A program made the translations under genes and the position numbers. From Cupriavidus malaysiensis (lineage in GTDB: Bacteria; Pseudomonadota; Gammaproteobacteria; Burkholderiales; Burkholderiaceae): a stretch of 64,000 nt of DNA. Each line of letters opens with the position of its first letter. Positions within the stretch are counted from its first letter, which is position 1. Positions 1 through 64,000 of this stretch are shown in pieces. The notes under the pieces are model-generated. The model was not told the DNA's origin, did not search any database, and saw nothing but the letters and a program-made list of their open reading frames with translations. The stretch covers positions 186,001-250,000 of the forward strand of contig NZ_CP017754.1 of assembly GCF_001854325.1 (NCBI RefSeq). The letters run 5' to 3'.

Positions 1-621
1 TCGCGGTCGACGTATACGCCCCGCCCGCGCGGTCACGGAGCGGCAAGCGTCCTCCCTCACGTAAACCGTCCGGCTGCCGTTTACCTTCCCGTGCCATCTG
101 TGGACGAGCGGGGCGGCGCGGATTCGCGGCGTGAATAGCTGGCGGGGGGTGTCGTCGCGAAGCTGCAAGATAGTGCAGGTTGCCGATAGCCCGACAGCGC
201 GTTGCGGATTCGGTGCTGCGTCAGGTGCGGCCGCCAGGCCATTCAGGCCCGCCGGGAGGCTGCAACGCTGCCACAGGCCCGCGGAGTCCCCGGGAGGCCT
301 GTGGAGCCCCTGCGAACGTCTGGGAGGGGCTGGGAGGGGGCTGGAAGGCGCTGCGCCACGTTTCAGGCCTGGGAGCGTTCCTGGAGCTCCTGTCGCGATC
401 CTGGGCCTGCTGGCGGCCGGACAGGTGTCCGCGACCTGCCGCAGGCGCATCGCACCTCATACGCCGGGCCGGAGATGTATCCGTGCCTGTAACAATCTGT
501 TCCCGGTGCGCTCGGCCCGACACGGTATGATGTGGCCCGCAGCGCCAGGGCCGGCGCCGCTGCCAACGGCATCGGCACGGTCCGGGACACTGTGTTTTAT
601 CAACTCGATACGGAGTGAAGC
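1..621. other. Non-coding stretch upstream of the HU gene
   Basis: Very GC-rich sequence in which every open frame is short, overlaps frames on the other strand and has no recognisable protein content. I see no gene, RNA or repeat in it. A TATGAT hexamer at 526-531 could be the -10 element for the HU gene, but there is no good -35 at the right distance, so I do not call a promoter. Confidence 0.5.
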
Positions 622-900
622 ATGACGAAAACCGAACTGATCGACGCCATCGCCGCCGGCGTGGACGGGCTCACCAAGGCCAAGGCAGAACAGGCACTGA
701 ACGTGACCCTGTCGGCCATCATGGATGCCGTGGCCAAGGGCGATACGCTCAGCCTGATCGGCTTTGGTACGTTCAGCCAGGGCGAGCGCGGTGAGCGCAT
801 GGCACGCAACCCGCGCACCGGCGAAGAAATCAAGGTCGAGGCCGCCAAGACCGTGAAGTTCAAGGCCGGCCAGAAGTTCAAGGACGCCGTCAACCAGTGA
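622..900 (+). CDS. hup: HU-family histone-like DNA-binding protein
   Basis: This is a 92-residue protein of the HU/IHF family, which bends and compacts DNA as a dimer in the nucleoid. The start MTKTELIDAIA, the GFGTF turn near residue 48 and the DNA-binding arm motif ARNPRTGEEI are textbook HU features, and the length matches the family. The start is fixed by a GGAG-type ribosome site a few bases upstream. It stands alone, followed by an unrelated lipoprotein gene. HU fits better than IHF because IHF subunits have different arm sequences. Which HU paralogue this is cannot be told from the sequence. Confidence 0.95.
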   Translation: MTKTELIDAIAAGVDGLTKAKAEQALNVTLSAIMDAVAKGDTLSLIGFGTFSQGERGERMARNPRTGEEIKVEAAKTVKFKAGQKFKDAVNQ

Positions 901-1125
901 GTGGTAGCGGGCCCTGACGGAAGCCCGATCGTATGACCCCGCCGTGCCGCCACCCCCGTGCCTGAAGGCGCAGGAGTGGGCCGGGCGGGGACGTTATCCA
1001 CAAGACTTATCCCGTTCCGGGTGGATCTGTTGCAGGGGGCGGAAAGGTCGCTCGCACGACTGCGCAGGCCGGTAGTAAAGTCAATCAAATCAAGCGGGTC
1101 CGCACGCTTCTCCCCGAGGTGGCCA

Positions 1126-2097
1126 ATGGCGATCCGGTTCTTGCCAAGCCTGCTCGCACAGGCTTATTCACAAGTCTCTCCACAGGCGATTCCACAAAAT
1201 TTTCCACAGCGAGCCGCGCGCTGGCTGGTGCTCTCTGCCGCCCTGGCCGCCCTGGCGGCCTGCAGTACCGAGCCACCTGCTCCGGCCCGCCCGCAGGCCA
1301 TCCCCTTGCCGGACCTCGAGCGGCCGGTGACCTCGCCCGGGGCCACGCCGCGCCAGCGCATCGTCGAGATCGCGCTGCAGGAGTGGCGGCGCTGGGGCGG
1401 CCAGACCGTGCGCCTGGGACGGGACGATACGGCCTGCGTGATCGCCACGCCCCTGCCCGCGCCGGTCATCGCCTCCCCCGCCTCCGGCGAAGGCCAGGAG
1501 GAAGCGGCTTCGGCCGACAGCGAGGCCGAGAACAGCCGCCCCGACGAGGATTGCCCGAACTTTCCCGACGGCACCGGCGTGGAGGCGACCGCCCAGGGCT
1601 GTACCATGGCCCAGCGCTACTGGGGCATCGTCGGCAAGCAGCCGAGCTGCGAGCAGGTGACCCAGCCGAACTGGGCGTGGTCGGCAGTGTTCATCTCCTG
1701 GGTGCTGCGCAAGGCGGGCCTGGACGATAGCCAGTTCCTGACCGGAGCCTCGCACTCGATGTACGTCACCGATGCGCGCGACCATGTACTGCCGCGGCCG
1801 GCGTTCCACGTCGAGGCCGTGCCGGCGATGCCACGCCCCGGCGATCTCATCTGTGCCGCGCGCGGGCGCGACAAATACCTCGGCAGCCCGGCGGAGATCG
1901 GTTTCGGCACCACGCCCATGCACTGCGACATCGTGGTGGAGGTCGATCCGGCGGCCGGGCTGGTCAAGGCGATCGGTGGCAATGTCCAGCAGTCGGTGTC
2001 GATGGAGCTGGTCGAGCTGGGCGATTCCGGCCAGCTGGACGGCGTGACCAACTCGCACATGCCGTGGCTGCTGGTGATGCGCAACGACCTGCGCTGA
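1126..2097 (+). CDS. DUF2272-type lipoprotein
   Basis: A 323-residue protein with an N-terminal hydrophobic stretch ending in a lipobox (LAALAAC), so it is probably lipid-anchored in the envelope. The body carries the conserved pattern of DUF2272 proteins: an EW..WGGQ motif, PNWAWSAVFISWVLRKAG, GASHSMYV and a PRPGDLIC block that resembles the fold of NlpC/P60-like or CHAP hydrolases. A Cys and a His (MHCDIVVEV) could form an active site, but this is inference. The frame is open from 958, but the ATG at 1126 is the likely start because it follows a GAGG-rich site and directly precedes the signal sequence. Function is unknown. Confidence 0.75.
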   Translation: MAIRFLPSLLAQAYSQVSPQAIPQNFPQRAARWLVLSAALAALAACSTEPPAPARPQAIPLPDLERPVTSPGATPRQRIVEIALQEWRRWGGQTVRLGRDDTACVIATPLPAPVIASPASGEGQEEAASADSEAENSRPDEDCPNFPDGTGVEATAQGCTMAQRYWGIVGKQPSCEQVTQPNWAWSAVFISWVLRKAGLDDSQFLTGASHSMYVTDARDHVLPRPAFHVEAVPAMPRPGDLICAARGRDKYLGSPAEIGFGTTPMHCDIVVEVDPAAGLVKAIGGNVQQSVSMELVELGDSGQLDGVTNSHMPWLLVMRNDLR

Positions 2098-2121
2098 AAC
2101 CGGCTGCGGAGTGCGGCAAGT

Positions 2122-2175
2122 TTGCCGCCGGCGTCGGGCGCCCCCTATAATGATTAACACATTAACTAAATGTGT
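2122..2175 (+). promoter_or_regulatory. Promoter with palindromic operator for the aldolase/reductase pair
   Basis: A -35-like TTGCCG (2122-2127) and a perfect TATAAT (2146-2151) are 18 bp apart. Immediately downstream is the perfect inverted repeat ACACATTAACTAAATGTGT (2157-2175; 7-bp arms, 5-bp centre). It covers the expected transcription start, where a repressor would block initiation. The 5' leader to the aldolase ATG is about 90 nt. The regulator is not encoded next to it and its family cannot be named from the site alone. Confidence 0.7.
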
Positions 2176-2249
2176 CGGAAAGGAGACGGCGCGCCGGCGC
2201 GGTTCCGAGCGGGCGCGGTCCGGTTCCCCACCGCTGCGAGGAGACCCGC

Positions 2250-3014
2250 ATGCCTGCATCGTGCCATCCGCTCGAGTGGGAAGCCCGCGTCAAGCTGGCC
2301 GCCTGCTATCGCATCTTCGACCGGCTCGGCTGGACCGAGTTGATCTACAACCACATCACGCTGCGCCTGCCCGCCGAGGCCAGCTGCGGCGCTGACGGCG
2401 GCGCCCATTTCCTGATCAATCCCTTCGGCCTGCGCTATGCCGAGGTCAAGGCTTCCAACCTGGTCAAGGTCGACCTGGCCGGCAAGGTGGTCGGCGACAG
2501 CCGCTGGCCGGTCAATCCGGCAGGCTTCACGGTGCATGCCGCCATCCATGCCGGCATTGCCGGCGCTCACTGCGTGATGCACACGCATACCACCGCCGGC
2601 ATGGCGGTGGCCTGTTCGGCGGCGGGGCTGTCGATGAGCAACTTCTACGCGGCCCAGCTGTTCGACAAGGTCGCCTACCATCCCTTCGAGGGCATCACCG
2701 TCCATGAAGACGAGGGGCCGCGGCTGGTGCGCCATATCGGCGACAAACCGGCGGTGATCCTGCGCAACCACGGCCTGCTGGCCTGGGGCGATACGCTGGC
2801 GCGCACCTTCAGCACGCTCTGGCTGCTCAACCGGGCCTGTGAGATCCAGCTCGCCACGCTGTCCATGGGGGCCGCCTTGCCGGTGTCGGAAGACATCCGG
2901 CGCAAGTGCACGCGCGATTCCCTGCAGTTCGATCCCCGCTTCGGTGCCGGTGAGGACGTGTTTGCCGCGCTGACCCGGGAAATTGATGCGATTGATTCAT
3001 CGTACAAGGAATAG
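2250..3014 (+). CDS. Class II aldolase/adducin-family protein
   Basis: A 254-residue cytoplasmic enzyme of the class II aldolase/adducin family, zinc-dependent aldolases or epimerases that act on phosphorylated or related small substrates. Metal-binding histidines are visible in HTHTTAGMAV and in the LRNHGLLAWG motif, and the N-terminal Y(R/N)...W.....YNHIT.R segment is typical. The ATG at 2250 follows a GAGGAG ribosome site; an in-frame start farther upstream lies over the promoter operator and is unlikely. It is followed after 56 bp by a ketopantoate-reductase-like gene and probably shares its transcript. The substrate is not known; many members of this family in Burkholderiales lack an assigned reaction. 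Confidence 0.85.
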   Translation: MPASCHPLEWEARVKLAACYRIFDRLGWTELIYNHITLRLPAEASCGADGGAHFLINPFGLRYAEVKASNLVKVDLAGKVVGDSRWPVNPAGFTVHAAIHAGIAGAHCVMHTHTTAGMAVACSAAGLSMSNFYAAQLFDKVAYHPFEGITVHEDEGPRLVRHIGDKPAVILRNHGLLAWGDTLARTFSTLWLLNRACEIQLATLSMGAALPVSEDIRRKCTRDSLQFDPRFGAGEDVFAALTREIDAIDSSYKE

Positions 3015-3070
3015 ATTGCAATGATTCTTCGTGTGAATACTATGAGCGCCGTCGACCGGCGCGGACGGCC

Positions 3071-4045
3071 ATGAGCGGGGTCTGCATCGTGGGGGCCGGC
3101 GCCGTCGGCGGTTTTATCGGCGCCCGTTTGGCCAAGTCCGGGCAGGCCGTCCAGGTGCTGGCACGCGGGCACACGCTGGAGGCCTTGCGCAAGCAGGGCC
3201 TGACCCTGATCGAGGGCGGCCAGACGGCGGCTTACGCCGTTCGCGCCGAGGACGATCCGGCCCGGCTGGGCGTGCAGGACATCGTCGTGATCGCGGTCAA
3301 GGCGCCCGCCTTGCCGGCGCTGGCGAGCGGCATCGGCCCGCTGATCGGGCCCGATACCGTGGTGGTGACGGCGATGAATGGCGTGCCGTGGTGGTTCTTT
3401 GCCCGTCCTGGCCCCTGCTCTGGCCTTGCGCTGGCTTCGGTGGATCCCGATGGCGCGATCGGCCGGGCCATTCCCGCGCGGCAGGTGCTCGGCTGCGTGG
3501 TGCACCTGACCGCTTCCACGCCGGCGCCCGGCACGGTGCGGCACGGTTTCGGCGCGCGCCTGATCCTGGGGGCTGCCGGCGGGGGGAGCGACGCGCGCGT
3601 CGAGCGGGTGGCGGGACTGCTGGCGGCGGCAGGCTTCGAGGTCGAGGTATCCTCTGCCATCCAGCAGGACATCTGGTTCAAGCTGTGGGGCAATATGACC
3701 ATGAACCCGGTGTCGGTGCTGACCGGGGCCACCTGTGACCGCATTCTCGACGACCCATTGGTCAATCGTTTCTGCCTGGCGCTGATGGAAGAAGCCGGCC
3801 GCATCGGCGCGGCCATCGGCTGTCCCATCGCGCAGAGCGGCGAAGAGCGCAACCGGGTCACGCGCAAGCTGGGGGCCTTCAAGACCTCGATGCTGCAGGA
3901 TGCCGAGGCCGGCAGGCCGCTGGAAATCGATGCGCTGGTCGGCGCGGTGCGCGAGATCGGCAGCCACGTCGGCATCGCCACGCCCAATGTGGATGCCCTG
4001 CTCGGCCTGGTGCGCCTGCATGCGCAGGTGCGGGGCTTGTACTGA
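3071..4045 (+). CDS. 2-dehydropantoate 2-reductase family oxidoreductase
   Basis: A 324-residue NAD(P)H-dependent reductase of the PanE/ApbA family. It starts with the Rossmann fingerprint GAGAVGGFIGARLA, contains the family segments VKAPALP..A, AMNGVPWWF and GCVVHLTAS, and has the catalytic-domain region IWFKLWGNMTMNPVSVLTGAT followed by the helical C-terminal domain. The genuine PanE makes pantoate for coenzyme A, but this longer paralogue sits with a class II aldolase behind a regulated promoter, which points to a catabolic 2-oxo acid reductase. I therefore do not assign panE. Start chosen at the ATG just before the Rossmann motif. Confidence 0.85.
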   Translation: MSGVCIVGAGAVGGFIGARLAKSGQAVQVLARGHTLEALRKQGLTLIEGGQTAAYAVRAEDDPARLGVQDIVVIAVKAPALPALASGIGPLIGPDTVVVTAMNGVPWWFFARPGPCSGLALASVDPDGAIGRAIPARQVLGCVVHLTASTPAPGTVRHGFGARLILGAAGGGSDARVERVAGLLAAAGFEVEVSSAIQQDIWFKLWGNMTMNPVSVLTGATCDRILDDPLVNRFCLALMEEAGRIGAAIGCPIAQSGEERNRVTRKLGAFKTSMLQDAEAGRPLEIDALVGAVREIGSHVGIATPNVDALLGLVRLHAQVRGLY

Positions 4046-4237
4046 GGCGGAGGGCTGGCCGGCTCGGCTGCCGGCCGTGTGCGCCGCCATCCAATTCGCA
4101 GTATCAATCAATGCATCGATCTTTTCTTGTATATGATTCGTCGCATTGATTTTTCTGCATTGAGCCACCTCCGGGAAGAAGCCCAGCGGAGGGGGCATTT
4201 TTCTGCAATTGCCCCATTTTGATTCACCGGATGAATT

Positions 4238-5158
4238 TTATTCCGACTGGGTTTCCACTGCTTGATTCGTGGCATGGATCTTTCGGGGCATGGAGCGACG
4301 CGCCATCCAGAAGCCCTCGGCCGCATACAGTGCCAGCGAGAGCCAGATCATGCCGAAGCCGACCTGCTTCGCGGGCGGGAACGGTTCATGCCACAGCCAG
4401 ACGCCCAGCAGCAGCTGCAGCGTCGGGCCGGTGTACTGCAGCAGGCCCAGCAGCGACAGCGGGATGCGCCGCGCGCCGGCGGCGAACAGCAGCAGCGGCA
4501 CGGCCGTGATCGGGCCGGCCAGCACCAGCAGCGCCTGCATGCCGGTCCCGGCACCGGCGAAGCCGGCCTGGCCGTGCTGGAACAGGTACCACAGCGCCAG
4601 CCCGGCCAGCGGGAACAGCAGCAGGGTTTCGAGCGACAGGCCTTCCAGTGCGCCCAGCGGAGCCATCTTGCGCAGCAGGCCGTAGCCTCCGAAGGTGCCC
4701 GCCAGCACCAATGCGATCCAGGGCAACTGGCCGGCGCTGATCGTCAGCCAGCCCACCCCTGCCGCAGCCAGGCCGATCGAAGCCCACTGGCCCGGACGCA
4801 GCCGTTCGTGCAGGAAGAGCACGCCCAGCAACACGCTGACCAGCGGATTGATGAAATAGCCCAGGCTGGCGTCGACCACGCGTCCGGCGTCGACGGACCA
4901 GATGTAGGTGAACCAGTTGCCGCACAGCAGCAGCGCGCTGATCGCGAACACCGCGAGCACGCGCGGCCGCCCCAGCGCCGCGCCCAGCCAGGCCCAGTTG
5001 CGCCGCCAGCTGAGCACCAGGGCGAGGAAGACCAATGACCACACCATCCGGTGCAGCAGGATTTCCAGGGGAGCGATGCCCTGCAGGGTCTTGATGTAGA
5101 GCGGAAGCAGGCCCCAGAGCAGGTAGGCCAGGAGTGCGTAGAGAATGCCGATTTGCAT
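4238..5158 (-). CDS. rarD: EamA/RarD-family transporter
   Basis: A 306-residue inner-membrane protein with about ten hydrophobic segments arranged as two EamA repeats. It matches the RarD branch of the drug/metabolite transporter superfamily through LLWGLLPLYIKTL, the EILLHRMVWSL segment, NWFTYIWSV and the SLGYFINPLVSVLLGVLFLHERL block. RarD proteins are predicted permeases; chloramphenicol sensitivity in E. coli gave the name, and the natural substrate is unclear. The start at 5158 opens directly on the first membrane helix; a much longer open frame upstream has no membrane or family content. It stands alone between two unrelated units. Confidence 0.85.
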   Translation of the reverse strand: MQIGILYALLAYLLWGLLPLYIKTLQGIAPLEILLHRMVWSLVFLALVLSWRRNWAWLGAALGRPRVLAVFAISALLLCGNWFTYIWSVDAGRVVDASLGYFINPLVSVLLGVLFLHERLRPGQWASIGLAAAGVGWLTISAGQLPWIALVLAGTFGGYGLLRKMAPLGALEGLSLETLLLFPLAGLALWYLFQHGQAGFAGAGTGMQALLVLAGPITAVPLLLFAAGARRIPLSLLGLLQYTGPTLQLLLGVWLWHEPFPPAKQVGFGMIWLSLALYAAEGFWMARRSMPRKIHATNQAVETQSE

Positions 5159-5254
5159 GGTGGATCCGGTTGATCGGCAGATTCTAGTGGGCCTCGGCGA
5201 TTCCTGCCGGAGGCGCCTCCCGTGCCGGGCGCCGGTGCCGGCCGGCCATGAAAA

Positions 5255-5274
5255 ACGGGGGCCAGGGCCCCCGT
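5255..5274 (-). terminator. Intrinsic terminator of the TRAP-binding protein gene
   Basis: A GC-rich 20-nt hairpin (ACGGGGGCC/GGCCCCCGT arms) is followed on the minus strand by a run of T. It sits 27 bp after the stop codon of the TRAP solute-binding gene. Confidence 0.8.
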
Positions 5275-5301
5275 TTCCATGTGCTGCGGCGATTGCCGTG
5301 C

Positions 5302-6429
5302 TTACAGCTTGCGCGCGTAGCTGAACTGGGCGAAGGCCTGCTCGGCTACATTGAACCAGGCGGCTTCGTTGTTGCGGAACACGCGCCAGTCGTCGTAGAT
5401 CTTCTTGAACGAGGCGTTCTTGGCGCATTCGTCGGCATAGGCTTCCTGCGTCGCCTTGAAGCAGGCCTCCATGATCTCCTTGGAGAAGGGGCGCAGCTTC
5501 ACACCGTTCTCCAGCAGGCGGGCCAGCGCTTGCGGGTTCACGGTGTCGTACTTGGCCATCATGTTGGTGTGCGCCTCGAAGGTGGCTGTTTCCAGCGCGC
5601 GCTTGTACAGCGCCGGCAGCTTCTCGTATTCGGACGCCGAGGCGTAGAAGGACAGCTGCGCGCTGCCCTCCCACCAGCCCGGATAGTAGTAGTAAGGCGC
5701 GACCTTGTAGAAGCCCAGCTTCTCGTCATCGTAGGGGCCGACCCACTCGGCCGCATCGATGGTGCCTTTCTCCAGTGCCGGGTAGATGTCGCCGCCTGCG
5801 ATCTGCTGCGGCACCACGCCCAGGCGCTGCAGCACCACGCCGGCGAAGCCCGCCACGCGGTACTTCAGGCCCTGCAGGTCGGCCACGGTCTTGATTTCCT
5901 TGCGGAACCAGCCGCCCATCTGGGCATTGGTGTTGCCGCCCAGGAAGTTGACCACGTTGTAGTCCTTGAAGAACTCGCGCATCAGCTTCATGCCGTTGCC
6001 CTGCAGCATCCAGGCGTTCTGCTGGCGCGCGGTCAGGCCGAAGGGAATGGTGGTGTCGAAGCACAGCGTCGGGTTCTTGCCGAAGTAGTAGTAGCCGGCG
6101 GTGTGGCCGATCTGCACCGTGTTGTTCTGCACGGCGTCCAGCACCTGCAGGCCTGGCACGATCTCGCCCGCGGCGAAGACCTTGATGTTGAACTTGCCGT
6201 CGGTCAGTTCCTTGACCCGTGTCGACAGCGTCTCGGCACCGCCGAAGATGGTGTCCAGCGACTTCGGGAAGCTCGAGGCCAGGCGCCATTCCACGGCAGG
6301 GTTGCTGCCGACCACTGCCGGCGCCGCGGGCGCATTGGTGGCGGCGGGCTTCTCTTCCTTGCCGCAGGCGGCCAGTGCGCCGGCGGCCGCGGCGGCCGAA
6401 GCTTTCAACAGGAAGGAACGACGTTCCAT
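5302..6429 (-). CDS. TRAP-transporter solute-binding lipoprotein (DctP family)
   Basis: A 375-residue periplasmic binding protein of the TRAP family. It has an N-terminal export signal ending in a lipobox (LAACG), then the fold's typical sequence: WRLASSFPKSLDTI, GEIVPGLQVLDAVQNNTVQ, the YYYFGKNP segment and the WFRKEI..V.DLQGLKYRV strap. This is the branch annotated for mannitol, 2-oxo acids or chloroaromatics, so an organic acid is the likely ligand. The DctQ and DctM membrane subunits are not in the neighbourhood, so it must work with a permease encoded elsewhere. A GAGGAGA ribosome site precedes the ATG. Confidence 0.9.
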   Translation of the reverse strand: MERRSFLLKASAAAAAGALAACGKEEKPAATNAPAAPAVVGSNPAVEWRLASSFPKSLDTIFGGAETLSTRVKELTDGKFNIKVFAAGEIVPGLQVLDAVQNNTVQIGHTAGYYYFGKNPTLCFDTTIPFGLTARQQNAWMLQGNGMKLMREFFKDYNVVNFLGGNTNAQMGGWFRKEIKTVADLQGLKYRVAGFAGVVLQRLGVVPQQIAGGDIYPALEKGTIDAAEWVGPYDDEKLGFYKVAPYYYYPGWWEGSAQLSFYASASEYEKLPALYKRALETATFEAHTNMMAKYDTVNPQALARLLENGVKLRPFSKEIMEACFKATQEAYADECAKNASFKKIYDDWRVFRNNEAAWFNVAEQAFAQFSYARKL

Positions 6430-6863
6430 TGGGTTCTCCTCGTCTTTTATCGATATGGTGCGCCGGCGGGGGCAGCGCGCGTCGGCGCTGCCATGGCGCT
6501 TTCAAGACCGGCGGCGCGGGCGCGTCGCACCGGCCCTGCCCCGGGCGGACAACGGCACCATCGCTGGCGCCATCGGGGCTGTCTGCGACAATGTCGGACG
6601 CGCAATATGTCCGGCCCATAAGGCAAGCCGATCGATTATAGCGGTGGCCCTTTCGCCACGGAGGCCTTCCCACGTCCGGGTTTTCGCTAGGAAATCGTCG
6701 AACAACAGCTGTCCCCGGCGCCACCCCACGGTGTCTTGCCGGCAGCGTTCCGCATCATGAGAAGTCCACGGAGCGATGGATTTTGTAACCCGGCTTGCTG
6801 TCCAATCGGACGGCTGATACAACCTTCGACCTGCCGGTCCCGCGCCGCCGGCCATTCTGCAGC
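6430..6863. other. Divergent intergenic region
   Basis: The region separates the TRAP gene (leftward) from the maltoporin-like gene (rightward) and must hold both promoters. I see no coding sequence: all frames are low-quality translations of GC-rich DNA. A small GTCC-AATC-GGAC palindrome lies near 6805. No further site can be defended. Confidence 0.4.
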
Positions 6864-8837
6864 ATGCCTTCCTTTCCGCCTCCCTGCTTCCGCCGACCCG
6901 CGATACTGCGCCTGTGCGCGGTTGCGCTGGCCGTCCACAGCCTGGGCGCCTGCGCACAGGTGGCGCCGGCAGCAGCCGGGGTGGCAGGCGCGTCAGCGGA
7001 CGCGGATCCGCTCGCTGCCCTGCTCGGCACGGCCGATGCGCCGCCGCGCCCTTCCGCATCTCCGGCGGCGCCCCCGGCGCCGGCCAGTGTGGATGCTGCC
7101 AAGCCGCTTCCCGAACCGGCCGCCCGCGCTGCCGCGGCGACCGCGCCGGATCCGCTCTCCCAGCTCTTGCAGGCGCAAGGCAGCGGGGCATCGCAGGCGT
7201 CCGCCGATGCGGCCACGCCTGCTGGCGTAGCAGCCGGGGCGTCTGCTGCGCCAGCTGTCGCTGCCGGCAGCGATGCCGTCGCACAGCCCGCGCCACAACC
7301 CGGGCCGCAGCCCGCGCAGGAAGCCGCCCAAGCGGCGGATGCAGCGAGTGCCGCGGTGGCTCCGGCTCCGCCACCGCCGCCACCGCCGCCGCCGGTGGTG
7401 CTGTTCCCGAAGCGCCTTGGTGAATTCCTGCCTGAGCGTCCGCTCCCCCCGCCGCCGCCCCCCGCTGCGACCGTGGCGGTCGATCCTGCCGCCGCCGCAA
7501 CGGATCCGGCCGCTGCCGGGTCGCCGGACCGGCCGGCCGCGGCCTCCACGGCTGCCACAACTGCGCCCGAGACCGATGGCGCTCCGGTTCCCGCCGTGGC
7601 CGCCGGCGTCCCCACCGCACAGGACGCGGCGCAGGCTGCGGCCGCCGGCACCGGCGAAGTGGACACCGCTCCCCCGGTCCTGCGCTCGCAGATCCCGGAG
7701 CAGGATCCCGCCGAGGAGTCGGTCTGGCGCTTGAGCTACAGCGGGCGGGCCGCCATCGAGGATGGCATCGCGACCCTGCACGCATGCGCCGGCGGTTCGC
7801 TGTCCACCGGCATCGGCCACGGCCTGGCCTGCAAGAGCACGGGCCAGGTCAACGTGAAGGAAGCGCTGTTCTCGCTCGACGGCGGTGCGCAGGTCGAGGT
7901 GGTCGCCAAGGCCAAGGGTACCGACGTGACGACCATCAACGGGCGTCCCGTCGCCGTCGACCCCTATCAGTTGCTGCCGCAGATCTATACCGCGGTCAGC
8001 GGCCTTTCCGTGCTGGACGGCGCCACCATGTGGGCTGGGCGGCGCGAGGAGTCGCCGTTCCTGATGTCGTCCGGCCTGCTGCCGCCGAACTCCCCGGCCA
8101 TGCGTTTCGGCGTCGACAATGCGCGCTTCGGCGATATCGGCCTCAACTACCAGTACACGACGCGCAACGATATCGGCGGGCAGAGCCTGCCCAGCTACCA
8201 CTCGGTGCGGACCGGGCCGATTGCCACCAACGAGCAGGGTTCGGTCCAGCTCGGCTTCACCCACGTCGAAGCGCAGCCGCTGGTACAGGCGACCGGCGGC
8301 GCCTGGTGGGCCTCGGCCATGCACGAACAGAAGGGCGTGCTGGCCGGCACCAACCGCCTGGGCCTGCAGTTCGGCGAAGGCGCGCGTACCGCCATGACCG
8401 GCTACAGCGGCATGGGGCCCGCGCTGTCGCGCGTGCGCATGGCGGAATCGCTCGAATGGAAGCGTGCCGACGGCCTCGGCCTGGCGGGCTCGGTGGAGTC
8501 CAGCCTGCAGTTCGACCGCTCGCCGGTCGGCCTGCTGCAATGGACCGCTACGCGGGTGCGGCCCGCCTACGTGGCCAGCGATCGCTTCAAGCTCGCCTTC
8601 GAGGTGGCGCACGACCAGATCTCGTCGGGCTTCGGCGTGGCCGGGCAACGCACCGCGCTGACCATTGCCCCCACACTGACGCTGGGCAAGGGGGCCGGCA
8701 ATGCCAACCTGCGCGCCTTCTATACCTACAGCCGCGCGACCGATGTCGACGGCATCGCCTTCACCGCGCCGGCCGATGCCTGGACCTCGCAGAACTCGGG
8801 ATCGGTATTCGGCATCCAGCTCAATCGGAGCTGGTAA
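6864..8837 (+). CDS. Maltoporin-like outer-membrane protein with long Ala/Pro-rich N-terminal region
   Basis: A 657-residue protein. A signal-like segment is followed by about 215 residues dominated by Ala and Pro, with uninterrupted proline runs near residues 175 and 200. The C-terminal 400 residues alternate polar and hydrophobic residues like an outer-membrane barrel. They contain LamB-like patterns (SGLSVLDGATMWAGRRE, the DIGLNYQYTTRNDIGG strand and a final aromatic residue, LNRSW). I infer a sugar-type porin with an extended periplasmic spacer that may reach or bind peptidoglycan. LamB has only a short N-terminal part, so this arrangement is unusual. The start at 6864 gives the signal sequence; the frame is open upstream. 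Its 3' end overlaps the convergent aquaporin gene by 17 bp. Confidence 0.65.
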   Translation: MPSFPPPCFRRPAILRLCAVALAVHSLGACAQVAPAAAGVAGASADADPLAALLGTADAPPRPSASPAAPPAPASVDAAKPLPEPAARAAAATAPDPLSQLLQAQGSGASQASADAATPAGVAAGASAAPAVAAGSDAVAQPAPQPGPQPAQEAAQAADAASAAVAPAPPPPPPPPPVVLFPKRLGEFLPERPLPPPPPPAATVAVDPAAAATDPAAAGSPDRPAAASTAATTAPETDGAPVPAVAAGVPTAQDAAQAAAAGTGEVDTAPPVLRSQIPEQDPAEESVWRLSYSGRAAIEDGIATLHACAGGSLSTGIGHGLACKSTGQVNVKEALFSLDGGAQVEVVAKAKGTDVTTINGRPVAVDPYQLLPQIYTAVSGLSVLDGATMWAGRREESPFLMSSGLLPPNSPAMRFGVDNARFGDIGLNYQYTTRNDIGGQSLPSYHSVRTGPIATNEQGSVQLGFTHVEAQPLVQATGGAWWASAMHEQKGVLAGTNRLGLQFGEGARTAMTGYSGMGPALSRVRMAESLEWKRADGLGLAGSVESSLQFDRSPVGLLQWTATRVRPAYVASDRFKLAFEVAHDQISSGFGVAGQRTALTIAPTLTLGKGAGNANLRAFYTYSRATDVDGIAFTAPADAWTSQNSGSVFGIQLNRSW

Positions 8838-9567
8838 CCGGGCGTGCGGCCATGTGCCGTGCCGTGCTTGATGTCGCGCCTGGTGCCGTGCCTGGTGCCG
8901 GGTGGCGCGCCGACGCGGCGCACAGCCAGTCGAACACCAGCGTCGCGCTCAGGGCGCCCGCCAGCTGCGCCAGCACGAAGGCGGGCACGTCGGCCGCGCG
9001 GATGCCGGAGAAGCCTGCGGTGAGCGCGCATGCCAGCGTCAGCGCCGGGTTGGCGAAGGCGCTGGATGCCGTGAACCAGTAGCCGGCCATGATGTAGGCC
9101 GCCACCACCAGCGGCACCAGCGCGGGCCGGCTGCGCGCGGTGCTCATCGCCACGCCGATCAGGCCGAAGGTGGCGACGAACTCGCTCCACCACATCGGCG
9201 CGCCGGTGCGTGCCTGCGTCGACCAGGCGAGCAGCGGTGCGCCGAACATGGCGTGTGCGGCCATCACGCCGGCGATGCCGCCACCCAGCTGCAGCAGGGC
9301 ATAGCACAGCGCGTCACGCGCAGAGAGGGCGCCGCGCACCAGTGCCGACAGGCTGACCGCCGGGTTCAGGTGGCCGCCCGACACCGGTTCGAGCGCCAGC
9401 AGCAGCGCCACCAGGGCGCCGCCCGAGGCCAGCGAATTGGCCAGCAGCGCGAGCGCGGTGTTGTCGCCGGCCAGGTTGCGTGCATGGATGCCCGAGCCGA
9501 CCACGGCCGCGACCAGCAGCGCTGTGCCCAGGCCTTCCGCGGCCAGCCGCCGCGCCAGCGTGCTCAC
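8821..9567 (-). CDS. MIP-family channel (aquaporin-like)
   Basis: A roughly 248-residue membrane channel of the aquaporin/glycerol-facilitator family, with six hydrophobic segments and both pore signatures: HLNPAVSLS in the first half and FANPALTLA in the second. Short members like this in proteobacteria conduct water, glycerol or metalloid acids; the sequence does not say which. The start is uncertain: I chose the GTG at 9567 because the family begins right there (ARRLAAEGLGTALL). The frame is open to 9702, but that extension is Arg/Pro/His-rich and looks non-coding. The gene converges on the maltoporin-like gene with a 17-bp overlap. Confidence 0.8.
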   Translation of the reverse strand: MSTLARRLAAEGLGTALLVAAVVGSGIHARNLAGDNTALALLANSLASGGALVALLLALEPVSGGHLNPAVSLSALVRGALSARDALCYALLQLGGGIAGVMAAHAMFGAPLLAWSTQARTGAPMWWSEFVATFGLIGVAMSTARSRPALVPLVVAAYIMAGYWFTASSAFANPALTLACALTAGFSGIRAADVPAFVLAQLAGALSATLVFDWLCAASARHPAPGTAPGATSSTARHMAARPVTSSD

Positions 9568-9773
9568 GGCAGGACGGCCGCGCGGCAGGCGGCGACGGCG
9601 CGTGCCGGCGAGGAGGATGGCAAAGCGGCGAGGGGCATGGCGGCGAGGGACATGGCGGTGGCTCGATGATGGACGCGGGAGCGCGCAGTGTTCCGCCTCC
9701 ACGCGACCCGATCAAGGCGCCGCCAGGCGCTTGTGAATGAACCCTGCGTATCGTATCCGCCGGCGTGCGGCCG

Positions 9774-10265
9774 TCAGCGCAGCAGGAAGGCGATGTCCTT
9801 GGCGCCGATCTCGGCCAGCGGCACGCCCTTGCGGCGCTGGTAGAGGATGTGCTGGAGCACGCGCCGGCGCTGGCCGGAGAACACCACCGGATCGATCGGC
9901 AGGCCCAGGCGCGCGTAATGGTCGATCAGCAGCTTGTAGGCGCGATGGCGCATCTGCAGCGACTCACCGTCGGCGCGCAGCCGGCTGGCCTCGGCCGCGC
10001 CGTCCTGTTCCTGCTCGCGCGCCAGGCGCAGCGCCCGCTGTGCGGCCTCGAGCCGGGCGCGATAGTGGTCGCGCTGGGTGCGGGTCTCGTGCAACTGCGC
10101 GCGCAGTTCGCGGACCTTGTTCTGCAGCTTGAGCGCGACGCCGACCGTCTGCTGGATGCGCGTGGCGGCATCGAGCGCCTGGCTCGCTGCCGCGATGGTG
10201 GTGCGCCAGATGCCGCGCTCGTGCGTCTCGGCATCGTGCGGCCATCCCTTGCCCGTGTTTCCCAT
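9774..10265 (-). CDS. Uncharacterised coiled-coil protein
   Basis: A 163-residue soluble protein that I do not recognise. Residues 45-105 form a strongly charged heptad-like stretch rich in Arg, Glu, Gln and Ala (coiled coil). The C-terminal 50 residues (HRAYKLLIDHYARLGLPID, then QRRRVLQHILYQRRKGV and AKDIAFLL) look like a small folded domain. No signal peptide or membrane segment is present. The clean start, Lys/Arg-rich composition and lone position suggest a real gene rather than a chance frame. No function is proposed. Confidence 0.6.
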   Translation of the reverse strand: MGNTGKGWPHDAETHERGIWRTTIAAASQALDAATRIQQTVGVALKLQNKVRELRAQLHETRTQRDHYRARLEAAQRALRLAREQEQDGAAEASRLRADGESLQMRHRAYKLLIDHYARLGLPIDPVVFSGQRRRVLQHILYQRRKGVPLAEIGAKDIAFLLR

Positions 10266-10571
10266 GAATGCCTGTGACCTTTGAAAAGACGCGGTTGCCG
10301 GATTGCTCGGGACCTTCCCTCACGATGTGTTGTCGGCAGCCGGCTGTACCCATCTGCCTGGCGCAGTGGACCAGGCTAGCCTCCAGGCTAACGGCCGCCA
10401 AGTAGAAGATGCTTAGATCTGAGTTCAACTGCCCCGGGATGCCGCTGCGGCCGGCAGGGTTACGCCGGTTACGGTGCGCGCGCTTGGCGCTTCGCCGCAG
10501 GGCCTCCTATGCTGCGCCTCGTGCGCCAGGCCTGGCCTCTGTCCCGAACGCTATCCAAGCAGGAGTCCGAC
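10266..10571. other. Intergenic region upstream of the beta-lactamase
   Basis: The region holds the divergent promoters of the coiled-coil gene and the beta-lactamase gene. I see no gene. The only element I can place is an AGGAG ribosome site at 10561-10565 serving the TTG start at 10572. Confidence 0.45.
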
Positions 10572-11375
10572 TTGAGAACCTCAACGATCTTCGCCGCGCT
10601 GGGCGCGGCCGTCTTCACCCATGCGGCACGCGCCGAGGTCCTGTGCACCGCGCTGGCCGATGCCGCCACCGGCCAGGTGCTGGTGCAGGAAGGCCGCTGC
10701 GACCAGCGCACCAGCCCTGCCTCTACCTTCAAGATCCCGATCGCCCTGATGGGCTTCGACGCCGGGGTCCTGCACGACGAGCACAGTCCTGCGCTGCCCT
10801 TCCGCGAGGGCTATACCGACTGGAACCCGGCGTGGCGCCAGACCGCCGATCCGCAGATGTGGATGCGCGACTCCGTGGTGTGGTACTCGCAGCAGGTCAC
10901 TCAGCAGCTCGGCGCGGCACGATTCGCGCGCTACGTGCAGGCCTTCGGCTACGGCAATGGCGACGTCCGCGGCGATGCGCGCAAGCCCGACGGGCTGACG
11001 CAGGCCTGGCTCGGCTCCTCGCTGCAGATCAGTCCGCTCGAACAGCTCGATTTCCTCGGCAAGCTGGTCCGCCGTGCCCTGCCGGTCAACCAGCAGGCCT
11101 ACCAGATGACAGCGCGCATCACGGCGCTGGGCAGCCTGCCCGGTGGGTGGGAGCTGCACGGCAAGACGGGGGCGTGGAACTGGAGGCCCGGTGATGGCGC
11201 TGTCGGGCGTTTCGAGGCGATCGGCTGGTTCGTGGGCTGGGCGACCCGTGCGGACGGGCGCAGCGTGGTCTTCGCCAGGCTGACGCGGGAAGACAGGGAA
11301 GAGAAAGGCAGCCCCGGCCTGCGCGCACGTGAGGCCATGATGCGGGAATTGCCGCAGCGCCTGCAGGAGCTGTAG
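10572..11375 (+). CDS. Class D (OXA-type) beta-lactamase
   Basis: A 267-residue periplasmic serine beta-lactamase. The class D motifs are all present: S51-T-F-K54 (catalytic Ser and Lys), WYSQ.V in the SxV-type position, YGN in FGYGNGD, and KTG in HGKTGAW. The text around them (ASTFKIPIALMGFD, SVVWYSQ) is close to the OXA-22 branch known from Ralstonia chromosomes. The TTG at 10572 is the best start: AGGAG lies 6 bp upstream and translation begins exactly at the signal peptide, cleaved after HAARA. An ATG at 10509 would add 21 residues ahead of the signal. It is intrinsic chromosomal content, just outside the island. Spectrum cannot be predicted. Confidence 0.9.
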   Translation: MRTSTIFAALGAAVFTHAARAEVLCTALADAATGQVLVQEGRCDQRTSPASTFKIPIALMGFDAGVLHDEHSPALPFREGYTDWNPAWRQTADPQMWMRDSVVWYSQQVTQQLGAARFARYVQAFGYGNGDVRGDARKPDGLTQAWLGSSLQISPLEQLDFLGKLVRRALPVNQQAYQMTARITALGSLPGGWELHGKTGAWNWRPGDGAVGRFEAIGWFVGWATRADGRSVVFARLTREDREEKGSPGLRAREAMMRELPQRLQEL

Positions 11376-11432
11376 CGCGCGGGCCGACAGGCCTGCCTGA
11401 ACAGCCTGCCGCCGCATCGAGGCGAGGGCACC

Positions 11433-11518
11433 AAAGAAAAACGGAGGCCGAAGCCTCCGTTTCTCAGCAAACCTGGTGGCCTGGGACGGAATCGAACCGC
11501 CGACACAAGGATTTTCAA
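11433..11518. repeat. Left att direct repeat (86 bp)
   Basis: Identical to 27085-27170. It contains a copy of the tRNA-Phe terminator hairpin (11441-11460) and the last 45 nt of the tRNA (11474-11518) and ends at TTTTCAA in the anticodon region. This marks the left edge of the island. Confidence 0.95.
11474..11518 (-). pseudogene. tRNA-Phe 3' fragment left by integration
   Basis: The 3' 45 nt of tRNA-Phe including the CCA end, duplicated by site-specific integration. It lacks the 5' half, so it is not a functional tRNA. The copied hairpin downstream of it (11441-11460) now probably serves as the terminator of the beta-lactamase gene on the opposite strand. Confidence 0.9.
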
Positions 11519-11602
11519 AACGTACCGTAGACTCGAAGCCCGCGCCAGATAAGGCTTTGCGGGTAGTTCGAAAGCGGAAAGCGGCCTAGGTTCTGGTGCA
11601 AC

Positions 11603-11621
11603 TTGGTACAAATCGGGCACA
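11603..11621 (+). repeat. Putative integrase arm site, left (P' arm)
   Basis: TTGGTACAAATCGGGCACA matches 27058-27076 at 18 of 19 positions in the same orientation. In the excised circle the two copies would flank the att core, one 8 bp away from it and one 84 bp away. This is the arrangement expected of arm-type integrase binding sites. Confidence 0.5.
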
Positions 11622-11790
11622 GATCGGAACGTTCGTGGCACATCACGCGTCGTCTGGCTATGTGCTGCGTAGAAAGGGGCGAAAGCTGAAGCAGTCGCGC
11701 GTGAAGGCTGCCCAGATCCTTCCAAAATAGACCCGACGTGACAAAGCACATAGAATCTGGGCTAATTTTGCACGAGGAATACCAATAGGT

Positions 11791-12981
11791 ATGACGTCCT
11801 GGGATACTTTGCGCGGTGTCGGTGACAGCGAGCTTGGCCAATACGCTACCCCGGCGGACCTAGCCAAACTGGTGGTGTCGCGATTCGGCAACAATGTCGA
11901 AACAGCAATAGATCTTGGCAGCGGTCCAGGGGCCCTTACACGTGCACTCCAAGCTCGTTATCCGATGGTCAATGTAACCATGATTGACATAGATCGTATC
12001 GGTGAACAAGCAGATGTTGATCCAGATCGGACGCGCTTCCTTCAGCGCTCGGTGCTAAGCGTCGGTTTCGCTACCAGGATTCGGAATGAGTTCGGCGCTT
12101 TCGACGTTGCAATCAGCAACCCTCCCTTCGTGACCGTTCGCTCCGATCCACCTAGATACCTTACGGAGGCACTTCAATCGCAAGTTGGTGCTCCTAGGTA
12201 CCGGGCGGAGCTTGCTTTCGCTGCACAAGCCTTGAAGTGCGTTGGGGAACGTGGGGCCGCTGCTATCTTCATGCCGAGTGAGATTCTCCGTCCCACAGAT
12301 GGCATGTCCACGATAGAAGCGTTGCTTCATCTTGAACTTGAGGAACTATTGGTCTTGCCCGGCCGTGTTTTCCGGCACGTAGAAGTTGATACGGTGGCTT
12401 TGATCTTTCGGCGACGTGGTGCACGACGTAAGAAGGTAAGGCTTTACACCGTTAGCTCAGACTTTTCCCTCTCATATTGCGGCTGGAAGACGTGTCCCGA
12501 AATCGAAGATCTACTCTTCAGCATTAAGAGGCCGGCAGGAACCGGGGCCAGGACACTTGGTGCAATTGGAGCAGGAGTTAAAAGAGGGAGGCACTCTTCG
12601 AGCCAGTTGCGCGAAATGGCGCGCCCCTTCTTTCACACGACATCTTTTGGCACCACCCGTGCTTTGGAGGTTGCATTCGACAGTAGTCCAAAGTTCCAGG
12701 GGGAGGAATTTGTAGTAGCGAAGCAGGGCGACATATTGATTCCGCGCGTTGGTTCTCGTTGTATGGATAAAGCGGCAATTGTCACAGCAGGTGCGCGCCC
12801 TATTAGCGACTGCGTTATCCAGTTAAGACTACCTGATGCCATGATTGGTAATGTTTGGGATTTTATTTCCTCCGAACAAGGAGTAATATGGCGGCGCTCC
12901 CTCACCCGGGGCAGTTGCGCAAAATTTATTCCCCAGGCGAGCCTTTTATCGACGCCACTCCCTGCTAATTTCCGTTTCTGA
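11791..12981 (+). CDS. N6-adenine-type DNA methyltransferase (cassette A)
   Basis: A 396-residue protein with the class I SAM-dependent fold. DLGSGPGALT (residues 41-50) is the SAM-binding motif I, DIDRI follows as motif II, and NPPF (110-113) is the catalytic motif of amino-methyltransferases, usually N6-adenine. The order is that of HsdM/Eco57I-like enzymes. The C-terminal 140 residues (from about KRGRHSS) resemble a target-recognition domain, so specificity may be built in. No restriction nuclease gene adjoins it. It converges on the 305-residue gene with a 17-bp 3' overlap, suggesting the four genes move together. Base composition is poorer in GC than the flanks. An alternative is an orphan phage-protection methylase. 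Confidence 0.8.
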   Translation: MTSWDTLRGVGDSELGQYATPADLAKLVVSRFGNNVETAIDLGSGPGALTRALQARYPMVNVTMIDIDRIGEQADVDPDRTRFLQRSVLSVGFATRIRNEFGAFDVAISNPPFVTVRSDPPRYLTEALQSQVGAPRYRAELAFAAQALKCVGERGAAAIFMPSEILRPTDGMSTIEALLHLELEELLVLPGRVFRHVEVDTVALIFRRRGARRKKVRLYTVSSDFSLSYCGWKTCPEIEDLLFSIKRPAGTGARTLGAIGAGVKRGRHSSSQLREMARPFFHTTSFGTTRALEVAFDSSPKFQGEEFVVAKQGDILIPRVGSRCMDKAAIVTAGARPISDCVIQLRLPDAMIGNVWDFISSEQGVIWRRSLTRGSCAKFIPQASLLSTPLPANFRF

Positions 12982-13882
12982 AATATTCAAATATTGCTCC
13001 AAAACTACGCCAGACGTTCACTCCGGCAGATCTTTTCGGTTTTCGCCGAGGGTGATCATAGACCAGTCCAACTTGATCCTGATAAAGGCTAGCAAATATC
13101 GCTGCTGCGATGCCGCAGGGTTTCGTACCAATAGGGGCAATAAACATCTTCTGTTCGGCTGACAGCGAAGCTCTAGTGTTCTGAAGCGCTTCAAAAGCGG
13201 CCTCTGGATCGTTTGCCGCGCAGTACGCGATGGCGAAGCTTCCACGCTCTTTCAGGGTTGTAAGATGCGGGACTATCGAGTGCAGTTCCCAACCTGCTTT
13301 GAAAGCGGGAAGGCCGAACAGAATCTTGATATCCTTCTCTACTATCATTTGGTATTCTTCTAACGCTCGATCGAGTCGCGCAGGCTCGAACCCGAGGAAG
13401 AATACCCCCGCCTCTACGTCGGGACTTGTTAGGTCTACAATTGCTGGAGGGATTGGCCGATATCCAGTCAATACATCCGTCAGGGCAAATTCATCACTCC
13501 CTCGCTCACTCCGGCTATAGTCATCTGGCTCAACATAAACGATATTCAATTGCGGCACTTGAAGCTTTATGGCAGCTCGAATGCCGCAATAGAGTTCGGC
13601 GAATCCAAGTGTCGTGGCCTCAAACAAGAAGGAGCTATTTCTATAATTTGCGAATATCTCCTCGCAGCGCTCTGCTAGGATTGGGCTTCCGCTTACTGTA
13701 AGCTCCATTTGCTCCGGGTCATAGCTCAGAGGCACATGATTCTGAGCGACCTCCTTCGCATTCTGGATGGCAAGCTCGCCCCGCTCATCGATTGCGTCAC
13801 CATGAAATAGAACGGCTGGCCCTTGGAGTCCCAAGCCCGTAAAGTCGTCTGCGAAGGATGATGAGAAGCGAATACTCGTCAT
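12965..13882 (-). CDS. Uncharacterised cassette A protein (Rossmann-like pattern)
   Basis: A 305-residue soluble protein I do not recognise. Alternating strand-helix segments (SSFLFEATTLGFAELYCGIRAA, then VPQLNIVYVEPDDYS; GVFFLGFEPARLDR; IKILFGLPAF; SFAIAYCAA; MFIAPIGTKPCGIAAAIFAS; VGLVYDHPRR) suggest a Rossmann-like fold, which could be a nucleotide sensor or an enzyme. The block IAPIGTKPCGIAAA looks like the most conserved site. It is the last gene of the leftward operon: its ATG overlaps the ATPase stop as ATGA, so it is translationally coupled. A ligand-sensing or effector role is inference only. Confidence 0.6.
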   Translation of the reverse strand: MTSIRFSSSFADDFTGLGLQGPAVLFHGDAIDERGELAIQNAKEVAQNHVPLSYDPEQMELTVSGSPILAERCEEIFANYRNSSFLFEATTLGFAELYCGIRAAIKLQVPQLNIVYVEPDDYSRSERGSDEFALTDVLTGYRPIPPAIVDLTSPDVEAGVFFLGFEPARLDRALEEYQMIVEKDIKILFGLPAFKAGWELHSIVPHLTTLKERGSFAIAYCAANDPEAAFEALQNTRASLSAEQKMFIAPIGTKPCGIAAAIFASLYQDQVGLVYDHPRRKPKRSAGVNVWRSFGAIFEYFRNGN

Positions 13883-15876
13883 TGCAGAAGATCCATTTGT
13901 GGCGTTTCTCGTCCATCACTTTGTCGGGTGATAGTTCTTGTTAGTTCGCTATATTCATCTTCGGTTCCAGCAATTAATACCGCAAACTGCTCTACCGAGA
14001 GTGGTATCTTACGTTTTCGCCGATAGCTAATTTGAAAATACGGCGCATAGATCGGGTTCAGTTGATAGTCCACGCCATCACGGCCGACGCTATTTTTTGA
14101 TTTTGTTTCAAGTTGCTCTACTAGTATTCCATATTTGTTTGCCTCGGATATGAATTCAATCTCTTGCGAGCCAATAACACGTCCCCCTGAATTGATGGTG
14201 ATCTGATTTTGCTCAGGCTCACTCATTGCAGGAGACGCTTGGAGGGCGCGAAAGATGCTGCCTAAACGAAGGACAAACATTCGGAGGCGGGGGCCGAGTG
14301 AACCAAAGGTGTTGATTTCCTGGAGCAATTGGTCAGCCGAATCGTAGGCTGCCCGCGCCTGCGTATCTATGGAGAAAATCTCCTCATCTTCCCCATTTAG
14401 CTCGGCGACCTCAACTGCCTTGTAGCATAGGATAAGAAAATGTCGAAGGTTACCATTTGCCATGGTGACGAACGTATCAAAGCCGCTATAAATTGGGCAA
14501 ATGCGTCCATATGGCCGATATAACTCTAGGAGCGAGCCAACTAAATTATTATGAATCCAGGTGGATGCGAAGCTCCCCTCTTGTTCTGATGCATACCTCT
14601 CCAATTCCCCTAGCACAGTTGCGGGGTTTTGAGTTTCGCGATTTAGCAGTGCGGGTAATATAACGATCGCTTCGGGTACGGAATCGAGAAAGCGAACGTA
14701 TGGTGCTGCATCAAATTTTGCACCTCTGCGCCGGAGCGCCTGATTGATACGCTCGACAAGTTTTGATAAGAGTTTGGGGTTTCCCACCGCCTCTCTCGCG
14801 ATTTGCTTCACTTCTCGCGATGGGAAGCGTCGCCGAATCTCGCCCAGGATCTCCTCCTGTGCTTGTTGAGCTCTACGAGCGGGCAGGCCCTCGGGTGATA
14901 GCATTCGTGTGAAGAGTGCGCTGCTTGTGCGGCTCTCTGCAATGTCCAAATTCCCGAGTAAGACTTCTGCGAAGAATACCGTTCTGTCACGCTCTGGTAA
15001 TAGTGACTCCAGTTCGATAAGTCGAAAATCGTGAGTGGCATTTACCCACTCAGAGCCCGTCGTCATGTTTTCGTTTGATTGAACCTTCGATGTGAAATTG
15101 ACGATAAACGGACGCTGACTATGTTTTAAGAATGAATTTAATACTCGTCGCTGATATGGCGTTAGGTTTTCGACTTCATCGACATACACGAAGAAGCAAG
15201 CATCTGAGAGATTTGGGCTTCTACGTATGTCGCTTATCAGTGTGTCGATAAACATTTTGCCAGGCGGAAGTATGGGCTTTTCCGTGGAGCTGACATTAGA
15301 CACCCACATGCCAAATTGCCTTCGCATGCGTTCTAAAGCGCTTTGCAATTCAATCGGATCAGAGGGGAAGTTTTGGTGGAAATCAGGCAGACTATCAAGT
15401 CGAAGTTCTGCAAGGTCGTCCAGCGAGAAATTCCGGTAGCTACTTGTTGCAATGGTGCGCAACGCGCGGACGATTTCCAGGGCAATAACTACGGCAAAAT
15501 AGCTTTCAAATGCTACGATCCACTCTTCTTCAGCTATGCCTCTATGCTGCATCGAATTGCAGAACTGAGTATCCACACGCCAATAGATTGCTATATGGCC
15601 GATCTCATCATCAGGGATAGCGTCTCGCCTTGGTGAAAAGGCAGTATGGTAATCAAGGTACTTCAAAAGCATGGTTTTTCCACAACCACGCTTTCCTGCA
15701 ATATACGTTGACTTCGTCGCCGTCTTTAGGGCAAGGGCGTCGAAATACGGAGGGATAAAGAACTTGCCCCAGACGTCTGCGTCATGTTCTTCTGCGCGTG
15801 TTTTGGCCAGAATTGTTCGGTCGTTCGATGTTAGCACTTCATCTCTCCCGAAGTGGGGTCCATGTTGCAGATTCAT
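13879..15876 (-). CDS. ORC/CDC6-like P-loop ATPase (cassette A)
   Basis: A 665-residue protein with a clear AAA+/STAND-type nucleotide-binding site: Walker A GKRGCGKT (61-68), Walker B FFVYVDEVENL (228-238) and a sensor-like strand FIVNFTSK (256-263). After the ATPase core come about 350 residues with helical and winged-helix-like stretches (for example the EIEFISEANKYGILVEQLE segment), as in ORC/CDC6-like ATPases of biological-conflict loci. It overlaps the upstream phosphoribosyltransferase gene by 38 bp and the downstream gene by 4 bp, so the three products are made together. It may act as the switch that couples detection of invading DNA to an effector; that is inference. Confidence 0.75.
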   Translation of the reverse strand: MNLQHGPHFGRDEVLTSNDRTILAKTRAEEHDADVWGKFFIPPYFDALALKTATKSTYIAGKRGCGKTMLLKYLDYHTAFSPRRDAIPDDEIGHIAIYWRVDTQFCNSMQHRGIAEEEWIVAFESYFAVVIALEIVRALRTIATSSYRNFSLDDLAELRLDSLPDFHQNFPSDPIELQSALERMRRQFGMWVSNVSSTEKPILPPGKMFIDTLISDIRRSPNLSDACFFVYVDEVENLTPYQRRVLNSFLKHSQRPFIVNFTSKVQSNENMTTGSEWVNATHDFRLIELESLLPERDRTVFFAEVLLGNLDIAESRTSSALFTRMLSPEGLPARRAQQAQEEILGEIRRRFPSREVKQIAREAVGNPKLLSKLVERINQALRRRGAKFDAAPYVRFLDSVPEAIVILPALLNRETQNPATVLGELERYASEQEGSFASTWIHNNLVGSLLELYRPYGRICPIYSGFDTFVTMANGNLRHFLILCYKAVEVAELNGEDEEIFSIDTQARAAYDSADQLLQEINTFGSLGPRLRMFVLRLGSIFRALQASPAMSEPEQNQITINSGGRVIGSQEIEFISEANKYGILVEQLETKSKNSVGRDGVDYQLNPIYAPYFQISYRRKRKIPLSVEQFAVLIAGTEDEYSELTRTITRQSDGRETPQMDLLQ

Positions 15877-16714
15877 CCCAGAATAATTGTAGCGAGTTGT
15901 CAGGCACGCCGTGGTCGTAAACGACTGTCAATCCCAGTGAGCCAAATCCCAAACTGTAGTCGTCATCAAATTTAGCTAGGCGTTTGTGCACATCCAGATA
16001 AACCTCGAGGGGTTCGCAGTCTTGATGCGGCCAGAGACCATCAGATTTCCATCGCAATGCAGTTTCTACAAAACCGTGCTCAGACTTGAGGATTTCACCG
16101 GCAAACACAGGAATGTTGGGGAATCGCGCGGTAAATTTCGCGATTCCTTGCTCATGCGCAATGGCGACGACTACGGCTGATTGCCCCCCCTCTTTCATGA
16201 AAGGAGCATACCGATCTATGTAGTTGACCAACTGGTCGCCAGTATAGAGACCGTCATCCACCAAGAAGAAGCGTTCATCAGAGGTGAGCTTGGCCAACTG
16301 ACCTGGATGCTGCCTTCGGAATCCATAGGTTTGGGCCGCGTACCTAACGATCAAGTCTCCACTTTTCCCGGGAAGAGAGGCCTCCATGGGGCCGCCATAG
16401 AAGTAGACGCCTGGCACATTGTTCGCTATTGCCTGCTGCCAATTCGGAGCATTGGGTCCAAACATCTCGGAAGTGAAATGTTCAACCGCGCCTTTAAGCG
16501 CCTGGCGAAATGCAGATGCCAACTGCAGATTGGTTCGGTAGAGCATGTGCCGAGTCAGCAATAGTCCGAGCGCTTGCTCCGGCTCGGATTTGAATTGATT
16601 CAGCCAAGCCGAAACCCTTTCCCAAGGGAGCATTGGTCCTCGGACACTGTCGCGCGAAAGCGCCTTGATTGTTCGGCGCAGCTGCATCTTGTCAAAGTGA
16701 GAGTTTTCTTGCAC
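15839..16714 (-). CDS. Phosphoribosyltransferase-fold protein (cassette A)
   Basis: A 291-residue protein with the PRPP-binding loop of type I phosphoribosyltransferases: FFLVDDGLYTGDQ (149-161), that is, hydrophobic residues, two acids, then GxxTG. The first 100 residues are helical and specific to this family; the rest alternates strands and helices (AVVVAIAHEQG, NIPVFAGEIL). The family resembles the phosphoribosyltransferase partners of ORC/CDC6-like ATPases described in conflict systems. It may make or remove a nucleotide signal or modify a base. It is the first gene of the operon. The longest frame begins with GTG at 16714; an ATG at 16690 is an equally possible start and neither has a good ribosome site. 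Confidence 0.7.
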   Translation of the reverse strand: MQENSHFDKMQLRRTIKALSRDSVRGPMLPWERVSAWLNQFKSEPEQALGLLLTRHMLYRTNLQLASAFRQALKGAVEHFTSEMFGPNAPNWQQAIANNVPGVYFYGGPMEASLPGKSGDLIVRYAAQTYGFRRQHPGQLAKLTSDERFFLVDDGLYTGDQLVNYIDRYAPFMKEGGQSAVVVAIAHEQGIAKFTARFPNIPVFAGEILKSEHGFVETALRWKSDGLWPHQDCEPLEVYLDVHKRLAKFDDDYSLGFGSLGLTVVYDHGVPDNSLQLFWDESATWTPLRER

Positions 16715-16991
16715 CGGTCGTCAAGTGAGATGGTTTGATCGAAGCCTGCACCAGGCTCTGAATTGGCAGCCCCTATCGCTGAGCCGCTTTCTTTCCCGTA
16801 GTCGCTCATAGTACAAGCGATTGTAGGGGAAGAGAAACGCACACCATCTCGGCCACCTGGGGTGGGGGAAACAGCGTCCGCCCGACCAGAGTGTCGAGCA
16901 CAGAGATCCATCTGCTGGGCAGTAGCGCTGCCTGCTAGGTTGAGCATCCGCGGTGAGGCGATTCGAATAGGCATGCTTCTTTGATCCGAGA

Positions 16992-17007
16992 CTGTATATG
17001 CATACAG
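16992..17007. promoter_or_regulatory. LexA (SOS) box
   Basis: CTGTATATGCATACAG matches the LexA consensus CTGT-N8-ACAG exactly and extends to ACTGTAT/ATACAGT arms. It overlaps -10-like hexamers in both directions (TATACT on the minus strand at 17011-17006). The nearest downstream gene is the cassette A operon, whose start is 280 bp away leftward. A short leftward frame starts at 16974 but does not look like a protein. Confidence 0.75.
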
Positions 17008-17050
17008 TATAGATTGGCGGTTTCGCTGAAGTTGGCGGGGTGTAGGGAGA

Positions 17051-17330
17051 AAGGTAACATCGGTAGCCTGTAACGGAAAATTGCCCATGAACCCTTGCTA
17101 GACAAGGGTTTCGAGGTATCAAGGTAAAGGTAACATCCGGGTAACTTAGAGGTGACGTGTTACCTTCCTAGAAAGTCACATCAGCAATATCTGACTTCCA
17201 TGGGAATCAAGCGCTTAGCATAGCGTTACCTTTCTTGTTACCTGATATTACCTTTGCGAGGTAACGAAAAATACCCTTATAATTCAATAGGTTGCAACTG
17301 AATTTTGGCACGCATTACCGACGTTACCTT
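17051..17330. repeat. Cluster of GGTAAC/GTTACC sites
   Basis: About ten copies of a GGTAAC core lie in 280 bp. Sites at 17051, 17121 and 17128 (adjacent pair), and 17139 read GGTAA; those at 17159, 17225, 17237, 17248, 17313 and 17323 read TTACC; one more GGTAAC is at 17260. Most extend to AAGGTAAC. The orientation flips at about 17150. Such a cluster suits a phage repressor or replication-protein binding region. No gene lies in it. Confidence 0.7.
17254..17283 (+). promoter_or_regulatory. Sigma70-type promoter within the GGTAAC cluster
   Basis: TTGCGA (17254-17259) and a perfect TATAAT (17278-17283) are 18 bp apart and read rightward. A GGTAAC site lies inside the spacer, so the binding protein would control it. 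No convincing gene follows at once, so it may be a remnant promoter of the lost phage early region. Confidence 0.5.
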
Positions 17331-17976
17331 TTTCCCGAGTCCACCCAAAAATGCCGCCACGCCTGGGTGAGGCCCAACAGGCGCACGCGGCCATCGCTGC
17401 CGCGCGGTGGCACATCCGGTGCCTCGGCACACTTACCAAGGTGCATAGATCCGCATAAGTTTGTGCAGGCTGCCAATCGCCCGGGGCCTCAGCGCAGGCG
17501 CCGGCTGGCGGCATCCTTGCGGCTGCATATAAACCACTCGATGAAGCGCGCGGGTGAGGCGGGGTCTCCACCGCGCGCGAAGGGTCCAACGCGCCGCGAG
17601 CAACACCCTGGCGCCCGGAAATCGGCCCGGCAAGGTGCATGGTGGCTTTGTGGGAGAGTGTTGGCGCAGCGAATGGGAGTGCTCTGGGAGCAGAAACGAA
17701 TGGTGGCGCTTCACGCGCCTCTCAGACAGCACCGCCGGCGAGCGCCGGCAGCGGGAAGAAGGAATGGCCCGGCACCGGCGCAGTTTTGCGATCGCTCCGG
17801 TTTCGCTCACCAGTTCGACCAGCGCTTCACGCACCGGCTACGCCCGCGCTCGCTCCTAGTCCTTGAGTGTCTGGACGGGTCAGTACGGAGCGTGATCTCC
17901 GACGTACTTACCGTCTAGAGCATGGCTTTATCATAAGCAGGAGGAATCAATGGCGTTAAATCGAAGTGTTCTTGAT
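17331..17976. other. Non-coding phage left-end region
   Basis: This 650-bp stretch lies between the GGTAAC cluster and the portal gene. Several overlapping frames exist on both strands, but all are Arg/Pro/Ser-rich and none has recognisable protein content. It includes the cos-like site. In P2 the same position, just outside gene Q, is also non-coding and holds cos. Confidence 0.5.
17553..17564 (+). other. cos: P2-type cos-like site
   Basis: GGTGAGGCGGGG differs at one base from the start of the P2/P4 cohesive end (GGCGAGGCGGGG). It has the same orientation and the same place relative to the leftward portal gene Q as in P2. I infer a retained packaging site; the rest of the 19-nt end does not match clearly. 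Confidence 0.45.
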
Positions 17977-19008
17977 TCATAGAATGTATGAGTCGAATCG
18001 AATGACTTCTTGGCCGAGCCAGTCATTCGTCTCCATCAGTCGATCCTGAAGCGGCTTCACCTCGTTGCGCGCGAAGACCAGCGCCGCCTTCTCCACGTCG
18101 CCAAAGCCCCCGGTGTTGCTGGGAATGATGCCCATCAGCTGCGGCGGCACCCGGTGCGCCGCAAGCTGGTCGTCGCGCGTCACGTTCTTGATGTTCCAGA
18201 ATTCGTCCTTGGCCGCCACCTCGGACACCGGGAAGAGCTGGATGCCGTCCTTCTTACCGTTGGGCGCGTACATGAACAGGTTGCGGAAGTTGCCCGGGCC
18301 CTTGCTGTTCTTGAGCGCCTCACGCAGCGCGTCGACGTCCTCTTGCTTCTGCGCGGCGTCGGTCATGTACAGGATGAAGCCGGCGTGGCTGCCGTTGAGG
18401 TAGTAGCGACGGCGGAACAACGTAGCCGACTCATCAAGCCAGGTGGCATTGAGCGCCGACAGGTACTCGGGCAAGCCATAGACCTCCTGGTTGATATCGG
18501 GCTCCATCAGGTGGAAGATGCTGCCCGCCTTGAACTGGTGCTTCTCCTGCTCGCCCTGCACGAAGTAGTAGGTCTCCAGATCCTGGCCGCGCCGCATGAA
18601 CTTGGCCAGCGCGGGTTCCAGTGCAATCGGCCGGTCCAGGGCGTTGTCGCGCCGCTCCAGGTAGCCGTTGCCGAACACCAGGAAGTCCATCACCCAGCGC
18701 GCGAACGCGGTGCGCGAGAGCAGCTTGTGTGGGACGAAGGTCGACACCAGGATGTTGCGCTTCACGTAGATGGGCGAGCTGTTATGCACCGCTGCGCGGA
18801 AGCTGCGCGCGAGTCCGTCCCACGGCAACGGTGGCTCGAACCACTTGTCCTGGCACATGCATTCCACGTAGTCGAGCAGCTCGCGCCGATCGAGCACGGG
18901 CACCGGCTCGCCGAAAGTGAAGGCCTCCACCGAGGGCGAAGGCGCAGCGGGGGGCGGTGCGGGAACGGTTGCCGATGCCGTCGCGCGGCGCGATTTTCTG
19001 CGGGTCAT
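17977..19008 (-). CDS. Q: P2-like phage portal protein (gpQ)
   Basis: A 343-residue portal vertex protein, the same length as P2 gpQ. It forms the dodecameric DNA gate of the capsid. Typical segments are PPLPWDGLARSFRAAVHNSS, the FGNGYLERR.N strand, QEVYGLPEYLSALNA, LFRRRYYLNGSHAGFILYMTD, and PPQLMGIIPSNTGGFGDVEKAA. The start at 19008 overlaps the terminase stop as ATGA, showing coupling in the order P then Q as in P2. It appears intact; it serves packaging only if capsid and tail proteins come from another phage. Confidence 0.92.
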   Translation of the reverse strand: MTRRKSRRATASATVPAPPPAAPSPSVEAFTFGEPVPVLDRRELLDYVECMCQDKWFEPPLPWDGLARSFRAAVHNSSPIYVKRNILVSTFVPHKLLSRTAFARWVMDFLVFGNGYLERRDNALDRPIALEPALAKFMRRGQDLETYYFVQGEQEKHQFKAGSIFHLMEPDINQEVYGLPEYLSALNATWLDESATLFRRRYYLNGSHAGFILYMTDAAQKQEDVDALREALKNSKGPGNFRNLFMYAPNGKKDGIQLFPVSEVAAKDEFWNIKNVTRDDQLAAHRVPPQLMGIIPSNTGGFGDVEKAALVFARNEVKPLQDRLMETNDWLGQEVIRFDSYIL

Positions 19009-20786
19009 GAGAACTCCATGATGCTGGTGTTGGTGGACGTCACGCCCTCCAGCGGCTCGTGCGCCAGGGCGTGCATGCAGGCCCACGCCAGGTCGGCGTG
19101 GCTGGTCTCCTCCGAGCGGCTGGCCTGGTAGGTGACCCGTCCGCCGGCGGCGGTGACGGTCTTGCGGATCGACAGGAAAGAGGCCGCGAAGTCGGTCCAG
19201 CCGGCGTCGAACTTCAGCCGGCCCTTGCTGATGATGTCCATGGCCTTGAGCACCAGGCCGGTCTTCACGTCGACCGAGTAGGTGAAGCCCTGCGCGTCCG
19301 GCCGTGACTTGAGCACGACCTTGTAGACGGCATCGCCCACGCCTGTGCGGTCGATGCCGATGTAGCTCACGTTGTAGCGCTCGCACACCTTCAGGATGGC
19401 GTCGGCCTGTTCGTCGTAGTCGATGCCGCGGAACTGGCGTTTCTCCAGCACGCGGAACTTGCCACCGGGCACCATTGGCGGCGCCATCACGACCAGGGCC
19501 GCGCTGTCCCCTCCCCCGCCGTTTGGGTCGTAGCCGACCCACACCTCGCGGTTGCCAAACGGGCGGTCGGCCCAGGGGCGGAAGTCGTCCCATACCTCCC
19601 AGCTGTCGACCATGCAACGCAGCAGCATCGACAACAGGAATACGGACGCGGCATCATCGATGAAGCCGCACATCAGCAAGCTCTCGAAATCCGCGTCGCT
19701 GTACTCGCAGCGCAGTTGGTCCAGGTCGAACAGGTTGCAGCCGCCGCGCACCGCGTCTTCGACCGTGACAATCTGGCGCCACTGGCCGTCCGCGCAGCGG
19801 CGCCCATCGCGCAATGCCGCGTGGCTGATATCGACCTGGACGCGCTGCTCCTTTCTCCGGCCGCGGTTGAACAGCGCGCCCGACCAGAACGGGTAGGCTT
19901 CGTGCGCCAGGCTCGACGGGGTCGAGAAATACGTCTGCCGCCACTTGGCGTGGATGGCCATGCCGGAGGCCACCTTGCGTAGCTCCTGGAAGCGCGGAAT
20001 CCAGAAGTAGTCGTCCAGGTACAAGTTGCCGTGGTAGCTCTGCGCCGTACGCGCATTGGTACCCAGGAAGTAGAGCGTAGCGCCATTGGGCAGCACGACC
20101 GGATCGCCTTTCAGCTCCACGCCGGCGGCGTCCTTGGCGAACTGGATGATGTACTGCTTGAAGACGTGGGCCTGCGCCTTGCTGGCCGACAGGAAGATCT
20201 GGTTGCGCCCGGTCATCAGCGCGTCAATGAAGGCTTCGCGCGCGAAAAACCAGGTGGCGCCGATCTGCCGGCTCTTCAGGATGTTGCGGATGCGCTCGGC
20301 CAGGCCGGCCTCGTACCAGACGCGCTGATAGTCGAACATCGAATCCAGGAAGGCGTCGATCAGCTGCGCCTTCTGCTCGTCGCTGATCGCGTTGCGCTCC
20401 GGCTTCTTGCGCGGGCCGCGATTGCGGTTCGCCACCTTTGGATTCAGGTCGGCCTCGTTGCCGCTGTCCTCATAGCGGCGCACGCGCGCCAGGCGCTCGA
20501 TCTGCCTGCCCAGCAGGTCGATTTCCTTGTAGTCCCTGCCCTCCTTCTCATTCTTGGCCAGCAGCAGCGCCATGCGCGCCTCGATGGCCGTGCCGATGCG
20601 CTCCACCGCGTCGGCGTCCGCCCAACGCTCGCGCCGCTTCCAGCTATGGAGGGTCGCAGGCTTGACGCCGAGCATCTGCGCGATCCGCGCGACACGGTAG
20701 CCCTGCCAGTAGAGCGCACGCGCGATGCGCCGCGGCTCCATTTCAGGGTCCAGGGTGAGCGAGGCGATCGGGGTAAGCGTAGACAT
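19005..20786 (-). CDS. P: P2-like terminase ATPase subunit (gpP)
   Basis: A 593-residue large terminase, matching P2 gpP in length and place. An N-terminal helix-turn-helix (QGYRVARIAQMLGVKPATLHSWKRRERW) is followed by the ATPase core (KSRQIGATWFFAREAF as Walker A-like, YLDDYFWI as Walker B) and a C-terminal nuclease domain (YDPNGGGGDSAALVV, IDRTGVGDAVY). It cuts concatemers at cos and pumps DNA into the procapsid. The ATG at 20786 is preferred; an upstream extension is low-complexity Arg/Ala. It appears intact and diverges from scaffold gene O. Confidence 0.92.
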   Translation of the reverse strand: MSTLTPIASLTLDPEMEPRRIARALYWQGYRVARIAQMLGVKPATLHSWKRRERWADADAVERIGTAIEARMALLLAKNEKEGRDYKEIDLLGRQIERLARVRRYEDSGNEADLNPKVANRNRGPRKKPERNAISDEQKAQLIDAFLDSMFDYQRVWYEAGLAERIRNILKSRQIGATWFFAREAFIDALMTGRNQIFLSASKAQAHVFKQYIIQFAKDAAGVELKGDPVVLPNGATLYFLGTNARTAQSYHGNLYLDDYFWIPRFQELRKVASGMAIHAKWRQTYFSTPSSLAHEAYPFWSGALFNRGRRKEQRVQVDISHAALRDGRRCADGQWRQIVTVEDAVRGGCNLFDLDQLRCEYSDADFESLLMCGFIDDAASVFLLSMLLRCMVDSWEVWDDFRPWADRPFGNREVWVGYDPNGGGGDSAALVVMAPPMVPGGKFRVLEKRQFRGIDYDEQADAILKVCERYNVSYIGIDRTGVGDAVYKVVLKSRPDAQGFTYSVDVKTGLVLKAMDIISKGRLKFDAGWTDFAASFLSIRKTVTAAGGRVTYQASRSEETSHADLAWACMHALAHEPLEGVTSTNTSIMEFS

Positions 20787-20929
20787 TGCCGCCACGCTAC
20801 CGGCGATGCGCGCGCGTGCAAGCCGGCGCGTGTTGTGCCGGCGCCTGGCACAACACGGCGCCGTTGCCCGCGCAAGACGTGCCGCCCAAGATGCCATCAC
20901 GACCGACTCACTGCCAACGCGAGGAACCC
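20787..20929. promoter_or_regulatory. Divergent P-O intergenic region
   Basis: This 143-bp gap separates P/Q (leftward) from O/N' (rightward). In P2 the matching gap carries the two divergent late promoters activated by Ogr. I see the symmetrical GCGCGTGTTGTGCCGGCGCC stretch near 20828 and an incomplete TGTTGT/ACAACA dyad around 20832-20854, a plausible Ogr-type activator site. No ogr gene remains on the island, so late expression would need a helper phage. Confidence 0.45.
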
Positions 20930-21802
20930 ATGGCTGGCAAGACCCCGAAGTACTTCCGCATCGCCACCGAGGGCGCCACCAGCGACGGCCGCGAGATCGA
21001 CCGTGACATGCTGGTGCAGATCGCCGCCGGCTACGACGCGAACACGTATGGCGCCCGCATCAACCTGGAGCACATCCGCGGCATCCTCCCGGACGGTCCG
21101 TTCAAGGCCTACGGCGACGTCCTGGCGCTGAAAGCCGAAAAAGACGACGGCAAGATGCGCCTGTACGCGCAACTCGACCCGACGCCCGAGCTGGTGGCCC
21201 TCACCAAGGCCCGCCAGAAGATCTACTGTTCCATGGAGATCAGCCCCGACTTCGCCGACACCGGCGAAGCCTACCTGGTCGGCCTGGCGGTCACGGACAA
21301 CCCGGCCAGCCTCGGTTGCGAGATGCTCCGCTTCAGCGCGAAGAGCGAGGACAAGCCGCTGGCCTCGCGCAAGCAGGACCCCGACAACCTCATCACCGAA
21401 GCCACCGAGGTCGCGCTCGACTTCTCCGCAGAAGAGGATGCTCCCGCCGGTGGCTGCCTCGCGGAGTCCATCAAGCGCCTCTTCGGCCGCCAGGCGAAGG
21501 CCGAGGCCGGCGCTGCCGCCCAGCTCGCCGACAGCAGCGAGGCGGTGCAACTGCTCGGCCAGGAGGTCAAGGCGCTGTCCGAGAACTTCGCCAAGCTGCT
21601 GACGGCTACCGAGGGGATGGCGGGGACGATCGACCAGATCAAGAAGGACCAGGCGAGCGGCCAGGAGGCCTTCGCCACCCTCAAGGGCGAGTTGGAGACC
21701 ACCGAGGCCTACACCCGTCGCCCTGCCGCCACCGGCGGCAGTGGCGCGGGCGCAGGCAAAGGGCGCAGCGAAAGCCCGGCCACCGTCGAAACCGACTGCT
21801 GA
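20930..21802 (+). CDS. O: P2-like capsid scaffolding protein/protease (gpO)
   Basis: A 290-residue scaffold, close to the length of P2 gpO. The N-terminal half is the assembly protease (KYFRIATEGATSDGREI, then INLEHIRG with the catalytic His and KIYCSMEISPDF with the catalytic Ser); residues 200-265 form a helical scaffold region (VQLLGQEVKALSENFAKLL). It guides capsid assembly and trims gpN and itself. The start has a GAGGA ribosome site. It appears intact although its partner gpN is truncated just downstream. Confidence 0.9.
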   Translation: MAGKTPKYFRIATEGATSDGREIDRDMLVQIAAGYDANTYGARINLEHIRGILPDGPFKAYGDVLALKAEKDDGKMRLYAQLDPTPELVALTKARQKIYCSMEISPDFADTGEAYLVGLAVTDNPASLGCEMLRFSAKSEDKPLASRKQDPDNLITEATEVALDFSAEEDAPAGGCLAESIKRLFGRQAKAEAGAAAQLADSSEAVQLLGQEVKALSENFAKLLTATEGMAGTIDQIKKDQASGQEAFATLKGELETTEAYTRRPAATGGSGAGAGKGRSESPATVETDC

Positions 21803-21848
21803 GCCGGCCCACGGACAGCGATTCCCACCCTATCCCGGAGCCACCTCG

Positions 21849-22190
21849 ATGCGCAACGATACCCGCCGCCTCTTCGACGCCTACACGGCGAAGCTCGCTG
21901 AGCTGAACGGCGTTACCAGCGTCAGCACGAAGTTCAACGTCCAGCCCAGCGTGCAGCAGCGCCTGGAAACCCGCATGCAGGAGTCGAGCGACTTCCTCTC
22001 CCGCATCAATATCATCGGCGTGGACGAGCAGGAAGGCGAAAAGGTCGGTCTCGGCGTATCGGGTCCGATCGCCAGCACCACGGACACGACGACCAAGGAT
22101 CGGGAGACGAGCGACGTCATCGATCTGACCGGCCGCGCCTATCGCGGCATGGCACACTACTCGATGGGATCGATACACCGAGGATGCTAG
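21849..22190 (+). pseudogene. N: Truncated P2-like major capsid protein (gpN')
   Basis: The frame begins as a normal gpN (MRNDTRRLFDAYTAKLAEL, NVQPSVQQRLETRMQESSDFL, IIGVDEQEGEKVGLGVSGP) but leaves the family after GRAYR at about residue 97 and stops at residue 113; full gpN is about 350 residues. The break near 22143 is the left junction of cassette B. The start and ribosome site are intact, so a short fragment holding the capsid N-arm may still be made together with gpO. Confidence 0.88.
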
Positions 22191-22193
22191 TGA

Positions 22194-23375
22194 ATGGCCA
22201 AGTCAATCAATCGCTTCTTTGAAGAGATCGGGATGCACCTGTACAACGGACGGTGGTCATGGGGCGCTGAAAAGGACCACATGATCGTCCTTCGAACCTG
22301 GGCAGACCAGTGCAATGTTCGTGAGCGGCGCGTCGCCGTGCTTCATCAAAGGACATTGGTGGAAAGTGCATCAGCTGGCCTCGACGAACGCGTTCAGCAT
22401 TTAAAGGCGATATGGGGCGGTGGTGTCGCGGCCTACACGGTGATTGCAACGGCGGTCGATCCAACTTTGGCAGATCGGTCGATAAAGTCATACAGGGATG
22501 CTCTGTTTGCGATTGACTCGCTTGAGGTTGACCACGAAGGCACGTTCTATGCTGGCTACTCCAGGGTTCTGGACCCTCGCGATTTCCGGAGCGATGCAGT
22601 GAAGCATCGGACCACTCCGAGCAGCGGTCCGTTCCCGATAGACAAGCAACTGGAGTCGGGGCTGTCGTCCGCCACGGTCCGCGAAAAGCTCCCCCACATG
22701 CGCGAGTGGCTAATCGGCGCCGCGCGGAGTCGCACTCCGGTGAGGTATGCCGAGTTGATGCAACGCTTTGATCTCAGGTACGAAACGCTCTTTACGAGCC
22801 TAAAGCAGCTCGGTCTGGCGTGCGTTGTCGCAAACGAGCCGGTGATCATTGCACTTGTTGTGGACAAGGATACCGGGCGATGCTCGAAGGGCTTCAAAGA
22901 GGTCTTCGGAATCACGGACGATGAGGCCGAACGTAAGCGCTGCTACGCTTACTGGTCCTTTACGCAGTCAGAAACCGTGCTGGCCACACCACAGGGCAAA
23001 GCGAACGAGGAGGCCGCCCAACGGGCCGGGGAAGTTGACGATCGCGAGCAAGAAGATCGCGTCGCTCGCTTCATGAGCGTCGAGATTCGGCAGCAGCAAT
23101 CGGCGTTCCGGAGGGCTGTTTTCTTGGCCTTTCGCGGACGGTGTGCAATTTCAGGCTGCGACGTTCCCGAGGCGCTCGAGGCTGCTCACTTTCGTGGTCG
23201 CGATTGGAGGGAGGGGCATAATCAGGCTGCGGACGGCATCTTGCTTCGGCGAGACCTGCACACACTGTACGACCGGGGACTTCTCGACCTTTCGGACGGG
23301 ATTGCCCATTTCAGCCCACGCGTACTGCACCACTACGTGCATCTTGATGGCTTGGATGTTGCTACCAGGTTTTAG
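22194..23375 (+). CDS. HNH endonuclease-domain protein (cassette B)
   Basis: A 393-residue protein. Residues 302-393 form an HNH nuclease domain: AFRGRCAISGC with cysteines, then AAHFRGRDWREGHNQAADGILLRRDLHTLYDRGLL, holding the H-N-H residues and the closing helix. Residues 165-250 look like a winged-helix domain with a VVDKDTGRCSKGF loop found in several nuclease accessory domains. The N-terminal 160 residues are family-specific and may bind the target. It starts three bases after the gpN' stop, so it would be read from the phage late promoter. It probably cleaves foreign or modified DNA; the target is unknown. Confidence 0.8.
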   Translation: MAKSINRFFEEIGMHLYNGRWSWGAEKDHMIVLRTWADQCNVRERRVAVLHQRTLVESASAGLDERVQHLKAIWGGGVAAYTVIATAVDPTLADRSIKSYRDALFAIDSLEVDHEGTFYAGYSRVLDPRDFRSDAVKHRTTPSSGPFPIDKQLESGLSSATVREKLPHMREWLIGAARSRTPVRYAELMQRFDLRYETLFTSLKQLGLACVVANEPVIIALVVDKDTGRCSKGFKEVFGITDDEAERKRCYAYWSFTQSETVLATPQGKANEEAAQRAGEVDDREQEDRVARFMSVEIRQQQSAFRRAVFLAFRGRCAISGCDVPEALEAAHFRGRDWREGHNQAADGILLRRDLHTLYDRGLLDLSDGIAHFSPRVLHHYVHLDGLDVATRF

Positions 23376-23642
23376 GTTAGCCACCTTTCTCGCCATTTCC
23401 TGATGGCCTCGGGCGGGGCCGCCCGTCACTGAACTCGACGACGTACTCGCATTCGATGCAGGGTAGTCGGTATCACCGGTCGTACTCAGCCAGATGGCGT
23501 ACATTCGGTGGGCTGCCACCGGATCTGGCCAGCCCATGGTGGTCTTTCGATATTCCGATAACAACGACTGGCTCACAGCAGGAAGGGGCATTGGCCAGCC
23601 AGCTTACACAGCTAATTTGGTGGGTTGCGACTAAGGGCGTAG
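23376..23642. other. Gap between the two cassette B genes
   Basis: This 267-bp stretch has no convincing gene on either strand. It may hold a promoter for the metallo-beta-lactamase-fold gene, but I can point to no clear -35/-10 pair. The spacing weakens the idea that the two cassette B genes are one operon. Confidence 0.4.
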
Positions 23643-24929
23643 ATGATTCACGTACACCAATGTTTCAACGCGGTGGGCCACGGCACCTTCTTCAGCGGGC
23701 TTGTGCAGGACGATCGGCAGCCGACGCGGAGCTTCAGTTGGGTGTATGACTGCGGCTCAAAGCGGACTACTCGGATCGATGCAGAAATTGCAGATCTGGA
23801 AGCATGGACGGCCTGGCCAGAGAGGATCGATCTCTTCGTTCTCTCTCACTTCGACGACGACCACGTGAACGGTGTCGAGCGATTCTTGCAAGAGCGATCG
23901 GTCGACGTTCTAGCGCTGCCGTATTTGGACGTGGCGCAGCGCCTCATGCATGCGGCGGCACTAGCGGACGAGGCCAGCTCGGCGTCCACGGCACTCTTCC
24001 AGCTTGACCCCGTTCAATGGCTTAGCGCCAAGGGCCTATCTGGTCGGGTCGGGTCCATCGTGTTCGTGCGAGGCGGCCAGAGACAAGACGGCGACCCTCC
24101 AGTTGATGTAGATCCACGGCCTTTGGTAGGTCTGCCCCGTCTGGACGGATCCGAGCAGGCGTCAGCAGCAGATGATCCGGATGTGGACTTTCGCCTCGAT
24201 TACTTTGCTGCGAAAGGCCCAGAAGGGACGTCCAAACTACAGCTCATGCTTTGGAGGCATGTGATGCCTGCGGCCCATGCCTTGTTCCCTGTTGAATTGA
24301 TGTTCTTCAACTCGGAACAACCGGATCTGTTCCGACGCGATATAAGTGGTAATCGCGTGGCGCGGCGTTCAGGTATGCCATTGCCCGCTTTGCAATCAGA
24401 GATTCGTTCAGTTATGCAACGGTTCGGTCTTTCGGACCTGTCGCGATCACCTCGTCAGAAGTGGCGAGACGCGCTACGTGCCACGTACGGAAAGCACTTC
24501 GGCAGCACCAGTCAACATCGCAATAACATCTCGCTCTGTCTGTTAGTGCGGCCGCTCGCACACGAGGTCTGCAGGTGCAGAATTTTCCATGACCGCATGG
24601 CGCGCAGGATTCCCGTCAGTGGCAGAGCTGGGTTGCTTTGCCTGGGTGATCTTCGGATCAACAAGGAAGTACTTTCGGCGATGTGGACGCACTTCGGCGC
24701 TGCTCGTTGGAACACCATTGCTGGCGTACAGGTGCCACACCATGGGTCGCGGCATTCGTGGGAGGCGGGTTGCGCCAGTGCTTTCGCTCCGGACTGGTTT
24801 GTTCACTGCGTTCCTGATAGGTCAGCGCATCACCCGCACGAAAGCGTGAATGCTGATCTTTTCGGGTACCCGGTACTTCGGGCGACCTACAGGCGTCGCG
24901 TTGCTATCGACTATCACTTCCCGCCGTGA
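23643..24929 (+). CDS. Metallo-beta-lactamase-fold hydrolase, ComEC-like (cassette B)
   Basis: A 428-residue cytoplasmic protein with a metallo-beta-lactamase fold of the ComEC/Rec2 kind. The metal site is visible as SHFDDDH (68-74, HxDxDH), GLLCLGDL in the position of the usual TGD, and VPHHGSRHSW (364 onward). ComEC domains of this type degrade one strand of DNA; free-standing versions are common in defence loci beside nucleases. The central 200 residues form an unusual insert between the metal motifs. It has no signal peptide. A nuclease or phosphodiesterase acting with the HNH protein is the best inference. Confidence 0.8.
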   Translation: MIHVHQCFNAVGHGTFFSGLVQDDRQPTRSFSWVYDCGSKRTTRIDAEIADLEAWTAWPERIDLFVLSHFDDDHVNGVERFLQERSVDVLALPYLDVAQRLMHAAALADEASSASTALFQLDPVQWLSAKGLSGRVGSIVFVRGGQRQDGDPPVDVDPRPLVGLPRLDGSEQASAADDPDVDFRLDYFAAKGPEGTSKLQLMLWRHVMPAAHALFPVELMFFNSEQPDLFRRDISGNRVARRSGMPLPALQSEIRSVMQRFGLSDLSRSPRQKWRDALRATYGKHFGSTSQHRNNISLCLLVRPLAHEVCRCRIFHDRMARRIPVSGRAGLLCLGDLRINKEVLSAMWTHFGAARWNTIAGVQVPHHGSRHSWEAGCASAFAPDWFVHCVPDRSAHHPHESVNADLFGYPVLRATYRRRVAIDYHFPP

Positions 24930-24942
24930 GTCCTGCCGACAG

Positions 24943-25137
24943 CTACTTGAGCATTAGATCGCTGCTAGCGACTGCAGCCATTGCCTCTGAAGCTTGAGCT
25001 TGCCAGAAATCGCAGATCATCGAGAGACCGTCTGACCAAGCGTCGACTGCCCTCTTGGCGTTCCTTGGAATTCCACGGAGAACTCCTTTTCTTGGCTCTT
25101 CGAGGAACTTCGTGGACCCGAGTTGTGACGCATTCAA
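24943..25137 (-). CDS. Possible small protein at the right edge of cassette B
   Basis: A 64-residue leftward frame. The C-terminal half could form one amphipathic helix (AWSDGLSMICDFWQAQASEAMAAV). It has no recognised family and no clear ribosome site; it may be the fragment of a larger gene lost at the junction. It is listed because composition is more protein-like than other frames here. Confidence 0.25.
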   Translation of the reverse strand: MNASQLGSTKFLEEPRKGVLRGIPRNAKRAVDAWSDGLSMICDFWQAQASEAMAAVASSDLMLK

Positions 25138-25320
25138 ATGCGGTTGTCGCTAAGCACCGGCATCGAACGGCGGGAACGTTTGAGTGGAAGGCGCTGCGGG
25201 GGCAGCGTATGTCTCTGCAGGTGTGAGTGGACCTCAGTTTTTTCCCCCTCCTGTTGTACGGCCGATGGGCACAACACCCAGCGCGTGACGCCCTCCCGTG
25301 CGCACGCCACGCTGACGGGC
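25138..25320. other. Right junction of cassette B
   Basis: Base composition returns from cassette-like to phage-like in this stretch, before the V' start. I find no insertion-sequence ends or direct repeat shared with the left junction near 22143, so the way cassette B entered is not visible. Confidence 0.35.
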
Positions 25321-25902
25321 ATGGACTCCGCAGAACTAGCCTGCCTGATCGAGAACCTGATCCGCCACGGCACTGTCGTCGAGGTGGCCCACGGCCGGCC
25401 GCCACGCGTGCGCGTGAAGACCGGCGGCATCACCACCGCCTGGCTGCCGTGGGCCGAACGACGCGCCGGTCGCACGCGCACCTGGAGCACGCCGACCGAG
25501 GGCGAGCAGGTGATACTGCTTAGCGTCAGCGGCGACTTGCGCAACGCAGTGGTCCTCTGCGGCATCTCCTCCGACGATAACGACGTCCCCAGCCACAGCC
25601 CCGACGATACGGTCACCGAATATCCGGACGGCGCCACCACGACCTACAACCATGCCGCCGGCATGCTGAGCGTGAGGGGCGTCACCACCATCCTGGTCGA
25701 GGCCAGCACGCAGATCATCCAGCGTTGCCCCAACAACATCATCGACGGCAATCTCACGGTCAAAGGGCTCCTGGCCTACGAAAACGGCATCGCCTTCTTC
25801 ACGCTCGGCTACGGCCGCGGCGTGTGGAAGGGCTTCGTGCGCTGCCGAGGCCGTGAGGTCGGTCGGGGCGACCAGGACGTAAGCGCGCGCACGGAACCAT
25901 GA
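25321..25902 (+). pseudogene. V: Truncated P2-like baseplate spike protein (gpV')
   Basis: The first 160 residues are a normal gpV: an N-terminal OB-type domain (RHGTVVEVAHGRPPRVRVKTG, AWLPWAERRAG, PTEGEQVILLSVSGDL) and the start of the beta-helical needle (CPNNIIDGNLTVKG). After LLAYENG, near 25790, the needle tip and the last repeats are replaced by an unrelated Arg/Gly-rich tail. P2 gpV has 211 residues; this frame has 193. It cannot form a working membrane-piercing tip. The break marks a deletion of all later tail genes. Confidence 0.85.
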
Positions 25903-26249
25903 GAACCATGAGCCTGGAGGAGGCCGCGGCCTTGCTCTACACCACGCCCGAGCGGGTCTCCGAGTGCATTCGCAAGGAGGGGCTGCCAGCGGTCAAGGTC
26001 GGCCGGGCCTGGGTGCTGGTGGATGTGGATGTGATAGATTGGATTCGCGGAAGATATGCCAAAGAAGGAGGCAGATGCGGCTCTATCGGCGAAAGCGGGC
26101 CGGGCCCTGGTGGTTCGACATCAGCATCGACGGCTCGCGAATTAGACAGTCTTCTGGCACCACGGACCGCAGAGAGGCGGAAGAGCTTGCCGCCAAGGTT
26201 GCGAGTGATTACTGGCGGCAAAAAAAGCTCGGCGAGCAGCCGGCGGTGA
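25899..26249 (+). CDS. Helix-turn-helix protein, probable excisionase or regulator
   Basis: A 116-residue protein with a MerR-like/AlpA-like winged helix in the first 50 residues: MSLEEAAALLYTTPERVSECIRK, then LPAVKVGRAWVLVDVDVIDWI. Small proteins of this type beside an integrase act as excisionases or directionality factors. The 3' part is low-complexity and overlaps the integrase gene by 175 bp in another frame, so the functional part is probably the first 55 residues. The ATG at 25899 overlaps the V' stop as ATGA; a second ATG at 25908 is possible. Confidence 0.75.
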   Translation: MRTMSLEEAAALLYTTPERVSECIRKEGLPAVKVGRAWVLVDVDVIDWIRGRYAKEGGRCGSIGESGPGPGGSTSASTARELDSLLAPRTAERRKSLPPRLRVITGGKKSSASSRR

Positions 26250-27190
26250 ACTGGGACGCGGCCGTTGTCCACTGGCTCAAGGAGAACCAGCATCTGCGCT
26301 CGCTGGAAACGGTCAAGCAGCGCCTGCGCTGGCTGACCAGCCAGTTGCGTGGCGAGCCACTGCGCGCGATCGGGCGCGAGCGCATTTCCGGCTTGATCGA
26401 GGCCAAGTTATCCACAGGCGTGGTGGGGGCCACGGTGAATCGCCACATGGCGGCGCTGTCCGTGATCCTGCACCACGCGCACCGCGAGGGCTGGATCGAC
26501 GCCGTGCCGCCGATCCGCAAATTGCCCGAGGGCGGCAGCCGCTTGACCTGGTTGACGCGCGAGCAGGCCCATCGGCTGTTGGCCGAGTTGCCGCACCACC
26601 TGCGACAGATGGCACGCTTCGCGCTGGCCACCGGCCTGCGGGAATCGAATGTGCGCTTGCTGGAATGGTCGCAGGTCAACCTGGGGCGGGCTCTGGCCTG
26701 GATTCACGCCGACCAGGCGAAAGGCAGGAAGGTGATCGCGGTCCCGCTGAACGCGGATGCGATGGCGGTGCTGAGCGAGCAGCTGGCGGAGCGTCGCCCC
26801 TATGTCTTCCCCTATCGGGGGCAGCCGGTGCGGCGGATCTACAACCACGCTTGGCAGAAGGCTTGCAGCCGGGCCGGCCTGGATGGCTTGCGCTTCCACG
26901 ACCTGCGTCACACTTGGGCGAGCTGGCATGTCCAGGCGGGCACTCCGCTGCCGGTGTTGCAGCAGCTTGGCGGCTGGGCCAGCTACCAGATGGTGCTGCG
27001 CTACGCCCACCTGGGGCACGACCACATTGCCGCCTACGCGGACAACCTCGGCAGCCTTTGGTACAAATCTGGCACACCGCCACAAAAGAAAAACGGAGGC
27101 CGAAGCCTCCGTTTCTCAGCAAACCTGGTGGCCTGGGACGGAATCGAACCGCCGACACAAGGATTTTCAATCCTCTGCTCTACCGACTGA
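26075..27190 (+). CDS. int: Tyrosine recombinase/integrase of the island
   Basis: A 371-residue phage-type integrase. An N-terminal arm-binding domain (residues 1-50) and SAM-like core-binding domain precede the catalytic domain with R189 (TGLRESN), H275-x-x-R278 (HDLRHTW), W301 and the nucleophile Y310 (LRYAHL). The start at 26075 has a strong AAGGAGG site. The frame then runs through the att repeat, across the tRNA terminator and into antisense tRNA-Phe, where it stops. Its last six residues thus come from host DNA. It catalyses integration at, and excision from, tRNA-Phe. It lies next to V', not next to the replication genes as in P2. Confidence 0.95.
   Translation: MRLYRRKRAGPWWFDISIDGSRIRQSSGTTDRREAEELAAKVASDYWRQKKLGEQPAVNWDAAVVHWLKENQHLRSLETVKQRLRWLTSQLRGEPLRAIGRERISGLIEAKLSTGVVGATVNRHMAALSVILHHAHREGWIDAVPPIRKLPEGGSRLTWLTREQAHRLLAELPHHLRQMARFALATGLRESNVRLLEWSQVNLGRALAWIHADQAKGRKVIAVPLNADAMAVLSEQLAERRPYVFPYRGQPVRRIYNHAWQKACSRAGLDGLRFHDLRHTWASWHVQAGTPLPVLQQLGGWASYQMVLRYAHLGHDHIAAYADNLGSLWYKSGTPPQKKNGGRSLRFSANLVAWDGIEPPTQGFSILCSTD
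27058..27076 (+). repeat. Putative integrase arm site, right (P arm)
   Basis: TTGGTACAAATCTGGCACA, one mismatch from the copy at 11603-11621. It lies inside the integrase coding sequence, 8 bp before the att repeat. Confidence 0.5.
27085..27170. repeat. Right att direct repeat (86 bp)
   Basis: Identical to 11433-11518. Here it is part of the intact tRNA-Phe and its terminator, so this is the side carrying the functional tRNA. The repeat ends inside the anticodon stem-loop region. Confidence 0.95.
27093..27112 (-). terminator. Terminator of tRNA-Phe
   Basis: ACGGAGGC-CGAA-GCCTCCGT hairpin followed on the minus strand by a T-rich run, 13 bp after the tRNA 3' end. A duplicate is at 11441-11460 in the left att repeat. 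Confidence 0.85.
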
Positions 27191-27201
27191 GCTACCGGGC
27201 C
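27126..27201 (-). tRNA. tRNA-Phe (GAA)
   Basis: A complete 76-nt tRNA: D-arm GCTC/GAGC, anticodon stem GAGGA/TCCTT with loop TTGAAAA giving anticodon GAA, T-loop TTCGATT and an encoded CCA end. The acceptor stem pairs except for a C5-A68 mismatch, which is present in both copies of the 3' half. It is the integration target of the island. Confidence 0.97.
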
Positions 27202-27215
27202 AACAAAGAAGCAAA

Positions 27216-27244
27216 ACTATAGCAGCGCGAAAACAACACGTCAA
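27216..27244 (-). promoter_or_regulatory. Promoter of tRNA-Phe
   Basis: TTGACG (27244-27239) and TATAGT (27221-27216) are exactly 17 bp apart on the minus strand, 14 bp before the tRNA 5' end. This is a strong sigma70 promoter, as expected for a tRNA gene. Confidence 0.9.
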
Positions 27245-27257
27245 GCGGTTTTTCGCA

Positions 27258-27959
27258 TTACTGTTCAGCCGGCTCCGGCTTGTTGCGGCTCAGCTCGACG
27301 CCGAGCTGCTTCAGCTTGCGATACAGGTGGGTGCGTTCCAGCCCGGTCTTCTCGGCTACGCGCGTCATGCTGCCGTGTTCGCGCAGCAGGTGGTATTCGA
27401 AATAGGCGCGCTCGAACAGGTCGCGCGCTTCGCGCAGCGGCATGTCGAAGGAGAACTGCATCTCGGCCTCGGGCAGGCGTTGCGGGCTGCCGTTGGCGGG
27501 TGCCTCGATGGCGGCCTCGGGTGCCATGCCCTGGGCCGCGGCCTGGGCGGCCGCCGCGGTGCCGGCGCTGGGAGCGGGCGCGGACGCGCGCTCGATGCCG
27601 CGGGCCAGGCCCTGCTGCACGGCGGTCAGCAGCTTCTGCAGCGCGATCGGTTTCTCGAGGAAATTGAGCGCGCCGATCTTGGTGGCTTCGACCGCGGTAT
27701 CGATCGTGGCATGGCCCGACATCATGATCACGGGCATGGTGAGCAGGCCCTGGGCCGACCACTCCTTGAGCAGCGTGACACCATCGGTGTCGGGCATCCA
27801 GATGTCGAGCAGCACGAGGTCGGGTGTATTGCCCGCGCGGTACTCGCGCGCCTTCTGCGCGTTCTCCGCCACTTCCACGACATGGCCTTCGTCGCTGAGG
27901 ATCTCCGAGAGCAGCTCCCGGATACCCATTTCATCATCGACTACGAGGATGGTTGCCAT
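27258..27959 (-). CDS. Response regulator, short NtrX type
   Basis: A 233-residue response regulator with a receiver domain (phospho-acceptor D52 in LLDIWMPDTDG, K103-type Lys in EKPI) and a C-terminal Fis-type helix-turn-helix (MTRVAEKTGLERTHLYRKLKQLGV). The AAA+ sigma54-interaction domain of classical NtrX is absent; an Ala/Pro-rich linker replaces it. This short form is usual in Burkholderiaceae. It lies 53 bp after the kinase gene and is its cognate partner, probably acting on respiration or nitrogen-linked genes. It cannot activate sigma54 directly without the AAA+ domain. Confidence 0.88.
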   Translation of the reverse strand: MATILVVDDEMGIRELLSEILSDEGHVVEVAENAQKAREYRAGNTPDLVLLDIWMPDTDGVTLLKEWSAQGLLTMPVIMMSGHATIDTAVEATKIGALNFLEKPIALQKLLTAVQQGLARGIERASAPAPSAGTAAAAQAAAQGMAPEAAIEAPANGSPQRLPEAEMQFSFDMPLREARDLFERAYFEYHLLREHGSMTRVAEKTGLERTHLYRKLKQLGVELSRNKPEPAEQ

Positions 27960-28012
27960 ACTTCCCCTCTTAACCCCGCCACCGCATCTTGCGCATGGGA
28001 CAGCAACATTGA

Positions 28013-30442
28013 CTATGCCAGTTTAACGAACAGGATCGAGATCTGTGCACCGACGATCTCGGTGCCTTCCATGCGATTGCGCAGCTCGATGCGCGCGCCA
28101 TGTTCATCGATGATCTTCTTCACCATCGCCAGGCCGAGGCCCGTGCCTTTGGCCTTGGTGGTCACATAAGGTTCGAACGCGCGGCTGAGGATGCGCGGAG
28201 CGAAACCGGGACCGTTGTCGGCGATGCTGAGCTTGACAGCCTGCCGGTCTTCGCCGGCAGAATCTTTGTATTCTACCGTCTCGGTGTTCAGAGTGATATG
28301 GGGCTCGGCCCTAGCCCCGGCCAGGTTCTCCGCCACGGCGTCCTGTGCATTCTGCAGCAGGTTGTGGATCACCTGGCGCAACTGGGTCGGGTCGCCCTTG
28401 ATGGCCGGCAGATCCTGCGCCAGCGACGGATGAATCACCGCGTGGTCCTGCACGGAGGGATCGTCGATGCCGTACAGGTGCAGCACGTCGGCCACCAGGC
28501 CGTTCAGTTGCAGTGACTGCAGCATGGCCGGCGGCGTGCGTGCATAGTCGCGGAAGTCGTCGACCATGCGCTTCATCGCGGCGACCTGGTTGACGATGGT
28601 GGCGGCACCCCGCTTGAGCACCTCGGCATCCGGCACATCGAGCTTGGGTGTCAGCTTCATCTGCAGTCGCTCGGCCGACAGCTGGATCGGTGTGAGCGGG
28701 TTCTTGATCTCGTGCGCGAGCCGCCGCGCGACCTCGCCCCAGGCGACCGAGCGTTGAGCCGAAATCACATCCGAGATGTCGTCGAACACCACCACGAAGC
28801 CAGGCTCGTCACCGCTGTCGCCGCGCCCGGGCAGGCGCGCGCCGCGCACCAGCAGGGTCAGGCTCTGCTCGTCGTCGGCGTGCGGCAGTTCGATCTGTTT
28901 CTGCCAGTGCTCGGCGCCGCCCAGCATCTCGCTGGTGCTCTGCTCGGTGAAGGCCTGCCGCACGATCTCGCCGAAGTTGCCGAGTCCCGGGATCTGTTCG
29001 ATCGGGTGGCCGAGGGCGGTGGCGAAGGTCTGGCCGAAGATGCGCTCCGCGCCCGGGTTGGCGGTGATCAGCTCGAAGCGCCGGCCGAACACCAGCACGC
29101 CCGCGGTCAGGTTCTGCAGCACGCTCTCGAGGAAGACCTTCGAGCGCTCCAGCGCCGAGCGGTTCTGCTCCACGGCGATGCGCGCCTCCGACAACTGACG
29201 TGTCATCAGGTTGAACTGCTGGGTCAGCATGCCGAGTTCGTCACGACTCTTCAGCTCGCGCTTGGGTGAGAGGTCGCCCTCGGCCACTTCCTTGGTCCCC
29301 TGCAGCAGCATCAGCAGCGGGCGCGCGAGCTGGCCGCCCAGCAGCAGGGCCAGCATCACGGCGATGAACACGGCCAGGAACAAGGTCAGCGTCAGCGTGC
29401 CGATATACATCTTGCGCAGGCCGGTGCGTCCGAGCGCTTTCTCCTGGTACTCCTGGTAGGCGCGCTGGACCTCGTCGGCATTGCGCGCCAGCACGGTCGG
29501 CACCGGTTGCAGCACCTGCAGGTAGCGTTCCTCGCGCACGGTGTCGCCGGTCAGGCCGAAGCCGGTCGCCGGCAGGTCTTCCGGCCGGCGTTCCACCGAC
29601 AGTCCGGAACCGGCCCAGCGTCCGGGCTTGCGCGCCGGTCCGGCGGCCGGCGTGTCGGCCTGCGCACTGTCCGTGCCGATCGCACTGACCGGCGCGCTGC
29701 CCAGCGGAATGATCACGCGCAGCACGTAGAGGTGGTCGCTCTCGTCATCTTTCGAGGACGCATCGCTGCCACCTTCCACCGCCGCATAGCCGCCGGCCAG
29801 GCGGGCCTGCTCGGCCAGCATGCCGGAGGGCAGGTCGGGCACGAGCGAGGCGTAGTTGTTGGAGGCGGTGGCGATCACCCGCCCGCTGCCGGTGAAGATG
29901 GCGGCCTCGCGCACGCCGTACTGCTCGCGCAGGCGGTTGAGCTGCAGCGAGGTGGCCATCGAGGCCGAGCCGGTCAACTGGTCCGCCATCTGCCGTGCCT
30001 TGCCTTGCAGGTCGGCCAGCGCGCTGTCGATGGTGGAGCGGCCCAGGTTGAGGCCGGCTTCCAGCGCGGTCTCCACGCGCACGTCGAACCAGGACTCGAT
30101 GCTGCGCGAGACGAACTGCAGCGACACCAGGTAGATCAGCACGCCCGGCAGCACGCCGACCACGCCGAAGAAGACCGCCAGCTTGGTCATCAGCCGCGTG
30201 CCGAACTTGCCGCGGCGGTAGCGGATCCACAGCGTCAGCGCGAGCGCGCCGATGATCGCCACCAGCAGCACGCCGATCACCAGGTTGATCTTGAACAGCA
30301 GCGTGAAGTAGCGATCGAAGAATTCCGTGTTGCCCGAGGCGCCGATCAGCAGGCCCACCAGCACCAGCGCGAGGAAGACGATCACCGCCGCCACGATGCG
30401 GTAGAGCACGCGGCGGAACTTGCTGTCCCACAAGCTGTTCAT
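28013..30442 (-). CDS. NtrY-type sensor histidine kinase
   Basis: An 809-residue membrane kinase. Three N-terminal membrane helices and a roughly 230-residue periplasmic region are followed by another helix near residue 355, a HAMP domain, a PAS domain (LENLTAGVLVFGRRFELITAN-like), the HisKA box RRLAHEIKNPLTPIQLSAE with the phospho-accepting His, and an HATPase domain (ADNGPGF, TKAKGTGLGLAMVKKI). The architecture is that of NtrY. It overlaps the DUF4390 gene by 4 bp (ATGA) and is followed by its regulator. The signal is not known. Confidence 0.9.
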   Translation of the reverse strand: MNSLWDSKFRRVLYRIVAAVIVFLALVLVGLLIGASGNTEFFDRYFTLLFKINLVIGVLLVAIIGALALTLWIRYRRGKFGTRLMTKLAVFFGVVGVLPGVLIYLVSLQFVSRSIESWFDVRVETALEAGLNLGRSTIDSALADLQGKARQMADQLTGSASMATSLQLNRLREQYGVREAAIFTGSGRVIATASNNYASLVPDLPSGMLAEQARLAGGYAAVEGGSDASSKDDESDHLYVLRVIIPLGSAPVSAIGTDSAQADTPAAGPARKPGRWAGSGLSVERRPEDLPATGFGLTGDTVREERYLQVLQPVPTVLARNADEVQRAYQEYQEKALGRTGLRKMYIGTLTLTLFLAVFIAVMLALLLGGQLARPLLMLLQGTKEVAEGDLSPKRELKSRDELGMLTQQFNLMTRQLSEARIAVEQNRSALERSKVFLESVLQNLTAGVLVFGRRFELITANPGAERIFGQTFATALGHPIEQIPGLGNFGEIVRQAFTEQSTSEMLGGAEHWQKQIELPHADDEQSLTLLVRGARLPGRGDSGDEPGFVVVFDDISDVISAQRSVAWGEVARRLAHEIKNPLTPIQLSAERLQMKLTPKLDVPDAEVLKRGAATIVNQVAAMKRMVDDFRDYARTPPAMLQSLQLNGLVADVLHLYGIDDPSVQDHAVIHPSLAQDLPAIKGDPTQLRQVIHNLLQNAQDAVAENLAGARAEPHITLNTETVEYKDSAGEDRQAVKLSIADNGPGFAPRILSRAFEPYVTTKAKGTGLGLAMVKKIIDEHGARIELRNRMEGTEIVGAQISILFVKLA

Positions 30443-31290
30443 GGCTGGCTCTGCGCGGGAGGCTGGACCAGCAGCGCCGGCGACAGCGCGGTGGAGACCG
30501 TCTGCGACAGCGGCTGGGCGCGCGTCTCGCCGCCCGAAACGGTGGCCGATGCGGCGGGCGCTGCCGGAGCCGGCACCGGCAGCGCGGGCGCTGGCGCGGC
30601 ACCGGGCACGGAAGCCGGCGGCACGGCGTTCAGTTCGGTGGGCACCGTGTAGTTGAAGCGGCGCCAGTCGGAAGCCAGGTTCCAGTCGCGCGTATTGACC
30701 GCATTGATCTGGAAGGGTTTGGGCAATTGGGTCAGGTCCAGCCGCATGCGCACCTCGGCCTGGTAGGTCTCGCCCAGCCTGACCGCATTGCGCTCGAACA
30801 CGCGCCAGCCGCGCACGCGCTGGATGAACTGCAGCGCGGCCTTCAAACGTGTGAACGGCAGTTGCAGGCCGCCGGTGGAGATGCGGTACTGGCGCGTCAG
30901 CGGATGATAGGACAGGCGGATGTTGCGGCTGGTGTTGACCGGCTTCTCATCGAACCAGTACCAGCGCGGCCGGCTGAGCTGGAAGTCGACGACGAAATAC
31001 AGGGAGATGCCCTTGTTCAGGGCGTCCTCGAGCGGCGCCGGCAGGTCGAATTCGAAATTGGCGGCCAGTTCGAAGCCGCCGTCCTGGTAATCGATGCGCG
31101 CGTCGCTGGCTTCGATCACGTCGGCTTGCGTCAGCACCGGCAGCAGTGCCAGCAGCAGTGCCAGGCCCGCCTGCCGTGCCGTCCGCAGCAGGGCGCGCCA
31201 CAGCGCGGCGCGGCCGCCGTGGAGAGCAGAGGACGCACGCGCATTGTCGCCAAGGGCCGGGAGGACGGACAAGCGAAGCGTGCTCGGCAT
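30439..31290 (-). CDS. DUF4390 protein
   Basis: A 283-residue exported protein. After a long hydrophobic N-terminus (GLALLLALLPVLTQA) comes the DUF4390 body: FELAANFEFDLPAPLEDALNKGISLYF, LSRPRWYWFDE and LSYHPLTRQYRIS. It ends in a Pro/Ala-rich tail. The family is consistently found just before NtrY-like kinases in betaproteobacteria, so it may take part in signal input in the periplasm. The true start may lie after 31290, since the first 35 residues are atypical, but no other ATG precedes the signal sequence. Confidence 0.8.
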   Translation of the reverse strand: MPSTLRLSVLPALGDNARASSALHGGRAALWRALLRTARQAGLALLLALLPVLTQADVIEASDARIDYQDGGFELAANFEFDLPAPLEDALNKGISLYFVVDFQLSRPRWYWFDEKPVNTSRNIRLSYHPLTRQYRISTGGLQLPFTRLKAALQFIQRVRGWRVFERNAVRLGETYQAEVRMRLDLTQLPKPFQINAVNTRDWNLASDWRRFNYTVPTELNAVPPASVPGAAPAPALPVPAPAAPAASATVSGGETRAQPLSQTVSTALSPALLVQPPAQSQP

Positions 31291-31299
31291 CGGATCGGG

Positions 31300-32670
31300 T
31301 CAGAGTCGTTTCTGGAAGCGGGCGTAGAAAAATCCATCGTGGTCCGATGGCAGGCTGGCCTGGCCTGGTGCCCCGTCGTGGTGCCCGGTCGAGGGCAGGA
31401 TCTGGCCGGGTGCCTGCAATCGTATCGCATCTGGCAGTTGCGCACCAAACCAGCGCGCCTGCTCTTCTCCCTCCGTTGGGAAAATAGAACAGGTCACATA
31501 GAGCAAGATGCCGCCCGGCTTGAGCAGCGGCCACAGTTGCGACACGATGCGGCGCTGCTCATTGACCAGGCGAGCGATATCGACCTCGCGGCGCAGCCAG
31601 CGGATGTCCGGGTGGCGGCGCACGATACCCGAGGCCGAGCATGGCACGTCGGCCAGGATGCGGTCGTACTGGCGGCCGTCCCACCAGTCTGCGGGACGGC
31701 TCGCATCGCCGACCACGACCTCGGCCTGCTGGCCCAGGCGGGCCAGGTTCTCGTGGATGCGCTCGGCGCGCTTGGCGTCGCTCTCCAGCGCCGTCACGTC
31801 GAGCCGGGCCAGTTCCAGCAGGTGCCCGGTCTTGCCGCCCGGCGCCGCGCAGGCGTCGAGCACACGCATGCCGTCGGCCACTTCGAGCAGCGGTGCCGCC
31901 AGCTGGGCGCCGGCATCCTGCACCGACACGTCGCCGCGGGTGAAGCCCGGGATCTGCGATACCGGGAAGGCGCGCACCAGCCGCACGGCCTGCGGCCCGA
32001 TGGCCTTGCCGGCCAGGCCGGCATTGGCCAGGCGAGTCAGGTAGTCGGCCACCGGCACGCGCGCGGTATTGACGCGCAAGGTCATCGGCGGGCGCACGTT
32101 GGCGCTGGCGGCCAGCGCTTCCCACTGCTGCGGATAGGCCTCGCGCAGCGTGCGCAGCCACCAGGACGGCAGGTTCCAGCGCGCCTGCTCGTCGCGCTGC
32201 ACCGACTGCAGCAGGGCACGCCGTTCGCGCAGGAATCGGCGCAGCACCGCATTGACGAGGCCGCGCGCATGGGCGCTCTTGGGTTCCGAAGCGGCCGCGC
32301 TGACGGCCTGGTCCACCACCGTGAAGCTGTTGTAGCCGCTGCGGCCGGGCTTGCCCGCGCTGTCCTGTTCGGCACCGTCGGCCTCGCCGTCGAGCAGCAG
32401 CGCCAGCGCCACCGCGAGCAGGGAGTCGACCAGCGCGCCAGGCGGGCGCGCCACCAGATGGGTGACGAGCGCGCGCACGGTGCCGAACTGGCGCACGGTG
32501 CGGTAGGCGAGATCCTGCAGGGCGCCGCGCGTGGCACCGTCGCGCTCGAGGTGGTATTGCGCGGCGGCGGCCTCGATGGCCTGCGGCAGCGCGCTGCCCT
32601 CGTTCACGCCGCGCACGGCGGCGGCGGCGGCAAGCATCTGGAAGGCGAGGGAGTCGGGTGGCAGGCGCAT
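31300..32670 (-). CDS. rsmB: 16S rRNA (cytosine-967-C5)-methyltransferase RsmB
   Basis: A 456-residue enzyme that methylates C967 of 16S rRNA with SAM. The N-terminal NusB-like RNA-binding domain (residues 1-165) contains an expanded loop rich in Gly, Ala and Asp near residue 100. The catalytic domain carries DACAAPGGKTGHLLELA (motif I), DVPCSASG (motif IV, with one catalytic Cys) and VTCSIFPTEGEEQ (motif VI, with the second Cys). It lies 9 bp before the DUF4390 gene and probably heads the rsmB-DUF4390-ntrYX operon. Confidence 0.95.
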   Translation of the reverse strand: MRLPPDSLAFQMLAAAAAVRGVNEGSALPQAIEAAAAQYHLERDGATRGALQDLAYRTVRQFGTVRALVTHLVARPPGALVDSLLAVALALLLDGEADGAEQDSAGKPGRSGYNSFTVVDQAVSAAASEPKSAHARGLVNAVLRRFLRERRALLQSVQRDEQARWNLPSWWLRTLREAYPQQWEALAASANVRPPMTLRVNTARVPVADYLTRLANAGLAGKAIGPQAVRLVRAFPVSQIPGFTRGDVSVQDAGAQLAAPLLEVADGMRVLDACAAPGGKTGHLLELARLDVTALESDAKRAERIHENLARLGQQAEVVVGDASRPADWWDGRQYDRILADVPCSASGIVRRHPDIRWLRREVDIARLVNEQRRIVSQLWPLLKPGGILLYVTCSIFPTEGEEQARWFGAQLPDAIRLQAPGQILPSTGHHDGAPGQASLPSDHDGFFYARFQKRL

Positions 32671-32811
32671 GGAAAACGGAAACCGATCAGGGGCACGGAG
32701 GCGGCGGCGCCGCCCAGAAGGAACGAACCCGCCGGTTCGGGTGGGAACGAGGCGGGCAGTTTACCCCGGATGCGGGGCCGCTTGCCGTTTTCGCGGCCGC
32801 GACGGCCGCGC

Positions 32812-33678
32812 TCAGGCCGGATAGGTGCCGGTGCGGGCCATCTGCATCAGGCGCGCGATGCGCTCCTCGGTGGCCGGGTGGGTCGAGAACAGGTTGGCGA
32901 TGCCACCGGCCGACAGCGGGTTCATGATCATCATCTGCGCCGTGGCCGGGTGTTCCTCGGCCGCCTGGAACGGGATGCCCTGCGCGTAGCGGTGGATCTT
33001 GTCGAGCGCGCTGGCCAGCGCCTGCGGATCGCCGCTGATCTCGGCGCCGCCGCGGTCGGCTTCGAATTCGCGGGCGCGCGAGATCGCCATCTGGATCAGC
33101 GAGGCAGCCAGCGGTGCCAGGATGGCCACGGCAATGGCGGCGATCGGGTTGCTGCGGTTGCCGTTCTCGTCGCGGCCGCCGAAGAACATGGCGAAGTTGG
33201 CCAGGGCCGAGATCGCGCCGGCCATGGTCGCGGCGATGGTCGAAGTGAGGATGTCGCGATGGCGCACATGGGCCAGCTCGTGCGCCATCACGCCGCGCAG
33301 CTCGCGCTCCGACAGCACGCGCAGGATGCCGGTGGTGGCGGCCACGGCCGCGTGTTCCGGATTGCGCCCGGTGGCGAAGGCGTTGGGGGCGTCCTCGTTG
33401 ATCAGGTAGACCCGCGGCATCGGCAGGCCGGCGCGCTGCGCCAGTTCCTGCACCATGCCGTAGAACTGCGGTGCGGTGCCGGCGTCGACTTCCTGCGCGT
33501 TGTACATGCGCAGGACCATCTTGTCCGAGAACCAGTAGGAGAAGAAGTTCATGCCCAGCGCCATCAACAGCGCGAACATCATGCCGTTGCGACCGCCGAT
33601 CATGCCGCCGATGACGATGAACAGCGCCGTGATCGCCGCCATCAGCATGAAGGTCTTGACCCAGTTGAACATTGTCAT
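32812..33678 (-). CDS. htpX: Membrane zinc protease HtpX
   Basis: A 288-residue M48 family metalloprotease of inner-membrane quality control. Two N-terminal membrane helices, the active site [12 protein letters not shown] (HExxH), a third hydrophobic stretch and the third metal ligand region [12 protein letters not shown] are all present. Length matches E. coli HtpX. The ATG at 33678 has an AGGAG site. It is a single gene between rsmB and a LysE exporter. Confidence 0.95.
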
Positions 33679-33797
33679 GCGCTCCTGTCGTTGCAGTCGG
33701 CGCCGGCGTGGCCGGCGTGCTTATCTTAGATGATGGCGGACGGACGGAATTCAATCGGGGCCGGTGGTGCCGGCCAGGATGCCGTGCCGGCGGCGGC

Positions 33798-34427
33798 TCA
33801 GCGCTGCATCATGGCCAGGCGGGCGCCCAGGGCGATGAAGGCGGTGCCCACGGTGCGGTCCAGCCAGCACTTCAGCCGTGGCATGCGGCCGGCACGCCGC
33901 GTCAGCGTGCCCGCCAGCCAGGCCACCAGCGTGTTCCAGGCGGTCGACATCAGCACCATCACCGCGCCCAGCAGCAGGAAGGCGGCAGCCTGGTGGCCGG
34001 CACGCGCATCGACGAACTGCGGGAAGAAGGAAACGAAGAACAGGATGACCTTGGGGTTCAGCACATTGGTCAGGAAGCCCTGCATGAACAGGCCGCGCAG
34101 GCCGCGCCGCGGCGGTGGCGCGGCCTGCGCGGCGACGCCGGGGCGTTGCCACAGCAAGCGCAGTCCCAGCCACACCAGGTAGGCGGCACCGGCGTACTGG
34201 ATGACACCGAAGGCCGCCGGCGAGGCCGCCAGCAGCGCGGTCAGGCCGAACGCGGTGGCAAGCGAATGCACGCAGCAGCCGGCGCTGACGCCCAGGGCCG
34301 ACATCACGCCTGCGGCGCGGCCCTGGGCCACGCTGCGGCCGACGATGTAGGCCGTGTCCGGCCCCGGCGTCACATTGAGCAGGAAGACGGCGCCCACGAA
34401 CAGCGGGAAGGCGGTGATGCCGAACAT
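33798..34427 (-). CDS. LysE/RhtB-family amino-acid exporter
   Basis: A 209-residue membrane protein with six hydrophobic segments. LLNVTPGPDTAYIVGRSVAQG is the LysE/RhtB signature, and FLTNVLNPKVILFFVSFFPQFVD is the second conserved block. Members export lysine, homoserine, threonine or related compounds. The start at 34427 begins at the first helix. It follows fmt at 49 bp on the same strand and may share its transcript, though a functional link is not expected. Confidence 0.9.
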   Translation of the reverse strand: MFGITAFPLFVGAVFLLNVTPGPDTAYIVGRSVAQGRAAGVMSALGVSAGCCVHSLATAFGLTALLAASPAAFGVIQYAGAAYLVWLGLRLLWQRPGVAAQAAPPPRRGLRGLFMQGFLTNVLNPKVILFFVSFFPQFVDARAGHQAAAFLLLGAVMVLMSTAWNTLVAWLAGTLTRRAGRMPRLKCWLDRTVGTAFIALGARLAMMQR

Positions 34428-34476
34428 GGCGGGAACGCTCCGGGTGGAAGGTGGGAGGTGGCTGCGCCGGCTGTGA

Positions 34477-35478
34477 TCATACCTGCCCGTCCGGCAGGGC
34501 GCAGCGGCTGCCCGCTGCCAGCGGCATGCCCTGCAGGAAGGACTGTGCCGCCTGGCGCCGTCCGCCCGGTCGCTGCAGTTCCGTGACGCGCAGCGCGCCT
34601 TCGCCGCAGGCGACCAGCACGCCATCCGCGTCGGCCGCCAGCACGGTGCCCGCCGGCGCGGCAGGCGCGGCGGGCGCAGGCTCGGCCCGGGCCTGCCAGC
34701 ACTTGATGACGGTGTCGCCGATCTGCACGGTGGCGCCCGGAAACGGAGTGAAGGCCCGCACCTGGCGCGCCAGCACTGCCGCCGGCCGGCGCAGGTCCAG
34801 GCGCGCTTCTTCCTTGCCGATCTTCTCCGCATAGGTGACCCCGTCCGCGGGTTGCGGGGTGGCGCCCAGCGTCTCGCCGCGCGCCAGGCGCTCCAGCGCT
34901 TGCACCACCATGCGTGCGCCTTGCGCGGCCAGCTTGTCGTGCAGGCTGCCGGTGCTGTCGTCCGCCGCGATCGGCGTGGCCTCGCACGCGAGCATCGCGC
35001 CGGTGTCCAGGCCCTCGTCCATCTGCATCAGCGTGATGCCGGTCTCGGCATCGCCCGCCTCGATGGCGCGGTGGATCGGCGCAGCACCGCGCCAGCGCGG
35101 CAGCAGCGAGCCATGGATATTGATGCAGCCGTGGCGCGGCAGCGCCAGCACCTCGGCCGGCAGGATCAGGCCGTAGGCGGCCACCACCATCACATCGGGG
35201 GCGATGCCGGCCAGCGCATCGACGGCGGCGCCCGCCTCTTCCGGGTACTTGCCCTGGCGGCGCAGGGAGCGCGGCTGCAATACCGGTCCCAGGCCCTGCG
35301 CCAGCGCGTACTGCTTGACCGGGCTGGCCTGCAGCTGCATGCCACGTCCGGCCGGGCGGTCGGGCTGGCTGAGCACGGCCACCACGGGGAAACCGGCGGC
35401 GTGGATGGCTTCGAGGGCGGCGCGGGCGAATTCGGGCGTGCCGGCGAAGGCGACGCGCAGAGGCTGGACAGGTGGCAT
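34477..35478 (-). CDS. fmt: Methionyl-tRNA formyltransferase
   Basis: A 333-residue enzyme that formylates initiator Met-tRNA using 10-formyl-tetrahydrofolate. The start [19 protein letters not shown] and the catalytic block [23 protein letters not shown] are diagnostic, and the C-terminal OB-like domain follows. The start at 35478 places the first strand at residue 8; a longer frame adds only Arg/Pro residues. It lies downstream of def, its usual partner. Confidence 0.95.
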
Positions 35479-35651
35479 GGCAGGTTCGGCTGGTGGCGCC
35501 CGGAGGGGCGCGAAGGGGACGCGGCGCATGGCAGCGCGCCCGAGCGCAAGCGGCCGCGCGGCGGCCGGTGCGGACTGGACTTCGACGATGCGGGAAGCGT
35601 ACTACGAAAGGTGCTGAGAAAGCGCTGCGGCGCCGTGCACCGCAGTTGCGC

Positions 35652-36158
35652 TCACATGCGGCTGCGCGTGCGCTTCTGCAGCTTGGACTTGATGCGGTTG
35701 AGCTTGAGCGGCGACAGGTATTCGACGAAGACCTTGCCGCGCAGGTGGTCGATCTCGTGCTGGATGCAGACCGCCAGCAGATCGTCCGCGTCGATCTCGA
35801 AGGTCTCGCCCTTCTCGTTGAGCGCACGCACGCGGACCCGGTCCGGACGCTCGACGCGGTCGTAGACCTCGGGCACCGACAGGCACCCTTCTTCCCACAC
35901 CTTGCGGTTGTCGCTGGCCCACACCACCTCGGGATTGATGAAGACCATCAGCTCGTCGCGGCTCTCCGAGATATCGATGACCACCACCTGCTCGTGCACG
36001 TTGACCTGCGTGGCGGCCAGGCCGATGCCGGGTGCTTCGTACATGGTCTCGGCCATGTCCTTGACCAGCTGGCGGATGCGGTCGTCCACCACCGCGACGG
36101 GCTTGGCCACGGTGTGCAGGCGGGGATCGGGATAGGTCAGGATATCGAGTTTAGCCAT
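35652..36158 (-). CDS. def: Peptide deformylase
   Basis: A 168-residue metallopeptidase that removes the formyl group from new proteins. All three motifs are present: [14 protein letters not shown] (metal-binding Cys) and QHEIDH (metal-binding His residues and catalytic Glu). The start [14 protein letters not shown] at 36158 is standard; an upstream ATG adds nine residues that are not typical. It is transcribed ahead of fmt. Confidence 0.96.
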
Positions 36159-36320
36159 GATGCTCGGGCGCAACGCCGGCAGCACATGCAGACCGGGCCG
36201 CGTTGCGGCAGCGGGGGTTTACATGCAGAATCGGGGCGCTAGTACAAAAATTCAAGGCGCGCCGCAGCAGGCACGCTCTCCAGGGTCAATCCGGCCGTCT
36301 CGCATGGCCGGTTCAGGAAA

Positions 36321-37508
36321 ATGCGCAATCTTACCAAAGAGCACCGGGCGGCGCGGGGCCGCGGGCAGCATGCGCTTGTGCGCCTGCTGATGAGTGTGGC
36401 GGGCCTGGCCGCGGCAACGGGAATGCCGCTCCGGGCCACCTCCGGCGAACTGCCCGAGCGCACCGTGACGCCGGCGCAGCAGCGCACGGCGGAGGCCGCC
36501 GTGCAGGGCATACCGGCCACCGACCTGGCACCCGCCGCGCCTTCCCAGTACACGGTGCGCAGCGGCGATACCCTGTGGGACATCTCCGGCCGTTTCCTGC
36601 GCCAGCCGTGGCGCTGGCCCGAGCTGTGGGGCATGAACCGGCAGCAGGTGCGCAATCCTCATCTGATCTATCCCGGCCAGGTCCTTTACCTGCACCTGCG
36701 CGACGGCCGTGCCTGGCTGTCGACCACGCCGATCGGCGAGGGCGGCACCGTCAGGCTGTCGCCGCGCGTGCGCAGCGACGGCGCCGACGCGGCCGCCATT
36801 CCGAGCATCCCCGCCAGGGACATCGAGCCCTTCCTGACCCGGCCGCTGGTGGTGGACCAGGGCACGCTGCAGACGTCGGCCCGTATCGTCGCGCTGCCGG
36901 AGGCGCGCGTCTACCTGGGGCGCGGCGAGAATGCCTATGTGCGTGGCATCGCCGCCGCCGACGGCCTGCCCGGCAGTGACTGGCAGGTGTTCAAGCCGGT
37001 CGAGCCGGTACGCGACCCGGGTACCGGCAAGGTGCTTGGCTACCAGGCCGACTACCAGGGTAACGCGCGCCTGCTGCGCGGCCCCGAGGGGGCCGACGCC
37101 GTCGCCACCGTGAACATCACCCAGGCCCAGCAGGAGATGGGCGTCGGCAGCCTGCTGCTGCCGCAGCCTGCGCGCGAGCCGGTACGCTATGTGCCGCATG
37201 CCCCCGACGTCGAGGTGGCTGGCCGCATCGCCGCCGTCTACGGTGGCGTGCAGTACGGCGGCGCCAAGCAGGTGGTGGTGCTCAACGTCGGCGCCAATGC
37301 CGGCCTGGAACCCGGCAACGTGCTGGCGCTGTCGCGCACCGGCGAGGTGGTCAGGGACCGCACCGCGGACAACCGCAAGATCGTGCTGCCCGACGAGCGC
37401 TACGGCCTGGCCTTCGTCTTCCGTGTCTTCCCCGGCGTCTCCTACGCCCTGGTCACCGACGCCTCCAGCGTGGTGCAGGTGGGCGACAGCGCCGCTTCGC
37501 CGCGTTGA
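36321..37508 (+). CDS. LysM-domain exported protein
   Basis: A 395-residue envelope protein. A signal-like N-terminus is followed by one LysM peptidoglycan-binding domain (YTVRSGDTLWDISGRFL through NPHLIYPGQVLYL, about residues 77-126). The remaining 270 residues are a conserved domain found in the LysM protein that precedes dprA throughout betaproteobacteria (ARVYLGRGENAYVRG, GYQADYQGNARLL). It probably helps anchor or remodel cell wall. Its stop overlaps the dprA TTG start, so the two genes are translationally coupled. Confidence 0.88.
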   Translation: MRNLTKEHRAARGRGQHALVRLLMSVAGLAAATGMPLRATSGELPERTVTPAQQRTAEAAVQGIPATDLAPAAPSQYTVRSGDTLWDISGRFLRQPWRWPELWGMNRQQVRNPHLIYPGQVLYLHLRDGRAWLSTTPIGEGGTVRLSPRVRSDGADAAAIPSIPARDIEPFLTRPLVVDQGTLQTSARIVALPEARVYLGRGENAYVRGIAAADGLPGSDWQVFKPVEPVRDPGTGKVLGYQADYQGNARLLRGPEGADAVATVNITQAQQEMGVGSLLLPQPAREPVRYVPHAPDVEVAGRIAAVYGGVQYGGAKQVVVLNVGANAGLEPGNVLALSRTGEVVRDRTADNRKIVLPDERYGLAFVFRVFPGVSYALVTDASSVVQVGDSAASPR

Positions 37509-38650
37509 CGGAGACGGGCACGCACGTCGCGCCGGCGGGCGGCACGCGCGAGCCCGCCGAGATCGCCGCCTGGCTGCGCCTGGTGGCGGCACCGGGCCTG
37601 GGGCCGGTGGGTGTGCGCCGCTTGTTGTCGGCCTACGGCCTGCCGGAGCGGATCCTGGCGCAGGACGCCGCCGCACTGGCGCAACTGGTGCCGGCTGGCA
37701 GCGTACGGGCCCTGCTGGCCGCGCCGGGCCCCGCCCTGGCCGCGCTGGTGGCGCGCACCGCCGAGTGGGCCGCCATGCCCGGCAACCATCTGCTGACGCT
37801 GGCCGACGCGGCCTACCCGGCCGCACTGCTCGACCTGGCCGATCCACCTCCCCTGCTCTACCTGCATGGCGATCTCGCGGCGCTGCGGCGGCCGGCCATC
37901 GCCCTGGTGGGCGCGCGCAGCGCCAGCGCCCAGGGCGCGCGCGATGCGCAGGCCTTCGCGCGGGCGCTGGCCGGTGCCGGCCTGTGCGTGGTGTCGGGGC
38001 TGGCCGCCGGCATCGACGCGGCCGCCCATCTCGGCGCCCTCGAGGGCGCCGGCGGCACGCTGGCCGTGGTCGGCACCGGGATCGACCAGGTCTATCCGGC
38101 GCGGCACCGCGCCCTGGCCGGACGCATCGCCGGGCACGGCGCCATGCTCAGCGAGTTCGCGCTGGGCACGCCGCCGCGCAGCCACCATTTTCCGCAGCGC
38201 AACCGGCTGATCGCGGCCCTGGCGCGCGGCGTACTGGTGGTGGAGGCGGCAGCGCGCTCGGGCTCGCTGATCACCGCACGGCTGGCGGCCGAGCTGGGGC
38301 GCGAGGTCTTCGCCATTCCCGGCTCGATCCATGCACCGTTGTCACGCGGTTGCCACCTGCTGATCCGTGATGGCGCCAAGCTGGTCGAATCGGCGCAGGA
38401 TGTGCTCGAGGAGCTGGGCACCCCCGGCCAGCCGGCCGCCGAAGCCCGTGGCGCGGTCCCGCGCGGGCGGCACGCTGCCGAGGCGGGGTGCGCGCTGGGG
38501 GCTGCCCTGGGATTCGAGCCGGCCAGTCTCGACGAACTGTGCCGGCGCAGCGGCCTGGGCGCCAGCCAGGCTCTCGCCGGCCTGCTCTCGCTCGAACTGG
38601 CCGGCCTGGCCGAGCGGCTGCCGGGCAACCTGTTCCGGCGCCTGGCTTGA
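37505..38650 (+). CDS. dprA: DNA-processing protein DprA
   Basis: A 381-residue protein that loads RecA on incoming single-stranded DNA during transformation. It has the N-terminal helical domain, the Rossmann core with LVGARSAS, GLCVVSGLAAGIDAAAH and FPQRNRLIAALARGVLVVEA (all typical), and a C-terminal winged helix (residues 320-381). The TTG at 37505 overlaps the upstream TGA stop; no ATG precedes the conserved AAWLRLVAAPGLG. Confidence 0.94.
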   Translation: MTETGTHVAPAGGTREPAEIAAWLRLVAAPGLGPVGVRRLLSAYGLPERILAQDAAALAQLVPAGSVRALLAAPGPALAALVARTAEWAAMPGNHLLTLADAAYPAALLDLADPPPLLYLHGDLAALRRPAIALVGARSASAQGARDAQAFARALAGAGLCVVSGLAAGIDAAAHLGALEGAGGTLAVVGTGIDQVYPARHRALAGRIAGHGAMLSEFALGTPPRSHHFPQRNRLIAALARGVLVVEAAARSGSLITARLAAELGREVFAIPGSIHAPLSRGCHLLIRDGAKLVESAQDVLEELGTPGQPAAEARGAVPRGRHAAEAGCALGAALGFEPASLDELCRRSGLGASQALAGLLSLELAGLAERLPGNLFRRLA

Positions 38651-38755
38651 AGATCCACAGGGAGGCCGGCAAGGCGGCCCGGGTTCGCCCCCTTTTCCGC
38701 ACAGCCGCTACAATCAAGCCAAGTCAGCCCCAGAAGGGCTTATGTTTCACTTGCC

Positions 38756-39154
38756 ATGACCGTTTACCTCCCCGAACGCGACGCCGACGCGCTGGCGCAG
38801 GCCCTCTCCGACCGACCGCAAGGGCGGCTGGTGGCCTGCCTGTGCGCGGCGTGGTGCCGTACCTGCGGGGAGTACCAGGCGGCGTTCGCGGCCGTGGCCG
38901 CGCAGTACCCGCGGGATTGCTTCGTCTGGATCGATGTCGAAACCCATGCCGACCGGCTGGGCGACCTCGATATTGAGAACTTTCCAACCATACTGGTGCA
39001 ACCGATCACTGGTGGCGCGCCGCAATTCTATGGGACGCTGCTGCCACATGCAGAAGTGCTCCAGCGCATGCTGGGGCGCGACGTTTCGATGCAAGGGACG
39101 GCGCAGGAGTTGCCGGATGTGCTCGACTGGCTGCTTGAGAGCCGCGCACACTAG
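38756..39154 (+). CDS. Thioredoxin-family protein
   Basis: A 132-residue cytoplasmic thioredoxin-fold protein. The redox centre is W33-C34-R-T-C37 and the cis-proline strand is NFPTILVQP. It is not standard TrxA, whose centre is WCGPC. The WCRTC protein between dprA and topB is conserved in related genomes. It probably reduces specific cytoplasmic disulfides. It opens at an ATG with a weak upstream site. Confidence 0.85.
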   Translation: MTVYLPERDADALAQALSDRPQGRLVACLCAAWCRTCGEYQAAFAAVAAQYPRDCFVWIDVETHADRLGDLDIENFPTILVQPITGGAPQFYGTLLPHAEVLQRMLGRDVSMQGTAQELPDVLDWLLESRAH

Positions 39155-39296
39155 ATCCGGGCAGCGGCGGTGGCTGGCTTGCACCGTCGTCGAGACCGCG
39201 CTTATTATTGGCGCCTCAAAGAAGCCAGCGCCCTGTTTACATACGCCGTAGTGCAATTCGCAGGCTGCCAGAAGGTGGCCGGCAAGGACCCGTTCA

Positions 39297-41975
39297 ATGT
39301 CAAAAGCCCTCATCATCGCGGAAAAGCCATCGGTTGCTGCCGATATCGCCCGTGCCCTCGGGGGCTTTACCAAGCACGACGAGTACTTCGAGAACGACGA
39401 CTTCGTGCTGTCGTCCGCCGTGGGCCACCTGGTGGAGATCGCCGCCCCGGATGAATACGAAGTCAAGCGTGGCAAGTGGAGCTTCGCCAACCTGCCGGTG
39501 ATCCCGCCGCACTTCGACCTGCGGCCCATCGCCAAGACCGAGTCGCGCCTGAAGGTGCTGAACCGGCTGATCAAGCGCAAGGACGTCACCGGCCTGATCA
39601 ACGCCTGCGACGCGGGGCGCGAGGGCGAACTGATCTTCCGCCTGATCGCGCAGCAGGCCAAGGCCAAGCAGCCGGTGCGCCGGCTGTGGCTGCAGTCGAT
39701 GACGCCGCAGGCGATCCGCGACGGCTTCGCGCGCCTGCGCGAGGACGAGGAGATGCTGCCGCTGGCCGACGCCGCGCGCTGCCGCTCGGAGGCCGACTGG
39801 CTGGTCGGCATCAACGGCACCCGTGCCATGACCGCCTTCAACAGCAAGGGCGGCGGCTTTTTCCTGACCACGGTGGGCCGGGTGCAGACGCCGACGCTGT
39901 CGATCGTGGTCGAGCGCGAGGAGAAGATCAAGCACTTCGTGCCGCGCGACTACTGGGAAGTGCGCGCCGAGTTCATCGCCGCCGCCGGCCTCTACGAGGG
40001 CCGCTGGTACGACCCCAAGTTCAAGAAGAGCGAGCTCGACCCCGAGGCGCGCGAATCGCGCCTGTGGAGCGAGGCCGAGGCCATGAGCATCGTCGCGGCC
40101 TGCCGCGGCAAGCCCGGCACCGTCAGCGAGGAATCCAAGCCCTCGACGCAGCAGTCGCCGGCCCTGTTCGACCTGACCACGCTGCAGCGCGAGGCCAACT
40201 CGCGCTTCGGCTTCTCGGCCAAGAACACGCTCGGGCTGGCGCAGGCGCTGTACGAGAAGCACAAGGTGCTGACCTACCCGCGTACCGATGCGCGCGCGCT
40301 GCCCGAGGACTACCTGGGCACGGTCAAGCAGACCATGGACATGCTGGCCGAGAGTTCGCACAACTACCTGCCGCACGCCAAGAAGATCCTGACCAACGGC
40401 TGGGTCAAGCCGAACAAGCGCATCTTCGACAACAGCAAGATCAGCGACCACTTCGCCATCATCCCCACGCTGCAGGCGCCGAAGAACCTGTCGGAGCCGG
40501 AGCAGAAGCTGTACGACCTGGTGGTGCGCCGCTTCCTGGCGGTGTTCTTCCCGGCCGCGGAATTCCAGGTCACCACGCGTGTCACCGAGGTGGCTGGCCA
40601 TCACTTCAAGACCGAGGGCAAGGTCCTGGTCAACCCGGGCTGGCTCGAGATCTATGGCCGCGAGGCGCAGGGCAAGGACGACAAGGACGCCAACCTGGTG
40701 CCGGTGGCCAAGGGCGAGAAGGTCAAGACCGACAAGGTCGAGGCGGTGGGCCTGACCACCAAGCCGCCGGCGCGCTACAACGAAGCCACGCTGCTGTCCG
40801 CCATGGAAGGCGCCGGCAAGCTGGTGGACGACGACGCGCTGCGCGAGGCCATGGCCGGCAAGGGCCTGGGTACGCCGGCCACGCGCGCGGCCATCATCGA
40901 AGGCCTGCTGACCGAGAAGTACCTGGTGCGCGAAGGCCGCGAACTGATCCCGACCGCCAAGGCCTTCCAGCTGATGACGCTGCTGCGCGGCCTCGGCGTG
41001 GAGGAACTGACCCAGGCCGAACTGACCGGCGAGTGGGAGCACAAGCTCGCGCAGATCGAGCGCGGCCGCCTCAAGCGTGACGAGTTCATGCGCGAGATCG
41101 CGCAGATGACGCAGCAGATCGTCAAGCGCGCCAAGGAGTACGACAGCGACACCATCCCCGGCGACTACGCCACGCTGGACACGCCGTGCCCGCAGTGCGG
41201 CGGCCAGGTCAAGGAGAACTACCGCCGCTTCGCCTGTACCGCCTGCGAGTTCTCCATCAGCAAGATCCCGGGTGGGCGCCAGTTCGAGATCGAGGAAGTC
41301 GAGGAACTGCTGCTGAAGAAGGAGATCGGTCCGCTGCAGGGGTTCCGCAGCAAGATGGGCCGGCCCTTCGCCGCCATCCTCAAGCTCGGCAAGGACGACG
41401 ACGGCCATTACAAGATGGAGTTCGACTTCGGCCAGAACGATGACGAAGGCGATGGCGAACCGGTGGACTTCAGCGGTCAGCAGGCCGTCGGCACATGCCC
41501 GAAGTGCGGCGGCGCGGTGTTCGAGCACGGTATGAAGTACGTCTGCGAGAACACGGTGGCCAGTCCCAAGTCCTGCGACTTCACCACCGGCAAGATCATC
41601 CTGCAGCAGGAGATCTCGCGCGAGCAGATCGGCAAGCTGCTGACCGACGGCCGCACCGACCTGCTGACCGGCTTCAAGTCTTCGCGTACCGGCCGCAATT
41701 TCAAGGCCTTCCTGGTCAAGCAGGCCGACGGCAAGATCGGCTTCGAGTTCGAGGCACGCGAGCCGAAGGCCGGGGCCAAGCCGGCGGCCAAGTCCGCGCG
41801 CGCGGCGGCGGCGGCGGACGATGGCGTGGCAACGGCCGAGAGTGCGGTGCAGAAGGCGCCGGCGCGCAAGGCGGCGGCCAAAACCACCAAGACCGCAGCG
41901 GCCAAGACCACCAAGGCCCCGGCAGCCAAGACGGCAGCGGCCAAGAAGAGCAGCAGCGGCAAGGCTGCCGCCTGA
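39297..41975 (+). CDS. topB: DNA topoisomerase III
   Basis: An 892-residue type IA topoisomerase. It has the TOPRIM domain (KALIIAEKPSVAADIARALGG; DAGREGELIFRLI), the active-site Tyr327 in LTYPRTDAR, and C-terminal zinc-ribbon-like modules (CPQCGG...CTAC and CPKCGG...C), then topo-C repeats. A 70-residue tail of Ala and Lys ends the protein, likely a DNA-binding extension as in other Burkholderiaceae. It decatenates replication intermediates. Confidence 0.95.
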   Translation: MSKALIIAEKPSVAADIARALGGFTKHDEYFENDDFVLSSAVGHLVEIAAPDEYEVKRGKWSFANLPVIPPHFDLRPIAKTESRLKVLNRLIKRKDVTGLINACDAGREGELIFRLIAQQAKAKQPVRRLWLQSMTPQAIRDGFARLREDEEMLPLADAARCRSEADWLVGINGTRAMTAFNSKGGGFFLTTVGRVQTPTLSIVVEREEKIKHFVPRDYWEVRAEFIAAAGLYEGRWYDPKFKKSELDPEARESRLWSEAEAMSIVAACRGKPGTVSEESKPSTQQSPALFDLTTLQREANSRFGFSAKNTLGLAQALYEKHKVLTYPRTDARALPEDYLGTVKQTMDMLAESSHNYLPHAKKILTNGWVKPNKRIFDNSKISDHFAIIPTLQAPKNLSEPEQKLYDLVVRRFLAVFFPAAEFQVTTRVTEVAGHHFKTEGKVLVNPGWLEIYGREAQGKDDKDANLVPVAKGEKVKTDKVEAVGLTTKPPARYNEATLLSAMEGAGKLVDDDALREAMAGKGLGTPATRAAIIEGLLTEKYLVREGRELIPTAKAFQLMTLLRGLGVEELTQAELTGEWEHKLAQIERGRLKRDEFMREIAQMTQQIVKRAKEYDSDTIPGDYATLDTPCPQCGGQVKENYRRFACTACEFSISKIPGGRQFEIEEVEELLLKKEIGPLQGFRSKMGRPFAAILKLGKDDDGHYKMEFDFGQNDDEGDGEPVDFSGQQAVGTCPKCGGAVFEHGMKYVCENTVASPKSCDFTTGKIILQQEISREQIGKLLTDGRTDLLTGFKSSRTGRNFKAFLVKQADGKIGFEFEAREPKAGAKPAAKSARAAAAADDGVATAESAVQKAPARKAAAKTTKTAAAKTTKAPAAKTAAAKKSSSGKAAA

Positions 41976-42008
41976 GGCCAAGGCGGCTGCCTGAGGCCAA
42001 GGCGGCTG
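41971..42008. repeat. 19-bp tandem duplication across the topB stop
   Basis: CCTGAGGCCAAGGCGGCTG occurs twice in direct tandem (41971-41989 and 41990-42008). The first copy contains the topB stop codon. The duplicated sequence can also form a GCCGCC/GGCGGC hairpin. Confidence 0.85.
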
Positions 42009-42051
42009 CCGGGGGAGGATTCCCGGCGGCCCGCCCTGCGCTGCGCCAGTT

Positions 42052-42948
42052 TCAGGCGCGGCGGTTCTCGCCCTCGCTCAGCAGGAAATCGATGAAGGCC
42101 CGTACCTTGGTCGGCAGGAACTTGCGGCTGGGGTAGACCACGCTCACGTCGCGCCGCGGCAGCTGGTATTGCGGCAGGATGTGCGTCAGGCGCCCCGCTT
42201 CCACATTGGGACGCGCCAGGTAGGACGACAGCATCGCCACGCCCATGTCGGCCAGGGCCGCCTGGTGCGCCAGTTCGGCGTTGCTGCACAGCAGGCCTGG
42301 CCGGATCGGCACGGTCACCTCTCCTTCCGGCCCGGACAGGGTCCATTCGTGCGCCACGTTGGGCAGGCGCAGCAAGATGCAGCGGTGGTTGGCGAGATCC
42401 TGCGCGTTGCGCAGTGGCGGGTGCTGGCGCAGGTAGCCGGGCGAGGCACACAGGATGATCTCGGCCGACAGCAGCGGCCGCGCCACCAGGTGCGAGCCCA
42501 GGCCCAGGTCCGACAGCACGATGCCGATGTCGCGCCCTTCTTCCACGATGTCGACGATGCGGTCGGACAGCAGCACGTCGAACACCATGTCCGGGTACTG
42601 CTTCTGGAAGCGCGCCAGCATCTCGGGCAGCAGGTGCAGCCCGAACATCACCGGCGCGACCAGGCGCAAGGTGCCCGACAGCGACTGGCTGCGCGCGGTG
42701 ACCAGCGACTCGGCCTCGTCGACGTCCTCCAGGATCTGCTGGCAGCGCTGCAGGTAGGACTCGCCGGCATCGGTCAGCGACAGGCTGCGCGTGGTGCGGT
42801 TGAGCAGGCGGGTGCCCAGGTGGCTTTCCAGGTCGGCGACGTAGCGCGTGACGACGGCGTTCGACATCTCCAATTGCTGCGCCGCACGTGCAAAGCTGCC
42901 AAGTTCAACCACCTTGGCGAAAACGCGCATCGATTGCAGCCGATCCAT
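42052..42948 (-). CDS. LysR-family transcriptional regulator
   Basis: A 298-residue regulator. The N-terminal winged helix (MDRLQSMRVFAKVVELGSFARAAQQLEMSNAVVTRYVADLE) is followed by a periplasmic-binding-like effector domain. The CrgA/DntR-like branch is suggested by TRSLSLTDAGESYLQRCQQIL. It is convergent with topB. The usual target would be a divergent gene; here the divergent neighbour is the small repeat protein at 43140, so that gene is a candidate target. Confidence 0.92.
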   Translation of the reverse strand: MDRLQSMRVFAKVVELGSFARAAQQLEMSNAVVTRYVADLESHLGTRLLNRTTRSLSLTDAGESYLQRCQQILEDVDEAESLVTARSQSLSGTLRLVAPVMFGLHLLPEMLARFQKQYPDMVFDVLLSDRIVDIVEEGRDIGIVLSDLGLGSHLVARPLLSAEIILCASPGYLRQHPPLRNAQDLANHRCILLRLPNVAHEWTLSGPEGEVTVPIRPGLLCSNAELAHQAALADMGVAMLSSYLARPNVEAGRLTHILPQYQLPRRDVSVVYPSRKFLPTKVRAFIDFLLSEGENRRA

Positions 42949-43021
42949 GACATAGTCTCCCGTCCGTTTTGCGGATCTTTACGCTATCCGGCCTATTTAT
43001 TGTGAAAACTACAATCAATCA

Positions 43022-43050
43022 TTGTCGTTGGCAATATTTATTCATATAAG
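43022..43050 (+). promoter_or_regulatory. Promoter of the tandem-repeat protein gene
   Basis: TTGTCG (43022-43027) and TATAAG (43045-43050) are 17 bp apart in an AT-rich pocket between the LysR gene and the repeat-protein gene. The leader to the ATG is about 85 nt. Confidence 0.65.
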
Positions 43051-43139
43051 GGGAATGCCTAATATCTAGCCATCGGATGCCGCACCGCAGCGAACCAATG
43101 CCGGTGAAGAGGCGTCCCAGCCTGTGGAAAGGATTAGCC

Positions 43140-43403
43140 ATGAAGACCCAACGCTCCGCCCTGATCGCTGTCGCGACCCTCGCCGCCGCCCTGCTGGCCG
43201 CCCCCGCCTTTGCCAAGGCAGGCAAGTTCGACCCGTACACCGACGGCGCCAAGGTCGGCAAGTTCGACACCTACACCGATGGCGCCAAGTCGGGCAAGTT
43301 CGATACCTTCACCGACGGCGCCAAGTCGGGCAAGTTCGATACCTTCACCGACGGTGCCAAGATCGGCAAGTTCGATCCGTACACCGACGGCGCTGCCCTC
43401 TGA
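43140..43403 (+). CDS. Small exported protein of five 12-residue repeats
   Basis: An 87-residue protein with a signal peptide cleaved after residue 25 (AAPAFA). The whole mature part is five tandem copies of GKFD(P/T)(Y/F)TDGA(K)x at residues 28-39, 40-51, 52-63, 64-75 and 76-87. I do not recognise the family. The D-x-x-T-D-G spacing could bind a metal ion and the aromatic residues could pack, but this is inference. It has its own promoter and a strong terminator, so it is probably well expressed on its own. Confidence 0.8.
   Translation: MKTQRSALIAVATLAAALLAAPAFAKAGKFDPYTDGAKVGKFDTYTDGAKSGKFDTFTDGAKSGKFDTFTDGAKIGKFDPYTDGAAL
43221..43400 (+). repeat. 36-bp tandem coding repeat, five copies
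   Basis: Five consecutive 36-bp units encode the 12-residue repeats. Units 3 and 4 are nearly identical, which suggests recent duplication; the outer units are more diverged. Confidence 0.85.
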
Positions 43404-43531
43404 CCGGTCCTCGCGACCGGCCGGCCTGCATCGCCCGGGGCGCGCCTGCCGCGCGTCCCACCGCTTTCGGCTGATCTCCACAGGCCGGCGGGAGGGGGTC
43501 ACAAGCCCGCTTCCCGCATCTCATGGAGCCA

Positions 43532-43556
43532 ACGCCCGTGCCTTCGGCACGGGCGT
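43532..43556 (+). terminator. Intrinsic terminator after the repeat-protein gene
   Basis: ACGCCCGTGCC-TTC-GGCACGGGCGT forms a perfect 11-bp stem followed by TTTC. Confidence 0.85.
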
Positions 43557-43654
43557 TTTCGTTGGCGCGGGCAAGTCCTGCGCGCCTTGCTGTCGTGCGC
43601 GCAGGGGGAGCATACGTCACCACCTCGATCATTATGCCCGACCCCGCACATGAA

Positions 43655-43676
43655 AAACGGGCCTGTTGGCCCGTTT
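43655..43676 (-). terminator. Terminator of the glycine-zipper gene
   Basis: AAACGGGCC-TGTT-GGCCCGTTT hairpin followed by TTC on the minus strand, about 90 bp after the stop. Confidence 0.75.
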
Positions 43677-43764
43677 CCCTGATGCGGAGCAATCGCCCGC
43701 TGGTGGTACACGAGGGCGGGAACGGGGATGCCGTTGCCTGCGCCCGCCGTGCCGCCGACGACGT

Positions 43765-44217
43765 TCAATCGTCGTGGCGATGCCACTTCTTGCGCTTGCC
43801 GTGGTGCCAGCGGTCGTCACGGCGCTCGTCCGCATAGGAGTTGCTGCGCGAGACGTTGCCACCCAGTGCCGCGCCGGCGCCGCCGCCCACGGCCGCGCCG
43901 ACCAGGCCACCGGCGCGGCCGCCCATGGCATTGCCGGCCGCGGTGCCGGCGCCGCCGCCCAGGGCACCGCCGATGATGGCGCCGGTGCGCTCGCGGCGGT
44001 TGGAGGTGACCGCACCGCCGGCGCCGCCGCCGACCGCGCCACCGATCACGGCGCCGGTGCTGCCGCCCAGGGCGCCGCCGACCGCGGCACCGGCTACGCC
44101 GCCGAGGGCGCCGCCGAGGGCATTGTTCATATCGCCTGCAAATGCCGGCAGCGCCGGGAGCGTGGCAGCGGCCATGGCGATGGCCAGGGTCAGGTGGCGG
44201 ACGGAGTGGCGGTTCAT
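43765..44217 (-). CDS. Glycine-zipper exported protein
   Basis: A 150-residue protein. The signal peptide ends at ALPAFA; residues 30-118 are dense GxxxG/GGxxGG glycine-zipper repeats such as GGALGGVAGAAVGGALGG. The C-terminal tail is charged and His/Lys/Arg/Asp-rich. Glycine zippers pack helices in or against membranes, as in outer-membrane lipoproteins of the SlyB/YMGG type. There is no lipobox. A structural envelope or stress role is likely; nothing more specific can be said. Confidence 0.8.
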   Translation of the reverse strand: MNRHSVRHLTLAIAMAAATLPALPAFAGDMNNALGGALGGVAGAAVGGALGGSTGAVIGGAVGGGAGGAVTSNRRERTGAIIGGALGGGAGTAAGNAMGGRAGGLVGAAVGGGAGAALGGNVSRSNSYADERRDDRWHHGKRKKWHRHDD

Positions 44218-44339
44218 GGATTTTTCCTTGTTCGGATTGGCTCTTGCCTTACTTGTCGCCAGTGTAGAGAAGCGTTCTCCGCTTTGCTGTAACGACCTGT
44301 AAGCCCTGTAACGTCTGCGGATTCTTGCGTGCAAAGAAA

Positions 44340-44365
44340 AAGACGGCTGCTTGCGCAGCCGTCTT
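44340..44365 (-). terminator. Terminator of the cstA-ybdD operon
   Basis: AAGACGGCTGC-TTGC-GCAGCCGTCTT stem-loop with A/T-rich runs on both sides, so it can work in both directions. Confidence 0.8.
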
Positions 44366-44427
44366 TTCGTCACGTCATCAGCCTTGTGCCGCCGGCGGCG
44401 CCTGAGGGGCGGCGCCGCGGCCCGGCT

Positions 44428-44625
44428 TCAGCAGCACCTGCCGCCCTGCCCGCCGCCGTAGCGCGCCTGCTGGCGCTCGCGGAAGAACTCTTCATAGCTC
44501 ATCGGCTTGCTGTCGGGGTGGGCGTTCTGCATGTGCGCCACATAGGTCTCGTAATCGGGCAGCCCGACCATCAGGCGCAGCGACTGGCCGAGGTAGCGGC
44601 CGAAGGTCTCCAGTTGCTCCAGCAT
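44428..44625 (-). CDS. YbdD/YjiX-family small protein
   Basis: A 65-residue protein beginning [28 protein letters not shown] and ending with a GGQGGRCC tail. It belongs to the YbdD/YjiX family, small proteins nearly always encoded after CstA-type transporters and needed for full transport. It lies 20 bp after the cstA stop and is transcribed with it. The Cys-Cys C-terminus is typical of the family. Confidence 0.9.
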
Positions 44626-44645
44626 GGCGATTCTCCCTGCCGCGC

Positions 44646-46718
44646 TCAGCCGCGTGCCGAGGCACCGGACGGCAGCGGCTCGAACGGCGTTTCCTGGTCG
44701 GTGCGGCGTCCGACCTGGCGTGCCTGCAGAGCGGTCTTGAAGCCGTAGAACACGATCGACAGCACTACCACCATGAAGAGCGCGCACAGGCCGGCATCGA
44801 GGTAGTCGTTGAAGACGATGCGGTGCATCTGCTCCATCGACTTGGCCGGTGCCAGCACCTTGCCGGCGGCGATGGCATCGCTGAACTTGGCGGCGTGTGT
44901 CAGGAAGCTCACCTTGGGATCGGCATCGAACAGCTTCTGCCAGCCCGCGGTCAGCGTGCAGACCAGCAGCCACACGGTCGGCAGCAGCGTGACCCAGGCG
45001 TACTGGCCGCGCTTCATCTTGACCAGCACGCAGGTCGACAGCACCAGCGCGACCGCGGCGAGCATCTGGTTGGAGATGCCGAACAGCGGCCACAGCGTGT
45101 TGATGCCGCCCAGCGGATCGACCACGCCCTGATAGAGGAAGTAGCCCCAGGCGGCCACGCACAGGGCCGTGGCGATCAGGTTGGCCGGCAGCGAATCGGT
45201 GCGGCGCATGGCCGGAACGAAGCTGCCCAGCAAGTCCTGCAGCATGAAGCGGCCGGCGCGCGTGCCGGCGTCCACGGCGGTCAGGATGAAGAGCGCCTCG
45301 AACAGGATGGCGAAGTGGTACCAGAAGGCCATCATGGCCTGGCCGCCGACCACCTGGTGCAGGATGTGGGCGATGCCCACCGCCAGCGTCGGCGCGCCGC
45401 CGGCGCGCGAGATGATGGTGTTCTCGCCGACGTCCCTGGCGGTCTGCAGCAGCACGTCAGGGGTGATCACGAAGCCCCAGCTCGACACCACCTGCGCCAC
45501 CGATTCCGGCGAGGTGCCGATCACCGCGGCCGGGCTGTTCATGGCGAAGTAGACGCCCGGCTCGATCACCGAGGCGGCCACCAGCGCCATGATGGCGACG
45601 AAGGACTCGGCCAGCATCGCGCCGTAGCCGATGAAGCGCGCATGCGATTCGTTCTCCAGCAGCTTGGGCGTGGTACCCGAGGAGATCAGCGCATGGAAGC
45701 CCGACACCGCGCCGCAGGCGATGGTGATGAAGAGGAAGGGGAACAGGTTGCCCGACCACACCGGACCGCCGCCCTGGGCGAACTGGGTGAAGGCCGGCAT
45801 CTTCAGCTCCGGCGCCACGACCAGGATGCCGATGGCCAGCGCGATGATGGTGCCGATCTTCAGGAAGGTCGACAGGTAGTCGCGCGGCGCCAGCAGCAGC
45901 CATACCGGCAGCACGGCAGCGATGAAGCCGTAGACGATCAGCATCCAGGTCAGCGCCTTGCCGTCGAAGGTGAACAGCGGCGCCAGCGCCGGGCTCTCGT
46001 GCACGTACTGGCCGCCGATGATGGCCAGCATCAGCAGCACGAAGCCGATCACCGACACTTCGCCGATGCGCCCCGGACGGATGTAGCGCGTGTACAGGCC
46101 CATGAAGATGGCGATGGGGATGGTCACGGCGACGGTGAAGGTGCCCCAGGGCGAGCCGGCCAGCGCCTTCACCACGATCAGCGCCAGCACCGCCAGGATG
46201 ATGATCATGATCATGAAGCAGCCGAACAGCGCGATCAGGCCGGGCACCGTGCCCATCTCGGATTTGACCAGGTCGCCCAGCGAGCGGCCGTCGCGGCGGG
46301 TGGAGATGAACAGGACCATGAAGTCCTGCACCGCTCCGGCGAACACCACGCCGGCCAGGATCCACAACATGCCCGGCATATAGCCCATCTGCGCGGCCAG
46401 CACCGGGCCGACCAGCGGGCCGGCGCCGGCGATGGCGGCGAAGTGGTGGCCGAACAGCACGGCCTTGTTGGTGGGTACGTAGTCGAGCCCGTCGTTATGG
46501 CGCCAGGCCGGCGTCATGCGCTTGGGATCGAGCTGCATCACCTTGTCGGCGATGAACCTGCTGTAGTAGCGGTAGGCGATCAGGTAGATGCAGACCGCGG
46601 CGACCACGATCCACAATGCGCTGACGGCCTCGCCGCGTGCGAGCGCCACGGTGGCGAAGGCGAAGGCGCCGAGGACGGCGACGGCCAGCCACACCAGGTG
46701 TTCCCCGATGCGATTCAT
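44646..46718 (-). CDS. cstA: Carbon starvation protein A (peptide/pyruvate transporter)
   Basis: A 690-residue inner-membrane transporter with about 16-18 hydrophobic segments. Recognisable blocks are [46 protein letters not shown] and [20 protein letters not shown]. CstA-family proteins import peptides or pyruvate at low carbon. A GGAG site precedes the ATG. The gene is divergent from a two-component system that may control it. Confidence 0.94.
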
Positions 46719-47090
46719 ATGAGAGTCTCCTCAATGGGTGCCGATGAATAATAGGTCCGCCACGCCGTCCTGGATCGCCATCTGGCGCTGAAGCGTCGTT
46801 TCCGACGAAACATCGGAATCGCGAGCAATCAGCTAAGGATTTGTACCCTCCACATTAGGAAAGTACTTGGCAAGATCAGAAATGAACCCGGTCAGACTCA
46901 GCTGGGCCGGATTCCGTCGTCGCAGACAACGGACGTGGTCACCCGCCGGGGCAGGTGGCGTCGGGCGGGGTGTAGTATTGACACCCGCTCCGTACCGCAC
47001 AAGCGCGTAACTACGCAAGTGATCTGCGTGGTACTACGTAGCCCGACGAAGGCAAGCCGCTTCGCCGGCATCCATGTTTACCCGCACGTG
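46719..47090. promoter_or_regulatory. Divergent cstA / two-component-system intergenic region
   Basis: This 372-bp region holds the promoters of cstA (leftward) and the kinase gene (rightward). No coding sequence is convincing. It is the place to look for the response regulator's binding site; I see no strong dyad or -35/-10 pair that I would defend. Confidence 0.45.
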
Positions 47091-48473
47091 ATGAAACTCC
47101 GCCAGAAAATCCTGCTGCTCGCTGTCGCGCCGCTTGCCGTGGCCATGCTCGGCATCGCGCTGGCCGTGCGCCACCAGGCCACGGCGCTGGTGCGCCACGA
47201 GCGGGGCCTGGTCGAGGCGGCCTACCTGCAGAGCAAGGAAACCGAGCTGCGCCATTACGTCGAGCTGGCGCAAAGCGCGATCGCACCGCTGGTGCGCGCC
47301 GGGCGCGACGATGCCGCCGCCCGCCAGGCCGCGATGGCGGCCCTGGCCAGGCTCGACTACGGTCCCGATGGCTACTTCTTCCTGTACGACATGCAGGGCC
47401 GCAACCTGATGCACCCGCGCCAGCCGGAACTGGTGGGCCAGGACCTGTGGGAGCTGCGCGACCCGCAGGGCGTGCCCACCATCCAGCGCCTGATCGCCAC
47501 CGCCCGTGCCGGCGGCGGGGCGGTGCGCTACCTGTGGAAGAAGCCGTCCTCGCAGCAGCTCGCGCCCAAGCTCGGCTACGTGGTGGCGGTGCCCGAATGG
47601 GGCTGGATGCTGGGCACCGGCATCTACCTCGACGACGTGGAAGAGACGCTGCGCCAGCTCGATGCGCGCGCCGAGACCGATATCCGCGAGACCATGGCCT
47701 GGATCGGCGTGATCGCCGCCATCAGCATCCTGCTGGTGGCGGCCGGCGGCCTGGCCCTCAACATCAGCGAGCACCGCGAGGCCGACGCCAAGCTGCGCCA
47801 GCTGGCCCAGCGCGTGGTGCAATCGCAGGAGGAGGAGCGCGCGCGCCTGTCGCGCGACCTGCACGACGGCGTGAGCCAGCTGCTGGTGTCGGTCAAGCTG
47901 CTGCTGGAGACCGCCGCCAACCGTCTGCGCCAGGCACCCGCGCAGGCCGAGGTGGTGGTGCCGGTGCTCGACACCACGCTGGTGCGGCTGGATGCCGCCT
48001 TCAACGAGGTGCGCCGGGTCTCGCGCAACCTGCGCCCCGCCCTGCTCGACGACCTCGGCCTGCTGGCCGCGCTGCGCCACCTGGCGCGCGAGATGGCTGA
48101 CGAGAGCGGCCTGGCCATCGACGTGGCGCTGGAAGGCACGCCGCGCCCGCTGGCCGACGAGCAGGCCACCGCGCTGTTCCGCATCGCGCAAGAGGCGCTG
48201 ACCAATGTCGCGCGCCATGCGCACGCGCGCCGCGTCGGCGTGACCCTCTCTTTCCTGCCGGCCCACACGTGCCTGGCCGTGCGGGACGACGGCAGCGGCT
48301 TCGACGTCGCGCGCATGCAGAGCGACCCGCGCCGCGGCATCGGCCTGCGCAACCTGCGCGAGCGCGTGGCCGCGCTCGGCGGCCACTTCGATCTCGCCTC
48401 CGGGCCCGGCGGCACGTGGCTGTGCGCCACGCTGCCGCTGGCGCCCGATTCACCGGCAAGGATGCCCGCTTGA
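47091..48473 (+). CDS. Cache-domain sensor histidine kinase
   Basis: A 460-residue membrane kinase. One membrane helix (8-25), a periplasmic single-Cache domain (DYGPDGYFFLYDMQGRNLMHPRQPELVG), a second helix (203-223), a HisKA_3 dimerisation box with H258 (ARLSRDLHDGVSQLL) and an HATPase domain (DDGSGFD, GIGLRNLRERV) are visible. Cache domains bind small organic acids or amino acids. It is divergent from cstA and overlaps its response regulator gene by one base. Confidence 0.92.
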   Translation: MKLRQKILLLAVAPLAVAMLGIALAVRHQATALVRHERGLVEAAYLQSKETELRHYVELAQSAIAPLVRAGRDDAAARQAAMAALARLDYGPDGYFFLYDMQGRNLMHPRQPELVGQDLWELRDPQGVPTIQRLIATARAGGGAVRYLWKKPSSQQLAPKLGYVVAVPEWGWMLGTGIYLDDVEETLRQLDARAETDIRETMAWIGVIAAISILLVAAGGLALNISEHREADAKLRQLAQRVVQSQEEERARLSRDLHDGVSQLLVSVKLLLETAANRLRQAPAQAEVVVPVLDTTLVRLDAAFNEVRRVSRNLRPALLDDLGLLAALRHLAREMADESGLAIDVALEGTPRPLADEQATALFRIAQEALTNVARHAHARRVGVTLSFLPAHTCLAVRDDGSGFDVARMQSDPRRGIGLRNLRERVAALGGHFDLASGPGGTWLCATLPLAPDSPARMPA

Positions 48474-49165
48474 TGATTTCTTCTCCCACGGCACACGACA
48501 ACGCGCCGGCGCGCGTGCTGCTGATCGACGACCACGGCCTGGTGCGCGACGGCATGCGCCTGCACCTGAGCCTGCAGCCCGGGCTCCAGGTCGTGGGCGA
48601 GGCCGACGGTGGCGAAGCCGCGCTGCAATGGCTGCAGGGCGCCGCGGCCGACGCCCTGCCCGACCTGGTGATCACCGATATCGCCATGCGCGGCATGAGC
48701 GGCATCGCCCTGGCCGAAGCGCTGCACGAGCGCTACCCGGAGCTGGCCGTGCTGATCGTCTCGATGCATGACAATCTCGAATACGTGCGCCAGGCGGTGC
48801 GCGCCGGCGCGCGCGGCTATGTCCTCAAGGATGCGCCCGGTGGTGAACTGCTGGCGGCCATCGAGGCCGTGCTGGCCGGGCGCATGTTCTACAGCGCGCG
48901 CATCGCGCGCGGCATGGCCGAGCAGTCGCCGGCGGCCGGGCCGCTCGACGCGCTGACCCCGCGCGAACGCGAGATTCTCGACGGCATCGGCCTCGGACTG
49001 GCCAACAAGGAGATGGCCGCGCGCCTGGGCGTATCGGTGCGCACGGTGGAGACGCACCGGCTCAACCTCAAGCGCAAGCTCGGCATCGAGGGGCGTGCGG
49101 GGCTGGTGAAATTCGCGGTGGAGCAGTCGGGCGAACCGGGCGAGGGCGGCGGGCCGGCGGGCTGA
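48473..49165 (+). CDS. LuxR/NarL-type response regulator
   Basis: A 230-residue regulator: receiver domain with D69 (DLVITDIAMRG) and a C-terminal LuxR-type helix-turn-helix (LTPREREILDGIGLGLANKEMAARLGVSVRTVETHRLNLKRKLG). The ATG overlaps the kinase stop in TGATG, so the two are translationally coupled. The likely target is the divergent cstA operon, by analogy with Cache-kinase systems that control carboxylate uptake; this is inference. Confidence 0.92.
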   Translation: MISSPTAHDNAPARVLLIDDHGLVRDGMRLHLSLQPGLQVVGEADGGEAALQWLQGAAADALPDLVITDIAMRGMSGIALAEALHERYPELAVLIVSMHDNLEYVRQAVRAGARGYVLKDAPGGELLAAIEAVLAGRMFYSARIARGMAEQSPAAGPLDALTPREREILDGIGLGLANKEMAARLGVSVRTVETHRLNLKRKLGIEGRAGLVKFAVEQSGEPGEGGGPAG

Positions 49166-49198
49166 GCGGCCCGGCGCCTGCCGCGCTCGGAAAAAGAA

Positions 49199-49224
49199 AA
49201 ACCCACCGCCGGGGCGGTGGGTTT
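49199..49224. terminator. Bidirectional terminator between regulator and pckG
   Basis: AAACCCACCGCC-GG-GGCGGTGGGTTT, a 12-bp perfect stem between the two converging genes; A/T runs on both sides allow use in both directions. Confidence 0.85.
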
Positions 49225-49260
49225 GTCCATGGCCCCGGCGCCAGGCGCCGCGGCTGGAGT

Positions 49261-51117
<1,857 letters not shown>

Positions 51118-51615
51118 GGTTTGCTCCAAAACAGAAGGGAAATCTGGAAATCCGGCTCAGCCTCCTGGCCGCCGCGGGCTCCTGCGGGGCCTGCTGCGGC
51201 ATGCGCATCGCTATGACTGTCATTAGTGAACTAAGTGAACTAAGGATCACTAATCGTCACATCCCGTTACAACTCCGGCGAGGGTAATTCCACGCAAAAG
51301 TGCGCGGCTTTGCCTGTGGCTGCGCTACAGTTGCGCTTTGCCGGTACGCGGGCCGGTCGAGGCTTTCCCGCCTGCGGCCGGAAGCGGGAGCGAGGCTCTA
51401 CCGACATACCGGTGCAACGGCGGGGACGGCAAGGATACCACCGCTGCCAGCGTACGTTTTCCGCTGTGCAGCATTGTCATCGCCCGCACGGTATCCGCCA
51501 CATCGCGCGCAGATTTGCCGCGACAGTTTCTATAACAATAGTATCGAGCGGTGCCGCCGGCCGCTGTTGTCGCGCGCACCGAACCATTGCCAGCCAAGAA
51601 TTGACCGAGTTGCCG
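51118..51615. promoter_or_regulatory. Divergent region upstream of pckG with repeated TTAGTTCACT
   Basis: On the minus strand TTAGTTCACT occurs twice in tandem near 51225-51244, and TTAGTGA (51224-51230) and TCACTAA (51248-51254) form an inverted repeat around it. This looks like an operator for pckG. No coding sequence is evident in the rest of this region. Confidence 0.55.
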
Positions 51616-52638
51616 ATGAAGATTGCCGTACTCGACGATTACCAGGACGCGGTCCGCAAGCTGTCCTGCTTCAGCCTGCTCGACGGGCACGACGTGAAGG
51701 TCTTCAACAACACCGTCAAGGGCGTCGGGCAGCTCGCCGCGCGCCTGTCGGACGTCGAGGCCGTGGTGCTGATCCGCGAGCGCACCCGTATCACGCGGCA
51801 GCTGCTGGAAAAGCTGCCCAAGCTGAAGATCATCAGCCAGACCGGCCGCGTCGGCGGCGCCGGCAGCCATATCGACCTGGATGCCTGCACCGAGCGCGGC
51901 ATCGTGGTGCTCGAGGGCGTCGGTTCGCCGGTGGCGCCCGCCGAACTGACCTGGGCCCTGATCATGGCGGCCCAGCGCCGCATTCCCCAGTACGTGGCCA
52001 GCCTCAAGCACGGCGCCTGGCAGCAGTCCGGCCTGAAGTCGGCCACCATGCCGCCCAATTTCGGCCTCGGCCAGGTGCTGCGTGGCCAGACCCTGGGCAT
52101 CTGGGGCTACGGCAAGATCGGCAGGATCCTGGCCGGCTTCGGCCGTGCCTTCGGCATGCGCGTGCTGGTCTGGGGCCGCGAGGCCTCGCGCAGCAGCGCC
52201 GTCGCGGACGGGCTGGACGTGGCCGCCTCCAAGGACGAACTGTTCGCCGACAGCGACGTGCTGTCGCTGCACCTGCGGCTGAACGACGAGACGCGCGGCA
52301 TCGTCAAGCTGTCCGACCTCAGCGCCATGAAGCCCACCGCCCTGTTCGTCAACACCAGCCGTGCCGAGCTGGTCGAGGAGAATGCGCTGCTGACTGCGCT
52401 CAACCGCGGGCGGCCGGGCATGGCGGCGGTCGATGTGTTCGAGTCCGAGCCCATCCTGCAGGGCCACGCGCTGCTGCGCATGGAGAACTGCATCTGCACG
52501 CCCCACCTCGGCTATGTCGAGCGCGACAGCTACGAACTGTACTTCCGCACGGCGTTCCAGAACATCCTCGACGTGCTGGCGGGCAAGCACGACAGCATCG
52601 CCAACCCGAAGGCGCTGGCGCCGGCGCTGGCGCGCTGA
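51616..52638 (+). CDS. D-isomer 2-hydroxyacid dehydrogenase family protein
   Basis: A 340-residue NAD-dependent dehydrogenase. The NAD-binding domain has LGIWGYGKIGRILAGFGRAFGMRV; catalytic Arg, Glu and His are in NTSRAELV, FESEPI and CTPHLGYVERD. It resembles the SerA-like branch without the regulatory ACT domain (SerA proteins with ACT are about 410 residues or more). A 2-hydroxy acid or phosphoglycerate is the likely substrate. The ATG at 51616 starts the MKIAVLDDYQDA strand common to this branch. Confidence 0.9.
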   Translation: MKIAVLDDYQDAVRKLSCFSLLDGHDVKVFNNTVKGVGQLAARLSDVEAVVLIRERTRITRQLLEKLPKLKIISQTGRVGGAGSHIDLDACTERGIVVLEGVGSPVAPAELTWALIMAAQRRIPQYVASLKHGAWQQSGLKSATMPPNFGLGQVLRGQTLGIWGYGKIGRILAGFGRAFGMRVLVWGREASRSSAVADGLDVAASKDELFADSDVLSLHLRLNDETRGIVKLSDLSAMKPTALFVNTSRAELVEENALLTALNRGRPGMAAVDVFESEPILQGHALLRMENCICTPHLGYVERDSYELYFRTAFQNILDVLAGKHDSIANPKALAPALAR

Positions 52639-52896
52639 GCACGCCGGCGGCCTGGCGCCGCCGCTTGTGCTTCCCTCCCCCATCATTCCCCGTGCCGGCC
52701 GGCTGCGCGCCGGCCCGCCGGGCGCAGGCAGCCGCCTGCATCCAGGCGTGGCCACGTGCGCCGCTTCCGGCACGCCGACGGCAAAACCATTACACTCAGC
52801 CAATTCCGAAGCCCCGCGCGGTAGCGCCGCCGCCGGCTTCCGTCCATCCATCCTTCCCTGCTCCTTCGATTCGCGCACCGCTGCCCTCAGGCCACC

Positions 52897-54069
52897 ATGG
52901 ATCCCAGGCTCCTGACCTTGTGCGTCGGCAATTTCGTCATTGGCACCGGCGCGATGATCGTGACCGGCATGCTGAACGACATCGCCGCCGATTTCGGCCT
53001 CGGCGCGGCCAGCGCCGGCCAGCTCATCTCGGTGTTCGCGCTGGCCACCTGCGTCGGGGCGCCGCTGTTCGCCACGCTGGGCTCGCGCATCGACCGCCGC
53101 AGGCTGCTGGCCGGTGCCCTGCTGGTGTATGGCGTGCTGCACCTGGCTGCCGCGCTGGCGCCTGGCTTCGGCAGCCTGATGGCGATCCGCTTCCTGTGCG
53201 CGATCGGCGCCGCCATCTTCACGCCGCAGGCGGCCGCCACCCTGCCCCTGCTGGTCGAGGCGCATACGCGCGGGCGCGCCATCAGCTTCGTCTTCCTGGG
53301 CTGGAGCGTGGCCAGCGTGGCAGGCGTGCCGCTCGGCACCTGGATCGCCAGCACGCTGGGCTGGCGCTTCAGCATGGGACTGGTCGGCCTGCTCGCGCTG
53401 GCGGTGGCGCTGGCGGTGTGGCGCGTGCTGCCGCGGGGCCTCTATGTGGCGCCGGTCGGGCGCGCCGCCTGGGGCGCGGTGCTGCGCCATGCGCCGATCC
53501 TGCTGGTGGTGGCCACCACCATGATCCAGTCGGCCGGCATGTTCACGCTGTTCACCTATATCGCGCCGCTGCTGCGTGACGTGCATGGCATCAGCGGCGG
53601 CGCATTGAGCCTGATGTTCCTGGCCTACGGCGCCTGCGGCGTGTGCGGCAACGTGCTGGCGGCGTCCTACATGGACCGCGCCACGCCGAGCCGCATCGTC
53701 CACGTCACCCTGCTCACCTCGCTGGCGGCGATGCTGCTATGGCCGCTGGCGGCGCTCGGCGGCACGGCCCTGGTGCTGCTCTTCATGCTGTGGGGCGCGG
53801 GCGGCTTCGCCACCAACAGCGCCCAGCAGGCGCGCCTGCTGGGCCTGGCGCCGGAACGCGCGGCCGCCTCGATCTCGCTGAACTCCTCGTCGATCTACCT
53901 GGGCCAGGCGCTGGGGGCCATGAGCGGGGCCGGCATCTACACCTTGGCCGGCCCCGATGCGCTGCACTGGGGCGCGGCGGCCCTGCTGCTGCTGGCGCTG
54001 GCGGTTTCGCGGCGCGCCAGCGCGCTGTCGGGCCGGCCGGCGGGCTGCGAGCGGCCCCGGCAGGCCTGA
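52897..54069 (+). CDS. MFS transporter (AraJ/Cmx-like)
   Basis: A 390-residue membrane transporter with twelve hydrophobic segments. It contains the MFS A-motif in altered form (GAPLFATLGSRIDRRRLL) and the antiporter-type motif in helix 5 (LGWSVASVAGVPLGTWIAS). This branch exports sugars or drugs. It stands 260 bp after the dehydrogenase and 49 bp before the MOSC gene. Confidence 0.9.
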   Translation: MDPRLLTLCVGNFVIGTGAMIVTGMLNDIAADFGLGAASAGQLISVFALATCVGAPLFATLGSRIDRRRLLAGALLVYGVLHLAAALAPGFGSLMAIRFLCAIGAAIFTPQAAATLPLLVEAHTRGRAISFVFLGWSVASVAGVPLGTWIASTLGWRFSMGLVGLLALAVALAVWRVLPRGLYVAPVGRAAWGAVLRHAPILLVVATTMIQSAGMFTLFTYIAPLLRDVHGISGGALSLMFLAYGACGVCGNVLAASYMDRATPSRIVHVTLLTSLAAMLLWPLAALGGTALVLLFMLWGAGGFATNSAQQARLLGLAPERAAASISLNSSSIYLGQALGAMSGAGIYTLAGPDALHWGAAALLLLALAVSRRASALSGRPAGCERPRQA

Positions 54070-54118
54070 GGCGGGGAGGCGGCACCATGTCGGGGCGGCC
54101 CGCAATGCGGAGGGTGAG

Positions 54119-54769
54119 ATGAGCGGCAGCCGCGAGCCGGCGGCGGCCCACGATGGCAGGCAGGCGGCCTGCCTGCTGGCGGTCTGTGTCGGCCAGGCCC
54201 TGCCCCTGGTCGTGTCGGGCGCGGGCACCGAGGCCGTGGTGCTGTCCGGCATCCGCAAGCATCCGGCCAGCACCCTGGCCCATCCCTTGCCGGTGGCGCT
54301 CGGCCCGCTAGGCCTGGCCGGCGACGAGCAGGCCGACCTCAGCGTGCACGGCGGCCTCGACAAGGCCGTCTACGCCTATCCCGCCGAGCACTATCCCTGG
54401 TGGGACGCGCACCGGCGCGCGGCCGGCGTGCCCGGGGCGGAGCGGGCGCTGGCCTTCGGCGCCATGGGCGAGAACCTGGTGCTGCGCGGCTGCCTGGAAG
54501 CGGACCTGTGGGTCGGCGATCGCCTGCGGGTCGGCGCCGCGGTGCTGCGCGTCGAAGCGCCACGCCAGCCCTGCTACAAATTCAACGCCGTGCTCGGCTA
54601 TCGCCATGCGGTGCGCGACATGGTGCAGAGCGGCCATTCCGGCATCTACCTGAGCGTGCTCGAGGCGGCGCCGTTGCAGGCGGGCGACACCGTGCAGGTG
54701 ACGCCGGGGCCGCGCGAGGTCTCGATCGCCAGCATCAATCTCCGGCGCCGGGCGCCGACCGCGCGGTAG
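54119..54769 (+). CDS. MOSC-domain protein (YiiM-like)
   Basis: A 216-residue cytoplasmic protein with a MOSC domain: GDEQADLSVHGGLDKAVYAYPAEHY, GAMGENLVLRG and the conserved Cys in APRQPCYKFN. YiiM-like proteins carry molybdenum cofactor and reduce N-hydroxylated compounds. A GGAGGG site precedes the ATG at 54119. An upstream extension of the frame lies in the MFS gene and is rejected. Confidence 0.9.
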   Translation: MSGSREPAAAHDGRQAACLLAVCVGQALPLVVSGAGTEAVVLSGIRKHPASTLAHPLPVALGPLGLAGDEQADLSVHGGLDKAVYAYPAEHYPWWDAHRRAAGVPGAERALAFGAMGENLVLRGCLEADLWVGDRLRVGAAVLRVEAPRQPCYKFNAVLGYRHAVRDMVQSGHSGIYLSVLEAAPLQAGDTVQVTPGPREVSIASINLRRRAPTAR

Positions 54770-55011
54770 GCCCTCCCCGGATGCGGCGCGATAGACGTCG
54801 GCTCAGGCTTTTCTGATAATGTTTCGCACCAGATACAAGAAGTGCGCCGGTACTGCGATCCTGGAGCAGACGTTTTCCGCCAGGGTCGCCGGCCGGACGT
54901 GGGACCGCGCCGGCCCGGCACGGCGGTGGTCTTTCCGCGGCGGCACCGGCACCCACAAGCCGGGCCGTGGGGAGCGGGCGTGAAAGGCACGGGTTGAGCG
55001 AAGGGTCTCGC

Positions 55012-56250
55012 ATGAAAACGAACGGGATCGACCAGGCCAAGGGCTTCGTCGACGAGCAATGGAGTCCGGCGATGGGAACCGGCAAGGGACGCGCGGCACC
55101 GTGGCTGGCCGGCCTCGGCCTGGTCGTGCTGGGCGGGGCCGCCTGGTTCGGCTGGCGCCACGCCTTCGCGCCCAAGCCCGCGCCCAAGGCACCGGCCGCT
55201 GTCGTGGTGACCACCGCGCTGGCACGCCAGTCCGACGTGCCGCTGCAGGTCTCGGCCAACGGCAATGTCACCGCGCTGTCCACCGTGGAAGTGCGGCCCC
55301 AGGTCTCCAGCACCGTGCGTACCGTGCATATCAAGGAGGGCCAGACGGTCAAGCCGGGCGACCTGCTGTTCTCGCTCGATACCCGCATGGACGAGGCCAA
55401 CCTCGACAAGGCGCGCGCCCAGCTGATGCGCGACCAGGCCGACCTGGCCGACGCGCGGCGCACGCTGGCGCGCAGCCAGGACCTGCTGGAGCGCAACTTC
55501 ATCTCCAAGAGCGCGGTGGACACCGCGCAGGCCAAGGTGGATGGCTTCGAGGCCACCATCCGCGCCGACCAGGCGGCCATCGAGGCCAGCCGCGTGGCGG
55601 TCAGCTATGGCGCCATCCGCGCCACCATCGGCGGGCGCACCGGTGTCATCAATGTCTTCCCCGGCTCGCTGGTCACGCCCACCAGCGGCCTGCCGATGGT
55701 GACGGTGGCGCAGATCCAGCCGATCGCCGTCACCTTCAGCCTGCCCGAGCGCCAGCTCGCCGCGCTGCGCGAGGCGCTGCACAAGGGCCCGGTGCAGGTC
55801 ACGGCACTGCCCAACGATGGCAGCAAGACGCCGGTCAAGGGCGAGATCGCCTTCATCGACAACACCGTCGATCCGCAGTACGGCACCATCCGCGTCAAGG
55901 CCCGCTTCGGCAATGAAGAGCAGCGGCTCTGGCCCGGCACCTATGCCAGCGTGCAGGCCGTGGTGCAGGTGCTCAAGGGTGTGCTGTCGGTGCCGCCACA
56001 GGCGGTGGTGACGGGGCCGGAGGGGCGCTTCGTCTATGCCGTGCAGGCCGACGGCAAGGTCGCGCGCATGCCGGTGCAGGTGCTCGCCACCACCGCCGAG
56101 GCCGCCGTGGTCGAGGGCGTGCCGCCGGGCACGCGGGTGGTGCTGGAAGGGGTGCAGAACCTGCGCCCGGGCAGCACCGTGCGCGAGGCCACGCCGGGCA
56201 AGGCCGCCCCGGCCGCTCTGGCCGCTTCGGCTGCTGCCGGGAAGCACTGA
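55012..56250 (+). CDS. RND efflux periplasmic adaptor subunit
   Basis: A 412-residue membrane-fusion protein. One N-terminal membrane anchor (90-110 bp into the frame, LAGLGLVVLGGAAW) precedes the barrel-sandwich (VEVRPQVSSTVRTVHIKEGQTVKPGDLLF), a helical hairpin (LDKARAQLMRDQADLADARRTL) and beta-barrel domains (GEIAFIDNTVDPQYGTIRVKARF). This is the MdtA-like branch. It is followed after 4 bp by the pump gene and forms an operon with it. Confidence 0.94.
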   Translation: MKTNGIDQAKGFVDEQWSPAMGTGKGRAAPWLAGLGLVVLGGAAWFGWRHAFAPKPAPKAPAAVVVTTALARQSDVPLQVSANGNVTALSTVEVRPQVSSTVRTVHIKEGQTVKPGDLLFSLDTRMDEANLDKARAQLMRDQADLADARRTLARSQDLLERNFISKSAVDTAQAKVDGFEATIRADQAAIEASRVAVSYGAIRATIGGRTGVINVFPGSLVTPTSGLPMVTVAQIQPIAVTFSLPERQLAALREALHKGPVQVTALPNDGSKTPVKGEIAFIDNTVDPQYGTIRVKARFGNEEQRLWPGTYASVQAVVQVLKGVLSVPPQAVVTGPEGRFVYAVQADGKVARMPVQVLATTAEAAVVEGVPPGTRVVLEGVQNLRPGSTVREATPGKAAPAALAASAAAGKH

Positions 56251-56254
56251 CACC

Positions 56255-59200
56255 ATGACGCTGTCCGAGCTCTGTATCCGCCGTCCGGTGATGACGGTGC
56301 TGCTGTGCCTTGCCGTGATCGTCTCCGGCATCGTGCTCTATCCCACCATCCCGATCGCCGCGCTGCCCAGCTTCAATTCGCCGGTGATCCAGGTCACGGC
56401 GACGCTGCCCGGGGCCAGTCCCGAGACCATGGCCGCTTCGGTGGCCACCCAGCTGGAGAAGCAGTTCGCCACCATCCCCGGGGTGACGGTGATCAGCTCA
56501 TCGAACACGCTGGGCAATTCGAGCATCACCATCGAGTTCAACAACGACCGCGACATCGATGCCGCCGCGGTCGACGTGCAGGCCGCGCTGTTCCGCGCGC
56601 AGCGCTCGCTGCCGATCGAGATGACGGTGCCGCCGTCCTACCGCAAGGTCAATCCGGCCGACGCTCCCGTGCTGCTGCTGGCCATCAACTCGCCGGCGAT
56701 GAGCCTGGGCGAGCTCAATGCCTTCGGCGACAACCTGATCTCGCCCTCGCTGGCCACGCTGCCCGGCGTGGCCCAGGTGCAGGTGTACGGCCAGAAGCGC
56801 TTCGCCGTGCGCGTACGCGCCCACCCCGACGCGCTCGCCGCGCGTGGGCTGACCCTGGACGAGCTGGCCACCGCGCTGAACCGCGCCAATGCCAACACGC
56901 CGGTGGGGACGCTGGACGGCGCGCGCCAGACGCTGACCATCCAGGCCAACCGCCAGCTCGCCAGCGCCGACGCCTTCCGCAACATCATCGTCGCCAGCCA
57001 GCCCAACGGTGCGGCGGTGCGCCTGTCGGACGTGGCCGAGGTCGAGGACAGCGTCGAGACCATCAAGACCGGCAGCTGGCTCAACAACGAGCGCTCCATC
57101 GTGCTGGCCGTGCTGCGCCAGCCCGATGCCAACACCGTGGCCGTGGTCGACGCCATCCGCCACGCGCTGCCGCGCCTGCTGCAGCAGATGCCGGCCTCGG
57201 TCAACGTCAACGTGGTCAACGATCGTTCGGTGTCGATCCGCGAATCCATCCACGACGTGCAGTTCACGCTGGCCCTGACGGTGGCGCTGGTGGTGATGGT
57301 GATCTTCCTGTTCCTGCGCCGCGCCGCCGCCACGCTGATCCCCACCGTGTCGCTGCCGATCTCGCTGATCGGCACCGTGGCCCTGATGAAGGCGCTGGGC
57401 TACAGCCTCGACAACGTCTCGCTGCTGGCCATCACGCTCGCGGTCGGCCTGGTGGTGGACGATGCCATCGTGATGCTGGAAAACATCGTGCGCCACATCG
57501 AGGAGGGGCTGCCGCCGCTGAAGGCGGCGCTGATCGGCTCGCGCGAGATGGGCTTCACCATCCTGTCGATCTCGATCTCGCTGGTCGCGGTGTTCATCCC
57601 GATCTTCTTCATGCCGGGTGTGATCGGCCTGCTGTTCCATGAATTCGCCGCGGTGGTATCGCTCGCCATCCTGGTCTCGGCGCTGGTCTCGCTGACGCTG
57701 ATCCCGATGCTGTGCGCGCGCTTCCTGTCGGCCGAGAACGTGCCCGTCGACGAATCGCAGCACGCCTATGGCGAGCAGCCGGCGCCGGCGCACCGCCCGG
57801 CGCAGCGGCGCACGCTCGGCCTGCGCGCCACGCAATGGTTCGAGGACCTGTTCGAGTTCTCGTTGCATGCCTATGCGCGCGGGCTCGACTGGTGCCTGGC
57901 GCACCGCAGGACGGTGCTGGCGGTGGCCGGCCTGACCTTCGTGCTGACCGCCGTGCTGTTCGCCGCCATTCCCAAGGGCTTCTTCCCGGAAGAGGACATC
58001 GGCCAGATCCAGGTCAATGCCGAAGGCCCGCAGGACATCTCCTTCGACGCCATGGCCGCGCGCCTGCGCGACGCAGCCGAACGCATGCGCGCCAATCCGG
58101 CGGTCAAGAGCATCGTGGTGTCGATCGGCGGCGGCCCGTCGCCGGCCATCAACACCGGGCGCATGTTCGTCGAGCTCAAGCCGCTCGGTGAGCGGCCCAG
58201 GATGCCGCAGGTGGTGGAGTCGCTGCGCCGCGACGTGGCCGGCATCGCCGGCCTGGCGGTCTACTTTTCGCCGGTGCAGAACCTGCGCCTGGGCGGGCGC
58301 CAGAGCAAGAGCCGCTACCAGTACACCTTGCAGAGCGTGAAGTCGGCCCAGCTGCAGGAGTGGTCCGACAAGCTGATGGCCAGCATGCGCGCCGACCCGA
58401 TCTTCCGCGACGTCACCAGCGACTCGCAGCAGTCCGGCCTGGAGGCCCATCTCACCATCGACCGCGACAAGGCCAATGCGCTCGGCGTGCAGATGCAGGA
58501 CGTGCGTACCGCCCTGTACTCGGCCTTCGGCGAGCGCCAGGTGTCGACCATCTACACGCCGATCGACAACTACTACGTGATCCTGCAGGCGGCCGACACC
58601 GACCGCGCCGACGAGACCGCCTTCGCCAAGCTCTACGTACGCAGCAAGACCGGCCAGATGGTGCCGCTGTCGGCCTTCGCCACCACCGAGCGCCGCGTCG
58701 GCCCGATCGCGGTGAACCACCAGGGCCAGCTGCCCTCGGTGACGGTGTCGTTCAACCTGGCACCGGGCGCGGCGCTGGGCGACGCCTCGGCCAGGATCGC
58801 GCGCTTCCAGCAGCAGATCGGCATGCCCGGCTCCATCTTCACCAGCTGGGGCGGCGACGCCGCGGTGTTCCAGTCCTCGCAGGCCACGCAGATCGTGCTG
58901 CTGGTGGCGGCCATCGCCGTCATCTACACGCTGCTGGGCGTGCTGTACGAGAGCTACATCCACCCGCTCACCATCCTGGCCGGCCTGCCCTCGGCGGCCG
59001 TGGGTGCGCTGCTGACGCTGTTCCTGTTCCAGGTGGAGCTGTCGCTGATCGCCACCATCGGCGTGCTGATGCTGATCGGCATCGTCAAGAAGAACGCGAT
59101 CATGATGATCGACTTCGCGCTGGCGGCGCAGCGCGAGCAGGGCATGGCCCCCGCGCACGCGATCCGCCAGGCCTGCCTGCTGCGCTACCGGCCCATCATG

Positions 59201-59437
59201 ATGACCACCTTCGCCGCGGTGATGGGCGCGCTGCCGCTGGCGCTCGGCCTGGGCGCCGGGGCGGAACTGCGCCAGCCGCTCGGCCTGGCGGTGGTGGGCG
59301 GCCTGCTGTTCTCGCAGGTCATCACGCTGTTCATCACGCCGGTGATCTACCTGGCGCTGGACCGCTTCTCGGGCACGGGGCCGCTGCAGATCGACGCGGA
59401 AGGGAACCGGTTGCCGGCAACGGTGGGCGGGGCATAG
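56255..59437 (+). CDS. RND multidrug efflux permease (MdtB/MdtC-like)
   Basis: A 1060-residue proton-driven pump of the HAE1 family. Twelve membrane helices, two large periplasmic loops and the helix-4 acidic pair LAVGLVVDDAIVMLENI are seen; the start is RRPVMTVLLCLAVIVSG. GRQSKSRYQYTLQS in the second loop is typical of MdtB/MdtC-like pumps. MdtABC uses two different permeases; only one is encoded here and no outer-membrane channel gene follows, so it must share a TolC-like channel from elsewhere. Confidence 0.93.
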   Translation: MTLSELCIRRPVMTVLLCLAVIVSGIVLYPTIPIAALPSFNSPVIQVTATLPGASPETMAASVATQLEKQFATIPGVTVISSSNTLGNSSITIEFNNDRDIDAAAVDVQAALFRAQRSLPIEMTVPPSYRKVNPADAPVLLLAINSPAMSLGELNAFGDNLISPSLATLPGVAQVQVYGQKRFAVRVRAHPDALAARGLTLDELATALNRANANTPVGTLDGARQTLTIQANRQLASADAFRNIIVASQPNGAAVRLSDVAEVEDSVETIKTGSWLNNERSIVLAVLRQPDANTVAVVDAIRHALPRLLQQMPASVNVNVVNDRSVSIRESIHDVQFTLALTVALVVMVIFLFLRRAAATLIPTVSLPISLIGTVALMKALGYSLDNVSLLAITLAVGLVVDDAIVMLENIVRHIEEGLPPLKAALIGSREMGFTILSISISLVAVFIPIFFMPGVIGLLFHEFAAVVSLAILVSALVSLTLIPMLCARFLSAENVPVDESQHAYGEQPAPAHRPAQRRTLGLRATQWFEDLFEFSLHAYARGLDWCLAHRRTVLAVAGLTFVLTAVLFAAIPKGFFPEEDIGQIQVNAEGPQDISFDAMAARLRDAAERMRANPAVKSIVVSIGGGPSPAINTGRMFVELKPLGERPRMPQVVESLRRDVAGIAGLAVYFSPVQNLRLGGRQSKSRYQYTLQSVKSAQLQEWSDKLMASMRADPIFRDVTSDSQQSGLEAHLTIDRDKANALGVQMQDVRTALYSAFGERQVSTIYTPIDNYYVILQAADTDRADETAFAKLYVRSKTGQMVPLSAFATTERRVGPIAVNHQGQLPSVTVSFNLAPGAALGDASARIARFQQQIGMPGSIFTSWGGDAAVFQSSQATQIVLLVAAIAVIYTLLGVLYESYIHPLTILAGLPSAAVGALLTLFLFQVELSLIATIGVLMLIGIVKKNAIMMIDFALAAQREQGMAPAHAIRQACLLRYRPIMMTTFAAVMGALPLALGLGAGAELRQPLGLAVVGGLLFSQVITLFITPVIYLALDRFSGTGPLQIDAEGNRLPATVGGA

Positions 59438-59509
59438 GTCGGTCCGGCCGGCGTGCGCGTCCTGGTGGCGCGGTCGAGGACGAGTCGTCCCATATCGCGC
59501 CGGTTGTCT

Positions 59510-59535
59510 CCCCTCTCCCGCTTGCGGGAGAGGGG
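59510..59535. repeat. REP-like dyad 1
   Basis: CCCCTCTCCCG-CTTG-CGGGAGAGGGG, a perfect 11-bp stem followed by CCGGGGGAGAGGG. This is a dispersed intergenic repeat type seen in many GC-rich proteobacteria. It may also end the RND operon transcript. Confidence 0.75.
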
Positions 59536-59671
59536 CCGGGGGAGAGGGCAGGCGCTGGCTGAGCGCAGCGGTTGGGATCACACCATCGGCTCCGTTTCCG
59601 TGCTCGCGTGCTGGACCACACCGTCGGCTTCGTTTGGGTGTGGCGCCTTGCTAGACCACCCCTCTCCCCCA

Positions 59672-59694
59672 CCCTCTCCCGTGCGGGGAGAGGG
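59672..59694. repeat. REP-like dyad 2
   Basis: CCCTCTCCC-GTGCG-GGGAGAGGG stem, preceded by CCCCTCTCCCCCA. It is in the opposite orientation to dyad 1, so the pair flanks 59510-59694. Confidence 0.7.
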
Positions 59695-59877
59695 AGCCAA
59701 GACCTTGTGCTTGGCGAGCAGTGTTGGCGCATCTCGCCGGCTTCGTTCAGCGTGACGGGGTTTGCACCGCGCCGGTTCTTTCCGTCGGCCAGAGTGCATC
59801 ATCGGCATTGCCTGCCTTATCATCCACGCAGGCGGCCGGTGCCGCGCCTTCCCTGCGATCCATCCGAGGACTTCCGC

Positions 59878-60756
59878 ATGCTTCTCCCGCATCCTTCCCG
59901 CCGGGCCGCGCTCGGCACGCTGGCTGCGTTCGGCGGCCTGGCCCTGCTGGGCGGCTGCGCCGGCGTTTCACCCCAGGCGGTCGCGGGTGATGTCGCGCAG
60001 CAGTTCCAGGGCAAGACCTATGTGCTGCTGGGCGAGGTGCATGACAACGCCGATGGCCAGAAGCGCCGCCGCATGGCGCTGGTCGATGCGCTGGCGGCGG
60101 GCTGGCGGCCCGCGCTCGCGATGGAGCAGTTCGACCGCGAGCGGCAGGCCGATATCGAGCGGGCGCGCCGCGAGCGGCCCGGGGATGCTGCCTACCTGGT
60201 GGCGCAGGCCGGTGGCAAGGGTTGGGACTGGGCGCTCTATACGCCGGTGGTGGGGCTGGCGCTGCAGTTCGATCTGCCGTTGCTGGCCGCCAACCTGTCG
60301 CGTGACGATGCGCAGCGCATCGTGCGCGGCGGGCTGGGCGAGGTCTTCTCCGCGTCCGAGCAGCGGCGCCTGGGCCTCGACCGGCCGCTGCCGCGCGATC
60401 TGGTGCGGGCGCAGACGGCGGTGCTGGACGCGGGCCACTGCGGCCGCTTCCCGGAGGCGATGCTGCCGGGCATGCTGGCCGCCCAGGCGGCGCGCGACGC
60501 GGTGATGGCGGACGTGCTGCGCGCCCAGGCCGCGCGCGGCGCGGTGCTGATCGCCGGCAATGGCCATGTGCGGCGCGATCTCGGCGTGCCGCGCTGGCTC
60601 GGCGCGGCAGCGGGCGAGATCTACAGCGTGGGCTATCTGGAAGACGCGGGGCCGGGAGAGGCCGGCGCCTACGATCGCGTCGTGCTGGTGCCGGCGCAGG
60701 CGCGGCCGGACCCGTGCCGGGACGTGGCACCGATGCCGGCACGCAGCGCGTCCTGA
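59878..60756 (+). CDS. ChaN-like lipoprotein
   Basis: A 292-residue lipoprotein (lipobox LLGGC) of the ChaN/DUF399 family. The core motif VLLGEVHDNADGQKRR near residue 52, the ALAMEQFDRE segment and GAVLIAGNGHVRRDLGVPRWL are typical. ChaN of Campylobacter binds haem and is implicated in iron uptake. The ATG at 59878 begins at the signal peptide. No haem-uptake genes adjoin, so the role here is inferred only from the family. Confidence 0.85.
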   Translation: MLLPHPSRRAALGTLAAFGGLALLGGCAGVSPQAVAGDVAQQFQGKTYVLLGEVHDNADGQKRRRMALVDALAAGWRPALAMEQFDRERQADIERARRERPGDAAYLVAQAGGKGWDWALYTPVVGLALQFDLPLLAANLSRDDAQRIVRGGLGEVFSASEQRRLGLDRPLPRDLVRAQTAVLDAGHCGRFPEAMLPGMLAAQAARDAVMADVLRAQAARGAVLIAGNGHVRRDLGVPRWLGAAAGEIYSVGYLEDAGPGEAGAYDRVVLVPAQARPDPCRDVAPMPARSAS

Positions 60757-60843
60757 GCCCGGCGCGGCGCCAGCTCTCCTGCATCGCGGTTTCCCGCATC
60801 CCAGTCCCGCACGACTTCCCGCGGGCTGGGCTCATCCACGGGG

Positions 60844-60872
60844 CTCAGGACCTCAGGACCTCAGGACCTCAG
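60844..60872. repeat. 8-bp tandem repeat at the reductase stop
   Basis: CTCAGGAC occurs three and a half times in tandem. The last, partial copy supplies the stop codon of the leftward reductase gene. It is a possible slippage site. Confidence 0.8.
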
Positions 60873-62353
60873 CCGAACAGTTCCTCGGCCACCGTCGGGT
60901 GCAGCCGTACCGTGGTCTCCAGGTGATGCTCCTTCACGCCCAGGCGCAGCGCCACGGCGAAGGCCTGGATGATCTCGGGCGCGGCGCCGTCCATCATGTG
61001 CGCGCCCAGCACGCGGCCGCTGCGCGCGTTGATCACCAGCTTGACCAGCGAGGCCTGCTCGCTGCCGCCGAAGCGGTTCTCCAGCGAGACGAAGCGCTTG
61101 ACCACGGTGCGGATGCGCTCCGCCTTGCCGGCCGCCTCCGCCGCCGCGGCCTCGCTCAGGCCCACGCTGGCGATGGCCGGCTCGCAGAACACGGCGAAGG
61201 GAATGTAGTCGAAATCGGCACGGTCGCCGCGGCGGCCGAACAGGCGGTCGGCCAGCCAGCGGCCCTGGGCGATCGCCACGGGCGTCAGCTGCGGTCCGTC
61301 GGTGGCATCGCCGACGGCGTAGAGCCCGCGCACCGAGGTGCGGAGCTGGCGATCCACCGCGATGCCGCCGCGCGTGCCGCGGCGCACGTCCAGCGCCTCC
61401 AGCCCCAGGCCGTCGCTGTGCGCGACGCGTCCGATCGCAGCCAGCACGGCCTGCGCGCGCAGCGATTCCGTGCGGCCGCTGCCCTGGTTGCCGTTGCCAC
61501 CCTCCGTGCCGCCGCGCGGGCGGTAGCAGACCTCGACCGCGCCGTTGGCCGCAGCCAGCAGCGTAACCTCGGCATTCAGGTGGATGCGGATGCCTTGCGC
61601 CACCAGTGCGTCATGCAGCGCGGCCGCGAGATCGTGGTCGAAATGCGGCAGCAGCCGCTCGCCACGTACCAGCAGATCGACCTTGACGCCGAAGCGCGCC
61701 AGGATGGAGGCCTGCTCGACCGCGATATAGCCGCCGCCGACCACGGCCAGCGAGGCCGGCAGGCTCTTCCAGGTGAAGATGTCGTCCGAGCTGCAGGCCA
61801 GCTCTCCGCCCGGCACCGGCAGCCGGCGCGGCGCCGCGCCGGTGGCCAGCAGGATGCGGCGCGCTTGCAGGATCTCGTCGCCCACGTGTACTTCGCCGGG
61901 CGCGCCCAGGCGGGCCTCGCCGTGCAGCAGCGTGACGCCGGCCTGCTGCAGCCGCTCGGTGTAGACCACGTTGAGGCGGGCCACCTCGGCGTCCACGCGC
62001 ACGATGGCATCGCCCCAGTCCTCGCGTGCGCCGGTGTGCGACAGGCAGCCGGACAGGATGGCCGCCAGGCCGGCGCCGTAGGACAGCATCTTCTTGGGCA
62101 CGCAGCCGCGGTTGACGCAGGTGCCGCCGACGGCATCGCGCTCGACCAGGATCACGCGGGCGCCGTGCGCGGCGGCGCGCCGCGCCGCGGCCACGCCGCC
62201 GGAGCCGGCGCCGATCACGATGAAGTCGGCTTCACGCCGGCGCGCGCCGGCTTTGCCGCGCCCGCGCCGCGGCACGCGTTCGGGCACCGGCTCGGCGCTG
62301 ACCTGCGAGGCACGCTTGCGGGGCGTGGCGGGGTTGGCTTGGCGCTTGCTCAT
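60869..62353 (-). CDS. Pyridine nucleotide-disulfide oxidoreductase (glutathione reductase-like)
   Basis: A 494-residue flavoenzyme. The FAD-binding start is ADFIVIGAGSGGVAAARRAA, the redox-active pair is C79 and C84 in GGTCVNRGCVPKK, the NAD(P) motif is VVGGGYIAVEQA and the C-terminal catalytic motif is HLHPT-like (VRLHPTVAEELFG). It is closest to glutathione-disulfide reductases. Two Ala/Arg-rich features are unusual: a 40-residue basic N-terminal extension and a Gly-rich insert near residue 305. A GGAGGA site precedes the ATG at 62353. Confidence 0.9.
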   Translation of the reverse strand: MSKRQANPATPRKRASQVSAEPVPERVPRRGRGKAGARRREADFIVIGAGSGGVAAARRAAAHGARVILVERDAVGGTCVNRGCVPKKMLSYGAGLAAILSGCLSHTGAREDWGDAIVRVDAEVARLNVVYTERLQQAGVTLLHGEARLGAPGEVHVGDEILQARRILLATGAAPRRLPVPGGELACSSDDIFTWKSLPASLAVVGGGYIAVEQASILARFGVKVDLLVRGERLLPHFDHDLAAALHDALVAQGIRIHLNAEVTLLAAANGAVEVCYRPRGGTEGGNGNQGSGRTESLRAQAVLAAIGRVAHSDGLGLEALDVRRGTRGGIAVDRQLRTSVRGLYAVGDATDGPQLTPVAIAQGRWLADRLFGRRGDRADFDYIPFAVFCEPAIASVGLSEAAAAEAAGKAERIRTVVKRFVSLENRFGGSEQASLVKLVINARSGRVLGAHMMDGAAPEIIQAFAVALRLGVKEHHLETTVRLHPTVAEELFG

Positions 62354-62460
62354 CCGTTCCTCCTGTTGCGGCAGCGGGGACACGGCAGCGCTGCCGGCCC
62401 GGATGCCTGGCACATCAAAGAACCGCCGGCAGCCGCCGGCGCGCCCGCCGCTGGCGGCCC

Positions 62461-63357
62461 TCAGGCCGCGGCGGGCAGCTCGTGGCGGCGGATCGCCGGC
62501 CACTCGCGCAGGAAGGCCTCGCCGTCGCGCCGTCCCAGCGCGTAGGCGAGCTCCATGCCCTCGGGCCGCGTGTAGTCCCAGCTCGACACCGGCACGCGCT
62601 GCGAGGGTTGCAGATAGAGGCGCCGCTGCCCGCGCCGGGCCAGCACGAAGCGCGGCGGCCGCGGGTACAGGCGCGTGACCAGCACCAGCACATCGCCCTC
62701 AGCATCGTCCAAGGCGTCCACCGGCACATTGTCGACCAGGCCGCCGTCCAGTACCGCGCGGCCGGCGCGGCGCAGCACCGGCGTGAAGGGCGGTGTGCAG
62801 GACGACTGCAGCAGCAGGTCGGCCAGCGCCTCGGGCGTGGCGCAGTCCTGCGCCAGCACGAATTCGGGGTGGAAGCCGAGCTTGCGCCCCAGGCGCGGAT
62901 GCAGCGTCTTGAGCAGGTGCTTGTCGATGTTGTAGGCCAGCAGGCCCGCCGCCACCGCCACGCGCGGACCGCTCCAGCCCGGGATGTGGGCCAGCCCGAC
63001 GCGGATCTCGGGGGCGTCGCCCAGCCGCGCCAGCCGTTCCTGGCCGAACAGCGTCAGCAGCGCGGCGCGGTAGATGCCGAAGTGCGGGAATACGCGCTTG
63101 CCGCGCAGCAGGTTGCCCCAGTAGGCATTGCTGCGGTTGTCGGCCAGCACTTCGCGGTAGTACGCCAGGGTCTCGCGCGAGTCGTGCGCGTACAGCATGC
63201 AGGCGGTGGCGGCGCCGGCCGAGATGCCGGCGATCACGCGCGGGCGCAGGCCCAGCTCGGGCGCCACCGTGTCCCACCAGCCGGCCTGCCACCAGCAGCG
63301 GTTGCCGCCGCCGGCGAAGACGACCTGGTCGAAGGGGCTGGCTGCCGCGTCGCTCAT
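62461..63357 (-). CDS. Patatin-like phospholipase
   Basis: A 298-residue lipid hydrolase. The oxyanion motif is GGGNR (16-20), the nucleophile elbow is GISAG with S46, and the dyad Asp is in VLDGGLVDNVPV. No signal peptide or membrane helix is visible, so it acts in the cytoplasm or at the inner leaflet. Its start is 10 bp after the thioesterase stop, and the two probably form an operon for acyl-lipid turnover. Confidence 0.9.
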   Translation of the reverse strand: MSDAAASPFDQVVFAGGGNRCWWQAGWWDTVAPELGLRPRVIAGISAGAATACMLYAHDSRETLAYYREVLADNRSNAYWGNLLRGKRVFPHFGIYRAALLTLFGQERLARLGDAPEIRVGLAHIPGWSGPRVAVAAGLLAYNIDKHLLKTLHPRLGRKLGFHPEFVLAQDCATPEALADLLLQSSCTPPFTPVLRRAGRAVLDGGLVDNVPVDALDDAEGDVLVLVTRLYPRPPRFVLARRGQRRLYLQPSQRVPVSSWDYTRPEGMELAYALGRRDGEAFLREWPAIRRHELPAAA

Positions 63358-63367
63358 GGCCGGGTCC

Positions 63368-63784
63368 TCACAGCAGCGCGTAGGTGGTGGTGGCCTGCAC
63401 CGCCAGCTTGCCGTCGGTGCCGCTCAGCTCCATCTCGCCGAACACCACGGTCTTGCCCAGGCGCAGCACGTTGGCGCGCACCAGGATGTCGCCCTCGATC
63501 ACCGGGCGCATGAAGTTGGTGGTCAGCGTGACCGTGGTCATCGGGCGGAAGGCGCCCAGCGCATTGGCCACGGCGACGATCATGGCGGTGTCGGCCGCCG
63601 CCATCAGCACCTGGCCGCACACCACGCCGCCGGCATGGCGCAGCGAGGCGTCGAAGGGCAGGCGCAGCGTCACGCCCTGGCCATCCACCTGCTCGGCGCG
63701 CAGGCCAAGCTGGCGCACCCAGGGCGCCAGCACGCGCCCCAGGGTGGCATCGAGGTCGGCAAGGCTCAGGGTGGGCTCGGGCAT
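63368..63784 (-). CDS. PaaI-family hotdog thioesterase
   Basis: A 138-residue acyl-CoA thioesterase of the PaaI/YbgC hotdog fold. The helix region LRHAGGVVCGQVLMAAADTAMIVAV contains the usual HxGG and catalytic Asp/Glu-type positions, followed by strands VTLTTNFMRPVIEGDILVRANVLRLGKTVVFGEMEL. It hydrolyses acyl- or aryl-CoA. The start at 63784 precedes the conserved part; an upstream extension is Arg/Pro-rich and non-coding. Confidence 0.9.
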   Translation of the reverse strand: MPEPTLSLADLDATLGRVLAPWVRQLGLRAEQVDGQGVTLRLPFDASLRHAGGVVCGQVLMAAADTAMIVAVANALGAFRPMTTVTLTTNFMRPVIEGDILVRANVLRLGKTVVFGEMELSGTDGKLAVQATTTYALL

Positions 63785-63950
63785 GGCTGCTTCTGTCTCC
63801 GTTCTTGTTCCGTTCTTGCCGGTGTGCCGGACGGGTGGCGCGGGGCCCCGGACTCGGCGATCCGACAATCATACAAGGCGGCGGCCGGGCCCGCCGGGAG
63901 GGGGGCAACCCTGCCCTTGCCCTGTGCGCCGGGCAGGTCGCCGCGTTGTC

Positions 63951-64000
63951 CTATTCGGTCTCCGCCGGCGCCACCCGGTGCTTGAGCCAGTGGTACAGCG
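63951..64000 (-). CDS. C-terminal end of a gene leaving the window
   Basis: The last 15 codons (LYHWLKHRVAPAETE then TAG) of a leftward gene that continues past the window. It is too short to identify. It lies about 165 bp upstream of the thioesterase gene and may belong to the same operon. Confidence 0.4.
   Translation of the reverse strand, partial: LYHWLKHRVAPAETE

Follow-up and report, generated by a model that had tools for sequence, protein, structure and literature searches.

In the analysed window, a 64,000-nucleotide stretch of Cupriavidus malaysiensis contig NZ_CP017754.1, we found a cassette of four overlapping genes that encode an N6-adenine-type DNA methyltransferase, a CARF6-family protein, an ORC/CDC6-like ATPase and a PRTase-CE protein, and this unit recurs at unrelated places in bacteria and plasmids. 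With a probability of about one half, we read the cassette as a mobile four-gene defence module of a modification-guarded, nucleotide-targeting kind. The interpretation in the initial annotation was partly supported; the marking of self DNA, the sensing of unmarked DNA and the action of the PRTase on nucleotides, which it had put forward, are retained here as proposed roles only.

Table 1. Positions of the cassette genes, their motifs and the surrounding prophage remnant in the window
Feature	Position	Strand	Remarks
Methylase gene	11791-12981	+	396 aa
Methylase motif DLGSGPG	11911-11931	+	
Methylase motif NPPF	12118-12129	+	
CARF6-family gene	12965-13882	-	305 aa
CARF6 G-T-K, residues 252-254	13121-13129	-	Thr253 variable in family
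ATPase gene	13879-15876	-	665 aa
Walker B VYVDEVEN	15166-15189	-	sequence
Walker A GKRGCGKT	15673-15696	-	sequence; P-loop carries arginine
PRTase gene	15839-16714	-	291 aa, GTG start
PRPP-loop VDDGLYTG	16238-16261	-	sequence
att-type direct repeat copy 1	11429-11518		90 bp, 99% identity to copy 2; cassette end of remnant
Prophage remnant adjoining cassette	17977-22190		PHROGs: portal (-), large terminase (-), scaffold (+), truncated major capsid (+)
Integrase of remnant	25964-27190	+	phrog_1, 3.5e-66
att-type direct repeat copy 2	27081-27170		overlaps 3' part of tRNA-Phe
tRNA-Phe	27126-27201	-	

Four gene families in one compact block

The overlaps reported for the block were found to be correct by coordinates: 38 bp between the PRTase and ATPase genes, 4 bp between the ATPase and CARF6 genes, and 17 bp between the 3' ends of the CARF6 and methylase genes. 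The PRPP-loop, Walker and methylase motifs that had been read from the sequence are likewise all present (Table 1). Chance overlap of open reading frames was ruled out by the Pfam and PADLOC family matches and by the conservation of residues across relatives, which show the four frames to be real. Among alignment columns without variation in the rest of the family, the window departed at 0 of 27 positions for CARF, 4 of 79 for the ATPase, 2 of 20 for the PRTase and 2 of 20 for the methylase, and none of these deviations lay within a named motif. The G+C content of the four genes was 0.48-0.53, compared with 0.67 for the window. Promoter-like sites (7 versus 4.9 in shuffles, sd 2.5) and terminator-like sites (7 versus 7.5, sd 3.5) were in no clear excess, and no Rfam family was matched at gathering score in positions 11400-18000.

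The cassette had been placed beside a phage att site. The mobile-element setting was borne out, but the cassette in fact lies inside a prophage remnant, between repeat copy 1 and the portal gene; from the gene order, we take the remnant to be P2-like.

The PRTase and ORC/CDC6 assignments made from the sequence were both confirmed by Pfam. The ATPase matched the ORC-CDC6-like family (PF24389) at 3.9e-107, above the gathering score, with AAA+ Walker A and B motifs and a Cdc6/Orc1 fold, and D233 was invariant (21/21). The P-loop arginine was present in 10 of the 14 distant ATPase homologues with a readable P-loop. In the PF24389 genome search, 14 genomes were over the cut-off; G331, G223, G055 and G362 matched only near Walker A and were excluded from the ATPase tally, 9 of the 10 long matches were taken in (G123, with the same contig coordinates as G274, was left out), and 69 weaker genomes stand outside the tally. 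The PRTase matched PRTase-CE (PF24390) at 2.1e-32, with 113.5 bits against a gathering score of 27, and also the PADLOC retron-type effector model PRTase_III-A (2.9e-13). Its profile aligned with uracil and adenine PRTases across the PRPP-loop stretch, and D153, D154 and G159 were invariant (17/17), so that the expected agreement of the loop with the fold was upheld. From these family matches, the protein, with its phosphoribosyltransferase fold, is a predicted effector.

The methylase matched Pfam N6_Mtase (7.6e-10) and PADLOC MTase_II (1.3e-38), which identifies it as an N6-adenine-type enzyme. All 16 family members compared, the window included, share residues G45, G47, N110, P111 and P112.

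The 305-residue protein, previously described only as a sensor or effector, is a CARF6-family, probably two-domain CARF/SAVED-like, sensor-like protein. It matched the PADLOC CARF6 model PDLC01920 at 1.5e-75 together with six other CARF6 models (the weakest at 0.023), which places it in the CARF6 clade of the CARF superfamily; it has a Rossmann-like CARF fold that matches Csm6/Card1/Can2 and SAVED. Since the CARF6 profile matched 0 of 177,635 PDB sequences, the assignment rests on the PADLOC models and the fold. Lys254 was invariant in 30 of 30 alignment rows and in 10 of 10 rows that include distant ones. Judged from alignment ranges rather than a residue-level superposition, it may lie near the ligand-binding lysine of Csm6-type CARF domains, which is given as K137 for TtCsm6 (PMC10897365).

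Such a fold match would also suit an accessory of type III CRISPR or CBASS, in which CARF6 answers cyclic oligonucleotides from elsewhere in the cell. With one SMODS model, which covers part of the CD-NTases, 3 of 12 host genomes gave a match at E<=1e-3 and 1 of 12 a match over the cut-off. SMODS is absent from the window's own genome, and the four genes contain no CD-NTase. The Csm1 and Cmr2 models, which detect Cas10 in 7/14 and 4/14 control genomes, matched none of the 12 host genomes, the window's own included (completeness is known for 2 of the 12). Dependence on type III CRISPR was rejected on this result, and we regard the accessory role as highly improbable.

Recurrence of the unit and exchange of its parts

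The co-occurrence expected of a true unit, with the four genes together in unrelated islands, was observed. The portal, the scaffold and two cargo proteins gave no match at the other loci searched; blastn of the flanks is a better test that the places are unrelated than such prophage-protein queries. CARF relatives were found on 146 of 72,556 PLSDB plasmids, 128 of which were from Klebsiella. The only Klebsiella plasmid inspected, pKPHS2, has the complete gene set, and the cassette is portable. Three of the four genes of the pKPHS2-type version are named 'hypothetical protein' in 4 matching E. coli RefSeq records. Two 'phage' matches, under one species label, were not counted as phage because efp, cstA and a tRNA lie on the record.

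These sites bear on whether the genes form an anti-restriction or replication module of a mobile element with no defence role. The prophage remnant and plasmids would fit this reading, as would a variant surrounded by TrbI and CagX conjugation genes (L073) and a conjugative coupling protein near L055, and ORC-like ATPases serve replication and transposition too. Against it, one place (L049) is flanked by the chromosomal genes efp, cstA and tRNA-Val, and the PRTase-CE, HD-CE and retron-type effector matches indicate conflict effectors; we consider it very unlikely.

In relatives, the PRTase slot is filled instead by HD-CE, calcineurin-like proteins or a kinase. The last is exemplified by L056, a kinase-ATPase-CARF fusion that matches the PADLOC kinase-AAA-CARF model over the whole protein, with a kinase domain below the Pfam cut-off (24.6 versus 31.7). 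Additionally, HAD and PfkB genes stand beside PRTase-ATPase-CARF6 in L055 and L057 (PfkB in L057 barely over the cut-off), and HAD with NADAR in L054. It is conceivable from these neighbours that the PRTase, with HAD/PfkB in cousins, makes a nucleotide-like signal read by CARF6, as proposed for Ter systems; the conserved pocket-type lysine and the lack of a separate cyclase, with the Cas10 and SMODS counts above, are in keeping with this. The proteins that replace the PRTase would degrade or phosphorylate a nucleotide rather than make one, and HAD/PfkB match none of the four window genes, which leaves a signalling role rather improbable.

Every complete place of the closer four-gene type has the methylase (17 of 17: the window, L001-L011, L047-L050 and L065). 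One of them, the Dechloromonas locus L010, shares the convergent gene arrangement of the window. Among the distant PRTase-CE loci L054, L055 and L057, no recognised methylase was found in the neighbour genes scanned, and the window-type methylase profile matched no open reading frame of L051-L057. A C5 or type I methylase adjoins the distant relatives L051, L056 and L071, the C5 gene lying two genes off the L056 fusion. A member of the methylase family also occurs without the cassette (L060). The methylase changes its position between places, and it co-varied less in the mirror-tree comparison, from which L008, L046 and truncated L012 and L013 were excluded and in whose alignments L049, L050 and L065 are absent.

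This mobility would fit a toxin-antitoxin-like arrangement, in which ATPase/CARF6 restrains a PRTase toxin in the way that DprA restrains ShosT, the methylase being either a passenger or an anti-restriction gene of the plasmid or prophage. PRTase toxins with DNA-processing antitoxins are described (PMC9122126, PMC11878078), and the loci with no recognised methylase among the scanned genes would suit it. The constant presence of the methylase in the closer type, its catalytic residues kept in 16 of 16 members and the other methylases beside distant relatives argue against it. We regard this arrangement as unlikely, while giving it real weight.

Proposed working of the cassette

The defence reading builds on what is established: which genes make up the set and how they are conserved, the folds predicted for their products, catalytic motifs that are intact, the exchange of modules among relatives, and Cas10 models that matched nothing in the tested host genomes. 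The methylase would mark host DNA at its sites. A sensing switch may be formed by the CARF6 protein, as the ligand gate, and the ORC/CDC6-like AAA+ ATPase, which would work on DNA; this role is suggested by the fixed ATPase-CARF6 pairing and by the natural kinase-ATPase-CARF fusion. Upon invasion, unmarked or replicating DNA, a phage-altered nucleotide at the CARF6 pocket, or both, would release the PRTase-fold effector. The effector would then break nucleotides and stop phage replication, perhaps at the cost of the cell itself; its family, the PRTase effectors of retrons and ShosTA, and its replacement by HD and calcineurin-like proteins point to this role.

Tentatively, the cassette may represent a CRISPR- and CBASS-independent immunity, in which the ORC/CDC6 ATPase, with a two-domain CARF/SAVED receptor, relays DNA modification status so that the nucleotide pool is destroyed. 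An invader- or effector-made nucleotide would be read by the receptor without a dedicated cyclase, and killing would fall to a kinase or to hydrolases that can replace one another (PRTase, HD, calcineurin-like). If this is right, CARF/SAVED receptors act outside cyclase pathways, and methylation is tied to nucleotide destruction without DNA cutting, as restriction by starvation rather than scission. What a CARF domain binds without a cyclase becomes testable with a single operon.

Comparison with known systems

As the initial annotation had supposed, the gene set as a whole matched no named PADLOC system. The four-gene set was described in none of the literature found, which is not proof that no description exists. 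Scores for NCBIfam DS32_1 (23.1, cut-off 250) and DS41_1 (14.6, cut-off 370) were far below the cut-offs, and no membership is claimed. The cassette differs from restriction-modification systems in that none of its four genes has a nuclease domain for a cognate DNA endonuclease; the sole type IIG match (0.0077) was confined to the methylase part.

Like BREX, MADS and Dnd/Ssp-type systems as described, the cassette pairs a DNA modification gene with an ATPase of the ORC/CDC6 clade, to which the BREX ATPase BrxC is assigned (PMC12839542). However, no PglZ or BrxC model of PADLOC matched a cassette gene at E<=1, and of the multi-gene mad set only mad2 was clearly matched (methylase, 3.4e-14) and mad8 weakly (ATPase, E 0.024). 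Kinase-AAA+-CARF-wHTH fusion proteins were described by Makarova et al. in 2014 (PMC4012209); the L056 fusion fits that description, and the cassette resembles it in having an AAA+ ATPase with a P-loop arginine beside CARF. In contrast to the fusions as described there, the cassette consists of separate genes, with a PRTase instead of the kinase and an N6 methylase.

A PRTase-fold effector is shared with retron type III-A and ShosTA, whereas the cassette has ATPase, CARF6 and methylase genes in place of a reverse transcriptase or DprA. The 305-residue protein has the fold of the CARF and SAVED receptors of CBASS and type III CRISPR, but the cassette lacks a cyclase, and its receptor and effector are separate proteins. 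Conflict systems of PRTase-CE, HD-CE and ORC-CDC6-like proteins were reportedly put forward by Nicastro et al. in 2023, as prediction only. The effector and ATPase of the cassette belong to the families PF24390 and PF24389 of these predicted systems, and HD-CE (PF24391) takes the place of PRTase-CE in relatives.

The cassette and the prophage remnant around it

The four open reading frames, three overlaps and five motifs reported in the initial annotation were all found in the sequence. The window proteins matched the PRTase-CE and ORC-CDC6-like families of Pfam far above the cut-offs, and the methylase matched Pfam as an N6 methylase. The 305-residue protein, previously suggested to be sensor or effector, had no Pfam match at E<=1; its top PADLOC match was a CARF6 model (1.5e-75), which favors the sensor side. 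The G+C content of the cassette was 0.48-0.53 versus 0.67 across the window. We are all but certain that the four-gene set and its predicted folds are as described.

Features of the window and of related loci
Feature	Location	Coordinates	Strand
Methylase	window	11791-12981	+
CARF6 protein	window	12965-13882	-
ATPase	window	13879-15876	-
PRTase	window	15839-16714	-
Remnant, bounded by direct repeat	window	11429-27170	
Major capsid gene of remnant	window	21741-22190	
Second cargo	window	22194-24929	
Whole cassette	L048 (pKPHS2)	1743-6849	
Kinase-ATPase-CARF6 fusion	L056	6494-10213	
Methylase with transposition-type genes	L060	1-6981	

A 90-bp direct repeat (copies 99% identical, copy 2 overlapping the 3' part of tRNA-Phe) enclosed an integrase, a baseplate fragment and genes for portal, large terminase, scaffold and capsid, the last of them truncated. 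The cassette, with one att copy on one side and the portal gene on the other, is therefore inside this remnant, which we take to be P2-like from its gene order; the initial placement of the cassette beside a phage att site is better stated as inside the prophage. The remnant looks defective given its shortened major capsid gene, in which homology ended after about 100 residues. Past this gene, a second cargo encodes two proteins that are possibly another defence pair: one is of HNH endonuclease type (Pfam HNH_2, 2.4e-8), and the other has a metallo-beta-lactamase fold (PADLOC LmuA, 2.2e-10 over a short stretch).

The four-gene unit in other genomes and plasmids

A genome scan with the ATPase as query yielded 13 loci (loci outside the window carry L numbers), of which 11 were complete, and all 11 contained all four genes; L012 and L013 were broken by contig ends, and their visible part was consistent with the set. 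The full set also occurred in a further genome, G043, in the Acinetobacter record L049, in K. pneumoniae pKPHS2 and in plasmids of Cupriavidus (the sequence already represented by L005), Diaphorobacter and Moraxella; the plasmid and Acinetobacter records were five picked by choice among the matches. The lowest CARF identity among relatives with the full cassette was 24-25%. The PRT-ATPase-CARF gene order was constant in all these loci, whereas the methylase either preceded the other three genes in the same orientation (e.g. L001 and L048) or followed them, in some loci with matching orientation (L002, L049, L050 and L065) and in others convergently (window, L010 and L047). Using blastn, we found at most 453 bp in common per pair, in total, between the flanks of 17 loci and the window, L005/L046 excepted, and nothing in common between the window flanks and those of the 17 loci. 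The four-gene unit is real.

Across 13 places, pairwise distances correlated at 0.95-0.98 within PRT/ATPase/CARF and at 0.60-0.71 between these and the methylase; upon removal of the distant L047 and L048, the values were 0.89-0.93 and 0.74-0.80, respectively. None of 2000 Mantel permutations attained any of the observed correlations.

The conjugative plasmid pKPHS2 carried the whole cassette in divergent form (ATPase 30%, CARF 24% identity). Among 72,556 PLSDB records, CARF relatives were present in 146 (128 Klebsiella; full cassette examined in one, pKPHS2) and ATPase relatives in 149 (130 Klebsiella). L049 (CAKLQF020000018.1) is labelled 'Acinetobacter phage'; it is probably a bacterial contig because efp, cstA, kamA and a tRNA surround the cassette.

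Exchange of effector and modification genes

The PF24389 cut-off was passed by 14 of 398 genomes in a phylum sample, ten with a long match, and nine of these ten loci were examined (window and L050-L057). A CARF6 protein was directly behind the ATPase, or fused to it, in all nine. The gene ahead of the ATPase encoded PRTase-CE in five (window, L050, L054, L055 and L057), HD-CE in two (L051 and L053) and a calcineurin-like phosphoesterase in one (L052); in L056 a kinase domain was fused in front. The modification-type gene was an N6 methylase in the window and L050, and a C5 methylase in L051 and L056 (two genes off on the opposite strand in the latter). HAD and PfkB genes were found in L055 and L057, and HAD and NADAR in L054, these three having no methylase among the neighbour genes scanned; no modification-type gene was recognised among those scanned in L052 and L053. 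The CARF6 profile alone matched 2 of 398 genomes, each time adjoining this ORC/CDC6-like ATPase.

In an order sample, 4 of 300 genomes matched: the window, L071 (PRT-ATPase-CARF6 flanked by a PF01555 methylase and HsdM/HsdS), L073 (ATPase-CARF6-methylase, effector not recognised) and L072 (ATPase-methylase, no CARF match). The window ATPase has an arginine in its P-loop, and so do 10 of the 14 distant ATPases whose P-loop could be read. The 1239-residue L056 protein, matched over its full length by PADLOC PDLC01925, is a natural fusion of switch (the ATPase-CARF6 pair, as modelled below) and effector; a 2014 paper describes a kinase-AAA+-CARF fusion with the P-loop arginine (PMC4012209). The setting in L060 is transposon-like, a same-family methylase adjoining a TniQ protein and two ATPases, one AAA and one TniB-type.

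Proposed mechanism and known systems

In our model, to which we assign a probability of about 0.5, the fixed ATPase-CARF6 pair would be a switch, with the effector and modification gene as plug-ins. Modified self DNA would hold the switch off; when a cell is invaded, the ATPase meeting unmarked DNA, CARF6 meeting a ligand, or both together, would turn the effector on.

Csm1 and Cmr2 models detected no Cas10 in 12 cassette-bearing genomes (that of the window, G043 and those of ten of the 13 loci from the ATPase scan; completeness stated for just two), with matches in 7 and 4 of 14 control genomes, respectively. A single SMODS model, not covering every CD-NTase, exceeded its cut-off in one of the 12 and matched three at E<=1e-3, the window's own genome giving no match. 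Within those limits, a standing CARF6 ligand comes neither from Cas10 nor, in most of the 12, from a detectable CD-NTase.

The PRTase loop proposed initially held up, as the profile aligned with uracil and adenine phosphoribosyltransferases and the PRPP-loop DD and G159 were invariant in 17 of 17 sequences. The HD and calcineurin-like replacements, together with a dUTPase_2 gene that precedes the PRTase gene in two loci (L049 and L065), point to nucleotide destruction as the predicted effector role.

Pfam already names the PRTase-CE and ORC-CDC6-like families among predicted conflict systems, and the CARF6 clade has a name as well; the parts are therefore not new. No paper describing the four-gene set was found in the literature searched, whose coverage of likely prediction papers was incomplete, and three of the four genes of the Klebsiella version were still 'hypothetical protein' in RefSeq E. 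coli records (30 September 2026). P2-like phages of E. coli have cargo hotspots, one with a DprA and PRTase pair (PMC9122126), the retron III-A and ShosTA effectors are PRTases of related type, and the Clover system is a precedent for a nucleotide-gated nucleotide effector (PMC12265719).
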